Shown: positions 1 to 42,997 of the stretch, piece by piece
How the letters are laid out: each line of letters opens with the position of its first letter
Numbering within the stretch: position 1 is the first letter of the stretch
NCBI GenBank assembly: GCA_007694145.1
Contig: RECF01000056.1
Location: 1-42,997 of the forward strand
DNA from: Acholeplasmatales bacterium
GTDB lineage: Bacteria > Bacillota_I > Bacilli_A > Izemoplasmatales > Izemoplasmataceae
DNA length: 42,997 nt
Direction of reading: 5' to 3'
The notes under the pieces: generated by a model
The model's input: only the letters and a program-made list of their open reading frames with translations
Told to the model about the DNA's origin: nothing
The model's database searches: none
Position numbers and translations under genes: made by a program

Positions 1-215
1 CCTCCGTGAACACGGCCATCCAGTTGTTCTATGGACCGCTGCACAACCGTTTATATGGAGAACAAGGCCAAATGGATTTCTTCGGCAACATGGTCCTTGC
101 GCTTGAACTGCAAGAAGCTTCCGTCACGTTTGCACAAGACAACGACCACATGCAAGCGATGCTCACCGCCTTGATTGAACTGTTTGACATGGCGCTCTAT
201 CCTGAACTAGACTAA
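1..215 (+). CDS. C-terminal end of an unidentified protein (5' end outside window)
   Basis: The reading frame is open from the first base, so this is the last ~71 codons of a gene that starts upstream; the in-frame GTG at 6 and later ATGs are not convincing starts and no Shine-Dalgarno sequence precedes them. The visible part is mostly helical and acidic at the end, with a phrase FYGPLHNRLYG followed by an amphipathic helix. That resembles the ligand-binding C-terminal half of some TetR-family repressors, but the DNA-binding half is not visible, so the family is a weak guess. It ends at TAA and is followed at once by a clear rho-independent terminator. Confidence 0.55.
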   Translation, partial: SVNTAIQLFYGPLHNRLYGEQGQMDFFGNMVLALELQEASVTFAQDNDHMQAMLTALIELFDMALYPELD

Positions 216-222
216 TCGCATC

Positions 223-257
223 AAGAACCGATACCCTGTGTGTCGGTTCTTTTTTTT
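223..257 (+). terminator. Rho-independent terminator of the left-edge gene
   Basis: Arms AAGAACCGA (223-231) and TCGGTTCTT (243-251) form a 9-bp stem followed by an eight-T run on the plus strand. Confidence 0.85.
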
Positions 258-262
258 GCGGT

Positions 263-288
263 AAAAAAAGAAGCCCCGCAGGGCTTCT
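263..288 (-). terminator. Rho-independent terminator of the L25 gene
   Basis: AGAAGCCC (269-276) pairs with GGGCTTCT (281-288) around a CGCA loop. Read on the minus strand the stem is followed by seven T, just past the stop codon of the L25 gene. Confidence 0.85.
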
Positions 289-307
289 AGTTGAAACATG
301 GAATGGT

Positions 308-931
308 TTACTCTTCACTCTTTTGCTTGATGGCTTCAACTTCAACATCTTCATCGTCTTCGCCTTCAATAGCTTCTTCATCGTCGTCAGCGGGTTCTTC
401 TTCCATTGCTGGAACCGTGACATTGACAATCATCTTCTCGGGATCATCGACCAGTTTGACACCTTCTGGCAGTTTAATGTCCTTGACGCGCAAGACATCA
501 CCTTCATCGAGTTCACTGACGTCAACTTGGAAGCTGGTGACACCGGCGCCAGGGCTGTACTCGGCCAATACGGTTTGAGAAACGAGCTGAACAATGAGTC
601 CACGTGCCTCAACAGGATCTTTACCATTCAAGACGATGCTGATATCGGCGCTGATGGTATCCTCTGCAGTAACTTTTTGTAAATCGAAGTGCACAATGTC
701 GGTTCGCTTAATCGGGTTGAGCTGTAGTTCTTTGATGTAGACTTGGTGTTCTTCGCCTTCAAGATCGACATGGAAGGTCATGCTTGTACCAAACTGCCGG
801 TACATCTTCATGATATCCTTATAAGCGACCTGAATCGGTTTCGGGGCTATCTTTCTTCCATAGATAACGCCGGGAACTTTTTCTTCAGCGCGAACTTGGC
901 GCAAGGGGTTGGTACGCAGTTCAAGTTTCAT
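308..931 (-). CDS. ctc: 50S ribosomal protein L25 (Ctc/TL5 type)
   Basis: Binds 5S rRNA in the large ribosomal subunit; the long, two-domain form is the general stress protein Ctc. The 207-residue protein begins MKLELRTNPLRQ, then has the L25 beta-barrel with VPGVIYGRK, the central phrase LQLNPIKRTDIVHFDLQ, and the C-terminal TL5 domain (PVEARGLIVQ, LPEGVKLV). It ends in a roughly 35-residue, strongly acidic tail rich in D and E, which is usual for this form. I start at the ATG at 931 rather than the upstream ATG at 958 because GAGGAG lies 8 bases before it and family members begin there. It is a single gene with its own terminator and a plausible promoter inside the end of the upstream exonuclease gene. 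Confidence 0.93.
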   Translation of the reverse strand: MKLELRTNPLRQVRAEEKVPGVIYGRKIAPKPIQVAYKDIMKMYRQFGTSMTFHVDLEGEEHQVYIKELQLNPIKRTDIVHFDLQKVTAEDTISADISIVLNGKDPVEARGLIVQLVSQTVLAEYSPGAGVTSFQVDVSELDEGDVLRVKDIKLPEGVKLVDDPEKMIVNVTVPAMEEEPADDDEEAIEGEDDEDVEVEAIKQKSEE

Positions 932-981
932 CGTGTGGACTCCTCTCAATCTTTCCATCGTTCGGGATTTTCATTAATAAC

Positions 982-1010
982 AGTTTAACACAAACGGGGT
1001 TTTTTGTCTA
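982..1010 (-). promoter_or_regulatory. Candidate promoter of the L25 gene
   Basis: On the minus strand TAGACA (1005-1010) and TAAACT (982-987) are 17 bases apart. Both hexamers are imperfect; the -35 lies at the very end of the preceding gene. Confidence 0.4.
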
Positions 1011-1913
1011 TTTTTTGCGTAACGCTTTGTAAAAACGTTCTCGGTCGATGACTGGCAGGGACTGGGTGAAAGTACCGGGTTCAGTCTCAGCGAGGGCTTC
1101 GCCGAGTACGGCGAACTTCGAATCGATGTTGTCGATGAAATGCAAAGCGAGTGCCTCAGGCACATTCGGTTTTTTCGGAGAACCGAAATTACCATAGTAA
1201 TGATGTGATAAAACCATGTGTTCAAGCAACAGGCGCTCTTCTGTATCGTAGAGCCCTAGCGTTTCTGCTGTTTTAGCCACTTCTTTGACCCCCATGGTGA
1301 TGTGGCCAATCAAACGGCCTTCACGGGTATACTCGGGGTTTTTGAAGTCGGAGAGTTCAAGCACCTTACACATATCATGCAACAAAACCCCGCCAATAAG
1401 CAGGTCCCGATCAAGAAATGCATAGACGGCAAGTAGACCCTCCGCAAGCCGGAGCATCGTTTCGGTGTGGTGGGCAAGCCCACCGATGTAGGCATGGTGA
1501 AAACGCGTGGCTGCGGGATACAAGTAAAACGCCTGATGGTGACGTTGGTAGATTGCTTCAACGATTTGCCGAATCGGGCCATCGCTCATGTGGGCCAAAT
1601 AGGTCTCGATGCTGCGTTTGAGTTGTTCGGTCGATGCTGGGGCGAATGTATAGAAGACATCCATCAGTCGGTCGCGTTCGCCGTCATCTTGCGCCTGCTC
1701 GACAAGGGGTACATAGGCGGTCACTAACCATTGTTCCCGGTCTTTGAACACGATCGGTTCAACGGTGAAATGATACACCTCTCCTTCACGAACGGCGGCG
1801 TTTTCATCGATGCGCAGTGTCCTGCGCAAACCCGCCTCATCTATGACTGACAACGTGTTTGTATCGTATGTCGTTTCATTGATGGTATCAATCTTTGCGT
1901 AAAAATCATCCAT
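1008..1913 (-). CDS. yhaM: 3'-5' exoribonuclease YhaM family protein
   Basis: A 301-residue protein with the YhaM layout: an N-terminal OB-like beta domain (residues ~1-90) and a C-terminal HD phosphohydrolase-type domain. Metal-binding signatures are visible: LAHHTETML near residue 160, LLHDMCKV near 190, and HMVLSHHYYG near 245. The family degrades RNA and single-stranded DNA from the 3' end with a divalent metal; the cellular role is RNA turnover. Start chosen at ATG 1913, preceded by AAAGGAG; the longer open frame has no ribosome site. It overlaps the pullulanase stop by 8 bases, so the two are translated from one message. Slightly shorter than the Bacillus protein (~314 residues). Family identity is secure; substrate preference is inferred. 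Confidence 0.9.
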   Translation of the reverse strand: MDDFYAKIDTINETTYDTNTLSVIDEAGLRRTLRIDENAAVREGEVYHFTVEPIVFKDREQWLVTAYVPLVEQAQDDGERDRLMDVFYTFAPASTEQLKRSIETYLAHMSDGPIRQIVEAIYQRHHQAFYLYPAATRFHHAYIGGLAHHTETMLRLAEGLLAVYAFLDRDLLIGGVLLHDMCKVLELSDFKNPEYTREGRLIGHITMGVKEVAKTAETLGLYDTEERLLLEHMVLSHHYYGNFGSPKKPNVPEALALHFIDNIDSKFAVLGEALAETEPGTFTQSLPVIDRERFYKALRKK

Positions 1914-4023
1914 GGGCTTCAGACTCCTTTTTGCTTTTGACGAGCACCGTGACAGACACGGTGTCAAGTTTCAAAGTACGAATGCCTTGACGGCTTTCGG
2001 GGGATGCAGAACTGTACAAGACGGTGAATGGGTCGTCAAAGGATAACGTTTCCGTCTCACTTCTTGGTTTGAAGATGACGATGGTATGGGATTTGTCTCG
2101 GCACACCTCAAGGACCGTCGTACCATGTTCACTGCTAGACACAAAGCCGTTCTTCTTGATGGCCGAAGCCGTAGGTAAGCGCAAGCATGTGAGCGACTTG
2201 CGCAGCTTGATCAACGTCTTGAACTGGTGAATGCTCGTCTGATGCTTGTCGATGAGTGACCAGTCAATGCGATTGATGGCATCGGGGCTCTTATAGCTGT
2301 TTTCCTCCCCTTGCTTGGTGCGGTAAAACTCCTGTCCCATATGTATGAAGGGTACCCCTTGGGCAAGCAGGACCATGCCTGTGGCGAGTTGTTGCGCACG
2401 GGCACGCAGTTCGAAGGTGGCATCAGGCAGCGCGAGTTTGATTTTGTCATGAAGCGTGTGGTTATCGTGACACGCCACATAGTTGATTGACTGACCCGGA
2501 TAGCGAAACAAGAACTTCTCCTTGACACTGCCCAAAATGAGTAACTTGATGATCGCGAGATGCTCTAGTTCACCTAGGGCATAGCCGCGATGTTTTGGGT
2601 TGAATGTCGCCCCTTTGACATACTCGCGGAAACGATCGTTGAAAAACCCGATGTTGTAAAGAACTTTTTTGTTGTACATGTGAGCGAGTGTTTGAGCGGG
2701 GAGGGGGGCAGGCATGTTCCAACCTTCGCCGTATAAAATCAGGTCCGGCCGGTGCACTTCAAGTTTTTGCCGAATCATATTCATCGTTTTCATGTCGATC
2801 AGACCCATCAGGTCGAAACGGAACCCGTCCATTTTATACGTTTTGGTCCAGTACATGACCGAGTCACTGATAAACTTGCGAATCATCTTCCGTTCGGTGG
2901 CCAAATCCGAGTCACAGCCGCTGCCGTTCGTCAAAATGCCCTGACTGTCGACACGGTAGGCATAACCGGGAATGATTTTTTCAAATGGAAACGTCTTGAC
3001 ATTGTAGACGTGGTTGTAAACCACATCCATGACGACACGCAAACCGGCACCATGGTAACGGTCAACAAGCGTCCTGAGTTCGTTGATGCGTGCATAGGGG
3101 TCGTCGGGATTGGTGGCATAACTGCCTTCAGGGACATTGTACTGGGCTGGATTATAGCCCCAGTTGTAACTTTCAAACGGTTTGGTCTCATCGACACCTT
3201 CAAAGTCAAAGACAGGCAACAGTTGCACATGGGTCACACCCAGGTCCTTGACGTAGTCAAAACCGGCCGGGTTTCCCGCTGGTGTCTTCAACCCTTCTTC
3301 ACACGCCGCATGAAAGGTGCCCGGGTGCGTAGCTTTGATGCTTGGGTCACTGGTAAGGTCCCGGATGCTCATCTCATATAGGATGGCGTCGGGCATCCGG
3401 CCCGAAAAAGGCGGCCGCGCATGATCAAAAGGCACGAACTTATCTGGGTTGACGACATAATTGTGCGTCCCGTTGGCAGTTGAAGCGATACCATAGGGAT
3501 CGGTAAAAGTATGTTCTTTTCCGTTGACATAAGAGATGAACCGGTACTTGTAACCATCGAGGTCACCATCGAGCGTAATTTGCCAAACACCGATTTTCTT
3601 GTAGGTCATCGGGTAGATGTTCACTTCACCATCGGGTGTGGTGAGCTCAACTTTCAAGTACTTAGCAACCGGTGACCAAATTTTAAATGTCGTCGACGTA
3701 TCACCATATCGGTGACCTAGGTCGGGACCGTCATAATAATACAAGTCGTCAAACAACTCCGTTCGGACAATCTTGCCGGTATACAGTTCGGTTTTGTTGC
3801 CTTGGTCGTCGAAAATGTGGTAGATTTTGTTCAACCGAATAAAACTGTCATACCGCAACACATACTTGTCTTCACCATCAAGTGTTTGACGCGAGGCGAT
3901 TTCAAGGGGAATCTCTTCATCATTGCCATGCGCCTCAAACTGTGTGACCGGATCGCGACGCATTTGATGGGGAATGATGACGGTAATTTCATGAAAATCT
4001 TCAAGATAGGCGTAAAAACTCAT
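1906..4023 (-). CDS. pulA: Type I pullulanase (GH13 debranching enzyme)
   Basis: Hydrolyses alpha-1,6 branches in pullulan, glycogen or starch. The 705-residue protein has no signal peptide, so it probably acts on intracellular glycogen or imported branched dextrins. Domains in order: N-terminal beta domains (1-~190, including a CBM48-like segment around YRFISYVNGKEHTFTD), the GH13 barrel, and a C-terminal beta domain. The type I signature YNWGYNP is at about residue 285. GH13 regions are visible: VVMDVVYNHV, GFRFDLMGL (nucleophile Asp), LYGEGWN (acid/base Glu) and VACHDNHTLHDK (stabilising Asp). It overlaps the cca stop by 4 bases and the yhaM start by 8, so it sits in a three-gene operon. 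No other glycogen gene is in the window. Confidence 0.95.
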   Translation of the reverse strand: MSFYAYLEDFHEITVIIPHQMRRDPVTQFEAHGNDEEIPLEIASRQTLDGEDKYVLRYDSFIRLNKIYHIFDDQGNKTELYTGKIVRTELFDDLYYYDGPDLGHRYGDTSTTFKIWSPVAKYLKVELTTPDGEVNIYPMTYKKIGVWQITLDGDLDGYKYRFISYVNGKEHTFTDPYGIASTANGTHNYVVNPDKFVPFDHARPPFSGRMPDAILYEMSIRDLTSDPSIKATHPGTFHAACEEGLKTPAGNPAGFDYVKDLGVTHVQLLPVFDFEGVDETKPFESYNWGYNPAQYNVPEGSYATNPDDPYARINELRTLVDRYHGAGLRVVMDVVYNHVYNVKTFPFEKIIPGYAYRVDSQGILTNGSGCDSDLATERKMIRKFISDSVMYWTKTYKMDGFRFDLMGLIDMKTMNMIRQKLEVHRPDLILYGEGWNMPAPLPAQTLAHMYNKKVLYNIGFFNDRFREYVKGATFNPKHRGYALGELEHLAIIKLLILGSVKEKFLFRYPGQSINYVACHDNHTLHDKIKLALPDATFELRARAQQLATGMVLLAQGVPFIHMGQEFYRTKQGEENSYKSPDAINRIDWSLIDKHQTSIHQFKTLIKLRKSLTCLRLPTASAIKKNGFVSSSEHGTTVLEVCRDKSHTIVIFKPRSETETLSFDDPFTVLYSSASPESRQGIRTLKLDTVSVTVLVKSKKESEAHG

Positions 4024-5198
4024 GCATTGTCACTCTTTTCCAAGTTGGTTTTCAATCGCTTTGCATAAGCTTTGAGTGGTTCATGGTCGTTGGGCACGCG
4101 ACCCGTGACGACGGCTTCGACGAGGCCATTCAAAATCAGTCCAACCCACCGTTTGCGGACCGGTTGGCAATGCACCAAAATGTCCTGGCCACGAAACACC
4201 AGTTCACGGGCGTCTTGGATGGGCAGTTCGGCTGCTAGGCGCTGAAGATGGGCGGTTTGATCGGCAAAGCCGAGCAACTGATTGAGGCGATTTGCCTTTA
4301 GACATGTCTTGAGGCCTTCATTGAAAACCGTCAGCGGCGTAAACTGTGCTGTTTCGGTCATGGCCGCTAGGTGGCTGATGCTCGCTAAGTGCTTCAAGCG
4401 TTTTTGGGAAAACTTGAAAATCTCACCGAGGTTCGCATAGTGGCGGTACAAGAGGGCAAAAGCCAATGTGTCGTCAAAGGGCGCCTGTGCAGCGGCTAAG
4501 GCAGATAGACCTTCTTCAAGGTCGAAGAGCGCTTGGGCAAATCCACAGTCTACCATGCAACGGATCGCGGACATGGCATGTTCAGACTTAAAGATGCGAA
4601 CGAGCTCATCTTGGATGCGCTCAATGGCGATGTTGCGAATGCTTGGGGCTGCGCGTTCGATGGCTTGTAATGTCTCAGTCTCGATGGTGAACCCAAGCTT
4701 TGCGACAAAGCGAAAGGCGCGTAGCATACGCAAGGCATCTTCTTCAAACCGTGCACTGGGAACACCGATGGCCCGAATGATGTGGTTTTTCAAGTCTTCA
4801 AGACCGTTGTGGTGGTCGGCAACGCGGTTCTCGCTATCCATGACAAGCTGGTTGATGGTGAAATCACGCCGTTTGAGATCCTCTTCTAGACGACGGGTAA
4901 AGTGCACCGTATCCGGCCGGCGGTGATCGGTGTAGTCGCCATCGGCACGATATGTCGTCACTTCAAATGCGGTGCCCTCAAGCAACACCGTCACGGTACC
5001 ATAACGCGCCCCGGTCAGGATGGTTTTTTCGAACAGTTCCGCCACAGTATCGACCGTTGCGGAGGTGGTGATGTCAACATCGACAATCGGGCGACCGAGT
5101 AGATGATCACGAACCGCGCCACCTACAAAAAACGCTTCATGGCCAGCGGCCTGAAGACGATGCAGGATTGATTTGCCTTGTTCAAGCAGTTCATGCAT
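4020..5198 (-). CDS. cca: CCA tRNA nucleotidyltransferase
   Basis: Adds or repairs the 3' CCA end of tRNA. The 392-residue protein starts with the class II nucleotidyltransferase head: FFVGGAVRDHLLGRP, then VDVDITTSAT with the catalytic Asp pair (D-x-D), followed by RRDFTINQLVMD and the ERIQDELVRI neck region; the C-terminal half is alpha-helical body/tail. The open frame runs 58 codons further upstream, but that part is unlike the family. I place the start at ATG 5198, with a GGTGAT ribosome site 5 bases before it; ATG 5204 two codons earlier is possible. It is first in the cca-pulA-yhaM operon and is divergent from yigZ. Confidence 0.93.
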   Translation of the reverse strand: MHELLEQGKSILHRLQAAGHEAFFVGGAVRDHLLGRPIVDVDITTSATVDTVAELFEKTILTGARYGTVTVLLEGTAFEVTTYRADGDYTDHRRPDTVHFTRRLEEDLKRRDFTINQLVMDSENRVADHHNGLEDLKNHIIRAIGVPSARFEEDALRMLRAFRFVAKLGFTIETETLQAIERAAPSIRNIAIERIQDELVRIFKSEHAMSAIRCMVDCGFAQALFDLEEGLSALAAAQAPFDDTLAFALLYRHYANLGEIFKFSQKRLKHLASISHLAAMTETAQFTPLTVFNEGLKTCLKANRLNQLLGFADQTAHLQRLAAELPIQDARELVFRGQDILVHCQPVRKRWVGLILNGLVEAVVTGRVPNDHEPLKAYAKRLKTNLEKSDNA

Positions 5199-5270
5199 AC
5201 GCATCACCAAAAAAATTATACTACACATTGGGTGTTTTTTCCATGACAACTGCTGTTTTGCGCAAAGTGA

Positions 5271-5279
5271 TGCTATAAT
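5271..5279 (+). promoter_or_regulatory. Extended -10 promoter of yigZ
   Basis: TGCTATAAT with no good -35 hexamer 16-18 bases upstream; a strong GAGGAGGTG ribosome site follows before the ATG at 5302. Confidence 0.65.
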
Positions 5280-5301
5280 GACGTCGTGAGGAGGTGCCTT
5301 G

Positions 5302-5937
5302 ATGCATTCAATACGCCAACACGTCACCATCGAATGGGAAGTGAAACGGTCTCGTTTCATCGCCCATCTCATCCCTGTCGAGCATCTTGATGCTGTCGAA
5401 AAGCACCTGAGGGCGCTTCGCCATGCGCATCCCGATGCCAGCCACCACTGTAGCGCATATGTCCTCGGAGCTCAAGGGGACGTGCAAAAAAGCGATGATG
5501 ACGGTGAACCCTCCCAAACTGCCGGTCTCCCCATCCTCGAAGTCTTGCGCAAACACGCGCTCACACACGTCCTTTGTGTCGTCATTCGCTATTATGGTGG
5601 CATCAAACTCGGTGCCGGCGGCTTGATTCGGGCCTATGCAAAAAGCACGGCTCTCGCCGTCAAAGAGGCTGAGATGACCGTGCCGGAAACGTTTCTTACG
5701 TTGACACTCGATGTCTCGTTTGCGATCGCGGGAAAACTCGAGGGTTTTCTGCGTGAACAAACCAAGGTCACCGATGTCCGCTACGGCACCGACGTGACCT
5801 TTATCGTTGAGTTGCTTGAAGACGCTTATCCTGTTGTTGCTGCAAAGGTACGCGACATGAGTGCCGGTGCTGCTCATTTTACCATCGTGGCACGCATGAC
5901 ACGTTTTCGGGTGATGCGATCTGCCACAAAAACCTAA
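5302..5937 (+). CDS. yigZ: YigZ/IMPACT family protein
   Basis: A 211-residue protein of the UPF0029/IMPACT family. The N-terminal domain carries the family phrases SRFIAHLIPV, ASHHCSAYVLG, SDDDGEPSQTAGLPIL and VIRYYGGIKLGAGGL with RAYAKSTALAV after it; the smaller C-terminal domain is DUF1949-like. In eukaryotes IMPACT modulates Gcn2; the bacterial function is not settled, and a link to ribosome or tRNA biology is only suggested by the fold. The start is ATG 5302, eight bases after GAGGAGGTG; the TTG one codon earlier is less likely. It is monocistronic, and its last 4 bases overlap the convergent DUF1146 gene, with no terminator visible between them. Confidence 0.9.
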   Translation: MHSIRQHVTIEWEVKRSRFIAHLIPVEHLDAVEKHLRALRHAHPDASHHCSAYVLGAQGDVQKSDDDGEPSQTAGLPILEVLRKHALTHVLCVVIRYYGGIKLGAGGLIRAYAKSTALAVKEAEMTVPETFLTLTLDVSFAIAGKLEGFLREQTKVTDVRYGTDVTFIVELLEDAYPVVAAKVRDMSAGAAHFTIVARMTRFRVMRSATKT

Positions 5938-6161
5938 AATCGCCCCATGACGGTCGCAGTCAAATCAATCAGGCGAATGAGCGTCGCTGTCACCACACCC
6001 GCTAAAGCAATGCTTAAAAGCACATACATCGTCTGGATTTGCCAAATGGCCGACTTTTGAAAAAACTGACTCAAATCAGCGGCCATCAACGCTTTGAACG
6101 TCAACGGAAACACGATAAAAAATAGCAACAACTCCGACCACGCAAGCAATAACGTGTCCAT
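5934..6161 (-). CDS. DUF1146 family small membrane protein
   Basis: A 75-residue protein with two predicted membrane helices (roughly residues 4-26 and 41-65) separated by a short loop, ending in VMGRF. Length, two-helix layout and the conserved helix-end phrase LIRLIDLTATVMGRF fit DUF1146 (YwzB-like) proteins of Bacillota, whose function is unknown. I start at ATG 6161, preceded by AAAGGA at 9-10 bases; a TTG at 6179 would add six residues. It follows the NusG-II gene after a short gap and is probably co-transcribed with it. Its end overlaps yigZ tail-to-tail by 4 bases. Confidence 0.7.
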   Translation of the reverse strand: MDTLLLAWSELLLFFIVFPLTFKALMAADLSQFFQKSAIWQIQTMYVLLSIALAGVVTATLIRLIDLTATVMGRF

Positions 6162-6175
6162 GATTTCACGTCCTT

Positions 6176-6625
6176 TCAACTGATGACATCGTCTTGTTCT
6201 TCTTCCTCGGCTAATACAGTAATAACAATATAGTTAGGCAGGCATGTCAGCGGTTGATACGGAGAATCCGTGAAACCCTGCAGTCGACAAATATTTTGCG
6301 GGCTCGTTTCTTCGATTACGCGGACCCGTCCCTCCGCATGCTCGATGACAACCACACCCAGTTCGCCCATCACGCACGTAATTGCCGGTTCGGCAAAGCA
6401 GCGGCGATACACCGGGTGGCTTTCATCTTGCGCGGGACGAAACACACGTGTCTCGTCCAACACCTCATGGCTACCGTCGGCAAGGTCAATGCGTAATATC
6501 GGTGTATCTCGATAGCTGACCAGCGCGATCGAACCGCTTTCACCTTGCAAGAAAAAGAGTGCTACGATGCCACTTAGCGCGACCACGATGATGACCGCAA
6601 TCAAGATTATGTCATTGCGCCGCAT
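6176..6625 (-). CDS. NusG domain II-containing membrane-anchored protein (EetA-like)
   Basis: A 149-residue protein with one N-terminal membrane anchor (residues ~4-28, IILIAVIIVVALSGIVALFF) and an extracytoplasmic beta-rich domain matching the NusG domain II family found outside transcription (GSIALVSYRDTPILRIDL, then a conserved GVVVIEHAEGRVRV and SPQNICRLQGF). Such proteins stand next to Gx-transporter, ApbE and FMN-binding genes in Bacillota; from memory, Listeria EetA carries this domain. A role in flavin-based electron export is inferred from that context. Start at ATG 6625 with GGTGAG five bases upstream; ATG 6637 lies too close to its AAAGG. It is divergent from the FMN lipoprotein gene and co-oriented with the DUF1146 gene. 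Confidence 0.75.
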   Translation of the reverse strand: MRRNDIILIAVIIVVALSGIVALFFLQGESGSIALVSYRDTPILRIDLADGSHEVLDETRVFRPAQDESHPVYRRCFAEPAITCVMGELGVVVIEHAEGRVRVIEETSPQNICRLQGFTDSPYQPLTCLPNYIVITVLAEEEEQDDVIS

Positions 6626-6649
6626 GACGCTCACCATCCTTTCAATGAT

Positions 6650-6655
6650 ATTGTA
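6650..6655 (-). promoter_or_regulatory. -10 element of the NusG-II gene (extended type)
   Basis: Minus strand TGGTACAAT, giving a leader of about 20 bases before the ATG at 6625; no clear -35. Confidence 0.5.
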
Positions 6656-6753
6656 CCATAATTTCGTCAGATTATCGTCGATAGACAATTATTTATAATC
6701 CTTTTCAAACAGATAAAAACTTAAACGTTTACACTGCGAATCTTGCATTAGTT

Positions 6754-6782
6754 TTGACATTTTGTATTTCAGACACTATAAT
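6754..6782 (+). promoter_or_regulatory. Consensus promoter of the FMN-binding lipoprotein gene
   Basis: TTGACA (6754-6759) and TATAAT (6777-6782) with exactly 17 bases between them: a perfect housekeeping promoter, one of very few in the window, suggesting high expression. AGGAGG follows at 6813-6818. Confidence 0.9.
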
Positions 6783-6825
6783 AAATAACGGTTGGAAACC
6801 ACAAAAAATTCTAGGAGGAAAATGA

Positions 6826-7866
6826 ATGAAAAAAGTATTGGCACTACTGTTAGTTATGGTTTTCGCACTGACGCTCGGCGCTTGTAATGGCGATGACCCG
6901 ATTGCGGACCTGCAAGAACAACTTGATGCACTTCAATCTACCATCACTGCGCTTGAAAGTGATATCGAAGACTTAGAAGGCGACCTGTCTGCACTTGAAT
7001 CAACTTTGAGCGCACTTCAAGCTGCCCACACAGCGCTTGAGGCCGCCATGGGTGAAGATAAAGCTGCTTTGGAAGCTGAAATTGCTGTACTCGAACAAGC
7101 ACTCGTCTTGGTCGGGCTGCAAATTCGCGCCGCACTCGGACATGTCGATGTCCACCACGGTGTCGGTTATGACCTCGTACACGGTCACTATGTCGGTATC
7201 GCACACGTAACGGTTGCTGAAGGCGTCATCATCGGCGCAACCGTCGATGAGTACTTCCTGCCTTATAGCTGGGGCAACATCGGCGCTATCGGCGAACAGG
7301 AAGAGCCTGCAGCGGACCAATTCTTTGTTCGCGGTACCCGCAATCGTAATAACATCTATGCCAAGTATCTTGTTATCGCTGGTTATGAATGTGTCGGCCA
7401 TGTAGAAGGTGAAGCTGGCTCACAATCACCAAAATACATGTGCGACATTGATGGTGTAGACGTTGAAATCGAAGACTGGGTTGCCGAAGCTGAAGCCAAT
7501 GCCAAAGCTTATGCTGAATCATTTGACGGCTTCACCACATGGGCTGAAAGCACCTACAACTATATCGCTGATGAAAACTTCGACCGTCATGATTCTTATG
7601 AAGTCGCAGATGCTTCGGCTAGCGTTCACATCCTCAAGTCAATCGCACCCTACTGGCGTTTTGGTGCGCTCGGTTGGCTCGGCAACGCACGCGCTACTGA
7701 AGCCGCTGTACTCGGTATGAGTTTGACTGGTGATGAAACCCTCGTAAGAGGCGAAGAAGATAACCTTTGGAGTGTCGACGACGCTGTTACAGGCGCGACT
7801 TGGTCTGACTTCCCCGACTACTTCGAAACACTCGTCCGTGCTTACAACAACGCAATCGCTGAATAA
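6826..7866 (+). CDS. FMN-binding lipoprotein with coiled-coil stalk (PplA/RnfG-like electron carrier)
   Basis: A 346-residue secreted lipoprotein. The signal peptide ends in the lipobox LTLGAC, with the lipidated Cys at residue 20. Residues ~25-95 are a heptad-rich coiled coil (repeated LxALES/LxALQ units). The rest is an FMN-binding domain (GYDLVHGHYVGIAHVTV; VDEYFLPYSWG). Near the end is DAVTGAT (319-325), which fits the Dxx(S/T)GAT motif that ApbE enzymes flavinylate on the final Thr. This marks it as an extracytoplasmic carrier of covalent FMN, like RnfG or Listeria PplA. A consensus promoter and an AGGAGG seven bases before the ATG predict abundance. An ApbE gene lies 2.3 kb away and RnfC/RnfD-like genes are between. 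Electron partners are inferred. Confidence 0.88.
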   Translation: MKKVLALLLVMVFALTLGACNGDDPIADLQEQLDALQSTITALESDIEDLEGDLSALESTLSALQAAHTALEAAMGEDKAALEAEIAVLEQALVLVGLQIRAALGHVDVHHGVGYDLVHGHYVGIAHVTVAEGVIIGATVDEYFLPYSWGNIGAIGEQEEPAADQFFVRGTRNRNNIYAKYLVIAGYECVGHVEGEAGSQSPKYMCDIDGVDVEIEDWVAEAEANAKAYAESFDGFTTWAESTYNYIADENFDRHDSYEVADASASVHILKSIAPYWRFGALGWLGNARATEAAVLGMSLTGDETLVRGEEDNLWSVDDAVTGATWSDFPDYFETLVRAYNNAIAE

Positions 7867-7880
7867 CCCATTAAAAAAAT

Positions 7881-7912
7881 AAGGAGATGGCCACCGGCTG
7901 TCTCCTTTTTTT
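7881..7912. terminator. Bidirectional terminator between the FMN lipoprotein and RnfD-like genes
   Basis: AAGGAGA (7881-7887) pairs with TCTCCTT (7901-7907), with an inner GCC/GGC; T run on the plus strand and an A run at 7873-7879 on the other side. It serves both convergent genes. Confidence 0.8.
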
Positions 7913-7922
7913 ATCCTTTGTT

Positions 7923-8918
7923 TTAGAAAAACCAAATGTTGAAGAGCAAGATTATCCAGATGATACCAACCAGTACTTGCACACCCCGGACGCGACGGCG
8001 TGTCGAGCGTTGCTGAAACTGTTCAAACACCCACGTCACAAACTGCGCAAAGACAAGTGCGTACAAAGCGGCTTCAAGTAAATCGAACCGCAGTCTGAGC
8101 CAAGCTGTAAGCATAGCGGCTAGAAACGGATAAAACGCCATCATTTCCGGTGTCTCGGGCGTGGCGGTCGGCTCGGCCACAAAGAACACAAGCGCAAAGA
8201 CTGAATAACCCAGCAACAATCTAGTAAAAAGTAACCAAAGTGTTTGATCGGTGAACACGGCAAGCACAAGCACGAGCAAAATCAGATGAAATGCATACCA
8301 GACACTCATCCGAAAATGGATGATGCGTGTGACGGATAAGTAAATCCAAAGCAAGCCGAGCAGGATGAAGGCCGTTGTACCGAGGGTCAGTCCTTCATAA
8401 AAACCAAACCAGAAACGGAAACGCCCCACACTTAATGAAGACTCCTGAAAAATATTGGCCATCGTTTCAGAAAGCGGCAACCATTCACGGAAAAACAACT
8501 GAATCAAGACGATGCTGAGCAAAACTGGATGGATGATGACTTTCTTGAACATTTTATTGAACAGCCAAGTGAAAAAGCGGATGCCGACAATGGCTAAGAC
8601 AATCATCGTAAGCGGTGCCCTTGCCGGCAAAAGCAATGCCGCAAGGAGCCCTGCAGTCAGCGGTTGCATATACCGTTCGAGATAACCGCTCGATGGTTCT
8701 TTCCGTAGCCATTTTCGCGCGACTTCCCAAGCGGCTGTGAACCCGACCGCAAGCAAGACTTGCGCGATGGCGAAAAGCAACTGTGCCCACCCTAGTACCG
8801 CTTGCAAAATCAGGGCGACCAAGCTCACAAAAACCACAGCGATGTGATAACTGATCCATCGTTTCAGCGTGTTCTCCGCGGTGCTGACCATCGGGCTTTC
8901 CCGCACGACGCTGATCAT
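7923..8918 (-). CDS. RnfD/NqrB-like integral membrane protein
   Basis: A 331-residue, multi-helix membrane protein (about nine hydrophobic segments). Family-like landmarks occur in RnfD order: HPVLLSIVLIQL, EGLTLGTTAFILLGLLWIY (compare the GxxGETS..LLG region of RnfD), and EPTATPE followed by helices, matching the TDPxTTP region. The S-G-A-T site where RnfD carries covalent FMN is not visible. In Rnf and Nqr complexes this subunit passes electrons and helps move ions. It starts at ATG 8918, overlapping the RnfC-like stop by 4 bases (ATGA), with GAGGC upstream, so the two are translationally coupled. RnfA, RnfB and RnfE are absent here. The family call is good; function as an ion pump is unproven. 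Confidence 0.75.
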   Translation of the reverse strand: MISVVRESPMVSTAENTLKRWISYHIAVVFVSLVALILQAVLGWAQLLFAIAQVLLAVGFTAAWEVARKWLRKEPSSGYLERYMQPLTAGLLAALLLPARAPLTMIVLAIVGIRFFTWLFNKMFKKVIIHPVLLSIVLIQLFFREWLPLSETMANIFQESSLSVGRFRFWFGFYEGLTLGTTAFILLGLLWIYLSVTRIIHFRMSVWYAFHLILLVLVLAVFTDQTLWLLFTRLLLGYSVFALVFFVAEPTATPETPEMMAFYPFLAAMLTAWLRLRFDLLEAALYALVFAQFVTWVFEQFQQRSTRRRVRGVQVLVGIIWIILLFNIWFF

Positions 8919-10066
8919 GATTTGCCTCGCTTCATGGTCTGTTTGGCTTTTTGAACAAAAGCCATGACATTGATTTTTGATGGGCAGTAAAATGAACAAA
9001 TCCCACAATCGATGCAAACATCGCTTTTCATGTAATCAAGGACAATTCCATCTTCAACGGTATGCATGATTTTTGAAGGAAGAATACCGACTGGACAATG
9101 TTCATTGCACTGGCCACAGGCAATACACGGATAGACTTCAAGTTCCTGATGTGCTTCAACATGCAGGCTGACCATCTCTGTGGTGATGGCAAACTGATCA
9201 TGCGATAGTGTACGGTTTTCAAGTAAACTGTTCAAATGTAGCATCGCAAGATTGGTCGGTGTGAAATCCTGGAAGACTTTGCGTAAGTCATCCATCATCG
9301 TTCCCAGTCGAACCGTAAACACGGTTGGTTGGCGTGTCAATGCGCCACTGATGACAAAACGCGTCAACACGCACGGGCGGTGATGGGTGATCATATCATG
9401 CAAGCGCAACAAGGATTCAAGCCGCAACAAGCGATAAGGCGTTTCGCGAACCAGCGCGTCATGAAACACGCGGTTGATGTGTTTATGGGCGTAATCGGCT
9501 TGCTTTTCCGGCCGGACACGGCGAATCACAACGGGCAAGTCGGCCCGTTCGAATGCTGAGACATCCACATCCATCGGCGCGAGTACATGAATGGTTTCCG
9601 CTGGCCAAAAATCTTGTAAGACGCGTAAAACCTCAACACTGTTTTGATAGTCTTCGGCCGCATGTTTGGCATCGAGTGATACGAAGGGTTCATTCATGAA
9701 GGGTAAATCGACGATGAGCGGCAGTCCTTCGATAAACGGATACGACTCTAAGCGGCTCGGTGGTTTGAAATAGAGACTGAGTAAACTTCTGATATCCATT
9801 TTGGCAATTGGTTCGTGCACGATGTTCTTGAAATTGTTATCGATGATGCAAACACGTGTGCGTTTGCCAAAAGGATCTTCACGGGTAACGGTTTGTACCA
9901 CGGTGCCACTGACAGGGCTGTATGGTGTCTCTGTCTTGCCGACAAGCAAAGGTTCACCGAGTGCCACTGAATCCCCAATCGACTTGCAAAGACGCGTGTC
10001 ATCAAGCGTGTCGAGATAGACCGCAACACGTCTTGGTTGTGTTAATGTTTTAAATGCAGATATCAC
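8915..10066 (-). CDS. RnfC-like iron-sulfur electron-transfer protein
   Basis: A 383-residue cytoplasmic protein. The N-terminal barrel resembles RnfC (SIGDSVALGEPLLVG, then SPVSGTVVQTV), the middle is a Rossmann-like RnfC/Nqo1-type region, and the C-terminus has two 4Fe-4S motifs: C314-x2-C317-x2-C320-x3-C324-P and C351-x2-C354-x2-C357-x3-C361-P. RnfC accepts electrons from NADH or ferredoxin at the inner face. The usual glycine-rich NADH/FMN loop of full-length RnfC is not obvious, so the donor is uncertain. The start is GTG 10066, seven bases after AAGGAGG. The gene forms a two-gene unit with the RnfD-like gene and is divergent from apbE; an inverted repeat brackets its -10. Confidence 0.8.
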   Translation of the reverse strand: MISAFKTLTQPRRVAVYLDTLDDTRLCKSIGDSVALGEPLLVGKTETPYSPVSGTVVQTVTREDPFGKRTRVCIIDNNFKNIVHEPIAKMDIRSLLSLYFKPPSRLESYPFIEGLPLIVDLPFMNEPFVSLDAKHAAEDYQNSVEVLRVLQDFWPAETIHVLAPMDVDVSAFERADLPVVIRRVRPEKQADYAHKHINRVFHDALVRETPYRLLRLESLLRLHDMITHHRPCVLTRFVISGALTRQPTVFTVRLGTMMDDLRKVFQDFTPTNLAMLHLNSLLENRTLSHDQFAITTEMVSLHVEAHQELEVYPCIACGQCNEHCPVGILPSKIMHTVEDGIVLDYMKSDVCIDCGICSFYCPSKINVMAFVQKAKQTMKRGKS

Positions 10067-10086
10067 GGTCTTCCCTCCTTATGAAC

Positions 10087-10116
10087 TGGTCAAACCCCAT
10101 TATACCATGTTGACCA
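10087..10116 (-). promoter_or_regulatory. Extended -10 promoter of the rnfC/rnfD-like genes inside an inverted repeat
   Basis: Minus strand TGGTATAAT occupies 10099-10107. It lies between TGGTCAA (10087-10093) and TTGACCA (10110-10116), perfect 7-bp inverted arms, a likely operator. Confidence 0.6.
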
Positions 10117-10156
10117 AACACTTCTGTGATTTTTTTTGCAGGATTGACAGTGTTTA

Positions 10157-10165
10157 TGATATAAT
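10157..10165 (+). promoter_or_regulatory. Extended -10 promoter of apbE
   Basis: TGATATAAT. The TTGACA at 10144 is only 10 bases upstream and cannot be its -35; TTTGCA near 10135 is the best alternative. AAAGGAG at 10177-10183 precedes the ATG. Confidence 0.6.
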
Positions 10166-10192
10166 CAACGGTGTGGAAAGGAGTCTTTTTTT

Positions 10193-11464
10193 ATGCGAAC
10201 TGTACACTGGTTTAAGACACGGTTCATCTATGGCCTTGTCGCACTGCTTTTCGGCCTGCTGGTTTCCTGTGGTACTGCCGACGACAATCCCGATGATCCT
10301 AATTTGCCCGCTCCAAGCGACCTCACTGAGCACACCCGCTCTTACTTTGATTACTTTGGCACACATATCGTGGTGCGCATTTGGGGCGACGATGCCCTCG
10401 ATCATACCAAGATTTTCACGGAGATCGATGCGTTGTTACGTCATGTACACACCCACGCAACCCGCTATGACCCTTTCCCTGATACGGTGAATGTTCATAC
10501 CATCAATGCACAACCTGACACATGGCACACCGTCGATCCGATGCTGATTGATATGGTTGAACTCGGACAAAACTATTACAACCATCCACTAGGGAATCAG
10601 GTGTTCAATATCACCTTGGGGAAAGTACTTGATGTTTGGGCCGACTACCGTGATCGCTGTTTAGCGACCCGATTAGATCCGGTCCCTGATTGCGAGGTGC
10701 CTAGTCTTGAGACTTTGCAAGACGCCGCTGGTGATATGACTGAACTGAATCCAAGCGCCATCGAACTCGACCGTGAAAACAATCGCTTGCGTATCCCTGA
10801 AGGGCTTGGGCTTGACCTCGGCGGCATTGCCAAAGGCTACGGCGCTAGAGAGGTAGGCCGTTACTTGCGAACGACCGATGTATCCCATTTCATGGTCAAT
10901 GCTGGCGCTTCAAACATTGAGTTTTACGGCGCCCATCCAAGCGGCACCCGTGATTATTGGACGGTCGGTACACGCGATCCCTTTAATCCGCTGAGCACCT
11001 ATGCCCAACTGAAACTGTACTCCGGTCAAAACTCAGTCACCAGCGGTGACTATGAACGCTTCTTTACTGTTGATGGGGTGAACTATCACCATATTATCGA
11101 CCCGGCAACGCTGTACCCTTCGATGCATATCCGAGCCACAACCATCGTGGGGCCTGATCCGCTCCTTGCGGATATTTATTCCACGCTTGTCTTCGTGTTG
11201 CCCATAGAAGAAGGCATCGCCTTCATCGATGCACTCGATGATTATGAAGCGATTTGGATGCTCGCAGACCGTACGGTCCGTTTCAGTGAAAACTTCGAAG
11301 CACAACATCTCAACGAACTGCGCATTGAGAACACGCGAGATGATGCAGCACCGCTGTTGATGAGTTTACTAGGTTTTGCGGTCTTTGTCGGTTTGAGTTT
11401 CCTTGTTGTCACTCTCAAAAACCGTGCCCAGAAAACAACTAAAGAAAATCCGGCCCATCCTTGA
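10193..11464 (+). CDS. apbE: FAD:protein FMN transferase (ApbE) lipoprotein
   Basis: Transfers FMN from FAD to a Thr in target flavoproteins. The 423-residue protein has a lipoprotein signal (LLVSC, Cys at residue 26). The ApbE fold shows typical phrases: SYFDYFGTHIVVRIWG at the start, LDLGGIAKGYGAREV, MVNAGASNIEFYG, SGDYERFF, YHHIIDP and the metal/FAD-site region PLLADIYSTLVFVL. An unusual extra membrane helix lies near the C-terminus (about residues 386-407, LLMSLLGFAVFVGLSFLVV), followed by a basic tail, so the protein may be anchored at both ends. Its obvious substrate is the neighbouring FMN lipoprotein with DAVTGAT. It lies divergent from the rnfC-like gene and convergent with the Gx-transporter gene. 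Confidence 0.93.
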   Translation: MRTVHWFKTRFIYGLVALLFGLLVSCGTADDNPDDPNLPAPSDLTEHTRSYFDYFGTHIVVRIWGDDALDHTKIFTEIDALLRHVHTHATRYDPFPDTVNVHTINAQPDTWHTVDPMLIDMVELGQNYYNHPLGNQVFNITLGKVLDVWADYRDRCLATRLDPVPDCEVPSLETLQDAAGDMTELNPSAIELDRENNRLRIPEGLGLDLGGIAKGYGAREVGRYLRTTDVSHFMVNAGASNIEFYGAHPSGTRDYWTVGTRDPFNPLSTYAQLKLYSGQNSVTSGDYERFFTVDGVNYHHIIDPATLYPSMHIRATTIVGPDPLLADIYSTLVFVLPIEEGIAFIDALDDYEAIWMLADRTVRFSENFEAQHLNELRIENTRDDAAPLLMSLLGFAVFVGLSFLVVTLKNRAQKTTKENPAHP

Positions 11465-11480
11465 GGATAGCCGGATTTTT
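11445..11480. terminator. Shared terminator hairpin overlapping both convergent gene ends
   Basis: AAAATCCGGC (11445-11454) pairs with GCCGGATTTT (11470-11479). The apbE stop TGA lies in the loop and the stem runs up to the stop of the opposite gene. Confidence 0.85.
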
Positions 11481-12030
11481 ATGTGTAGCTTTGCTGTTCG
11501 ACAATGGGCTGCAGTGTTTTAAGCAAAACCGCCGCAAGTCGTCCGGTGAAGATGCCAGCTGGGATCGCGATAAGCAACATAAACGGCATATAGGCAATGA
11601 TGCCAATGGTCTCAAAAAATATGATGGCGACGATAATTTGACCGATAACATGCCCAACTGCACCCATGATGGAAACACTGATGATGGAAAAACCTTTAAG
11701 TGCCTTGAAAATAAGCATCAAGAAGAAAGCGAGAATTCCACCGACCAAGCTTGTCCAAAACGGGACACTGAATAGCCCAATCGCCAGTTGACCGACAATC
11801 ATGATGCGCAACAACAAAAGGACGAAACTGTCTTTCGTCCCATACGTATAAAGCATCAGCATCACGACGACATTCGCCAGACCAATACGGATGCCACCCG
11901 CTCCGACAACCGGACCAAGCAAAACGGCGATTGGTTGGGTCAAAGCTTGCATGGTGGTCCGCTCGACAATGTTGAGGACAACACTGACTGCAAGCATTAC
12001 CGCCATAAAAGTCAATCTTCTTGTTTTCAT
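11479..12030 (-). CDS. Gx transporter family protein (EetB-like; Hpre_diP_synt_I family)
   Basis: A 183-residue integral membrane protein with about five helices. It matches the Gx transporter family, often misnamed heptaprenyl diphosphate synthase component I: N-terminal MKTRRLTFMAVMLAVSVVLN, then GAGGIRIGLANVVVML, and a glycine-rich later helix (GAVGHVIGQIIVAI). This is an ECF S-component-like fold; from memory, Listeria EetB belongs here and works with EetA in flavin-based electron export. Start at ATG 12030 with AGGTGA five bases upstream; ATG 12036 is possible. It lies 39 bases after a DegV gene in the same direction, so it is likely the last gene of a PadR-HAAS-DegV unit. Family secure, role inferred. 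Confidence 0.82.
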   Translation of the reverse strand: MKTRRLTFMAVMLAVSVVLNIVERTTMQALTQPIAVLLGPVVGAGGIRIGLANVVVMLMLYTYGTKDSFVLLLLRIMIVGQLAIGLFSVPFWTSLVGGILAFFLMLIFKALKGFSIISVSIMGAVGHVIGQIIVAIIFFETIGIIAYMPFMLLIAIPAGIFTGRLAAVLLKTLQPIVEQQSYT

Positions 12031-12069
12031 ATCCATCACCTGTGTGTCGCATTCAAGCGACGCGGTCAT

Positions 12070-12957
12070 TCAGTAAACGACGCGTTTAGGAATCAGCGCA
12101 TCGAGGTCAAAATAGGCAACACCGACTGTACCAGCCCCCGTATGACAACCGATGACCGGTGTGATAGGCGCAGTATAATAGGTGTGATTAGGGAAGGCGT
12201 CTTCTATTCTTGACTTCAAATAGTTATAACCTTCCGTGTTATCGCTCGTATTGTATGTCACGACAAAGTTTCGCAGTGACTTCAAATCTTTGATCACGTG
12301 GTCAGCCATTTTCTCAAGTGCTTTTCTCTGTGTACGGACTTTTTCATACGGGACGATTTTCCCGCTTTCGTTGACTGCGAGAATCGGCTTGATTTTGAGC
12401 AATCCTCCCAAGAACCCTTGGGCATTCGACAATCGACCATTTTTAACAAGTAATCGCAAGTTATCGACCATAAAGTACTGTTTACGGCTCAGTGAAAGTT
12501 TATCAAGTGATTCGAGCACGGCTTTGGCCGATGCGCCAGTTTCAAGCATTTTCAACGCCTTAATGGTAAGAAAACCTTCGCTGATGGCTGCGTTCTTTGA
12601 ATCGAAAACATGAACCTTCAGTTCACCTAAAAAAGCATTTTTAGCCATGAGACACGTCTGGTATGTGCCTGATAAGGCACTGGAGATGGAAACGACAATC
12701 GCATCGGTATAGCCTTTCTTCTCAAGGGTTTCATACAAATCGCTCACTTCGCCAAGGGCCGGCATCGATGAGGTCGGGACCACATCGGGATCGTCACGCA
12801 ATATTTGATAGAACTGTTCAGCATTCATTTGTGTGAAATCATCATATTGTGCATCCTTGAGTAAAATTTTACACCGTAACATATATAAATCTGCATGGGT
12901 GAAATCGAGATAATCAAGACAACCTGTACTGATGGCGATGACAGCGGTTTTTTCCAT
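12070..12957 (-). CDS. DegV family fatty-acid-binding protein (first of three)
   Basis: DegV proteins bind a fatty acid and, as FakB, present it to the kinase FakA for phosphorylation. This 295-residue protein has the N-terminal domain with TSSMPALGE (the TSxP motif; Ser binds the carboxylate), VVSISSALSGTYQ, VFDSKNAAISEG, and the C-terminal part with NGRLSNAQGFLGGLLKIKPIL and GCHTGAGTVGVAYF (usual GxHxGPG region, here TGAG). No FakA is in the window. It starts two bases after the preceding gene, with AAGGAGAG upstream, in the PadR operon. Among the three DegV proteins here it is the most divergent at the C-terminal loop (C and T instead of the A and P of the other two). Confidence 0.9.
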   Translation of the reverse strand: MEKTAVIAISTGCLDYLDFTHADLYMLRCKILLKDAQYDDFTQMNAEQFYQILRDDPDVVPTSSMPALGEVSDLYETLEKKGYTDAIVVSISSALSGTYQTCLMAKNAFLGELKVHVFDSKNAAISEGFLTIKALKMLETGASAKAVLESLDKLSLSRKQYFMVDNLRLLVKNGRLSNAQGFLGGLLKIKPILAVNESGKIVPYEKVRTQRKALEKMADHVIKDLKSLRNFVVTYNTSDNTEGYNYLKSRIEDAFPNHTYYTAPITPVIGCHTGAGTVGVAYFDLDALIPKRVVY

Positions 12958-12958
12958 A

Positions 12959-13396
12959 TCAGTCGGACTCTCCTTTTTTGTTAAGCCATTTGTAGAGCAG
13001 GCTCAGGGGCCAAAACAAGACCCCGGCAGCTGGAATGACAAACCAAGGACCATAGTCGACAAATGGAAGATAAAAAATGTTAATCAAGGCGAATATACCA
13101 ATGATCAGTAAACTGGCTAGGGCCGAAAACAGTAAGTCGTTACGATAATGATGTACTGTTTTATGACGTTTGTAGCGGCGTGTTTCTCGTCTGACGGCCG
13201 GCATGAAAAAAGCATCGATTTCACCAAACTCAACGATTGTTTTCTGAATCGCCTCGTCTTCGTCCATCCCGTTTTCTTTCAGGTCTTCAACCTTTTCTTT
13301 GAGCATTTCAATCATTTTTTGTGCTGCTTCGCCATCCGCTTGTTTCATCTTAGTTTGCTTGAACATGCGATTAACGAATCGTTCAATCGTCTTCAT
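12959..13396 (-). CDS. HAAS-type signalling/two-helix membrane protein downstream of PadR
   Basis: A 145-residue protein with a helical, charged N-terminal half (residues 1-80) containing KVEDLKENGMDEDEAIQKTI and FGEIDAFF. This is the pattern of HAAS/permease-prefix domains that follow PadR genes and are thought to sense or bind regulatory partners. Two membrane helices follow (about 87-110 and 115-137), ending in a basic WLNKKGESD tail. Its start overlaps the PadR stop by 14 bases, with TGGAGG upstream, so PadR and this protein are a coupled pair. What it regulates is unknown; the next genes, DegV and the EetB-like protein, are the natural targets. Confidence 0.65.
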   Translation of the reverse strand: MKTIERFVNRMFKQTKMKQADGEAAQKMIEMLKEKVEDLKENGMDEDEAIQKTIVEFGEIDAFFMPAVRRETRRYKRHKTVHHYRNDLLFSALASLLIIGIFALINIFYLPFVDYGPWFVIPAAGVLFWPLSLLYKWLNKKGESD

Positions 13397-13724
13397 GGCC
13401 GCCCTCCAGTAGCTGTGTCATAATGGTTTTAAGCAGTTCCCACTCTTTCAGCTTGGTCTCATAATAGGCCAGACCTAGCGGCGTGATGGTGTAATACCGT
13501 CGTTTTCCACCATGTGATTTGGTTCCGACATACGATTGAATCAACCCACGTTTCTCAAGGCGTTGCATGATGGCGTATAAGGTGGCCTCGTTAATCGAAA
13601 ACGCCTGATTGGTCCGATTGGCAACCGCATTGGCAAGTTCATAACCGTAATGATCTTTTTCAATGATGAGTTTGAGCACCACCAGTTCGAGGTGTCCCCG
13701 TATCAAATCCGAGCTGATTCGCAC
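13383..13724 (-). CDS. PadR family transcriptional regulator
   Basis: A 113-residue winged-helix regulator: RGHLELVVLKLI at the start, HYGYELANAV, SINEATLYAIMQRLEKRGLI (recognition helix) and the wing GGKRRYYTITPLG, followed by a short C-terminal dimer helix. Start chosen at GTG 13724, seven bases after GGAGGTG; the open frame extends six codons further with no ribosome site. PadR proteins usually repress their own operon, here PadR-HAAS-DegV-EetB-like, and respond to membrane or envelope stress or to phenolics. The ligand cannot be told from sequence. Confidence 0.9.
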   Translation of the reverse strand: MRISSDLIRGHLELVVLKLIIEKDHYGYELANAVANRTNQAFSINEATLYAIMQRLEKRGLIQSYVGTKSHGGKRRYYTITPLGLAYYETKLKEWELLKTIMTQLLEGGHEDD

Positions 13725-13763
13725 AAAAAAACACCTCCACACGTCGTCTTGGCTGTAGTTTTC

Positions 13764-13792
13764 ATTGTACCAAATTAGTGACGGCGTGTAAA
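13764..13792 (-). promoter_or_regulatory. Promoter of the PadR operon
   Basis: Minus strand TTTACA (13787-13792) and TACAAT (13764-13769) with a 17-base spacer. Confidence 0.75.
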
Positions 13793-13805
13793 GGTGCTTC
13801 TAGCT

Positions 13806-14249
13806 TTAGTAGTTGCTTTTGAAGTAAGCTGTCAGATTCGCAAGCGATTCAATCAGTATATGGTTGTCTTCAAGGTGCATATCCTCGATGACGGCATCGA
13901 TCATTTCGTCGTGGAAAGTTTCATGAATTTTGAGCACATCGAGCGCTTTTTCGGTCAAACGGATGAGTACTTTCCGTCGATCACCGGGTGTGCTGTAGCG
14001 TTCACAATATCCTTTGGCCACCAAACGATTGACCGACGTTGTCAAGGTCCCGACCGTCACGCGCAACCGGTTGGCGATGTGTGTCATGGTTGGTTCGGAA
14101 GTCTTTTGGATTGCTTCAAGTACATGGACTTCGTTCATCGACAGTTTGACACCGCGTTTGCGAAGGTTTTGTTCCTCAATACTCAAAATCTGATTGAAGA
14201 CCTCAACGAGCAGTTCGTTGATCACTTCCTTCGGCGAAAAATCTTTCAC
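13806..14249 (-). CDS. MarR family regulator, FabT-like by context
   Basis: A 147-residue winged-helix protein: LSMNEVHVLEAIQ, MTHIANRLRVTVGTLTTSVN (recognition helix), then the wing GYCERYSTPGDRRKVLIRLT and a C-terminal dimer helix. The start is GTG 14249 with AGGAGGGG five bases upstream. It is the second gene after a DegV gene, whose promoter has a TTTGA-ATA-TCAAA palindrome just past the -10. That core is the site bound by FabT, the MarR-type regulator of fatty acid synthesis that uses acyl-ACP as corepressor. So I infer lipid-linked autoregulation of the DegV-MarR pair. Family call secure; FabT identity is tentative because fab genes are not in the window. Confidence 0.85.
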   Translation of the reverse strand: MKDFSPKEVINELLVEVFNQILSIEEQNLRKRGVKLSMNEVHVLEAIQKTSEPTMTHIANRLRVTVGTLTTSVNRLVAKGYCERYSTPGDRRKVLIRLTEKALDVLKIHETFHDEMIDAVIEDMHLEDNHILIESLANLTAYFKSNY

Positions 14250-14282
14250 TATGACCCCTCCTGAAACCATGATGTAATGATA

Positions 14283-15137
14283 CTATTTTTTAGGAACCCA
14301 GCCAAGGGCGACTGTACCGGGACCAGCATGCGCACCAACGACCGGCGTGAGCGGATAGTCTTTGATTTCGCCAAGGTTCGGCAATCTTTGTAGCAAATCC
14401 TGTTTGACTTCTTCGACTTCTTCGGGTGCGTGCGCATGGGCGATGAAAACGATGTTGTTGTCGTTGTGATAATCTTCAACATATGCTTCAACAATCCGTT
14501 TGAGTGCTTTGGAACGGGTGCGGATTTTTTCAAGCGGTACAAGTTTACCTTCACGGTTCAACTGTAACATGGGTTTGACTTTGAGCAGGCTGCCCAAGAA
14601 ACCTTGTGCGCCACTCAACCGACCGTTGCGGACGAGATATTTCAAGGTATCGACAGAAACGAGAACCCCACGGTTTTCACGAATGTGAATCAAGCGATCG
14701 ATAATTTCTGTACTCGTTTTACCGGCTTTGACCATTTCTGCAGCCTGCAGAACCATATAGGCTTCTGGATAAGAGACAGACAAGGAATCAAACACATTCA
14801 CTTTGATGCCTTCAATCATGTTGGCTGCCATTTTAGCGCCTTCAAATGTGCCACTCAGTTTCGATGAAATGGTGATGGCGATAATTTCATCATAGCCATC
14901 CGCCTTGAGTTGCTCATAGGTCTCAAGGATGACACCGGTTGCTGTTTGTGCTGTAGAAACGTGCAAATCGGGGTTTTCATTCAGACGTTTGTAGAAATCT
15001 TCAGCCTGAATGTCGATGAAATCCGTGTATTCTTCGCTGCCAAACAATAAAATAGACCGAATAACACGAATATCATAATCATGTTGCAAGTAATCGATAC
15101 CGGAGTTGCCGCATACTACCAAACCAATTTTTCCCAT
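14283..15137 (-). CDS. DegV family fatty-acid-binding protein (second of three)
   Basis: A 284-residue FakB-type protein: GNSGIDYL near the N-terminus, VSTAQTATG at the TSxP position (here STAQT, so the canonical Ser-x-Pro is altered), ISSKLSGTFEGAK, VFDSLSVSYPEAY, NGRLSGAQGFLGSLLKVKPML, and GAHAGPGTVALG. The start is ATG 15137, four bases after GGAGGT. It precedes the MarR gene by 33 bases and its promoter carries the FabT-like palindrome, linking it to lipid-sensing control. Most similar by eye to the third DegV at 41.3-42.2 kb. Ligand chain type is unknown. Confidence 0.9.
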   Translation of the reverse strand: MGKIGLVVCGNSGIDYLQHDYDIRVIRSILLFGSEEYTDFIDIQAEDFYKRLNENPDLHVSTAQTATGVILETYEQLKADGYDEIIAITISSKLSGTFEGAKMAANMIEGIKVNVFDSLSVSYPEAYMVLQAAEMVKAGKTSTEIIDRLIHIRENRGVLVSVDTLKYLVRNGRLSGAQGFLGSLLKVKPMLQLNREGKLVPLEKIRTRSKALKRIVEAYVEDYHNDNNIVFIAHAHAPEEVEEVKQDLLQRLPNLGEIKDYPLTPVVGAHAGPGTVALGWVPKK

Positions 15138-15157
15138 GTGAACCTCCATATTATTAT

Positions 15158-15170
15158 TTTGAATATCAAA
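15158..15170 (-). promoter_or_regulatory. FabT-like operator palindrome
   Basis: Perfect inverted repeat TTTGA-ATA-TCAAA, downstream of the -10 at 15184-15189 and inside the likely transcription start region, where a bound repressor would block initiation. Confidence 0.65.
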
Positions 15171-15183
15171 CTATGTTATTCTC

Positions 15184-15212
15184 AAAATAGCAAGATTTTC
15201 GTGTAAAGTCAA
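15184..15212 (-). promoter_or_regulatory. Promoter of the DegV-MarR unit
   Basis: Minus strand TTGACT (15207-15212) and TATTTT (15184-15189), 17-base spacer. Confidence 0.7.
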
Positions 15213-15213
15213 G

Positions 15214-15247
15214 AAAAAAAGCCTCTGAAGCCGAAAACTTCAGAGGC
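15214..15247 (-). terminator. Terminator of nfnAB
   Basis: GCCTCTGAAG (15221-15230) pairs with CTTCAGAGGC (15238-15247); on the minus strand seven T follow. Confidence 0.9.
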
Positions 15248-15252
15248 GCGTG

Positions 15253-16635
15253 TTAACGCGTGGTGGTTTTCAAGTACTCATCCATGTGGTGGGCGGCATC
15301 TTTTCCTGCCCCCATGGCAAGGATGACCGTCGCGGCGCCCGTCACCACATCGCCCCCTGCAAAGACGCCGGGTAGGCTGGTCATCTGGAACTCATCGGTG
15401 ATGATGCCTCCCCAAGGCTGCGTCTGCAGTCCCAGCGTATTATCCTTGATGATCGGGTTCGGCTTTTGACCGATTGCGATAATGATATTATCGATGTCAA
15501 ACGTTACGAACTCACCGGTTGGCAACGGCCGTTGTCGACCTGAAGAGTCCGGTTCGCCAAGCTTCATTTTCTCGCAGCGCACTTGTTTGACCACGTGATT
15601 TTCACCGATAAGCTCAACTGGATTGGTCAACAAGCGCAAGTCGATCCCTTCATCTTCGGCATGATGGATTTCATCAAGCCGTGCCGGTAAACTTTTCCGG
15701 TCGCGACGGTATAAAATGAAGACATCTTTGGCGCCGAGTCGCTTAGCAGTGCGCGCAGCATCCATCGCCACGTTCCCACCCCCGACAACCGCAATGGTAT
15801 CCCCGAGTTTCATCGGTGTTTTACTCAAAGGTTCATTGCGTGCTTTCATCAGGTTGACGCGGGTCAAAAACTCATTGGCATAGTATACACCGTTTAAGTT
15901 TTCACCGGCTACACCAAGGGCACTCGGCAGTCCGGCGCCGCTGCCGATGAAGACCGATTGATAGCCATCTTCAAACAACTGCTCGATGGTGATGCTCTTG
16001 CCAACGACCACATCCCTTACAAAGGTGACGCCCATTTTTTTGAGGTTATCAATCTCGTTTTTGACGATGTCCTTGGGCAAACGGAAATCAGGGATGCCAT
16101 AAGAGAGAACCCCACCATACTCATGCAACGCTTCAAAAATGGTTACATCATAGCCTTTGCGGCGCATGCTGGCTGCATTCGCAAGTCCGGCTGGGCCACT
16201 TCCGACAACCGCAACCTTGATGCCGTTGTTTTCTTTGACGGGCTTGTCGGCAAGGTTCTTGTCCATGCCGTAGTCGCCGACAAAACGTTCGAGGGCGCCG
16301 ATGGCGACACTTTCACTTTTAATGTTTAGGATACAAGCGCCTTCACATTGTGACTCTTGCGGGCAAACCCGACCACAGATTGACGGGAGGATGTTGTCTT
16401 CGTAAATGGTTTCAAACGCTTCATCAAGCGCATCCTCAAGCAACAGCTTGATGAACTCAGGGATTTTGACCCGAACCGGGCACGCCACGACGCACCGGGG
16501 ATTTTTACACTGGATGCATCGCGCCGCTTCGGCACGGGCTTCTTCAAGCGAGTAGCCCAGTGCGACTTCAAGAAAGTGATTCCGGCGCTCAATGGCATCT
16601 TGATTACGCATCGGTGTTCTGGGTATCTTATTCAT
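15253..16635 (-). CDS. nfnB: NADP-dependent ferredoxin-NAD(+) reductase subunit NfnB (GltD/glutamate synthase small-chain family)
   Basis: A 460-residue flavoprotein of the GltD-like family. The N-terminal part has the two Fe-S motif groups CIQCKNPRCVVACP and CGRVCPQESQCEGAC; then an FAD Rossmann motif VVGSGPAGLAN and a second nucleotide motif VVGGGNVAMDAARTAKRLG for NADPH; the C-terminal FAD phrase is AGGDVVTGAATVI. On its own it could be called a glutamate synthase subunit, but its start overlaps an NfnA-type gene by 8 bases, and that pairing defines NfnAB. The complex couples NADH and reduced ferredoxin to NADP+ reduction (electron bifurcation when reversed). It probably balances NADH, NADPH and ferredoxin in this fermenter. 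Confidence 0.88.
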   Translation of the reverse strand: MNKIPRTPMRNQDAIERRNHFLEVALGYSLEEARAEAARCIQCKNPRCVVACPVRVKIPEFIKLLLEDALDEAFETIYEDNILPSICGRVCPQESQCEGACILNIKSESVAIGALERFVGDYGMDKNLADKPVKENNGIKVAVVGSGPAGLANAASMRRKGYDVTIFEALHEYGGVLSYGIPDFRLPKDIVKNEIDNLKKMGVTFVRDVVVGKSITIEQLFEDGYQSVFIGSGAGLPSALGVAGENLNGVYYANEFLTRVNLMKARNEPLSKTPMKLGDTIAVVGGGNVAMDAARTAKRLGAKDVFILYRRDRKSLPARLDEIHHAEDEGIDLRLLTNPVELIGENHVVKQVRCEKMKLGEPDSSGRQRPLPTGEFVTFDIDNIIIAIGQKPNPIIKDNTLGLQTQPWGGIITDEFQMTSLPGVFAGGDVVTGAATVILAMGAGKDAAHHMDEYLKTTTR

Positions 16636-17446
16636 CTTTCAACCTCAAAAAACAGTCGTGTTCTTCCTTTTTGTAGTAAGACTGGCGGGCAATCAATTCA
16701 TCGAAGTCAACCGCTTCACCGGCAAAATCCGGCCCGTCAATGCAGGCGAAAAAGGTTTTACCAGCGATGCTGACGCGACAGTTTCCACACATACCGGTAC
16801 CATCAATCATAATCGGATTTAGTGATACATCAACACTGCGCTGATGGCTCTTGGCCATTTCAACGACGTATTTCATCATGATCGCAGGACCGATGGCGAT
16901 GACGTGATCGATGGATGCATCGGTTTCAAGTCTAATTTTCAGTGCATCGGTGACCCGGCCTTCTTGTCCTAAACTACCGTCATCGGTCGTAATATAAACA
17001 TGATCGCAGATAGCACGGTACTCATCAAGAAGAATGAGATATTCCTGTGAGCGCGCGCCTAAGATAGCATCGACTCGGATGCCTTTTTCCTTGTACGCTT
17101 TCAATTGCGGCAATAACGGCGCGCTGCCGACGCCCCCAGCAACACCGATGACATGCTGTTTGTCGCGTATGTGAGCAGCTTTTCCAAGTGGTCCTTGAAA
17201 GGTCTCAAGCGTGTCGCCTTCTTGTTTGAATGACAACTGGCGGGTCGTGTACCCCAGCTTTTGATAGATGATGACCACATCGGTCTGATCGTGATCAACA
17301 ATCGTCAAAGGTACCCGCTCACCATCAGCATCTACCCTGACCATCACAAAATGTCCCGGCTGGGCATTGCGGGCGACAAACGGGGCGCGAACACGCATCC
17401 ATTCGATGTCGTTTTGCAATATGCGTTTCTCAACTATATCGTACAT
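16628..17446 (-). CDS. nfnA: NfnA: ferredoxin-NADP+ reductase-type subunit (FAD/[2Fe-2S])
   Basis: A 272-residue protein of the PyrK/sulfide dehydrogenase-like FNR family. An FAD-binding barrel (RVPLTIVDHD; residues 1-~95) is followed by an NAD-binding domain with GVAGGVGSAPLLPQLKAY. A C-terminal cysteine cluster, DGTGMCGNCRVSIAGKTFFAC, is the [2Fe-2S] loop, and DGPDFAGEAVDFDEL is the characteristic NfnA tail region. It starts at ATG 17446 with GAGGTG upstream and overlaps nfnB. In NfnAB this subunit binds NAD(H); NfnB holds NADP(H) and the bifurcating flavin. Alternative: a lone dihydroorotate dehydrogenase electron-transfer subunit, unlikely without pyrD next to it. Confidence 0.88.
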   Translation of the reverse strand: MYDIVEKRILQNDIEWMRVRAPFVARNAQPGHFVMVRVDADGERVPLTIVDHDQTDVVIIYQKLGYTTRQLSFKQEGDTLETFQGPLGKAAHIRDKQHVIGVAGGVGSAPLLPQLKAYKEKGIRVDAILGARSQEYLILLDEYRAICDHVYITTDDGSLGQEGRVTDALKIRLETDASIDHVIAIGPAIMMKYVVEMAKSHQRSVDVSLNPIMIDGTGMCGNCRVSIAGKTFFACIDGPDFAGEAVDFDELIARQSYYKKEEHDCFLRLKDE

Positions 17447-17498
17447 ATTTCACCTCTTCGTCCAAAATAAAAACGCTTTCTTTTTTACGCTCAAACCC

Positions 17499-17507
17499 AT
17501 TATAACA
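17499..17507 (-). promoter_or_regulatory. Extended -10 promoter of nfnAB
   Basis: Minus strand TGTTATAAT directly beyond the terminator of the upstream operon. Confidence 0.6.
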
Positions 17508-17536
17508 AAAAAATCCGTGTTACGAACGGATTTTTT
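17507..17536. terminator. Terminator of the six-gene operon
   Basis: AAAAAATCCGT (17508-17518) pairs with ACGGATTTTTT (17526-17536) around GTTACGA; symmetric, and used on the minus strand here. Confidence 0.85.
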
Positions 17537-17540
17537 CAAA

Positions 17541-17837
17541 CTATGTGTTCGGCTGTATCGCCCGTCGACAATACGGGCAAACGGTATCGGTCTTGTATAC
17601 AGGCGCTTCGCAAAAGGGACACGGGCGTTGCTGCTTTCGCGTGGCGATGGCATCTTGCCTGAACAACGTATAGGCCCGCATACTCTGAAAGGTGATCAAA
17701 CCGATCGCCACAAACGCCAAAGTCGCCACCATTAGCACCGGCCGCCAGGCTTCAAACCACCAAAAAAGTCCGCAGGTGATGATGGCCAAAACGGCGAAAA
17801 GACCATAGGCAAGACGATGTAGCCGTTTAGTCGACAT
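17541..17837 (-). CDS. Small membrane protein with C-terminal zinc ribbon
   Basis: A 98-residue protein of unknown function. Two membrane helices (about residues 8-27 and 32-54) are followed by a basic linker and a zinc-ribbon signature, CPFC then CPYC, about 15 residues apart near the end. I start at ATG 17837; the open frame extends 40 codons further, but that part is the out-of-frame shadow of the Smr gene and has no ribosome site. It overlaps the Smr stop by 11 bases and is the last gene of the six-gene operon. Confidence 0.65.
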   Translation of the reverse strand: MSTKRLHRLAYGLFAVLAIITCGLFWWFEAWRPVLMVATLAFVAIGLITFQSMRAYTLFRQDAIATRKQQRPCPFCEAPVYKTDTVCPYCRRAIQPNT

Positions 17838-18066
17838 AGAGTTCCAAAATCGTTTCACCCGGGTTTTTTGTGTACTTGCGACGCTTGATGCGGCGACTCC
17901 GGATTTTGTTTGGGTCTTGCAACATGCGCTTGAGAGCTTGACCTCCTTGATGGCCATGGATCACAATGACAGCTTCGCAATTTTTTGGTGCCGAGGCAAT
18001 GGCTTTTTCGACAACCTTGATGGCTGCGACTTCCGTGTAGCCGTGCAAGTCGACGGTCAACGTCAT
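17827..18066 (-). CDS. Stand-alone Smr-domain protein
   Basis: A 79-residue protein that is almost entirely one Smr (MutS2 C-terminal) domain: VDLHGYTEVAAIKVVEKAI carries the DLHG motif near residue 6, and IVIHGHQGG near residue 35 the HGxGxG-like motif. Smr domains are nucleases acting on DNA or on mRNA at stalled ribosomes; the small stand-alone form has no assigned role. No MutS2 part is present. The last 30 residues are very basic (RSRRIKRRKYTK), consistent with nucleic acid binding. Starts inside the end of the preceding Fe-S gene (4-bp overlap). Confidence 0.78.
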   Translation of the reverse strand: MTLTVDLHGYTEVAAIKVVEKAIASAPKNCEAVIVIHGHQGGQALKRMLQDPNKIRSRRIKRRKYTKNPGETILELYVD

Positions 18067-19163
18067 GGTTTCACCTCCTCCTTCAAGATGATGTCGAGTG
18101 GGGATTTTTGATATGCGCGTCGGCCATGCTGTGCAAGATGGTTTTCGATGACGGTATCGATTCTACTTGGGTGATTTTTCATCCAAGCAAGGGTCTCGTA
18201 GGGGATCCCTTGTGTGAAGGGACAACTTTGGATACACGTACCACAGTCGGTCCCACAGCGCGTCCACATCGTATAACATGTTAAGTCATCAAACTTGTAA
18301 AAACGACGACCTAAGACATCTCTAGGCTGATGTTTGATTGATTTTGAAGGACAGTTCATCAGACAAAGGGCACAACGCTTGCAAAAATCTTCGAGGCCGA
18401 AGTCGATGGGCGCATCCGCAGGCAGTCGCAGGTCGGTCAGTACGGCACCTAGGCGGATGCGATCACCATAACGTGGATGAATCAAATGGTTTGACATGCC
18501 AATCTCGCCTAAGCCGGCATCATAGGCAAGTGGGACGAGTGGTGTCTCGTAGTACGCCTCACTTTGAAACACCGTATCGTAGCCGAGCTGTTTGAGATAT
18601 AAGGCCAGGCGCGCCCCGATGAACGCCATTTTAAGGTACGCGTTTTCCGTTTCAAGCAGTTCTTCGAAGTGTGGCGCCCGGTTGATGAACGTGCGGTCCA
18701 TCTCAACAGCATAGACCAATGCGGTTGGACGCTTTTTATAAACGAAAGGCTCACCGTCCTTCTCAAGCAGTGTATTCATGGCTTCAGGATGGGTGTAATA
18801 GTGGTCTTCCTTCAAGCTAACAATACCCGCGTCACACGCCCCATAATGCTTAGCGATGGCCTTGAGATTTTTTTCAAAACCTTCTGGAACATCGACTTGC
18901 GTGCCAAGAGGTTGTTGCCTAAGGCTGTCATGCAAGGCTTGCAGCAAAACATGGTTTTGACGTGTCAAAGGAAAAAACCGGGCTTTGAATGCCTTGTCAA
19001 CCCGAAGCGCTTGTCTAAAGTCAAGGGGTCGCAAGGCATCGTCCTCAGCCTGATGCTTTGGGTACTCGCGATAATAGCTTTCATACGCTTCCGTCCCTTT
19101 TTGCAACGCAAGACGAGAAAAAATGAGATGGCGCGCATCATAACGTCTAGGGGGTGTTTTCAT
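18063..19163 (-). CDS. Reductive dehalogenase/QueG-superfamily Fe-S protein without Tat signal
   Basis: A 366-residue protein of the cobamide-dependent RdhA/QueG superfamily. The core phrase GEIGMSNHLIHPRYGDRIRLGAVLTDLRL and PIDFGLEDFC resemble RdhA. It has two cysteine groups: C261-x2-C264-x2-C267-x3-C271-P, and C296, C303, C307, C310, C314-P. The second group with its Trp (CYTMWTRCG) and CPF end follows the RdhA spacing more than QueG, which has a CDxCQxVCP pattern. There is no Tat leader and no RdhB anchor gene, so it would be cytoplasmic, like NADPH-linked or housekeeping Rdh homologues. Substrate unknown; it could act in tRNA modification or reduce an organic acceptor. Overlaps both neighbours by 4 bases. 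Confidence 0.68.
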   Translation of the reverse strand: MKTPPRRYDARHLIFSRLALQKGTEAYESYYREYPKHQAEDDALRPLDFRQALRVDKAFKARFFPLTRQNHVLLQALHDSLRQQPLGTQVDVPEGFEKNLKAIAKHYGACDAGIVSLKEDHYYTHPEAMNTLLEKDGEPFVYKKRPTALVYAVEMDRTFINRAPHFEELLETENAYLKMAFIGARLALYLKQLGYDTVFQSEAYYETPLVPLAYDAGLGEIGMSNHLIHPRYGDRIRLGAVLTDLRLPADAPIDFGLEDFCKRCALCLMNCPSKSIKHQPRDVLGRRFYKFDDLTCYTMWTRCGTDCGTCIQSCPFTQGIPYETLAWMKNHPSRIDTVIENHLAQHGRRAYQKSPLDIILKEEVKP

Positions 19164-20077
19164 GTAAGACGTCCCAAATCAAGTGCCGCGCTAAAGTCAC
19201 CCTCAAGCAACGCCTCTAGATGCCCGATGATTTCAGCCACCATCACGGAAAAGGATGTCGTGGTGTGTCCACCTGAATGCGGGGTCATGACAACGTTGTC
19301 AAACGTGTGGATCGGGGTGTTTGTAGGGTAAGTCGGCTGTTCATCTTTGGGGTAATTGAACCAAACATCACTCGCATACCCTTGAAGTTTTTTTGAGGCG
19401 AGGGCTTCATACAAAGCCGTCTCATCGACAATCTTACCGCGCCCGACGTTGATAAGATAGGCCGCCCCGAGTTTTTCAAAGATCGCCCGATTGAATACCC
19501 CTTCAGTTTCAGGCGTGAGGGGTGTGCTGATAATCATGATTTCAGACAGCTCAGCCAACGCATGCAAATCAGGCACTGTTTCAACGCCCTCATAACGTTT
19601 GCCGCGGTCGATGACGCATAGCGCCGGGGCATAGGGTTTCAAAAGTGTTGCGATCCATTGGCCGATACGGCCATAACCAAACAAGCCGATGCGACGCTCA
19701 AAAAGGCTGTCCCACGGAATGCGGTCGTTCGCTGTTGTACGGCCGCTCCAGTCCCCTTTCGCTAAGCGGTTGTGGTAGGCGACGACTTTGCCGGTAATCG
19801 CGTGCAGAAGCTGCAAGGCACGTTCAGCAACAAAGCGACTGTGTCCGGTGACATTGAACAGTTTTAAGTTGTGTTGGCGCATGGTTTCAATCTCTATTTG
19901 ATCATGCCCTGTGTAAGGAATGATGACGCCTTTTAAGTCAGGGTGGTACATGTCTGCCGTGAAACGTCCACTCAGCAAGTAATCCGCATCCCCCGGTGAT
20001 TCAACACAGGTAACACGTTGACCAAAGTGCGCTTCTATCGCTGGTTTGTGGATAGGAAACTGGCAATATATCTTCAT
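19160..20077 (-). CDS. D-isomer-specific 2-hydroxyacid dehydrogenase family protein
   Basis: A 305-residue NAD-binding dehydrogenase. The cofactor domain shows GLFGYGRIGQWIATLL and the later YLINVGRGKIVDETALYEAL; the catalytic His region is MTPHSGGHTTTS. Expected substrates are a 2-keto acid/D-2-hydroxy acid pair (for example glyoxylate, hydroxypyruvate or phosphoglycerate); sequence alone does not choose. The open frame is 48 codons longer, but the start at ATG 20077 has AAGGATG upstream and begins a normal catalytic domain (MKIYCQFPIHKP). It is the third gene of the six-gene operon, with a 4-bp gap after the methyltransferase. Confidence 0.82.
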   Translation of the reverse strand: MKIYCQFPIHKPAIEAHFGQRVTCVESPGDADYLLSGRFTADMYHPDLKGVIIPYTGHDQIEIETMRQHNLKLFNVTGHSRFVAERALQLLHAITGKVVAYHNRLAKGDWSGRTTANDRIPWDSLFERRIGLFGYGRIGQWIATLLKPYAPALCVIDRGKRYEGVETVPDLHALAELSEIMIISTPLTPETEGVFNRAIFEKLGAAYLINVGRGKIVDETALYEALASKKLQGYASDVWFNYPKDEQPTYPTNTPIHTFDNVVMTPHSGGHTTTSFSVMVAEIIGHLEALLEGDFSAALDLGRLT

Positions 20078-20081
20078 GGTA

Positions 20082-20762
20082 TCATCCTTGTTTTTGGAAT
20101 GTGAAACAGCTTTGACCGTCACTGTGCAACAAATGCCAGTGAAATTGCTTAGCAATGTAATCGAAAGCCGCCATCGTGTAAAAAGCCACATGGGTGCTGT
20201 CGCGGCGGTACCACCAGTCAAGAAATGCTTGATCGCTCGCAGGGCGCAACCGGGTCATAACAGCAAGGTGCCCCCCGACTTCAAGCAAACGATCAATGGC
20301 TTCAAGCGTTGCCATCGGATCGTGAAAGTGCTCGAAAACCTCGGTGGAGACAATCAACGGATAGCGCGTTTTTAGCACCGACGTATCGGGCTGGTAAAAG
20401 GGGTCATAGCCCACGCCATCAAAACCAACGCGGCGCAAGCAGTCAAGGAGTACCGGACCCGGTCCAGAGCCGTAATCGAGAACCCGCGTCGGGGCAACAA
20501 ATGGCTCGATCGCGTGGGTGATGAATCGCTCGAACATGGCAACATACCCCGTATTGTCCGGTGTATTCTCATGATAATCATATTGTGTCTTCTCTTCATC
20601 GGGAGAAGGAAAAGCCGTTGCATCCTTCATGGTAAAGCCGCAGCGAAGGCAGACGTGATACGTAACAAATGTCACGCCGCGACGAATTTGACTGTCAAGC
20701 AGCGATTGGGTTGCGCCTTGACACACTACGCATTCAGTCATGCTTAAAGGTGCGTCGCTCAT
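20082..20762 (-). CDS. Class I SAM-dependent methyltransferase with zinc-finger head
   Basis: A 226-residue protein. The N-terminus has a Cys4 zinc-binding pattern (CVVC then CLRC, residues ~11-41). The SAM-binding core follows: VLDYGSGPGPVLLDCLRRVGF (motif I) and LIVSTEVFEHFHDP (a motif II/III region like methyltransf_11/23 proteins), then GGHLAVMTRLRP. Such double-domain enzymes are often annotated only as class I methyltransferases; the target is unknown. It overlaps the upstream LURP-one gene by 29 bases. ATG 20762 is the best start though its ribosome site is weak; ATG 20741 is an alternative and also keeps the zinc finger. Confidence 0.8.
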   Translation of the reverse strand: MSDAPLSMTECVVCQGATQSLLDSQIRRGVTFVTYHVCLRCGFTMKDATAFPSPDEEKTQYDYHENTPDNTGYVAMFERFITHAIEPFVAPTRVLDYGSGPGPVLLDCLRRVGFDGVGYDPFYQPDTSVLKTRYPLIVSTEVFEHFHDPMATLEAIDRLLEVGGHLAVMTRLRPASDQAFLDWWYRRDSTHVAFYTMAAFDYIAKQFHWHLLHSDGQSCFTFQKQG

Positions 20763-21231
20763 GATTCATTTGATCCACGGCAATCAGCAAAAACAAGTAT
20801 AGCAACGGTCTTTGCTCAGTGAGCACCTCAATTTCATAAGCCTCACCCCATGGCATCGTTGTCTTGCGAATCTCAACAAGTTTCTCCTTGGTGCTGTGCA
20901 AAGAAAAAACGCTGTCTTTGACGGTGCCTTCAAAATGGAGACCCACATCGTCAATGTCGATGATATAAAAGGGCTTGCGACGACCGTACGTCCGACGAAT
21001 TTGGGCGATGGTTTTTTGTTCATCGTTTAACACACTGTATGTGCGATAGGGGCTCATGCTGAATGTTCGCTTGAGCGTATAGAGCGGTTGTGCGTTCATA
21101 TCGCGCATGGTGAGATTGCGCAACCCGAGAAAATATCGCCCCTTGATTTTGAACAGTTCTCCTTGTTGCGCATCACGAATCTTGAAACTTCGATACTGTG
21201 CAAAGTGTTTGGGCTTAATGTAAAACTTCAT
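20734..21231 (-). CDS. LURP-one-related (LOR/YxjI-like) family protein
   Basis: A 165-residue beta-rich protein of the tubby-like LURP-one family: MKFYIKPKHFAQYRSFKIRD at the start, FKIKGRYFLGLRNLTMRD, QIRRTYGRRKPFYIIDID and LVEIRKT. The family folds as a closed barrel around a hydrophobic helix and may act as a membrane- or phospholipid-linked scaffold; its bacterial role is unknown. The C-terminal PLLYLFLLIAVDQM is the buried helix. It begins the six-gene minus-strand operon, after GGAGG and a TATAAT at 21261-21266, divergent from the photolyase gene. Confidence 0.8.
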   Translation of the reverse strand: MKFYIKPKHFAQYRSFKIRDAQQGELFKIKGRYFLGLRNLTMRDMNAQPLYTLKRTFSMSPYRTYSVLNDEQKTIAQIRRTYGRRKPFYIIDIDDVGLHFEGTVKDSVFSLHSTKEKLVEIRKTTMPWGEAYEIEVLTEQRPLLYLFLLIAVDQMNHERRTFKHD

Positions 21232-21248
21232 ACGTCACCTCCAGTAAG

Positions 21249-21266
21249 TGTTATAATACTATTATA
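21249..21266. promoter_or_regulatory. Back-to-back divergent -10 elements
   Basis: Plus strand TGTTATAAT (21249-21257) for the photolyase gene and minus strand TATAAT (21261-21266) for the LURP-one operon, only three bases apart. RNA polymerases for the two must compete. Confidence 0.6.
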
Positions 21267-21324
21267 CACTACGCGCCACCGTTCTTGAAGACTTGTCTAA
21301 AGAACGACCGAAAGGATGTCTTTG

Positions 21325-22701
21325 ATGCACAAGGACCGCGTCACCCCCCATCATACTTCGCCCATCAGGCAAGATCAGACGTACATTTTGTACTGGATGC
21401 AGGCGGCACAGCGGCTGCATGAAAACTATGCGCTCGAGGCGGCCATGCGTGCGAGTGTGCGCCACAACAAGCCGTTACGGGTTCTTTTTGTGCTCGACCC
21501 CACTTTCAAGGAAGCCAATCACCGACATTACAGTTTCATGCTGGAAGGTTTGTCGTCACTGCGTGACAAGCTTCGGGCACTGAACATCGAGTTTTATCTT
21601 GATATCGGACCGTTTACCGACACGGTTGTCAAACATCTTTCACGCGCGGTCCTGTTTATTTTTGACAAAGGGTACACACGGGCGCTGCGGGCGGTGCGTT
21701 TGGCTGTCGTCGAGGCGGCGATTGCGGAAAACCTACCGACTTATGAAATTGAAACCGAACTGATCGTCCCGATTGAAAAAGCATCACAAAAGTGTGAGTA
21801 TGCCGCAAGAACTTTGCGGCCTAAACTGCTGAGGCAAGTCGAAACGTATCTTGACGAAGCCGTTCTGACGCCCCCACTACACGCCCCGCTTGCAGAACCC
21901 TCCTATGCCGATATGCCCGTTGAAGCGTGGCTGACGCATATCGAAGCGGATACTAGTATCCGCAAGTCACCTTACTTTACAGGGGGTGAAGATATTGCTT
22001 TGGCGCGACTTGAGACATTTATCGATGAACTGCTTTGTCATTACGACAAGAGCAATGACCCTTCACTCAACCTAACAAGCCAACTGAGCCCATACTTGCA
22101 TTTCGGACAGCTTTCGGCCGTACGCGTTTATCAACGGGTGTCCGCAGCACTCGATCGTTGCCCGGTGGCGGTGGAAGGGTTTCTTGAGCAATTGCTTGTT
22201 CGGCGTGAACTTGCCTTCAACTTTGTCTACTACTGTAACGGCTATGACCGATTTGACACGATGACAGACCGCTGGGCGTATGAAACCATGCATGCGCATG
22301 CGGATGATCACCGACCTATCCTTTACACGAAAGACGATTATCACCGTTACGATACACATGATCCGTATTTCAATGCGGCGATGAAGGAAATGGTGCTGAC
22401 GGGATACATGCATAACTACATGCGCATGTACTGGGGCAAGAAAATCATCGAATGGAGTCCAGACATGAAAACAGCTTATGAAACCATTCTCGAGCTGAAC
22501 AATGCGTACTTCATCGACGGACGCGATCCGAACAGCTATGCCGGCGTAGCCTGGTTATTCGGCCGACACGACCGGGCGTGGACTCGACGCGATATCTTCG
22601 GGTCGTTAAGATACATGAACGCGGCCGGTTTGAAACGCAAGTTTGACATTGAAGCATATGTTGAACGGATGGAACGCTTACAACCATCAAAAAAGAGCTG
22701 A
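21325..22701 (+). CDS. phr: Class II CPD photolyase
   Basis: Light-driven repair of cyclobutane pyrimidine dimers. The 458-residue protein has the N-terminal alpha/beta domain (ILYWMQAAQRLHENYALEAA) and the FAD-binding helical domain with class II signatures: LSPYLHFGQLSA, ELAFNFVYYC, GYMHNYMRMYWGKKIIEWSP, and the end region DGRDPNSYAGVAWLFG then RDIFGSLRYMN. These distinguish it from class I photolyases and cryptochromes. I start at ATG 21325, eight bases after AAAGGA; the ATG at 21316 sits directly against that site. Its presence implies the organism is exposed to light, at least at times. Monocistronic, with its own terminator. Confidence 0.94.
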   Translation: MHKDRVTPHHTSPIRQDQTYILYWMQAAQRLHENYALEAAMRASVRHNKPLRVLFVLDPTFKEANHRHYSFMLEGLSSLRDKLRALNIEFYLDIGPFTDTVVKHLSRAVLFIFDKGYTRALRAVRLAVVEAAIAENLPTYEIETELIVPIEKASQKCEYAARTLRPKLLRQVETYLDEAVLTPPLHAPLAEPSYADMPVEAWLTHIEADTSIRKSPYFTGGEDIALARLETFIDELLCHYDKSNDPSLNLTSQLSPYLHFGQLSAVRVYQRVSAALDRCPVAVEGFLEQLLVRRELAFNFVYYCNGYDRFDTMTDRWAYETMHAHADDHRPILYTKDDYHRYDTHDPYFNAAMKEMVLTGYMHNYMRMYWGKKIIEWSPDMKTAYETILELNNAYFIDGRDPNSYAGVAWLFGRHDRAWTRRDIFGSLRYMNAAGLKRKFDIEAYVERMERLQPSKKS

Positions 22702-22718
22702 TTCAGCTCTTTTTTGAT
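22686..22718. terminator. Bidirectional palindromic terminator
   Basis: 16-bp arms 22686-22701 and 22703-22718 around one central base, with A and T runs at both ends. The photolyase stop TGA is the last three bases of the left arm; the ABC gene on the other strand ends at 22720. Confidence 0.9.
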
Positions 22719-22719
22719 G

Positions 22720-25155
22720 TTACAAATCGTATTTGGTGTTGATTTCTGCCGGGGTATGTCTCAGCAACATGCCCACGGGCAATACACCGGACAACATGTT
22801 GATCGCATAAATGAGCAGAATACCACTTAAGACACTGAAAATCGATACATGGCCAATCTCGAGTGCTTCGGCAGCACGGAGTGCCGAGGCGATGATATAG
22901 CTCATGAGTAAGAAGCCAATCAAGCTGCTGAAAGTGGTGATGATGGCACTTTCAATGGCGAATCGTTTGACCAAATCACGCTTCTTCGTCCCAAGTGAAC
23001 GGTACACACCAATCTCATACATCCTTGAAATCATCGAAGAGCGAATAATGAAATAAAAGCTTAACGCCGATGCAAGGACAGCAAACGCTGAAAAAATCAG
23101 TGAGCCACGGGAATTTTCGAGCCGGTTCATTTGATACGCGCCGCGGGCAGTAGGATAAATGTACTCCCCGTCAATCCCTGCATCTGATAGATGCCTAAGC
23201 GTCGCGTCGGGATCGGCGCTAAAAAGGAGGCGTTCACGGTCGGGCCCTGAGGTTTGAGCATAGGCAATCCGGTTCAAATCTACGGTTGAGACCATGACGC
23301 GGTTGCTCACAAGCGGGGTCTCTTCTTCAAGAAGATGAAACTTGCCAACAATCTTAAGTTTAATGCCGGCAACCGTAATAGTTCCGTCGATGCTAAGCGG
23401 ATGATTCGCACCGACGATGACCTCAAGCGGATTCTCGATATCACGACCCCCTTCGAGGATGACAACATCCGAACCAAACATTTCCCGGGTCCAGTACGTA
23501 TCGCTTGTAAAGTATGCAATCAGCGCCGGGTCCATGTGGATGACGGGGGCATCATCACGACTGATACCGACAATGCGCACCTGTCGCGATACATGCTCGT
23601 TGATGGGGATGGGAATGCTCATCTGCATAACGGCTTCAGGATGTCGATAATCAAGACCAGCAAGCTCCCAGTTTCGCTTGACTTCACGGTCAATCCACGA
23701 CAAAGATACAACGACCTCAAGGGGGGACTCCGGTAGCCGTCCATGCGCAAGCGCACGTTCGGTTAAGCCGGCAATGGGCGCAAAGTTCGCCTGCAGTTGC
23801 ACGTGGTCGACATACTGATAACTCATGAAGACCCGTGGTAAATCGAATCGTACATCGGTGCCGAAGCTAAGACTGGTCGCCTTGATACTCTCATGAGATG
23901 TCACGGCAAGAAAGTCGTCATAGCTGTCAAAATCACGGTTGCGCACAATAATGGTTTCCTTCGGCTGTTCAAGAAATACGGCATCATCGATGGTCAAAAT
24001 GTTGAACAAGTTCGAGATGGCATAGGCGACAACCATGGCCCCAATCGCAAAACCGACATACAGTAACTTTTGACCCTTGCCGGCCTCAAGTAACTTCTCA
24101 AGGGTTTGCATCAGGATGGCCTTGGGGTTGATAACCGTCCGTTGCTTAGTTGTTTCAAGCGGCTTGAACAAGGTCGCATCGAGCGACTTAAGTGACGGTT
24201 CTTCTGTGGCTTCTTGCAACGTATCACGCGTTGAATCGATGAGGTTGACTTCTGACTTTTCGTCGATCACGACCACTTTTTTGACATCGACAGCACGCAA
24301 GTCGAGATACAACGTTTTGTTTTTCATGATGAGACGGGCGTTGAGTGGGGGACTCTGTGCTTCATCGGTGTATAGGTCAACCTGTATATTATCGGTGTCA
24401 CCCCGGGCGATATGATGGTGCAAATCATGCAAGTAGATGTCGGTTTCCTGCGCAAAGTCAAGTGTGCCGTTTGAATCGTTTGTCCGATCTTCGATGATTC
24501 TACCATCTTCAATTTCAATGATTCGATCGGCGAAGTAATTGGCCAGTTTCCGTTCGTGTGTCACCATGATGACCAGTTTGTCTCGTGAAATGGCCTTGAT
24601 GATGCGCATGATATCGAGTGTGTTGCGGCTATCGAGATTGCCGGTTGGCTCATCAGCTAAGATAATCGCGGGGTTTTTTGCGAGCGCACGGGCGATGGCA
24701 ACCCGTTGTTGTTGTCCGCCTGAGAGTTGGTTGGCTTTGCGTCGTCGGTAATTGTACATGTTGACGGCACGAAGCACCCCTTCAACGCGTCCTTCAATGG
24801 CCTTAGGATCAGACATGCCAAGCATGTTCAAAGTCAAAGCGATGTTTTCATGGACGGTCAGATTGGGCAACAAGTAATAGTTTTGAAATATCATGCCGAT
24901 CTTTTCATTGCGCAGCCGATCGTGAACACTCGATTTGTACTTGTGTACCACCGTTTCCTCATATTGAATGGCACCTTGATGAAAGCGGTCCATACCGCCG
25001 ATGACATTGAGCAAGGTCGTTTTTCCTGAACCCGAATCACCAAGAAGCACGACAAGACCCTGTGCACCAAAGTCAACGGACATGTCATTGAGTACGTGGA
25101 GTGCATTCTTTTTGTTTTTATTGTAGTACTTATGAAGATGCTCGACTTTAATCAT
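22720..25155 (-). CDS. ABC transporter ATPase-FtsX permease fusion (MacB-like), second of a pair
   Basis: An 811-residue fusion. ATPase domain at residues 1-~225: Walker [14 protein letters not shown]-loop FQNYYLLP, signature [16 protein letters not shown], Walker [16 protein letters not shown]-loop MVTHE. After a linker there is one membrane helix (~355-380), a large extracytoplasmic domain (~390-660) and three C-terminal helices with the FtsX phrase [25 protein letters not shown]. This is the MacB/type VII layout, which transmits force to substrates outside the membrane rather than moving them through it. GGTGG precedes ATG 25155; GTG 25164 would abut the preceding gene's stop. Its partner is the next ABC gene, from which it is separated by 9 bases; probably a heterodimer. 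Confidence 0.9.
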
Positions 25156-25164
25156 AGCCACCAC

Positions 25165-27363
25165 CTACTCCGTTCTCAGCGCCGTGATGACGCTGTCCTT
25201 GAATATTTTCCGGTTGAAGCGCAAGCCAAGCAAGAATGCCAACCCCATCAGGAGCCCAGCCGCAAACAGATAGTTGCCCAAAGTATAATAGCGCAAGTAG
25301 TTTGGAATGGGGGTCTCCACGACCGCGTTTACGGCCCATAAAACATACATGATAACAAAAGCTGTCAGGAAAACACCGATGAGTTCTAAAATGGTGATTT
25401 GATTTAAGTCTTTTTGCGTAGCACCGATTGAACGATAGATGACATAGTCACGTTTTCGAGCCCGCATGATATTGCGTAGGGCAAGATAGGTGAGGAAATA
25501 CATGACCGTCAGCTGGAAAAAGACAGCGATGAAACTTGCAAGACGTTCAAAAATGGTGAAGAGATACATTTCCATGGGTTGATACTCGGCTGGATAGATC
25601 GTGTGATACGTTGATTGATCAAGAGCGGCCATGACACGGCTCGCATCAAAACTATCTTCAACGACGAGGGTCACTTGTGAGGAATCAAGATGAAACAGCG
25701 TCGCGAAGAGATCCGGATGCATCACGACGGCCGGCATACCAAACTGCCCTTGAGAGAAGATGGTGTCGATATGGACCGTTGTTAAATGTTCCTCGGAAAT
25801 AAGTGGATGCAAGATGGAAAGCGCATACGACTGTTCAAGAAACGCGGCTTCGGTTAGACTCGGGGTGTTGAAGTACTCCGGACTGATGAGCAGCGAAAAA
25901 GTTCGTTGGCCGATATGCACCGTGTTCTCTTCAAGCGTTTCATCGAGCCGAATGCTGATATAAGGAATTTCCGCTGTCTTGTCAGCGGTCGCAAACAAGA
26001 GCGAGACGTGTTGTTCGATGGCTTTATATTGCAACAGAGGGTGCTCGAGCGCTTCACGGTGCAAGTAAATGTAATTATGATAGCGGGCAGCGTGAATCCC
26101 GACGACCGTAAAGGTCTGCACCATGCCACTTGGTTGGTTCGCTTCTTGCGGGTCGCGATAGTACCGATCCGAATCAAATGTGAGCCGGACAGTCTCGCCG
26201 ATTGGAATGGCCGCTTCACGGGGCATGACAATTTCTGCGGCGGATTCGGGTACACGCCCCTCACGCAAATCACCCCGCGTCAAACTAGCCGATGGCAGGA
26301 CATAATAGGCACTCCACGTGTCTTCAAGACCTAACCGCAGTTCGAGCACTGGGTCAAAGGCAATGACTTCACGTACTCTGGCATAAGATTGAAATTCAGC
26401 AAGCTCCTCAGGCGTAAACGGTGCCTGATCGCGTCTGAGCACAATCAGTCGGCTCGGGTCGTTGTTGTTGAAAAAGGGATTCCATGAGCCAATATCAAAG
26501 GCGCTAGACGCTTCGATATAGGAACCATAAGTGAACGAAAAGACCGCGACAATGAAAAGACTGATCGCCAAAGTAAGCAACAGTCTTTTCGGCATGGCCA
26601 ATAGATTTCTCGTAGCCATGGCAAGTTTTTCTAACCAGTGCATCCCTTGATGAAGCGGTTTAGGCTGGGTCGGGGCGCTGTCTGTCTGAACAAGCGTCTT
26701 GTCTTCGACCACTTCACCGTCAAAAAGGCGAATCCGCCGAGTGGCTTCGTCTTGAACTTCCTCATAATTGTGCGTCACCATGACAACCAGTTTCTCACGA
26801 CTGATTTCTTTCAAGAGCTTGATGATGTTTTGACCGGCTTTTTTGTCTAAGTTACCCGTCGGTTCATCTGCGACAATAATCGGGGCGTCTTTAGCAAGGG
26901 CTCGCGCAATGGCGACACGTTGCTTTTGTCCACCTGAAAGCGTACTCGATTTCTGCTTGAGCTGTTCTTTTAAACCCACACGCTCAATCAACTCGATGGC
27001 GCGCATCTTGCGGGACGATTTCGGATACCCTTGAATTGTCAAGGCCGCCATGACATTTTGATAGACCGTGTAGGAGTCGATGATGTTGTAGTTTTGGAAA
27101 ATGAAACCGATATATTGACTGCGGTAGTTTTCCCAGTCTTCCTTGCCATAGTAGCTGGTTTCTTCACCATTGACAGAGAGTTCACCCTCTTCGTAGGTAT
27201 CTAGACCACTGATGACGTTGAGTAAAGTGCTTTTACCCGACCCTGATTCGCCGGTAATTACGACAAACTCACCACTGTTCAGTGTCAGGCTGACACGCCT
27301 GAGTGCCTGAACGACGGTCTCCTCACTGCGATAATACTTCGATACGTGCTGAAGCTTGAGCAT
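25165..27363 (-). CDS. ABC transporter ATPase-FtsX permease fusion (MacB-like), first of a pair
   Basis: A 732-residue protein with an N-terminal ATPase (Walker [21 protein letters not shown], signature [16 protein letters not shown], Walker [24 protein letters not shown]), one helix around residues 260-285 ([20 protein letters not shown]), an extracytoplasmic domain, and three C-terminal helices with [23 protein letters not shown]. It has the same plan as its neighbour but distinct sequence, fitting two halves of one heterodimeric exporter or mechanotransmission system for peptides, antibiotics or lipids. Start at ATG 27363 after AAGGTGG; the nine upstream codons lack a ribosome site. It follows the YgjV-GNAT gene by about 48 bases, in the same direction. 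Confidence 0.9.
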
Positions 27364-27411
27364 CGTGGCCACCTTCTTCTTGTGAATCATGTATTCGGCA
27401 TGATCCGCGCT

Positions 27412-28038
27412 TTAGATTGATTTGACAAATATATCCGGGTTGCTTGCATCAAGTGGTTCGAATCCCATCTTGCAAAGATAACTGTGATGAACCGGGCAAA
27501 GACTGCTAGTACGCAACTGTGTATACCCCATTTTCTTAAACATCGGTATGGTCTTCTTGTACACGTGCACACCGGTCTTGAGATCACGATACGCCGGAGT
27601 AGCAAAATCAAGTTGCACATCCAATGTGGACGCCTCAGCCGCCGCGACGACAAACAGACCGGCTGGGACCATGTTGCGAAGCACAAAGAAAGCATGGCTG
27701 CTTTGTTTAAGCTGCGTGGCGTCAAATGATGATATCTTCGCGATATCTTCGCGATAATAATGGATGAAAGCGGCCGCATAACGGTCGTCGCTTTCAACAG
27801 GCAAGACATCGAAATAATCCCGTGCAGTGTACATTCTACGCAGGTGAAGCACGTTGATGCCAACAATCAAGCCGTTCATAAGTAGCACAGGATACGCCCC
27901 AATCGCATACCCATAATATGTAAACAGCAGCGCACCGACCAAATTGATGATGCGCAGTCTGCGTAGTGAACGCATGAACATCGAAATCAAGATGATCAGC
28001 GACGCGGCATAGCCAATCCATTCCTGCCATTGTTCCAT
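27412..28038 (-). CDS. YgjV-like membrane domain fused to a GNAT-like acyltransferase domain
   Basis: A 208-residue protein with two parts. Residues 1-~75 hold about three membrane helices with YgjV-like features (RIINLVGALLFTYYGYAIGAYPVLLMNGLIVGINVLHLRRMY). Residues ~85-208 look like a GNAT acetyltransferase: LDVQLDFATPAYRDLKTG, KKTIPMFKKMGYTQLRTSS, and a closing LCKMGFEPL. The GNAT domain would face the cytoplasm. Substrate unknown. Strong AGGAGGTG before ATG 28038. It heads the operon with the two ABC genes and lies just downstream of the lysine operon's terminator. The domain split is my reading; a profile search would settle it. Confidence 0.65.
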   Translation of the reverse strand: MEQWQEWIGYAASLIILISMFMRSLRRLRIINLVGALLFTYYGYAIGAYPVLLMNGLIVGINVLHLRRMYTARDYFDVLPVESDDRYAAAFIHYYREDIAKISSFDATQLKQSSHAFFVLRNMVPAGLFVVAAAEASTLDVQLDFATPAYRDLKTGVHVYKKTIPMFKKMGYTQLRTSSLCPVHHSYLCKMGFEPLDASNPDIFVKSI

Positions 28039-28067
28039 CGAGTCACCTCCTGTCTCGTCTGTGCTTG

Positions 28068-28076
28068 ATTATATCA
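28068..28076 (-). promoter_or_regulatory. Extended -10 promoter of the YgjV-GNAT/ABC operon
   Basis: Minus strand TGATATAAT, no convincing -35. Confidence 0.6.
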
Positions 28077-28098
28077 TGATTCACAAAGAGATGCCATG

Positions 28099-28120
28099 AA
28101 AAAGGCCACCGAAGCAGCCT
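28099..28120 (-). terminator. Terminator of the lysine operon (TTCG tetraloop)
   Basis: On the minus strand AGGCTGC-TTCG-GTGGCCT followed by T; the 5' arm begins inside the kamE stop codon. Confidence 0.8.
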
Positions 28121-28886
28121 ATTTATCCGTGGTCATCTTATGGGTCTTGACCCCACGTTCACGTAAAGCTTTCACCGCGAAACTCGCTACGTCAAAGGCA
28201 AACTTGCCTGGCCCGAATCCTGCATCGAACCCGAGCTCCTTAGCGAGTGCATGGCTGATTCGTGGGCCCCCGATGATGACTAGGAATCGGTCGCGAAGAC
28301 CTTCAGCCTCAAGCAGTTCGACGAAGGCTGTCAAATTGCGAATGTGCATGTCTTTTTGGGTCACAGTTTGCGATATCAGGATAACATCGGCACCCACTTC
28401 GAGTGCTTTGTCAAGCAAGACTTCATTGTCGACCTGACTGCCGAGATTGATGGCTTTAATGCCTGCATACCGTTCTAATCCATAATGTCCGGCAATGCCT
28501 TTCATGTTCATAATCGCGTCGATGCCGACCGTATGGGCATCGGTGCCTGTTGAAGCCCCGATGAAAACTAGTGGTTCAACAAACGTATCGCGAATGTATG
28601 TTTCAATGTCGGTCTTGTTCATCGCGGTCTCACCGTGGTCGATGACTTCAAGCGCCTCTAAGTCTATGGTCTGTGTGAGTGTGCCATAAACGATATAAAA
28701 ACTGTATCCTTTGCCAAGCGGACGTTGTTCCGCTACCACGACATCAACAAGATGCATCGCATGCGCAATGGCTTTTGCGGCCGCTTCACCTTTTGCGTCG
28801 CATGGGACGGGTAAAGAAAAACTGACCTGGACTTTGCCATCATGCAATGTATCACCATAAGGGCGAACTTGTTTTTTATTGCTCAT
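28119..28886 (-). CDS. kamE: Lysine 5,6-aminomutase beta subunit
   Basis: Adenosylcobalamin- and PLP-dependent enzyme that moves the 6-amino group of L-beta-lysine (or D-lysine) to carbon 5. The 255-residue beta subunit carries the cobalamin-binding motif D116-x-H118-x-x-G121 (GTDAHTVGID) and the PLP lysine K144 in AGIKAINLGSQ, the same position known for the Clostridium sticklandii enzyme. The C-terminal Rossmann fold has FLVIIGGPRISHALAKELGFDAGFGPG. Its start overlaps kamD by 11 bases. It is the last gene of the operon; the adenosylcobalamin could come from the PduO enzyme at 42.3-42.8 kb. Confidence 0.95.
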   Translation of the reverse strand: MSNKKQVRPYGDTLHDGKVQVSFSLPVPCDAKGEAAAKAIAHAMHLVDVVVAEQRPLGKGYSFYIVYGTLTQTIDLEALEVIDHGETAMNKTDIETYIRDTFVEPLVFIGASTGTDAHTVGIDAIMNMKGIAGHYGLERYAGIKAINLGSQVDNEVLLDKALEVGADVILISQTVTQKDMHIRNLTAFVELLEAEGLRDRFLVIIGGPRISHALAKELGFDAGFGPGKFAFDVASFAVKALRERGVKTHKMTTDK

Positions 28887-30444
28887 CCGGTCTATCCTCC
28901 TTCAAAGCCGTGCACATCGTGTCAAGAACTGGGTTCGCATATAGGGCATCCTTTTGGAACACACCTTCTAATCCCTTACCCTGTGTCCGGCCGCGACCAA
29001 TCCCCGCGAACCGGCCTTTCTCAAGCGTCGCTAACAAGCCTTCCTGCTCAATCACCTCAAGCAATGCGGTGGCTTCATTCAATACCGTCTGAGCACGCTG
29101 TTCAACCAACCCGCCTGGCTTAATTTCGAAAGCGTCGCCAAACGATGCCATCGCCCGCGCGACATAGGCGGCATTATCTAAAGCCAGTGCCCGGTCGCTC
29201 ATGAAAGGGGTGTGGATGGCTTCGGTCATCATCCCTAGCAGATGGATGTCTTGGTGTGTCATCACGGTAACCATATTAAAGAGCGCATTTTGAACTGTCC
29301 CCATGAAAATATCCCCTTTCATGTGCTTTGTCGGCGGCATGTACTTCAGGGGGGCATCGGGAAACAGTTGCCTAGAGAGTTGCGCCTGCGCAACTTCAAG
29401 CAAGAAACTGTCCGGGTGCGCCGGATCGATTTCAAAAGCATGACCCAGACCCATTAAACGACTGGGCATGCCGGCCTTGAGGGCGAAGTGTTCATTGATG
29501 AACTGTGAGGCGATGACTGTGTGGGCGTGCTCATACGCATCCGCCGTTGTCAAATAATTGTCTTCACCAGTATTGATGATGATATCGGCGTAAGCACTCA
29601 AAACGCGGGAAAAGTACTGATCAATCAAGGTCCGTTGCATGTTGATGTCACGGAAAATGATACCATAGAGCGAGTCATTCAACATCATGTCGAGCCGCTC
29701 AAGTGCACCCAGTGCAGCGATTTCGGGCATGCATAGCCCTGAGGCATAGTTGACGAGCTGGATGTATCGACCGTGTCGTGTTCCGGCCTCATCAAGTGCA
29801 GCGCGCATCAAACGAAAGTTTTCTCGCGTGGCGGTCGTGCCACCGAATCCTTCCCGGGTTGCACCGTGTGGGACATAATCTAACAATGACTGACCCGTGG
29901 TGCGAATGACGGCAACGATATCCGCCCCATTGTCAACGGCGGACAAGGCTTGCTCGATATCCTCATAAATATCACCAGTTGCAACGATTACGTACTTGTC
30001 GGGTAAAGGCTTATCATGGGGGTTGATACGATGGTGTCGTCGATAAGCACTTTGCTTGTCGATGGCAGCGCGCACACGCGCAAAGGCTTCAAGCAAGCGT
30101 GTCATATCCGGGGCGCTTTGTGTCATGCATGTAGACAAATCGAGCGTGCCAGCATCGACCGCTTCCGCAATTGCCTGCGGTGTGAGGCGGGTGGTGTTCA
30201 TGGCGTGTGCCATCGCAAAGGCTGCGCCTTTTTCTAGCACCCCGGATGCTTTGAGGTGGTCGATGACAACGTTGGGATAGGGCACATCAAAACGGTTGAC
30301 GCCATCGATTCCTAGCAATCGCAAAACGGTTCGCTCAACCGCTACCGTTGAATACTGTTCTAGGTGATGATGGACATCCTCAGCAATCTTTCTTGCGGCG
30401 GCGCGACAACGATTGATTTGTCGGCTGTCTAAGTTGAGATACAT
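28876..30444 (-). CDS. kamD: Lysine 5,6-aminomutase alpha subunit
   Basis: The 522-residue TIM-barrel subunit pairs with KamE and binds substrate and PLP/adenosyl parts. Visible family phrases: RRHHRINPHDKPLPDKYVIV near residue 150, GADIVAVIRTTGQSLLDYVPHGATREGFGGTTATRENF, RYIQLVNYASGLCMPEIA, MLNDSLYGIIFRDINMQRTLIDQYFSR and MPPTKHMKGDIF. Start at ATG 30444, 9-10 bases after AAAGGA; the open frame extends six codons further. It begins 4 bases after kamB. Length equals the usual ~516-520 residues, with no damage. Confidence 0.95.
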   Translation of the reverse strand: MYLNLDSRQINRCRAAARKIAEDVHHHLEQYSTVAVERTVLRLLGIDGVNRFDVPYPNVVIDHLKASGVLEKGAAFAMAHAMNTTRLTPQAIAEAVDAGTLDLSTCMTQSAPDMTRLLEAFARVRAAIDKQSAYRRHHRINPHDKPLPDKYVIVATGDIYEDIEQALSAVDNGADIVAVIRTTGQSLLDYVPHGATREGFGGTTATRENFRLMRAALDEAGTRHGRYIQLVNYASGLCMPEIAALGALERLDMMLNDSLYGIIFRDINMQRTLIDQYFSRVLSAYADIIINTGEDNYLTTADAYEHAHTVIASQFINEHFALKAGMPSRLMGLGHAFEIDPAHPDSFLLEVAQAQLSRQLFPDAPLKYMPPTKHMKGDIFMGTVQNALFNMVTVMTHQDIHLLGMMTEAIHTPFMSDRALALDNAAYVARAMASFGDAFEIKPGGLVEQRAQTVLNEATALLEVIEQEGLLATLEKGRFAGIGRGRTQGKGLEGVFQKDALYANPVLDTMCTALKEDRPDEQ

Positions 30445-30448
30445 GGTG

Positions 30449-31438
30449 TCACGTCCTTTCAAGCACGTTATAAACAGGGGTCTTCAGTGCCGTCACCGCA
30501 GCCGTGTAAAAGTGCGCAGCCTCATAGTGATGGCCCGTCGGACTCCAAGGATTGAGGGTGATGGCCAGCAATGGGCAACGGCGTGTGACATAAGCGGATA
30601 CGCCCAAATGATCAAAGACGGCGAACTCTTGCAAAGACAGCGTATATTTGGTTGCATCCTCAGCCACAATGTTAAACCCGCCGAGACGGTGATCCCGCAA
30701 AAAAGACGTCAACCGTGAGGTGATAGCACCGCGCACATATAGCGTACCCCCGCGTATTAAGCGGTCCTTGATGGTTGTCAGGACTCGATAGTCTTTTTTC
30801 AACCAAACAAGGTCGCCCTCTGCATCGTGATAGGCAAGACGCATCTCAGCAGGCCAGCGTGGTAGGTCCGAAAACGTCGGCAACGCAAACAAACGTTCGA
30901 CATGGGCCGGCTTCTTGATGGTTTCCGCCATGTCAGGTGAAACCGCGGCACCGGTCGCAAGCACCATGCCCGACATGGATTTGATGCCGGCAAATGTCCG
31001 CCGCTCAAGCGCCCCGTCAATGAGCACGTGGGGGTGATACGCTTGTAGGTGTTCGATCACGCTCTGCAAATCACGGTTGGTCGTTGGACCGGCCACACAC
31101 ACCGTACCCGCTCGCCTGACACGGACGATACATACCGGCCCAAGCGCCGTTTGAAACGGTGTTTCTTCAAGCACTGTCACGGTGGCTGTCGCTGCGGACA
31201 AGGTGCTGCGTGCGGTGGCGATGACCATCCCAGCAACCGTGTCGATGGCCGGTTTGGGCAAGCCCGTCAATTGGTCGATACTTTCTCCGTCAAGGCCGAT
31301 ACTCGTCAAAGCGACCTGTCCAGAAAAAAGCTGGATGACATGATTCAGCGTGGTCGTCTTGCCTGTATTTTTGGCCATGCCGGCAAAACCGATGACCGGG
31401 TAGGCCTCAAGACTCGTTTTCACGACGTAACCGTTCAT
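30449..31438 (-). CDS. kamB: KamB-like lysine 5,6-aminomutase reactivase subunit
   Basis: A 329-residue protein with an early P-loop, GFAGMAKNTGKTTTLNH (residues ~18-34). Further phrases are DGALERRTFAGIKSMSGMVLATGAAVSPDM and a C-terminal segment FVAEDATKYTLS-like (NIVAEDATKYTLSLQEFAVFD split by my reading). Size, P-loop and position between kamA and kamD match the protein named KamB in lysine fermenters, thought to help reactivate the aminomutase by exchanging damaged cobalamin. Its usual partner KamC, a MutS-like ATPase, is missing from this operon. The start at ATG 31438 has no recognisable ribosome site, but it lies 32 bases inside the end of kamA, so translation is probably coupled. Confidence 0.82.
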   Translation of the reverse strand: MNGYVVKTSLEAYPVIGFAGMAKNTGKTTTLNHVIQLFSGQVALTSIGLDGESIDQLTGLPKPAIDTVAGMVIATARSTLSAATATVTVLEETPFQTALGPVCIVRVRRAGTVCVAGPTTNRDLQSVIEHLQAYHPHVLIDGALERRTFAGIKSMSGMVLATGAAVSPDMAETIKKPAHVERLFALPTFSDLPRWPAEMRLAYHDAEGDLVWLKKDYRVLTTIKDRLIRGGTLYVRGAITSRLTSFLRDHRLGGFNIVAEDATKYTLSLQEFAVFDHLGVSAYVTRRCPLLAITLNPWSPTGHHYEAAHFYTAAVTALKTPVYNVLERT

Positions 31439-32681
31439 TACGGTTCAAATGGGCAGGCTCAAGGGCGACCCGCGCACCTTGCAACAGACCGCTGACACCT
31501 TCTGTAATCGTATCCTGACAGTCCGCACATTGACAATCCGATGCATAATGTTTCGGTTCGCTGTATGTGCTGATCACACCTTCGTAGTTGCGAAGCACCA
31601 CTTTGCCAGGCGCTTGTGAAATCACATATTGTGGCATGACAGGAATCTTGCCACCTCCACCTGGTGCATCCACGACAAAAGTTGGCACAGCGAAGCCACT
31701 GACATGGCCACGAAGACCTTCGATGATCTCGATGCCTTTGGAAATCGTGGTGCGGAAGTGTTCGATTCCGGTTGAAAGGTCGCATTGGTATAGATAATAG
31801 GGTCGCACACGATGGGCGACGAGATTTCTGATGAGGCGTCGCATGATGTGCACACAGTCATTGACACCGCGCAAGAGAACCGACTGATTGCCAAGCGGTA
31901 TCCCGGCATCGGCGAGCAAGGCAAGCGCTTTGGCGGATTCAGGCGTCATTTCATCTGGATGGTTGAAATGCGTGTTGACCCAAATCGGATGATACCGTTT
32001 CAACATGTCGACGAGTTCGGGTGTGATGCGTTGCGGCATCACCACAGGTGTGCGGGACCCAAGACGTATCACTTCGACATGTTCAATGGCCCGTAAGCGC
32101 CGGATGATCCATTCAAGACGTTGATCGCTCACCAGTAACGCATCGCCGCCGCTGAGCAAAACATCCTTGATGGCTGGGGTAGCGGCGATATACTCAAGCG
32201 CCGCTTCAAGACGGTCTTCGGACATGTTGGCATCTTTCATGCCGGCGAAACGACGCCGGGTACAATGACGACAGTACATGCTGCACATGTCCGTAATCAA
32301 GAAGAGTACCCGGTCGGGGTAGCGATGGGTCAAGCCCGGTACGGGTGAGTCATGATCTTCGGCCAGCGGGTCATGCAAATCATGTTGTCCGACGGTCAGT
32401 TCGTTGCCAAGGGGAACGGCTTGAAGTCGAATGGGACACTGCACATCATCGGGATTGATCAACGTGAGGTAATACGGTGTGATCGCCATGCGAAAACGAC
32501 CGAGCACCTCGCCAATCAAAGCTTCCTCCCGTTCACTTAAAGTCAAGTATGACTTGAGCGCATCAACCGATGTGATGCGATGGCGCGTCTGCCAATGCCA
32601 ATCATTCCACTCGGCATCGCTCACATCAGGAAAATAACGCTGGCGCCGCGCAAGATGGGTCGTATTCTGATGTCGTTTCAT
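31407..32681 (-). CDS. kamA: L-lysine 2,3-aminomutase
   Basis: Radical-SAM, PLP-dependent first step of lysine fermentation: L-lysine to L-beta-lysine. The 424-residue protein has the cluster motif C133-x3-C137-x2-C140 (DMCSMYCRHCTRRR), the SAM/substrate region LLSGGDALLVSDQRLEWII, the PLP lysine in DAPGGGGKIPVMPQYV, and a C-terminal cysteine pair CQCADC that binds zinc in the clostridial enzyme. That tail and full length separate it from EpmB. ATG 32681 is eight bases after GAGGAGG; the longer open frame overlaps kdd out of phase. It lies 13 bases after kdd. Confidence 0.96.
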   Translation of the reverse strand: MKRHQNTTHLARRQRYFPDVSDAEWNDWHWQTRHRITSVDALKSYLTLSEREEALIGEVLGRFRMAITPYYLTLINPDDVQCPIRLQAVPLGNELTVGQHDLHDPLAEDHDSPVPGLTHRYPDRVLFLITDMCSMYCRHCTRRRFAGMKDANMSEDRLEAALEYIAATPAIKDVLLSGGDALLVSDQRLEWIIRRLRAIEHVEVIRLGSRTPVVMPQRITPELVDMLKRYHPIWVNTHFNHPDEMTPESAKALALLADAGIPLGNQSVLLRGVNDCVHIMRRLIRNLVAHRVRPYYLYQCDLSTGIEHFRTTISKGIEIIEGLRGHVSGFAVPTFVVDAPGGGGKIPVMPQYVISQAPGKVVLRNYEGVISTYSEPKHYASDCQCADCQDTITEGVSGLLQGARVALEPAHLNRNERLRRENES

Positions 32682-32694
32682 GGACCGAACCTCC

Positions 32695-33735
32695 TCATGA
32701 TTTCGTGTAACGCGCCTTGAAAATGTCGAGCAACTTCGGGGTGGTGCGCACCAAGTCAAGGGTGAAGTCGGCATGCCCTTTAGCATAGCCGTTGCCGATG
32801 ATCATGGTGATGTCTTTCCCGATACCCTCAGCACCCAGTGCTGCTTTTTGAAAGCTTGTGGCCATGCTGAAGAAATAGACAGTACCGCCGTCTTTTGTAA
32901 CCATCATTGAAGTCATTTCCGTGTCGCCGACGTTGACTACGTTAACACTCAAGTCAACCATGGCACCTGCCGTCGCCTCCCTAACAGCTTCATAGACAGT
33001 GAGCGCGTCTTGTGCATCGGCGAGGATGATGGTGTCACACCAGCAAAGCGACTCAAGTAACGTCTTTTGTGCTGGTTCATTCACCAGTCCAATCACTTTT
33101 CCGGTTGCACCGACCGACCGCCGTGCCTGCGCTAAACAAAGCAAGCCACTCTTTCCAGCGGCACCTAGTACAAAGACCGTATCGCCCTCTTTGGCGAGCC
33201 GGGCCATCTGTGGGGGTGCACCGGCCACATCAAGTGCTGAAAGAACCAAGGTCTCATCGAGGTCTTCAGGGAGGACCGCATAGATGCCCGAATCAAACAA
33301 GACAGCGGTGCCCTTGATGTGTACTTGATCTTGCGCAGCGACTATCGCGGTGATCTCTTCGATCACAAGCGGCGTCAACGTCAAAGAGACTAAGGTTGCA
33401 ATCGGTGTGCCTGGTTGAAGGGTTGGGTCGTGAAAATCCGGACCGACTTCACGTACGCTCCCCATGAGCATCCCGCCACTTCCAGTCACCGGGTTTTGCA
33501 TCTTTCCGCGCGTGTTGACGATATCTTTAATCATGGTAGCCATGGCGATTTCATCATGATTACACACAGTCTTGATTTGCTGAAATGACGCGGAGTCGAT
33601 ATTGAGGACCTTGACATCGATCAGACACTCGTTGTCGCCGCAAACTGGTGTATTGTCAAGGCTGTCGGCCGCTTGAGGTAGCGCACCTTTAGGCGCTTTT
33701 ACCCGGTGGCTGCCGTACTTACAGGATGTTTTCAT
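32695..33735 (-). CDS. kdd: L-erythro-3,5-diaminohexanoate dehydrogenase
   Basis: Oxidatively deaminates 3,5-diaminohexanoate to 5-amino-3-oxohexanoate with NAD(P)+. The 346-residue protein has the family N-terminus [19 protein letters not shown], the conserved NPVTGSGGMLMG, and a Rossmann fold with VFVLGAAGKSGLLCLAQARR. The late glycine-rich YFFSMATSFQKAALGAEGIGKD also fits Kdd. Start at ATG 33735, nine bases after GGAGG, overlapping kce by 17 bases. This step supplies NADH or NADPH to the NfnAB/RnfC-like proteins of the other region (inference). Confidence 0.94.
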   Translation of the reverse strand: MKTSCKYGSHRVKAPKGALPQAADSLDNTPVCGDNECLIDVKVLNIDSASFQQIKTVCNHDEIAMATMIKDIVNTRGKMQNPVTGSGGMLMGSVREVGPDFHDPTLQPGTPIATLVSLTLTPLVIEEITAIVAAQDQVHIKGTAVLFDSGIYAVLPEDLDETLVLSALDVAGAPPQMARLAKEGDTVFVLGAAGKSGLLCLAQARRSVGATGKVIGLVNEPAQKTLLESLCWCDTIILADAQDALTVYEAVREATAGAMVDLSVNVVNVGDTEMTSMMVTKDGGTVYFFSMATSFQKAALGAEGIGKDITMIIGNGYAKGHADFTLDLVRTTPKLLDIFKARYTKS

Positions 33736-34561
33736 GGTCAAACGCCTCCATACCGAGTATATGCCGAGCTTCCGCTGCTGTTGCAAGGGGGCGGTGATAC
33801 TGACGTGCCAGTGCGGCAACCTTCTCTACAAGTACACGATTGCCCTTGGCCAAAATACCCTTTTCAAGATAGATGTTGTCTTCTAGACCGACACGGACAT
33901 GCCCACCATACTGGATGGCAAGCTCGGCAAGGGGAAACTCGTAGCGACCGATTCCCACCACACTGAAGGTTGCATCTTTCGGTATGCTCTCACGCATGAA
34001 GTGAAAATCGCGGGCTTCACCTTGCATGCCACACGGGGTTCCCAAGACGAAGCTGAAATGAAGCGGTGCCTGAACATACCCCTTCTTAAATAGACGTAAA
34101 ACCGTATCAATATGACCTTTTTCAAAACATTCAAGTTCTGGGAAAATACGCCGTTCAGCCATCAGTTTTGCGGCACGGATGATGTCATTTTCGGTATTGA
34201 TGAATAGGTCATCGCCGCCGAAGTTCAACGTACCGCAATCAAGCGTCGCCATCTCAAGTGGCAGCGCGCACACGGCGAGCCGCGCGTCCATCGTCATGCC
34301 CACAGCCCCACCGGTTGAGGGCTGGATGATGACGTCCCCACACGTGGCACGAATGGCACGGATGATGGTTTCGTAACGATGTTTTGACTGGGTTGGCGTC
34401 CCATCATCCTCACGCGCATGCACATGTAAGATACTCGCCCCAGCTTCAACGGCTTCACGCGCTTCCCGAACCATTTCGGCAACGGTATAGGGCACATAAG
34501 GATTGTGGTTTTTCATCACTTCGGCACCACTGATAGCACACGTTACAATCAACTTATTCAT
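33719..34561 (-). CDS. kce: 3-keto-5-aminohexanoate cleavage enzyme (BKACE family)
   Basis: Condenses 5-amino-3-oxohexanoate with acetyl-CoA to give 3-aminobutyryl-CoA and acetoacetate. The 280-residue TIM-barrel protein has the BKACE metal-site phrases: [40 protein letters not shown] (HVH zinc ligands), [19 protein letters not shown] and the terminal [17 protein letters not shown]. Within the DUF849 family, the operon with kdd and kal fixes the substrate. Start at ATG 34561 after GAGGGTG; overlaps kal by 8 bases. Confidence 0.95.
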
Positions 34562-34946
34562 GCGCCACCCTCTGCTTCTCAAGTGGCACGATGCACGTAC
34601 CGCTTGCCGTGGTTGTCACGATTTTTTCAGGCAGTACTTCCGCTGCGCTCGCACTCAAATCCGTTCTCGACTGAATGATTTTTTTACAGGAGAATGTCAT
34701 GGTCCGAGCGGTGCGGCCGACCTTTGTGATGGTCCCGGTGACTTCAATGAAATCACCGGCATAAAGCGGCGCGAGAAAATCGACACTGTCATAGGCCCGA
34801 AATAGCCCTTCATCGCCATCGTGGCGGATTAAAAGTTCCGTAGCGACATCACCAAATAGGGCCAGCACGCGCGCACCGTCGACAAGCTGTCCGCCATAAT
34901 GGGCGTCTTGTTGTGATAAGCGTAAGGTATGGGTCACTGTAAGCAT
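34554..34946 (-). CDS. kal: 3-aminobutyryl-CoA ammonia-lyase
   Basis: Removes ammonia from L-3-aminobutyryl-CoA to give crotonyl-CoA. A 130-residue single hotdog-fold protein with [50 protein letters not shown] and [16 protein letters not shown], which are the recognisable Kal phrases; size is as expected (~128). It lies between the CoA-transferase genes and kce, 3 bases after atoA. Crotonyl-CoA then goes to butyryl-CoA through acyl-CoA dehydrogenase/Etf proteins not encoded in this window. Confidence 0.93.
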
Positions 34947-34949
34947 AAT

Positions 34950-35597
34950 TCATCCCTCCATCATCGTATACGTTCCGACATGTAGTGGTGCCTCCGTTAA
35001 GGCTCGCACGGTGTCAAGCGTCGTATCGGGGTGCAGTTCAAGCAGGTGTAAGCCGTCTTCACGCACTTCAAGGACCGCCAGTTCGGTCACAATCAGGTTG
35101 ACTTGGCGGTAAGCCGTCAGCGGTAGCGCGCAGCGTGTTTTGATTTTGGGTTTCCCTTGGTTGGTATGGGTCGTTGCCACGATGACTTTACGGGCCCCCA
35201 CCACAAGATCCATCGCGCCGCCCATGCCCGGCACGCGTTTGCCCGGTACGATCCACGAAGCCAAAGAGCCCTCCGCATCCACTTCAAGGGCGCCAAGAAC
35301 GGTCACATCGACGTGGCCACCACGGATAATGCCAAACGATGTGACGGAATCAAAATACATGCCGCCTGCTTGCAGCGTCACGGGTTGACCGCCTGCATTC
35401 GTCAAGTCCGGATCTGCATCTTTAGGGTCTGGACTCGGTCCTAGGCCAATCAAACCATTTTCACTTTGCAAGTGGACGGTAATGGCCGGGTCGATATGGT
35501 TGGCGACCCATGTCGGCAATCCGATGCCGAGATTGACAAGGTCACCGTCATGCAGTTCACGCGCAATGCGCTTAGCGATGATTGTTTTAGCGTCCAT
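34950..35597 (-). CDS. atoA: Acetoacetate/butyrate CoA-transferase beta subunit
   Basis: A 215-residue SCOT-family subunit; the catalytic Glu is in [15 protein letters not shown] (about residue 50). Other landmarks: [41 protein letters not shown] and [16 protein letters not shown]. With AtoD it transfers CoA between acetoacetate and butyryl-CoA, releasing butyrate and giving acetoacetyl-CoA, which closes the lysine pathway. Start at ATG 35597 overlaps atoD by 11 bases. Confidence 0.95.
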
Positions 35598-36249
35598 CAG
35601 ATACCTCCGTCAAGATATAGTCCACCAGAACATGGGGCGTTATGACGGTTTCAGGATCCATCGCTTGACTGCGGCATGTCGCTTCGACAAATACCAAATT
35701 GGCCGCAGTCGCCATGACCGGGTTGAAGTTCCGGGCCGTCTTGGCATAATTCAAGTTGCCGTATTGATCGGCCTCGCGGGCTTTGATAAGTGCGATATCC
35801 GCACCAATCGGCCGTTCAAGGATATAGGGTTTGCCGTCGACCTCAAGCCGGGACTTGCCCGCTTCCGCTGGTGTATGCAAGCCTGTCGGCGTCAAAATCC
35901 CCCCTAACCCTGCCCCTTTTGCACGGATTTGTTCTGCTAAGGTCCCTTGCGGCACAAGCGTGACCGCGAGTGTTTCTGCACCCATCATCGATCCCGCGAT
36001 GGGGTTAAGTCCGATGTGAGAGGCAATCAGCGTGCTGACACGGCCGGCCGCAATCAGCTTGCCTACACCCGCTTCAGGATAGCCGGCATCATTACAAATG
36101 ACGGTGAGGTTTTTGACACCACTTTCAAGCATCCAGTCGATTAACCTCTCCGGTGTTCCACACGTCATGAAACCACCGACCATCACCGACATGCCATCAA
36201 ACAGGTGCGCATGAAAGGTTTGCTTGTCGAGCTTTTTGTGGGCCTTCAT
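35587..36249 (-). CDS. atoD: Acetoacetate/butyrate CoA-transferase alpha subunit
   Basis: A 220-residue alpha subunit of the same CoA-transferase: [49 protein letters not shown], and [23 protein letters not shown]. Start at ATG 36249 overlaps the MaoC-type gene by 4 bases (ATGA). Full length and intact. Its place near the operon head means it is made early and in balance with AtoA. Confidence 0.95.
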
Positions 36250-36662
36250 GGTGCCAACCGCCGGGGTGGCATCAAGATGGCTTCACCTGTGAGAACGCAC
36301 GCACCGTCTGCATCGTAGACTTCAGTCAAAAACGTTACACGGTTGCGTTCTCGGTTAAGTTCGGTGACGCGGACGACCACTTCAAGTGCGGTGTCGGGGT
36401 AGACGGGTTTGCGAAACTTCAAGGTTTGACTACAATAAATCGTACCTTCTCCAGGATACTCCAGTCCGAAAATGCGACTGAACAACGCACCGACAAGCAT
36501 GCCGTGAACAATCGGCTTGCCAAATGGCGTTTGTGCGGCATAGGCAGGGTCGAAATGGGCTGGATTCATATCCTCAGTAACGCGTCCAAACATGAGAACA
36601 TCCTCGGTTGTGATGGTGCGTGTGTACCGACGCTCATCACCGTGTTGCATCGTCTCAATCAT
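36246..36662 (-). CDS. MaoC-type (R)-specific enoyl-CoA hydratase-like protein
   Basis: A 138-residue hotdog-fold protein with the MaoC/PhaJ motif region: TEDMNPAHFDPAYAAQTPFGKPIVHGML carries the Asp and His of the hydratase-2 active site. It should interconvert crotonyl-CoA and (R)-3-hydroxybutyryl-CoA, so it could turn the pathway's crotonyl-CoA toward hydroxybutyryl/acetoacetyl-CoA instead of butyrate. It is the first gene of the lysine operon, directly after the riboswitch. The start is ATG 36662, preceded by GAGGAGG; upstream codons in the same frame belong to the riboswitch leader and are not translated. Such a gene is not a standard member of the kam cluster. Confidence 0.82.
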   Translation of the reverse strand: MIETMQHGDERRYTRTITTEDVLMFGRVTEDMNPAHFDPAYAAQTPFGKPIVHGMLVGALFSRIFGLEYPGEGTIYCSQTLKFRKPVYPDTALEVVVRVTELNRERNRVTFLTEVYDADGACVLTGEAILMPPRRLAP

Positions 36663-36682
36663 ACGGGCCTCCTCTTTGTAGG

Positions 36683-36716
36683 AAAAATAAAAAGAGCTGA
36701 CATTGGTCACAGCTCT
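36683..36716 (-). terminator. Riboswitch-controlled intrinsic terminator in the lysine operon leader
   Basis: On the minus strand AGAGCTG (36716-36710) pairs with CAGCTCT (36699-36693), extended by AC/GT inside, followed by TTTT-A-TTTTT. The 5' arm contains the 3' strand of aptamer helix P1 (36712-36708), so the two structures exclude each other. Confidence 0.85.
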
Positions 36717-36876
36717 CCATGAAACATGGCAATGCGATGGGTGTCTCCCAAAGCACCAAGTCCGACATCCGTGGGCGGTGTCGAGCTTTCGGCGATGGCT
36801 TCCTTCCCGCACAACCAGATGCCCCACATCCGAGTTTGTCATGCGGTACCAAGGCATCGCGCCTCTGTACGTTTCC
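36683..36876 (-). promoter_or_regulatory. Lysine riboswitch (L-box) leader of the lysine fermentation operon
   Basis: Minus strand. The aptamer has AGAGGCGCG (36866-36858), then CGCCGAA (36793-36787), the L-box signatures. P2 is a long bulged arm, closed by GGC/GATG pairing with CATCGCC (36797-36791); its tip is GATG-TGGGG-CATC. P3 is CGACA/TGTCG (36783-36779 with 36767-36763). Loop L2 GTGGG (36827-36823) is complementary to loop L3 CCCAC (36775-36771), the kissing contact typical of lysine riboswitches. P5 is CCATG/CATGG, followed by the core GGAGAG (36718-36713) and P1 (TACAG 36869-36865 with CTGTG 36712-36708). A terminator follows. Drawn by hand; the P4 region is less well matched. Class call rests on motifs, kissing loop and the lysine genes downstream. 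Confidence 0.85.
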
Positions 36877-36882
36877 ACACCC

Positions 36883-36912
36883 ATTATACTTGTTTGATGT
36901 AAGCGTTGTCAA
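36883..36912 (-). promoter_or_regulatory. Promoter of the lysine operon
   Basis: Minus strand TTGACA (36907-36912) and TATAAT (36883-36888), 18-base spacer; transcription should begin near 36876, a few bases before aptamer P1. Confidence 0.85.
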
Positions 36913-37070
36913 TCATTTTCGTCGTCAGGTTTCTCGCAGTGGGAGATGACGATGCCTTGCCGAATCTTGACACCGTATTGCCTGTTGTCGTGTTGGCTGA
37001 AATGAAGCAGTCATCGTATGGCCGAAATGGTCTTTCTGGTGTATAATAGCATACATGGAGGTGACCCCCG
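36913..37070 (+). promoter_or_regulatory. Intergenic region with promoter of the FtsX-type permease gene
   Basis: Between the divergent lysine-operon promoter and the permease gene. TATAAT at 37042-37047 has no clear -35; GGAGGTGA at 37057-37064 is the ribosome site. I see no further gene or repeat in the rest. Confidence 0.5.
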
Positions 37071-39422
37071 ATGGTTTTGTTGTGGATCGATCAAGCGAAG
37101 AAACTCATCAAGAAACCTTTCTATGTTGTGTCTTTATCGCTCATTCTTTTTTTGGTCATCTTCAGTTTCACGTTGATACGAACACTTGTCGACCGACTTG
37201 AGGCGCCGGTTTCGGATTATTATGCGACGCAAAATGTCGAAGACTTCAGCATTGTCCTCGGACAAATCGATTTCTCGTTGCTTACCGCTGAACAACGCGC
37301 GCGTGTCTGTGCCATCTATCCCATCGCCTTGTGTGCGAGTCTGAATGAACGCGATCCGCGTGATGTCGCGCGATTGACTGAAACAATCCAACGTTCGATT
37401 CATCAGTATCCCGAAGTCTATGATGTTGTGTTCGGCCCTTTAATCGCGCAACTGAGTACCGATTATGATCTCGCGTTTGAGAAATCTGTCGGGGCCAATG
37501 TTGAAGCAGACGGTAGCATCTATCGCTTCATTTCCATCAACACAGAGATTAACCGCCCGTTGATCACAGATGGCCGGTTGCCAGAGGGCCCTAATGAGGC
37601 GGCCATTTATGCGGCCTATGCCAAGGCGAACCATCTCGAAATCGGTGACGAGCTCAACGTGCGTAACCAAACATTGACCATTACCGGGTTCTTTTTTTCT
37701 CCCGAACACACCAGTCCGATGATTCGTGCGAACGAACTTAACTTCGATCCGAAAACCCAGACACTCGTCCTTGTCGAGGAAGCGGTCATCTACGCTTTCC
37801 GTGTTCCATTTACCGTTAAGTATGTCGGTCGAGGTGACTTCACGACGCTCTATGACAGGTTTGACGTGGCTGACATTCTCACGGCTGATTTACGTGCTTT
37901 TGGCAAAAACATGCAAATGGTTCAAGCTGTCGTACCGGCCGCCTTCAACTTACGCATCACCGCCATCACGACCGAGACCCAAACCGCCGCCGCATTCGCC
38001 TCGGTCTTTCTCGGGGTCTTCTCGGTTTTTTCCGTGACGGTTCTCATGGTCTTTGTCAAGCGACATCTCGACCAACAGACCCGCGACATGTCGATCCTGA
38101 ACGCACAAGGCTATACAGTTCATGAACGGGCGCTTGCACTGACCCTCATCGGCTTCTTGCTTGCCTTGATAGCCGTGTCGGCCTTCGGGTTAGGGTTGTG
38201 GTTTGCAAATCGTTTGTTTCTCTCGTATGCCGTCCGCTATCAACTACCACAGTCTCATTTTTTCATCCCAGTCGACGTGCGCCGCTACGCCGGCATTTTA
38301 CCGTTGGTGCTACTACCGATGATGACTTACATGTATGCACGTATGCTCTTTCGAAGCAGCCATAAGCAGCTGTCGCGTTTCAAGATTCACGTGCAGCTGC
38401 TCACGCGCCATGCCATGCAAGGCGTACTCTTTTTACTTGTTTCAGTGTTGCTTGTCTTCGGATTGAGCAGCCGTGCCATTATCGATGATTTCAAAGCGAC
38501 GACAATGCAAGGCAACCACTATGAAAATGTCGTCTTCCTCAGTCGTTTCACGACCCAAAAGCGCAGTGGCGCCGAGCCATTCTCTTCAGGGATTGTCACC
38601 GTCACTGCCCACCGTGGCACCAACTTGAGCACGTCCCTTCGCATTCAAGGTTATGGGCTTGATGAATCCATCACACTAAAGCGGTTAATCGATGATACGG
38701 CTGAAAGCAATGCCCTTTTAAAAGAGGGGGCCATCATCACCCGCCAAGCGGCTGCATTGCATGGTTTTTCTGTTGGCGATACGTTGACGTTACGGGTTGG
38801 ACCGCGCACCCATCAAACGGTCATTGTCGGTCTTAATGACAATTTGATTGAAGCGGCCGTTTTCCTGGACCAGGCGACATTCAACCGACTGTACGGATTG
38901 TCCAATCAATACTTCAATGCCTATTACACCTTGCAGGAAAATGTCCGCGACAGCGATGCCTTCCGTATTTTGAATTATCGCGCGATCGCTGAAGAAATTG
39001 ATGTATTATTCAACTTGTCCGCCACCATCGCCACCGTGATGATGACCCTAGCAATCGGTTTGTCCTTGTTGTTGTTTGTCTTCATGATGCAACAGGCGCT
39101 TGATGCACAAAAACAAGTCTTTTTGACGTTGCGAGCCCTTGGCTACACCGCGGCGGAAACATATCGCATCTTCTTCTTGAAAAGCCTTCTCACCCTTGGT
39201 GTCGCTTTTGCGGCTGCCATTTGGTTCAGTGCACAACTGCAACGCGTGGTGCTTAGCCTCTTGCAAGACACACTTGGATTTGTGTTCATCATTGAAGCAC
39301 GTCCGCTCTCGACTGTTTTGGCTGGTGTGATTGTCTTTGCACTCGTCTTGCTCACTACGTTGTTCATTCACCGGCGTGTTCTCCGCATCCCTTTAGCGGA
39401 CGTGTTGAAACTGGCCCATTAA
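37071..39422 (+). CDS. FtsX-like ABC permease without its own ATPase domain
   Basis: A 783-residue membrane protein. N-terminal helix (~19-40), a long extracytoplasmic domain, then three helices around residues 310-420 including the FtsX region DMSILNAQGYTVHERALALTLIGFLLA. A second set follows: another helix (~445-467), a second extracytoplasmic stretch, and three C-terminal helices with QVFLTLRALGYTAAETYRIFFLKSLLTLG. This double-FtsX (1+3, 1+3) plan is that of large permeases which pair with a separate MacB/LolD-type ATPase, but no single-domain ATPase gene lies next to it. The ATPases here are both fused to permeases. GGAGGTGA precedes the ATG. Monocistronic with its own terminator. Substrate unknown. 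Confidence 0.85.
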   Translation: MVLLWIDQAKKLIKKPFYVVSLSLILFLVIFSFTLIRTLVDRLEAPVSDYYATQNVEDFSIVLGQIDFSLLTAEQRARVCAIYPIALCASLNERDPRDVARLTETIQRSIHQYPEVYDVVFGPLIAQLSTDYDLAFEKSVGANVEADGSIYRFISINTEINRPLITDGRLPEGPNEAAIYAAYAKANHLEIGDELNVRNQTLTITGFFFSPEHTSPMIRANELNFDPKTQTLVLVEEAVIYAFRVPFTVKYVGRGDFTTLYDRFDVADILTADLRAFGKNMQMVQAVVPAAFNLRITAITTETQTAAAFASVFLGVFSVFSVTVLMVFVKRHLDQQTRDMSILNAQGYTVHERALALTLIGFLLALIAVSAFGLGLWFANRLFLSYAVRYQLPQSHFFIPVDVRRYAGILPLVLLPMMTYMYARMLFRSSHKQLSRFKIHVQLLTRHAMQGVLFLLVSVLLVFGLSSRAIIDDFKATTMQGNHYENVVFLSRFTTQKRSGAEPFSSGIVTVTAHRGTNLSTSLRIQGYGLDESITLKRLIDDTAESNALLKEGAIITRQAAALHGFSVGDTLTLRVGPRTHQTVIVGLNDNLIEAAVFLDQATFNRLYGLSNQYFNAYYTLQENVRDSDAFRILNYRAIAEEIDVLFNLSATIATVMMTLAIGLSLLLFVFMMQQALDAQKQVFLTLRALGYTAAETYRIFFLKSLLTLGVAFAAAIWFSAQLQRVVLSLLQDTLGFVFIIEARPLSTVLAGVIVFALVLLTTLFIHRRVLRIPLADVLKLAH

Positions 39423-39456
39423 AAAAGTCAGGGTTCTACGTCGCCCTGACTTTTTT
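39421..39456. terminator. Bidirectional terminator
   Basis: AAAAAAGTCAGGG (39421-39433) pairs with CCCTGACTTTTTT (39444-39456), serving both convergent genes. Confidence 0.9.
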
Positions 39457-39459
39457 AGT

Positions 39460-39771
39460 TCAAAGATAGTTGAAGCCCCACGTATCGTGGTCAAACCAGA
39501 TGAAGGCATCCTTGTTGCCAAATGTGTAATCCGCTTTGGTGAACGCCAGACCATGGATGATCTCGCCGTCATGACCGGCAGCACGTGCTCCGTAAACAAT
39601 TTGCGCGCTTGGGCGATGCATATAAGGCACATACACCACGCCACCTACTGTCATCGCTTCTCTAGGTGAGAGCGGTTCGTAGTCTTGCGTTACAAAACGG
39701 GCACTGAACGTGCGATAACGACCGGCTTCAATCAGTTTCCGTGTTCTTAACAGTGCTGCCTCAAGATGCAT
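39460..39771 (-). CDS. Uncharacterised 103-residue protein downstream of glutathione peroxidase
   Basis: I do not recognise the family. The protein is soluble, has no signal peptide or cysteine, and is rich in aromatic residues, especially near the end (YTFGNKDAFIWFDHDTWGF). The first 20 residues are helical and basic (EAALLRTRKLIEAGRYR), the rest looks like mixed beta strands. It overlaps the end of the glutathione peroxidase gene by 11 bases, with GAGGTAAACG before its ATG, so it is very likely a real, coupled gene. A role in the same stress response is only inferred from position. Confidence 0.65.
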   Translation of the reverse strand: MHLEAALLRTRKLIEAGRYRTFSARFVTQDYEPLSPREAMTVGGVVYVPYMHRPSAQIVYGARAAGHDGEIIHGLAFTKADYTFGNKDAFIWFDHDTWGFNYL

Positions 39772-40252
39772 CGTTTACCTCAAGTAGACGCACGATGTCC
39801 GTTTCAAAATCAAGGGGGTCCTTGCGCGATGGATAGCGTGCAACCACTGTGCCATCCGAAGCCACCAAGAACTTTTCAAAATTCCATTTAATGGCTTTCC
39901 CTTTTCGCGTGGGCGCTTCAGCGACGAGATGTTTATACAAAGGGTGTTGGTTTTTCCCCTTGACATCCGTCTTCTTGAAAATGGGGAAGGTGACCCCATA
40001 ATGCATGGTGCAATGTTCCATGATATCTTTTTCAGAACCCGGTTCTTGATTAAGAAATTGATTGCACGGAAAACCCATAATAACAAGACCACGGTCTTGG
40101 TACTTCTCATGCAAAACTTGCAAAGATGCAAACTGCTTGCTGAATCCACACTTGCTCGCAGTATTCACAATCAAAAGGGTTTTACCACGGTATGTTTCAA
40201 GCCGTGTTTTCTTACCGATAATCGGTTCTACTTCAATATCGTAAATAAACAT
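39761..40252 (-). CDS. Glutathione peroxidase family thiol peroxidase
   Basis: A 163-residue thioredoxin-fold peroxidase. The active-site segment NTASKCGFSKQF holds the peroxidatic Cys (not selenocysteine). GFPCNQFLNQEPG has the conserved Gln and a second Cys that may be the resolving one, and IKWNFEKFLV supplies the Trp and Asn of the tetrad. These bacterial Cys-type enzymes usually use thioredoxin rather than glutathione to reduce H2O2 or lipid peroxides. Start at ATG 40252 after GGAGGAGGG. Divergent from a TetR gene, with interlocked -10 elements between them, so the TetR may control it. Confidence 0.92.
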   Translation of the reverse strand: MFIYDIEVEPIIGKKTRLETYRGKTLLIVNTASKCGFSKQFASLQVLHEKYQDRGLVIMGFPCNQFLNQEPGSEKDIMEHCTMHYGVTFPIFKKTDVKGKNQHPLYKHLVAEAPTRKGKAIKWNFEKFLVASDGTVVARYPSRKDPLDFETDIVRLLEVNDAS

Positions 40253-40273
40253 GTGTTTCCCTCCTCCACATCA

Positions 40274-40289
40274 TGTTATAATTATAGCA
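40274..40289. promoter_or_regulatory. Interlocked divergent extended -10 elements, near-palindrome
   Basis: Plus strand TGTTATAAT (40274-40282) and minus strand TGCTATAAT (40289-40281) share two bases. The whole ATG-TTATAATTATA-GCAT is a palindrome with one mismatch and could also be the operator of the TetR protein. Confidence 0.6.
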
Positions 40290-40341
40290 TGAAGCACGTT
40301 TTTTGGTGCATTAACACAATAATATCAGTTAGGTGATGCGT

Positions 40342-40935
40342 ATGAACGACCTGAAATCCGCCTTGATCAAGTCAGCTTACAAGGCCTTCTCAACCACCGA
40401 CTTCAAAAAAGTCTCCACCAACGACATTGTTCAAGATGCCAAAGTTTCCAAGGGTTTACTTTTTCATTACTTCAAAAACAAAGAGTCGTTGTATCTATCC
40501 TTGTACGAGATGGCCTGGCAGGTCGTCTATACGGAAGTGACCACCGATTTTCCGCGGGACAGTCAGGACCTCTTCCTGCGACTCAAGGAAATGATTATCC
40601 GCAAGACCTCAAGCTTACAGCGGCATCCAACGCTCGCTAACTTCATGAAGCGGGTGCACGCTTGTCAAGTTCCATTCATCCAGCAGGAACGGCAGCGCAT
40701 TTATTATAACGTGAATGTCGATATTTATAAAAGCGTTTATGAAGATTATGATGTGAGCAAGTTCCCCCATCCCGAACATCATGATGAGATTTCTAAGGTG
40801 GTCACCTGGACTTTGAACCGGATTGCCTCGGACTGGGAAAAAAACCATGCAAACAGCACACCGGAAGATGCGCTTAAAATCTTGCAAGCCGAGTTGACGC
40901 ATTATATCGATTTTTTCAAACACTACTTCTATTAA
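40342..40935 (+). CDS. TetR family transcriptional regulator
   Basis: A 197-residue repressor. The N-terminal DNA-binding domain is canonical: LIKSAYKAFSTTDFKKVS, then the helix-turn-helix STNDIVQDAKVSKGLLFHYF and KNKESLYLSLYE. The C-terminal ligand domain is helical with no specific hint of the inducer. Start at ATG 40342, five bases after AGGTGA; GTG 40333 and ATG 40336 are the other in-frame choices. It is divergent from the glutathione peroxidase gene and ends at a strong terminator. Autoregulation through the near-palindrome at 40273-40290 is plausible. Confidence 0.92.
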   Translation: MNDLKSALIKSAYKAFSTTDFKKVSTNDIVQDAKVSKGLLFHYFKNKESLYLSLYEMAWQVVYTEVTTDFPRDSQDLFLRLKEMIIRKTSSLQRHPTLANFMKRVHACQVPFIQQERQRIYYNVNVDIYKSVYEDYDVSKFPHPEHHDEISKVVTWTLNRIASDWEKNHANSTPEDALKILQAELTHYIDFFKHYFY

Positions 40936-40937
40936 AG

Positions 40938-40985
40938 AAAACCGTTCATCAACGACCACATATCGTGGGGTGATGAACGGTTTTT
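40938..40985. terminator. Bidirectional terminator with inner stem
   Basis: AACCGTTCATCA pairs with TGATGAACGGTT, with an inner CCAC/GTGG stem; T run on the plus strand, A run on the other. The convergent membrane protein gene ends within its right side. Confidence 0.9.
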
Positions 40986-41307
40986 ACATAATGAATGCCT
41001 TTTGCAAGACCGCAAACAAGGTGATTAGCCACAAGTAAATCAATGCGGAAAAAACGATGATGACCGAAAGCGTTGTGATGAGAACATACCTATTCTTTGC
41101 AATCTTCCGTCTGATTCGGTATGCCATAAGTAGTTGTACATTGAGGCTGAAATACCAAAGCAATGCGACGATGTTAGGGACGATGAACAAAGCCCCAATG
41201 ACGGCTGACAGACGATTGAGTGGATATAGATACCATGCCACAGGAAGGTGCAACATGCTTACGGTGAAAACAATGATGCCCTGCAAGAACAATTTTTTAG
41301 GTGTCAT
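40984..41307 (-). CDS. Small multi-helix membrane protein of unknown function
   Basis: A 107-residue protein with about three membrane helices (residues ~7-28, 34-58 and 75-102) and a short basic stretch (YRIRRKIAKNRY) between the second and third. I recognise no family. It starts at ATG 41307 (a GTG lies 9 bases earlier), preceded by a G-rich GGGGTGGGG that may serve as ribosome site, 26 bases after the third DegV gene, so it is likely co-transcribed with it. Confidence 0.6.
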   Translation of the reverse strand: MTPKKLFLQGIIVFTVSMLHLPVAWYLYPLNRLSAVIGALFIVPNIVALLWYFSLNVQLLMAYRIRRKIAKNRYVLITTLSVIIVFSALIYLWLITLFAVLQKAFIM

Positions 41308-41333
41308 GTGCCCCACCCCGAAAGAACAAGACT

Positions 41334-42194
41334 TTATCGTTTAACATAATAGCCGATACCGACTGCACCCGGTCCGGCATGCGCCCCGACCGCTGGGGTG
41401 ATCGGCATGGTGAAGATGGGCGTATCAGAAGGGCGCACCTCTTGGAGTCTTGCCGTGATGTAGTCGCGGGTTTCAGGGTTGTTTGCGTGGCAAATAAAGG
41501 GTTCAACATCTTGACCTTCAATGTCTTGCAGGAAACGTTCAATCAGTCGGTCGACAGCCTTTTTGAACGTGCGAATCTTCTCAACGTTTTCCACTTTACC
41601 CTCTTTGGTAACGTGGAGCAATGGTTTGATTTTAAGCATGCTTCCCATGAACCCTTGTGCATTGGACAAACGGCCGTTTTTCACAAGATAGGCCAAGGTG
41701 TTGACGGCAAAGTAGATATGATTGTTGTCACGAATATGCTCAAGGGCCGCGATAATCGTTTCTACCGCTTCTCCCTCTGCCGCAAGTTCTGCCGCGCGCA
41801 AAGCCATGATTGCTTCAGGGTATGCGACGGATCGCGAATCAAACACATGGACGTTCAGACCCTCGACTTTTCGAGCCGCAACCTTCGCAGCCCCATAAAT
41901 GCCCGACATGTACTGTGAGATGGTCACGACAATCACATCGGTATAACCTTCATCACGCATGGCTTGATACGTTTCAATCATGACTTCCGTCGGGGGTTGG
42001 GATGTTCGTGGAAAAAGGGTTTTGTCCGCTGCGATTTTTTCGTAAAAGGCATCGGCTGTCAGCTCGATATGATCAAGGTATGCTGCGTCATTCAGGTGAA
42101 TCATCGACCTGAGAATACGAATGTCGTAAGGATGATCAAAGTAATCCAAACAGGCATTGGTGTCAGCAATGACACCGATTTTCTTCTGACTCAT
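41334..42194 (-). CDS. DegV family fatty-acid-binding protein (third of three)
   Basis: A 286-residue FakB-type protein with intact signatures: TSQPPTEVM (TSxP), TISQYMSGIYGAAKVA, VFDSRSVAYPEAIM, NGRLSNAQGFMGSMLKIKPLL and GAHAGPGAVGIGYY. N-terminal IADTNACLDYF resembles the second DegV. Start at ATG 42194 after TAGGAGGT, with an extended -10 upstream. It is followed by a small membrane protein gene and preceded by the PduO gene's terminator. Different paralogs may select different chain types; nothing in sequence says which. Confidence 0.91.
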   Translation of the reverse strand: MSQKKIGVIADTNACLDYFDHPYDIRILRSMIHLNDAAYLDHIELTADAFYEKIAADKTLFPRTSQPPTEVMIETYQAMRDEGYTDVIVVTISQYMSGIYGAAKVAARKVEGLNVHVFDSRSVAYPEAIMALRAAELAAEGEAVETIIAALEHIRDNNHIYFAVNTLAYLVKNGRLSNAQGFMGSMLKIKPLLHVTKEGKVENVEKIRTFKKAVDRLIERFLQDIEGQDVEPFICHANNPETRDYITARLQEVRPSDTPIFTMPITPAVGAHAGPGAVGIGYYVKR

Positions 42195-42250
42195 GTCCGT
42201 TTACCTCCTAAGTCTCTTTGCAGCCTCGGGTGCGACGCTGTCCATTGCCT

Positions 42251-42259
42251 ATTATAGCA
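42251..42259 (-). promoter_or_regulatory. Extended -10 promoter of the third DegV gene
   Basis: Minus strand TGCTATAAT; no good -35. Confidence 0.6.
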
Positions 42260-42286
42260 CAATCGTTCTTAATTGGAAACGTCAAC

Positions 42287-42310
42287 AAAAAAGCACGCAA
42301 CAAGCGTGCT
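42287..42310 (-). terminator. Terminator of the pduO gene
   Basis: Minus strand AGCACGC-loop-GCGTGCT followed by six T. Confidence 0.85.
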
Positions 42311-42311
42311 C

Positions 42312-42845
42312 TTAAGCATGGTGACGGGCGGCAATGAACAACCAGTCACTGAGACGATTCAAGTATTGTCTGCATAAGGCGAGATCTTCTCGTTCACGGA
42401 CGGCGATGAAAGCCACAAGCCGCCGCTCTGCCCGACGACACACCGTACGGCACACATCAAGATGCGCCCCACTTATTGAAGTTTCACTACCCGGCAGGAA
42501 AAACCGTGGCTCAATCGGCGTCAGTGAAAGCATCCGTTGACCATCCTCCTCAAGGGCTTCGATATCGGCTTGTGTGATAGCACGCAAGCTGGCGTAACGT
42601 TCTTTATGGGTGTTCGGATTGGTCGCAATCAGTGAATTGATATTTTGCAAAAGTGCCTGCACGGTCTTGATCATGGCTACGTCAACTTTGTGATATGTTA
42701 AACCTAGCCAAGAACTCAGTTCATCGTTGGTTCCCAGTGTTTCAAACAAGACATCGTCTTTGGAAAATGTTTCGTTAGTATAGTTTTTTGATGTACCAGC
42801 ATCCCCCCGTTTGGTAGAGATTTGCTTAGCATCGCGTATGACCAT
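42312..42845 (-). CDS. pduO: PduO-type ATP:cob(I)alamin adenosyltransferase
   Basis: Makes adenosylcobalamin from cob(I)alamin and ATP. The 177-residue four-helix-bundle protein has the N-terminal ATP loop STKRGDAGTSKNY (family TKxGDxGxT), the FETLGTNDELSSWLG helix (equivalent to the ELxxxLG core), and FFLPGSETSISGAHLDVCRTVCRRAERR, the conserved GG/S...A.LH..R...RRAER region; LNRLSDWLFIAAR closes it. The threonine of the loop is a serine here. AAGGAGGAG precedes the ATG, with an extended -10 at 42867-42875. It would supply the cofactor of KamDE, and possibly of the Rdh-like protein if adenosyl forms are converted (inference). Confidence 0.9.
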   Translation of the reverse strand: MVIRDAKQISTKRGDAGTSKNYTNETFSKDDVLFETLGTNDELSSWLGLTYHKVDVAMIKTVQALLQNINSLIATNPNTHKERYASLRAITQADIEALEEDGQRMLSLTPIEPRFFLPGSETSISGAHLDVCRTVCRRAERRLVAFIAVREREDLALCRQYLNRLSDWLFIAARHHA

Positions 42846-42866
42846 GGTATCTCCTCCTTGTGCTTC

Positions 42867-42875
42867 ATTATAGCA
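42867..42875 (-). promoter_or_regulatory. Extended -10 promoter of pduO
   Basis: Minus strand TGCTATAAT upstream of the strong ribosome site; no good -35. Confidence 0.6.
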
Positions 42876-42905
42876 TGATGCATTGCGGTTTGAAGGTGAC
42901 GATAC

Positions 42906-42997
42906 TCATTGTTTCTTGAAATGGGTGAGGCGGCGAATGGAGAGACTCATAAAGAGGACAATCCAGCCGACAATCATCAAGAGCGTAATCCAAAAAG
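42906..42997 (-). CDS. C-terminal end of a membrane protein (5' end outside window)
   Basis: Thirty codons open to the window edge on the minus strand, ending at TGA (42906-42908). They encode one membrane helix (ITLLMIVGWIVLFMSLSI) and a basic tail RRLTHFKKQ. Too little remains to name it. Confidence 0.5.
   Translation of the reverse strand, partial: FWITLLMIVGWIVLFMSLSIRRLTHFKKQ

Follow-up and report, generated by a model that had tools for sequence, protein, structure and literature searches.

How would a bacterium use an RnfC-like and an RnfD-like protein encoded side by side, among eetA-like, eetB-like, apbE and flavin lipoprotein genes, with no other RNF subunit gene next to them? The question is raised by a locus in the window (the whole stretch of 42,997 nucleotides that was analysed, contig RECF01000056.1 of assembly GCA_007694145.1), whose host is a soda-lake bacterium related to Izemoplasma. 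The original prediction placed NusG_II (EetA-like), RnfD-like, RnfC-like, ApbE and EetB-like genes at this locus, and profile searches confirm them where they had been located:

5934..6179, minus strand: DUF1146 small membrane protein (PF06612, E=8e-7), in the same position in relatives; probably a conserved neighbour outside the electron route
6176..6688, minus strand: NusG_II protein, EetA-like (PF07009, E=4e-13), a neighbour conserved among relatives
6826..7866, plus strand: lipoprotein with lipobox LGAC, a coiled coil and, after it, a domain that has the flavinylation motif DDAVTGAT at its end
7923..8918, minus strand: RnfD', an RnfD/NqrB-family membrane protein of 331 aa (PF03116, E=2e-18, scored on the longer frame 7923-9017)
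8915..10066, minus strand: RnfC', a member of the RnfC family that has two [4Fe-4S] motifs and lacks the NADH/FMN loop (NCBIfam rnfC, E=4e-22)
10193..11464, plus strand: ApbE FAD:protein FMN transferase (PF02424, E=6e-53; lipobox and C-terminal membrane stretch read by eye)
11479..12069, minus strand: EetB-like Hpre_diP_synt_I / Gx transporter, likely an ECF-S FAD exporter (PF07456, E=1e-27; function after PMC9973259)

The start of RnfD' was set to 8918 and not to the listed 9017, since the sister-genome frame begins at the matching place, and the RnfC' stop overlaps the RnfD' start (ATGA). As predicted, genes for an Fe-S RnfC-like protein, an RnfD-like protein, ApbE and a flavin-motif lipoprotein stand together with RnfA, B, E, G and Ndh2 absent beside them. 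This grouping is not due to chance, because most of the gene order recurs in related genomes. We propose, with about even confidence, that this is a stripped-down RNF operon, the retained pair most likely being a non-pumping transmembrane electron wire.

Relatives indicate where such an arrangement may have come from. In 18 loci (17 from the same family, one from another family), hereafter HYD, an [FeFe]-hydrogenase-like gene stands ahead of rnfC; PF02906 matches this gene in all 18, strict patterns find all three H-cluster motifs in six of the 18, and that its product is an enzyme is not certain and is not claimed here. Further rnf genes follow rnfC-rnfD in 16 of the 17 same-family HYD genomes, and the full rnfCDGEAB set is present in 12 of the 18 loci, the other six reaching a contig end. 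ApbE lies upstream in every same-family HYD locus where the DNA reaches that far (13/13), and EetA lies downstream in seven of the nine with more than 4 kb visible; as L041 and L044 show no downstream EetA, the shared slot is not universal. In seven genomes, the window's included, the slot keeps only RnfC'-RnfD' ("reduced" loci): G, E, A and B are missing between RnfD' and EetA in all seven, and ApbE adjoins RnfC' in all five with that side visible. Three other relatives (G016, G031, G012) have a slot without any rnf gene, and retain a flavin-motif or FMN_bind-like lipoprotein there.

In trees built by short searches, with SH-aLRT as the only support and with long branches (L060, L058 and L040 for RnfC; L060, L003 and L058 for RnfD) that meet in the RnfC tree, the reduced RnfC' (six rows) and the reduced RnfD' (seven rows) each form one clade (SH-aLRT 100 each), these clades group with HYD against canonical RNF (SH-aLRT 100 for RnfC, 98 for RnfD), and the reduced RnfC' group lies beside HYD (HYD support 87), not within it. 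The locus seems to be what is left of a larger rnf locus, which in relatives still stands among the same neighbours, and RnfC'-RnfD' are best understood as the output half of an earlier RNF. The ancestor most likely carried an [FeFe]-hydrogenase-like gene and rnfCDGEAB next to eetA, eetB, apbE and a gene for a flavin lipoprotein; from this lineage rnfG, E, A and B and the hydrogenase-like gene would then have disappeared, with rnfC and rnfD retained. The reverse direction, a gain of G, E, A and B, was rejected, as HYD loci show the canonical CDGEAB order. With the RNF complex (RnfABCDGE), the locus shares RnfC and RnfD homologues in their usual order, eetB/apbE neighbours and a probable descent from an rnf operon, whereas RnfG, E, A and B (found in none of the seven reduced loci), the RnfC' loop and the RnfD' SGAT are lost. 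According to PMC9973259, eetB and apbE adjoin RNF genes in many Clostridia.

What do the two retained proteins keep of their RNF counterparts? Both score far under the NCBIfam rnfC and rnfD cut-offs, and their identity to canonical rows is only about 18-23%, yet both are homologues by profiles and Foldseek. The NCBIfam rnfC profile covers only residues 219-380 of RnfC' (78 bits, against a cut-off of 246), while in Foldseek the AF2 model of RnfC' (mean pLDDT 89) matches RnfC 8ahx_C at E=4e-25 and, by query length, a TM-score of 0.75, and the predicted structure has the RnfC fold. The two [4Fe-4S] cysteine motifs of RNF RnfC are kept, all eight cysteines being invariant in the 14 RnfC rows of alignment A1 (five reduced, five HYD, four canonical). 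In the same alignment, the GxGGxGFP loop, which we take to be FMN/NADH-binding, is present in all four canonical rows and missing from all five reduced and all five HYD rows, which makes it unlikely that NADH is the electron donor. RnfC' and RnfD' are under purifying selection, with pN of 0.11-0.14 versus pS of 0.73-0.80 when the window is compared with the sister genome, and a pseudogene reading was rejected on these values. The omega estimates (0.055 for RnfC', 0.08 for the lipoprotein and 0.035 for DUF1146; RnfD' and EetA gave no computable value) are rough, because dS is near or beyond saturation.

RnfD' has changed in other ways. A profile of six reduced-clade members matches A. woodii RnfD (E=4e-8), and RnfD' itself matches PF03116 only, with no fused PF00175. 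The Thr aligned with the FMN-bearing T236 of NqrB is present in all 17 RnfD rows, and the SGAT (S/TGAT) consensus is missing from RnfD'. Judged by four contacts of V. cholerae NqrB (D346, G198, N200, T162), the riboflavin site appears partly eroded: the D346 position is acidic in six of the seven reduced RnfD' (E in five, D in one; Q in the last), the G198 position is K/R/H/Q in all seven, and N200 and T162 are kept as N and T in two of seven each. The changes at G198 and N200 weigh less, because the former contact is made via the backbone, and the N200 position is Y in all five HYD rows and in the genome's other NqrB/RnfD row too. Among the 25 RnfD columns invariant across canonical and HYD rows, just five are invariant in the reduced rows. 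With RnfG, E, A and B, the FMN/NADH loop and the SGAT consensus missing, the RnfC'D' locus does not encode an ion pump of known kind.

The lipoprotein had been predicted to carry FMN. The DDAVTGAT motif is indeed present, but the protein is not recognised by Pfam FMN_bind: PF04205 gave no match to the lipoprotein minus its coiled coil at E up to 0.1, and a six-frame search of the genome with this profile did not find it at E up to 0.1 either, so that the predicted attachment of FMN is read from the motif. The coiled coil was removed because its matches had filled the search with the whole lipoprotein (the best 25 of 46 rows). Among six aligned homologues, the window's included, five have D..[TA]GAT and the sixth DVVTSAT, and the search puts the sister-genome lipoprotein at 85% identity; a structure model from the six-row alignment, which had a mean pLDDT of 51 and gave no match in Foldseek (E up to 0.001), was dropped. 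The lipoprotein profile does not match the RnfG/NqrC profiles, and its similarity to the AGVT lipoproteins of relatives is confined to the signal peptide, thus shared ancestry is not shown for the two types of lipoprotein. A flavin-motif or FMN_bind-like lipoprotein occupies the slot in four of the seven reduced loci, and none lies between RnfD' and EetA in the other three. As the RnfD' and lipoprotein genes of the window are on opposite strands, their co-expression is not assured.

Is the locus then a Listeria-type extracellular electron transfer (EET) cluster? The eetA (PF07009), eetB (PF07456) and ApbE genes of that system are all three present, together with a flavin-motif lipoprotein. The difference lies in the membrane step, which RnfC'D' would carry out here, and in NDH-2, which was not recognised among the seven strongest of the 11 Pyr_redox_2 matches in this genome (92.6% complete): six of them were scanned with NCBIfam, with no NDH-2 model among the matches listed, and the seventh was judged by eye to be a dihydrolipoyl dehydrogenase. 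One UbiA-family protein above cut-off is encoded on another contig, with a weak best NCBIfam match to DHNA polyprenyltransferase (62 of 264 bits). According to PMC9973259, Listeria EetB is an ECF-type FAD exporter that binds and exports FAD, and an eetA deletion leaves EET without defect; EetA and EetB are therefore not to be read as electron carriers, and the place first given to them in the electron path is abandoned. By analogy, the EetB of the window is likely better read as an FAD exporter, and two parts of such an exporter, a PF07456 protein and an ECF-T subunit, are found in the genome (one ECF-T match, CbiQ). A cluster for EET that combines Rnf-like with Eet proteins, EetA and EetB being in the electron path, would fit the gene set found by profiles, but it is highly improbable given the Listeria results, the synteny, which favours an origin in an rnf locus, and the RNF genes elsewhere in the genome.

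The earlier statement that RnfA, B and E are missing holds within the window, which has none, but not for the genome, where RnfA/E genes occur as two pairs. Genes for rnfCDGEAB do exist elsewhere, split over two contigs and with an RnfC and RnfD of their own, plus an NQR-like set, which tells in part against the original prediction. The NQR-like operon is without nqrA, the RnfC homologue: in the window's genome PF05896 gave no match (E up to 0.1), and none above cut-off in the six genomes tested. These other RNF/NQR-type sets could themselves serve the lipoprotein, a point against a wire.

Could RnfC'D' instead be an alternative output module, docking in trans on the RnfA/E/G/B of the other RNF or on the NQR-like set, and thus forming a pump from which electrons leave by another exit? 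Partners would be at hand, with RnfA/E-family genes elsewhere in all seven reduced genomes (among 15 searched) and an NQR-like operon that lacks its nqrA. We nevertheless hold this to be quite unlikely, as the canonical set already includes an RnfC and an RnfD, RnfC' and RnfD' have diverged strongly from canonical rows, with most of the invariant RnfD columns lost, and HYD genomes that also carry other RnfA/E genes still keep GEAB beside rnfCD.

The pair could also do a different redox job, for example as an Fe-S RnfC' anchored by RnfD' and serving a cytosolic or membrane acceptor, the neighbours being leftovers of the old operon and the lipoprotein unconnected. The eroded riboflavin contacts would suit this, as would the reduced loci without a slot lipoprotein and the three relatives that keep a lipoprotein without rnf genes; yet a flavin-type lipoprotein recurs in reduced and rnf-less slots, though its family differs, and the FMN-site Thr is invariant, and we consider such a job unlikely. 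That the pair is decaying toward the complete loss seen in genus g16 and in G012 is suggested by the occurrence of a larger rnf set, of rnfCD only and of no rnf gene within one family, but pN/pS far below 1 between window and sister genome, open frames, and all eight cysteines kept in rows down to 27% identity with the window make decay very improbable.

RnfC and RnfD form the output half of RNF, with a flavin on RnfD close to the outer side. According to PMC12174285, the two [4Fe-4S] clusters of RnfC bridge there to the riboflavin of RnfD. Slightly more tentatively than the electron wire itself, we suggest that RnfC'-RnfD' is an evolved half-complex, from which the ion-pumping half of a hydrogenase-linked RNF has been cut, the NADH exit of RnfC' having become a cytosolic entry and RnfD' facing an outside flavin lipoprotein. 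A cytosolic low-potential donor (ferredoxin would be a guess; not NADH) would reduce the Fe-S clusters of RnfC', electrons would pass to the flavin or flavins that RnfD' may carry, then to the lipoprotein, flavinylated by ApbE with FAD supplied by EetB, and lastly to some outside acceptor. The minimal route of the original prediction thus survives in its order of carriers, which stays the best mechanism, and is weakened as a simple route by the eroded riboflavin site of RnfD'.

The logic of such a device is already known from published Nqr/Rnf-like two-subunit systems, in which, according to PMC8238504 and PMC11334425, RnfD is fused to an NqrF-type NAD domain and works with an FMN-bind subunit. 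The RnfD-type membrane domain without flavinylation consensus, the cytosolic input, the extracytosolic flavoprotein and the proposed one-way export are common to both; in contrast, the input here would be a separate Fe-S RnfC' where theirs is a fused PF00175 NAD(P)H domain, and the window lipoprotein has no NqrC/RnfG profile match. NqrA, an RnfC homologue without cofactors, has likewise lost the NADH/FMN site, but, according to PMC4014512, also its Fe-S cysteines, all eight of which RnfC' keeps. A search of the open-licence literature, judged largely by titles and abstract openings, found no system made of RnfC and RnfD only.

An RnfC/RnfD annotation alone thus does not imply a working RNF, and loci named EET because they hold eetA and eetB may be what remains of rnf loci. 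Within the family there is a natural series, from a hydrogenase-like gene with a larger rnf locus, to rnfCD only, to no rnf gene, while the flavinylation module stays constant, and each step is therefore testable by expression. If the wire works, electron conduction would be separated from ion pumping, an open point in the RNF/NQR mechanism, and the output half of RNF would be able to move electrons across the membrane alone.

The gene set of the electron-export cluster named in the original prediction holds: by rising coordinate the window carries DUF1146 (-), NusG_II/EetA-like (-), lipoprotein (+), RnfD-like (-), RnfC-like (-), ApbE (+), EetB-like Hpre_diP_synt_I (-) and DegV (-) genes. Hereafter, RnfC' and RnfD' denote the following two proteins and their equivalents in relatives:

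7923-8918 (-), RnfD'
8915-10066 (-), RnfC'

RnfC' ends at 8915 in an ATGA overlap with the RnfD' frame, which most likely starts at 8918; the same overlap is found in the sister genome (G001). DegV-family genes lie at 12070-12957, 14283-15149 and 41334-42194 (all -), and a DegV gene adjoins eetB in the window and in many relatives.

When 150 relatives were searched with RnfD', 65 genomes matched, and wider DNA was fetched around 29 of these matches, with open frames annotated by profiles grown from proteins of the window and its source genome. RnfD' relatives that bear a name come from MAGs called Candidatus Izimaplasma (105 pattern stretches, 6 relatives, 5 loci), with isolate codes that we take to stand for Cock Soda Lake. 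Three kinds of loci were found: reduced loci, with RnfC' and RnfD' as their only rnf genes (seven, in G000, the source genome, and G001, G007, G009, G013, G028 and G041); canonical RNF loci (five fetched, plus contig C74 of the source genome; no rnfG was detected in L059); and 18 loci, 17 of them from the same family, here called HYD, in which a gene of 562-624 aa precedes rnfC and rnfD, followed by rnfG (493-794 aa where whole), rnfE, rnfA and rnfB (101-127 aa) as far as contigs reach. All six rnf genes are visible in 12 HYD loci, while six meet a contig end (L057 within rnfD). The gene ahead of rnfC matches PF02906 ([FeFe] hydrogenase) in all 18 (L041-L058), for example:

L046:11627-13501 (-), [FeFe]-hydrogenase-like gene directly ahead of rnfCD
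L041:5854-7623 (+), the same

Strict patterns recovered all three H-cluster motifs in 6/18, and the one HYD RnfG scanned has three FMN_bind stretches; HYD loci are possibly hydrogenase-fed RNF. RnfB with the FeS domain (PF04060) only, about 100-123 aa and without ferredoxin domains, occurs in canonical and HYD sets alike:

L005:3401-3772 (-), short RnfB, PF04060
L046:5820-6152 (-), short RnfB, PF04060
L061:4682-4990 (-), short RnfB, PF04060

The RnfC'-RnfD' pair very probably arose through gene loss from a larger rnf locus. In short-search trees, the reduced group forms one clade for both RnfC and RnfD (SH-aLRT 100 each), and HYD and reduced proteins stand together apart from canonical ones (SH-aLRT 100 for RnfC, 98 for RnfD). 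Flanking genes are also shared: ApbE lies upstream in all 13 same-family HYD loci where the DNA reaches, EetA downstream in 7 of the 9 with more than 4 kb visible (L041 and L044 are the exceptions), and both flanks are visible in six, while in reduced loci EetA and DUF1146 adjoin RnfD' or its lipoprotein (7/7) and ApbE adjoins RnfC' (5/5 with that side visible). When 395 genomes across the class were searched with the reduced RnfD' profile, five matches reached at least 469 bits, all rows of that profile, and HYD proteins came next at 153 bits and below; within the genomes searched, the reduced form is known from Izemoplasmataceae only.

Thirteen further genomes of the family were examined via the YigZ gene, and seven matched. 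In four (G018, G023, G035, G048), the contig ends too early to show the rnf state. The other three (G016, G031, G012) keep ApbE, a flavin-type lipoprotein, EetA, DUF1146 and YigZ together with zero rnf genes between, as well as EetB in G031 and G012; for G016 and G031 the RnfD' search gave only weak matches (E about 1e-5), and for G012 it gave nothing. Because these clusters persist without rnf genes, the constant part of the locus consists of flavin transfer, the lipoprotein and EetA, in most cases joined by EetB, and the rnf part varies. Lipoproteins of G016 (36.6 bits) and G031 (29.2 bits) exceed the PF04205 cut-off and carry D..AGVT or D..AGVS motifs. Among nine slot lipoproteins scanned, seven (all the HYD ones) matched Rhodanese and four weakly matched FMN_bind (best E 0.0034), with D..AGVT. 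A sulfur link is possible for the antisense rhodanese-domain lipoproteins of HYD loci, for example:

L053:14007-15410, between rnfB and eetA
L051:13793-14665, between rnfB and eetA
L046:14041-14859, near apbE

Comparison of the window with the 51%-complete sister genome shows purifying selection on the compared genes, the exact strength of which is not given by pN/pS because synonymous change is near saturation.

Nonsynonymous (pN) and synonymous (pS) change between window and sister genome
RnfC': 351 codons, pN 0.137, pS 0.73
RnfD': 331 codons, pN 0.113, pS 0.80
Lipoprotein: 272 codons, pN 0.103, pS 0.63
EetA: 153 codons, pN 0.182, pS 0.80
DUF1146: 73 codons, pN 0.114, pS 0.74

Of 40 RnfC columns invariant in four canonical and five HYD rows, 24 are kept in 5/5 reduced rows, including all eight Fe-S cysteines. 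Matches to the AF2 model of RnfC' (mean pLDDT 89) begin with RnfC from A. vinelandii, A. woodii and C. tetanomorphum, with NqrA next. The alignment shows the GxGGxGFP (FMN/NADH) loop missing from reduced RnfC' and likewise from HYD RnfC (5/5 rows), so that the loop was probably lost before G, E, A and B. For RnfD, 5 of the 25 columns invariant in canonical and HYD rows are kept in 7/7 reduced rows. Mapped through a profile on V. cholerae NqrB, all 17 RnfD rows have Thr at the position of T236, which closes the SGAT of the NqrB chain and is its FMN-bearing residue. Riboflavin contacts of this NqrB named in PMC10643135 include D346, G198 (a backbone contact), N200 and T162. In reduced RnfD', the D346 position is E or D in 6/7 rows, G198 is changed in 7/7, and N200 and T162 in 5/7 each; Y stands at N200 in 5/5 HYD rows too, as it does in the RnfD/NqrB-type protein on C80 of the source genome. 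Of all the evidence, these altered contacts weigh most against a simple riboflavin relay. Longer RnfD-family frames in other families of the class (G178:C8, 618 aa; G357:C33, 743 aa; G284:C101, 730 aa) are possible fusions.

The source genome (1.86 Mb, 94 contigs, 92.6% complete) has five PF02508 (RnfA/E family) matches over cut-off in a profile search. C74 carries rnfCDGEA running off the contig, its RnfC, RnfD and RnfE exceeding NCBIfam subfamily cut-offs, and C43 the end of an rnfA and a short rnfB; read separately, these pieces were treated as one set, whose RnfB has the FeS domain only. An NQR-like set on C80 (L003:5988-9868, -), with neither nqrA nor rnfC alongside, comprises an NqrF-type subunit (268 of 295 bits), an FMN_bind subunit, NqrE- and NqrD-type subunits (best names, scores below cut-off) and a B subunit for which RnfD (194 of 207 bits) outscores NqrB. 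PF05896 (NQRA_N) has no match at E up to 0.1 in this genome and nothing over cut-off in six genomes of the family. Pyr_redox_2 has 11 matches in the source genome, and NCBIfam listed an NDH-2 model for none of the six scanned. The genome also has one ECF-T gene and one UbiA-family protein, with DHNA prenyltransferase as best but weak match.

The electron route originally predicted, from a donor through RnfC-like and RnfD-like proteins to an FMN lipoprotein and an outside acceptor without Ndh2, survives as a hypothesis, now with its origin in a larger rnf locus and with EetB re-assigned to a putative role in flavin supply; the chances that RnfC'-RnfD' acts as a wire carrying electrons to the lipoprotein are about even. 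In RNF, according to PMC12174285, the electron makes two membrane crossings, and RnfD riboflavin is linked to RnfC FMN by the two [4Fe-4S] clusters of RnfC. Without G, E, A and B, the first crossing and the pump would be gone, and the remaining RnfC'/RnfD' could in principle run in reverse, from the cytosol to RnfC', RnfD' and the outside. Because RnfC' has no FMN/NADH loop, a one-electron carrier is the expected donor; ferredoxin is a guess. Such a wire would be comparable to the export system of two subunits described in PMC11334425, which draws on NAD(P)H.

The window also carries an NfnB/NfnA-like pair near the cluster, and lysine-fermentation genes:

15253-17446 (-), GltA-family protein and FAD/NAD-binding subunit
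28119-36249 (-), lysine 5,6-aminomutase alpha and beta, lysine 2,3-aminomutase, KDD, KCE and CoA-transferase subunits
36702-36875 (-), lysine riboswitch (RF00168, 65 bits)

Lysine riboswitches usually precede biosynthesis or transport genes; this one lies ahead of degradation genes. The lysine-fermentation and NfnAB-like genes would be consistent with the cell needing an electron sink.

What the first reader, a model, noticed from the sequence alone, without database searches (positions are those of the whole stretch)
36683..36912. Lysine riboswitch wired as an ON switch for a lysine-degradation operon
The leader of the kam/ato operon carries L-box signatures (AGAGGCGCG, CGCCGAA), a long P2, a P3 whose loop CCCAC matches the P2 loop GTGGG (kissing contact), and a GGAGAG core just before P1'. 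The P1 3' strand CTGTG (36712-36708) is inside the terminator 5' arm AGAGCTG (36716-36710). If lysine stabilises P1, the terminator cannot form. That is the opposite wiring to lysC-type L-boxes, where P1 competes with an antiterminator. It makes biological sense: lysine present, lysine catabolism on. Aptamer and terminator are seen in sequence; class assignment uses known L-box features; polarity is inferred from the overlap.
Basis: partly seen in the sequence, partly recalled or inferred. Interest (0 to 1): 0.92.

Follow-up and report, generated by a model that had tools for sequence, protein, structure and literature searches.

The report
Lysine-activated riboswitch for lysine fermentation
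The RNA leader of a complete lysine-fermentation operon is a lysine riboswitch whose sensor helix shares bases with the transcription terminator, so lysine should switch the operon on; the same layout is found at every such operon that could be checked in this bacterial order, and it was already predicted for a few other bacteria.

Summary
Window 36875-36702 (-) is a full-length RF00168 lysine riboswitch (65.3 bits, E 5.7e-15), just after a consensus promoter and upstream of a complete lysine-fermentation operon. The P1 3' strand (CUGUG, 36712-36708) shares CUG with the terminator 5' arm (GAGCUG, 36715-36710), so P1 and terminator exclude each other: an ON switch.

Comparison supports this. 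In the window's order (Izemoplasmatales) the P1 3' strand lies in the terminator arm in 31/31 L-boxes before this operon and 0/42 L-boxes before lysine synthesis or transport genes. Six more operon L-boxes are ON-wired. The same genome's second L-box is wired the opposite way. Twelve Clostridia kal leaders are ON-wired too.

The idea is not new: ON lysine riboswitches that bury terminator pieces, and L-boxes on kal/kce operons, are in the literature (PMC2258182, PMC5584792). What seems new: aptamers alone, without P1 or terminator, split ON from OFF on one branch (100/100), with a marker (AGUA to GGUA in P2), and a cre-like box overlaps the operon's -35 element. Lysine binding and polarity in vitro remain untested.

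The parts
36907..36912 (-). -35 box TTGACA
   Evidence: sequence; spacer 18 nt to the -10 box
36898..36911 (-). cre-like box TGACAACGCTTACA overlapping the -35 box (13/14 match to TGWAARCGYTWNCW)
   Evidence: 12-13/14 at the same place in all 31 catabolic leaders of the order then in hand; the protein that would bind it is not identified
36883..36888 (-). -10 box TATAAT
   Evidence: sequence; start site about 36875 is inferred
36702..36875 (-). lysine riboswitch aptamer (RF00168)
   Evidence: 65.3 bits, E 5.7e-15
36865..36869 (-). P1 5' strand UACAG
   Evidence: Rfam alignment
36847..36850 (-). P2 internal-loop GGUA (AGUA in OFF-type L-boxes), marker of the ON lineage
36823..36827 (-). P2 loop GUGGG, kissing partner
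36788..36794 (-). J2/3 core CGCCGAA
   Evidence: alignment
36771..36775 (-). P3 loop CCCAC, kissing partner
36708..36712 (-). P1 3' strand CUGUG, preceded by the J5/1 core
36692..36717 (-). intrinsic terminator hairpin GAGAGCUG..CAGCUCUU; 5' arm shares CUG with P1-3' and GAG with the core
36683..36693 (-). U-tract UUUUUAUUUUU (its first two U pair in the hairpin)
   Evidence: sequence
36668..36674 (-). ribosome binding site GAGGAGG, outside the hairpin
   Evidence: sequence
36246..36662 (-). MaoC-like hydratase, first gene
   Evidence: PF01575
35587..36249 (-). CoA-transferase subunit A (atoD-like)
   Evidence: TIGR02429
34950..35597 (-). CoA-transferase subunit B (atoA-like)
   Evidence: TIGR02428
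34554..34946 (-). kal, 3-aminobutyryl-CoA ammonia lyase
   Evidence: NF052388
33719..34561 (-). kce, 3-keto-5-aminohexanoate cleavage enzyme
   Evidence: NF052387 above cut-off; start codon inferred
32695..33735 (-). kdd, 3,5-diaminohexanoate dehydrogenase
   Evidence: NF052381; start codon inferred
31407..32786 (-). kamA, lysine 2,3-aminomutase (ORF as listed)
   Evidence: TIGR03820
30449..31438 (-). kamB, aminomutase reactivase
   Evidence: NF052386
28876..30462 (-). kamD, lysine 5,6-aminomutase alpha
   Evidence: NF052384
28119..28886 (-). kamE, lysine 5,6-aminomutase beta
   Evidence: NF052385

Best explanation
A transcriptional lysine-ON riboswitch controls the whole lysine-fermentation operon. 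Shown from sequence: a complete L-box aptamer, a terminator whose 5' arm uses the same bases as the P1 3' strand and J5/1 core, and a full lysine-fermentation operon downstream. Inferred: RNA polymerase transcribes the aptamer; if lysine is bound, P1 is held and the terminator cannot form, giving read-through; without lysine, the emerging CAGCUC arm strips CUG from P1, the hairpin forms, and transcription stops before the first gene. No antiterminator element is needed: P1 itself plays that part. A cre-like box over the -35 element suggests that catabolite repression is layered on top.
For: RF00168 hit. Operon content. P1-3'/terminator overlap in 31/31 catabolic versus 0/42 other L-boxes, Fisher p 2.6e-21, not corrected for relatedness; six more operons agree. 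All 37 assessable kce operons in 61 genomes carry it; the other two kce genes lie at contig starts. Same genome, opposite wiring: terminator probability with P1 enforced versus P1-5' blocked is 0.00 versus 0.92 (window) and 0.82 versus 0.00 (transporter L-box). Folding by transcript length: the P1 state is within 0.2-0.8 kcal/mol of the best fold until the terminator 3' arm starts to emerge, then 11 kcal/mol worse, the profile of a poised co-transcriptional switch. Conserved kissing loops. ON wiring with different P1 sequences in 12 Clostridia kal leaders. Shuffle control 4/720.
Against: No ligand-binding or transcription data. P1 is short (5 bp; 3-6 in relatives) and the finished terminator is about 11 kcal/mol more stable than the P1 state without ligand, so the switch must act kinetically. 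In the window, transcripts that begin at GAAAC have an alternative pairing (GAAACGU with AUGUUUC) that displaces P1 and P5 in the unliganded fold; it vanishes if the first 5 nt are omitted, and the start site is not mapped. The folding test is partly circular, since overlapping helices exclude each other by construction.
Confidence: 0.87

Rival explanations
1. An ON switch of the same build whose natural ligand is not lysine itself but a pathway compound such as beta-lysine or 3,5-diaminohexanoate.
For: The ON aptamers form their own lineage and differ from OFF aptamers at a nearly invariant P2 position and in P2 length.
Against: Junction motifs AGAGG.GC, GCCGAA and GGAG are kept, and the marker lies in P2, not in the five-way junction where, from general knowledge, lysine binds. 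Lysine is the first substrate of the pathway.
Confidence: 0.07
2. A standard lysine-OFF switch, or no switch: the overlap is incidental and the hairpin is a constitutive attenuator.
For: Most characterised L-boxes are OFF; the polarity here is only inferred.
Against: The overlap is present in 31/31 catabolic and 0/42 other L-boxes, in 4/720 shuffles, and recurs with other P1 sequences in Clostridia. The short stretch between P1 and the U-tract is taken up by the terminator itself, leaving no room for a separate antiterminator.
Confidence: 0.04
3. The element acts mainly on translation or mRNA stability rather than on termination.
For: The E. coli lysC riboswitch acts on translation and RNase E cleavage (described in PMC5584792).
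Against: Here the ribosome binding site (36674-36668) lies outside the hairpin, and a U-tract follows the stem directly.
Confidence: 0.02

Closest known systems
Lysine riboswitches upstream of kal/kce in Clostridium sticklandii, Fusobacterium nucleatum and Thermoanaerobacter (PMC5584792; ON logic for certain lysine riboswitches stated in PMC2258182, citing Rodionov 2003)
   Same: L-box aptamer, lysine-degradation target, predicted activation; ON members described as burying pieces of the terminator stem.
   Different: Here the leader governs a ten-gene kam/ato/kal/kce/kdd operon in Izemoplasmatales, and the wiring is checked in 37 operons against in-genome OFF controls. The named cases could not be fetched here, so their wiring was not compared.
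lysC-type L-boxes (B. subtilis, E. coli)
   Same: Same aptamer class; E. coli lysC scores 99.5 bits with the same model.
   Different: OFF logic. The P2 motif is AGUA in E. coli lysC and GGUA in the window.
ON-type glycine and adenine riboswitches
   Same: Ligand-stabilised pairing takes bases from the terminator (PMC2258182).
   Different: Unrelated aptamers and ligands.
OFF-wired L-box of the same genome (G000:C10:23115-23278, before an amino-acid ABC transporter)
   Same: RF00168, 60.9 bits.
   Different: Terminator starts 22 nt after P1; P1 favours termination; AGUA in P2.

Membership tests
Lysine riboswitch (RF00168) | covariance-model score above the gathering threshold over the full model | tested here: met
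   65.3 versus 30 bits, positions 1-182
Lysine riboswitch (RF00168) | conserved junction motifs (AGAGG.GC, GCCGAA, GGAG) | tested here: met
   alignment; consensus
Lysine riboswitch (RF00168) | L2-L3 kissing contact | tested here: met
   5 bp in the window; complementarity kept with changing sequence in relatives
Lysine riboswitch (RF00168) | P2 AGUA (sarcin-ricin) motif; typical rather than strictly defining | tested here: not met
   GGUA in the window and nearly all ON members; a subtype difference, the model still matches in full
Lysine riboswitch (RF00168) | binds L-lysine | not testable with these tools
   needs in-line probing or ITC
Lysine-OFF (lysC-type) riboswitch | P1 formation permits the terminator by freeing it from an antiterminator | tested here: not met
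   P1 excludes the terminator
Transcriptional ON riboswitch | ligand-stabilised helix shares bases with an intrinsic terminator | tested here: met
   CUG shared in the window, whole P1-3' strand in most relatives
Transcriptional ON riboswitch | read-through rises with ligand | not testable with these tools
   needs in vitro transcription
Lysine fermentation (kam/kdd/kce/kal) operon | KamA, KamD/E, Kdd, Kce, Kal and CoA-transferase encoded together | tested here: met
   all key enzymes above curated cut-offs
CcpA cre site | match to the cre consensus and a CcpA protein in the genome | tested here: inconclusive
   13/14 match; best LacI-family protein scores 288.9 bits, below the ccpA cut-off 442.35

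The most novel reading that the evidence does not exclude
ON-type lysine riboswitches are a distinct aptamer lineage, marked by GGUA in place of AGUA in P2, that is tied to the lysine-fermentation operon and shared by Izemoplasmatales and Clostridia, rather than OFF L-boxes rewired case by case. Some Lachnospiraceae members carry two or three successive copies of the P1 3' strand, most in their own terminator-like hairpin, which could hand the single P1 5' strand from one terminator to the next.
Probability: 0.6. Interest if true: 0.62.

Novelty: new member of a known kind. Interest (0 to 1): 0.5.

Why it matters
To my knowledge no natural lysine-ON riboswitch has been shown at the bench; ON logic was a prediction from a few genomes. 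This gives a clean test case: one genome, two L-boxes, opposite wiring that matches opposite biology (burn lysine versus import it). The single ON aptamer lineage would show that riboswitch polarity can be inherited with the sensor domain, not only with the expression platform, and gives a natural lysine-inducible part.

Tried and rejected
Alternative class: the full Rfam scan gives no other family in the window. Chance overlap: rejected by the OFF L-boxes and shuffles. Loss of the L-box at some kce operons (G008, G013, G018, G022, G028, G012): rejected, the first genome search had missed them under its stricter filters; closer scans found all six. An automatic terminator pick gave wrong hairpins for four OFF leaders (L103, L105, L108, L109); the stricter finder corrected three, and L105 stayed doubtful (1 nt overlap). 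A tree artefact from the P2 marker alone: rejected, the P3-P5 half also separates ON from OFF (1 change, 67/97), and the P2 half needs 2 changes. Independent rewiring in each taxon: all Izemoplasmatales aptamers as one clade is rejected, p-AU 0.007. L239, an ON-wired Clostridia leader on a very long branch, falls on the OFF side of the quick tree and was left out of the careful ones. L208 and L220 (Clostridia) are not simple overlaps and are not counted among the 12 ON-wired Clostridia leaders, though L220 was labelled ON (by its target) in the trees. The original 2003 paper (PMC290268) and the cited review (PMC3744886) are not held, so prior art is cited through two open papers.

Full report
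WHAT IS THERE. The whole window scanned against Rfam gives one match at gathering threshold: RF00168, lysine riboswitch, 36875-36702 on the minus strand, 65.3 bits, E 5.7e-15, full model length. It starts a few bases after the -10 box of a consensus promoter, TTGACA (36912-36907), 18 nt spacer, TATAAT (36888-36883). Downstream lie, in overlapping or nearly abutting order, genes for a MaoC-like hydratase, both subunits of an atoDA-like CoA-transferase, Kal, Kce, Kdd, KamA, KamB, KamD and KamE, i.e. a complete lysine-fermentation pathway under one leader. The organism appears to be a member of Izemoplasmatales: the nearest Kce relatives in named records are Candidatus Izimaplasma/Izemoplasma and related genomes.

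THE SWITCH. P1 is UACAG/CUGUG. The terminator hairpin GAGAGCUG..CAGCUCUU (-10.1 kcal/mol) with a U-tract begins within J5/1 and takes CUG from the P1 3' strand. When the first 5 nt are omitted, the best fold of the nascent leader is the canonical five-helix L-box including P1; with them, a GAAACGU/AUGUUUC pairing competes. As the transcript grows, the P1 state stays within 0.2-0.8 kcal/mol of the best fold until the terminator 3' arm starts to emerge, after which it falls 11 kcal/mol behind. That is what a co-transcriptional switch should look like; the polarity that follows is ON.

COMPARISON WITHIN THE ORDER. Among 61 genomes, 51 carry RF00168 matches, 73 in all, and 39 carry kce. I fetched the 73 leaders and classed each by tblastn with the window's operon proteins; a first terminator finder was replaced by a stricter one. 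The P1 3' strand overlaps the terminator 5' arm in 31/31 operon leaders and in 0/42 others (Fisher p 2.6e-21, uncorrected for relatedness). The others precede lysA, an amino-acid ABC transporter or an M20 amidohydrolase (read from the translations, not scanned). Six kce operons that the first search had passed over also carry ON-wired L-boxes, so all 37 assessable operons have one; the remaining two kce genes lie at contig starts. In a folding test, enforcing P1 lowered terminator probability by more than 0.3 in 34/35 operon leaders and raised it by more than 0.1 in 24/40 others. The overlap arises in 4/720 shuffled leaders.

THE IN-GENOME CONTROL. The same genome's other L-box (G000:C10:23115-23278) precedes an amino-acid ABC transporter. 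Its terminator begins 22 nt after P1, and P1 has the opposite effect: terminator probability 0.82 with P1 enforced, 0.00 with its 5' strand blocked.

BEYOND THE ORDER. Kce relatives were fetched from named genomes, and 50 of those genomes were searched for L-boxes. Four Clostridia leaders before kal-kce are directly ON-wired (L207, L213, L214, L216), and eight more from the order of one of them. Their P1 sequences differ (CAAUAG/CUAUUG, GAAUAG/CUAUUU, AGAUAG/CUAUCU). Most kal genes looked at in that order have no L-box within reach, so the association is not universal there.

ONE ON LINEAGE. With P1, J5/1 and everything downstream left out, a tree of 106 aptamers puts all 49 ON on one side of one branch and all 57 OFF on the other, support 100/100. 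The ON set includes L219, labelled ON by its wiring, and L220, labelled ON by its target. One ON-wired long-branch leader, L239, was left out of that tree; in the quick tree it fell on the OFF side. Each half of the aptamer gives nearly the same split (1-2 changes), while taxon needs 5-8, and all Izemoplasmatales as one clade is rejected (p-AU 0.007). The tree is unrooted. The clearest marker is AGUA in the P2 internal loop of OFF aptamers (58/60) versus GGUA in ON aptamers (47/50). E. coli lysC, an OFF switch, has AGUA.

PROMOTER. All 31 operon leaders of the order then in hand have TTGACA inside a cre-like box, such as TGACAACGCTTACA or TGACAAACGCTTACA.

PRIOR ART. Barrick and Breaker 2007 state that certain lysine riboswitches with ON logic bury pieces of terminator stems (PMC2258182). 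Mukherjee et al. 2017 report L-boxes before kal/kce in C. sticklandii, F. nucleatum and Thermoanaerobacter, and call these genes positively regulated (PMC5584792). The window is therefore a new member of a known, mostly predicted kind. I found no paper in the held library that mentions both Izemoplasma and riboswitches.

LIMITS. No binding or transcription data. Fold energies ignore tertiary contacts and ligand. Overlapping helices exclude each other by construction, so the folding test adds little beyond the overlap itself except for OFF leaders.

Noticed in passing
L213 (leader nt 165, 218, 275), L214 (174, 261), L216 (164, 242), counted from aptamer start: Lachnospiraceae/Clostridiales ON leaders carry two or three successive copies of the P1 3' strand (CTATTG) with J5/1-like bases; in L213 and L216 each copy sits in its own terminator-like hairpin, so one P1 5' strand could be handed from copy to copy.
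   Followed up: partly
L227 6001-6176 (-), same as L219: An ON-wired L-box with no gene of its own close downstream on its strand; it faces a cluster of what look like sporulation genes on the other strand.
   Followed up: partly
window 36898-36911 and the equivalent site in relatives: cre-like box fused to the -35 element of every Izemoplasmatales lysine-fermentation promoter examined.
   Followed up: partly
L068, L070, L075, L078, L094, L102-L106: Shorter L-boxes (137-151 nt) before M20 amidohydrolase and lysA genes, several with a conserved GTGGGGC after P1 and a GAGCC-type terminator, in genomes that mostly lack kce.
   Followed up: no
L053, L086, L093: In three genomes a short-chain dehydrogenase gene (checked by Pfam in L053), and apparently further sequence before atoD, is inserted between the L-box and the rest of the lysine-fermentation operon.
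   Followed up: no
L220 (leader of a Peptostreptococcaceae kal-kce operon): The P1-3' hairpin is followed by a separate terminator; AATGCTAAAA after P1 is complementary to TTTTAGCATT at that terminator's 5' arm, which could give ON logic by an extra folding element.
   Followed up: no
window 22720-27390 (-) and 37071-39422 (+): Two large proteins with ABC-transporter ATPase domains (MacB/LolD/FtsE-like) and a 783-aa FtsX-domain protein flank the operon.
   Followed up: no
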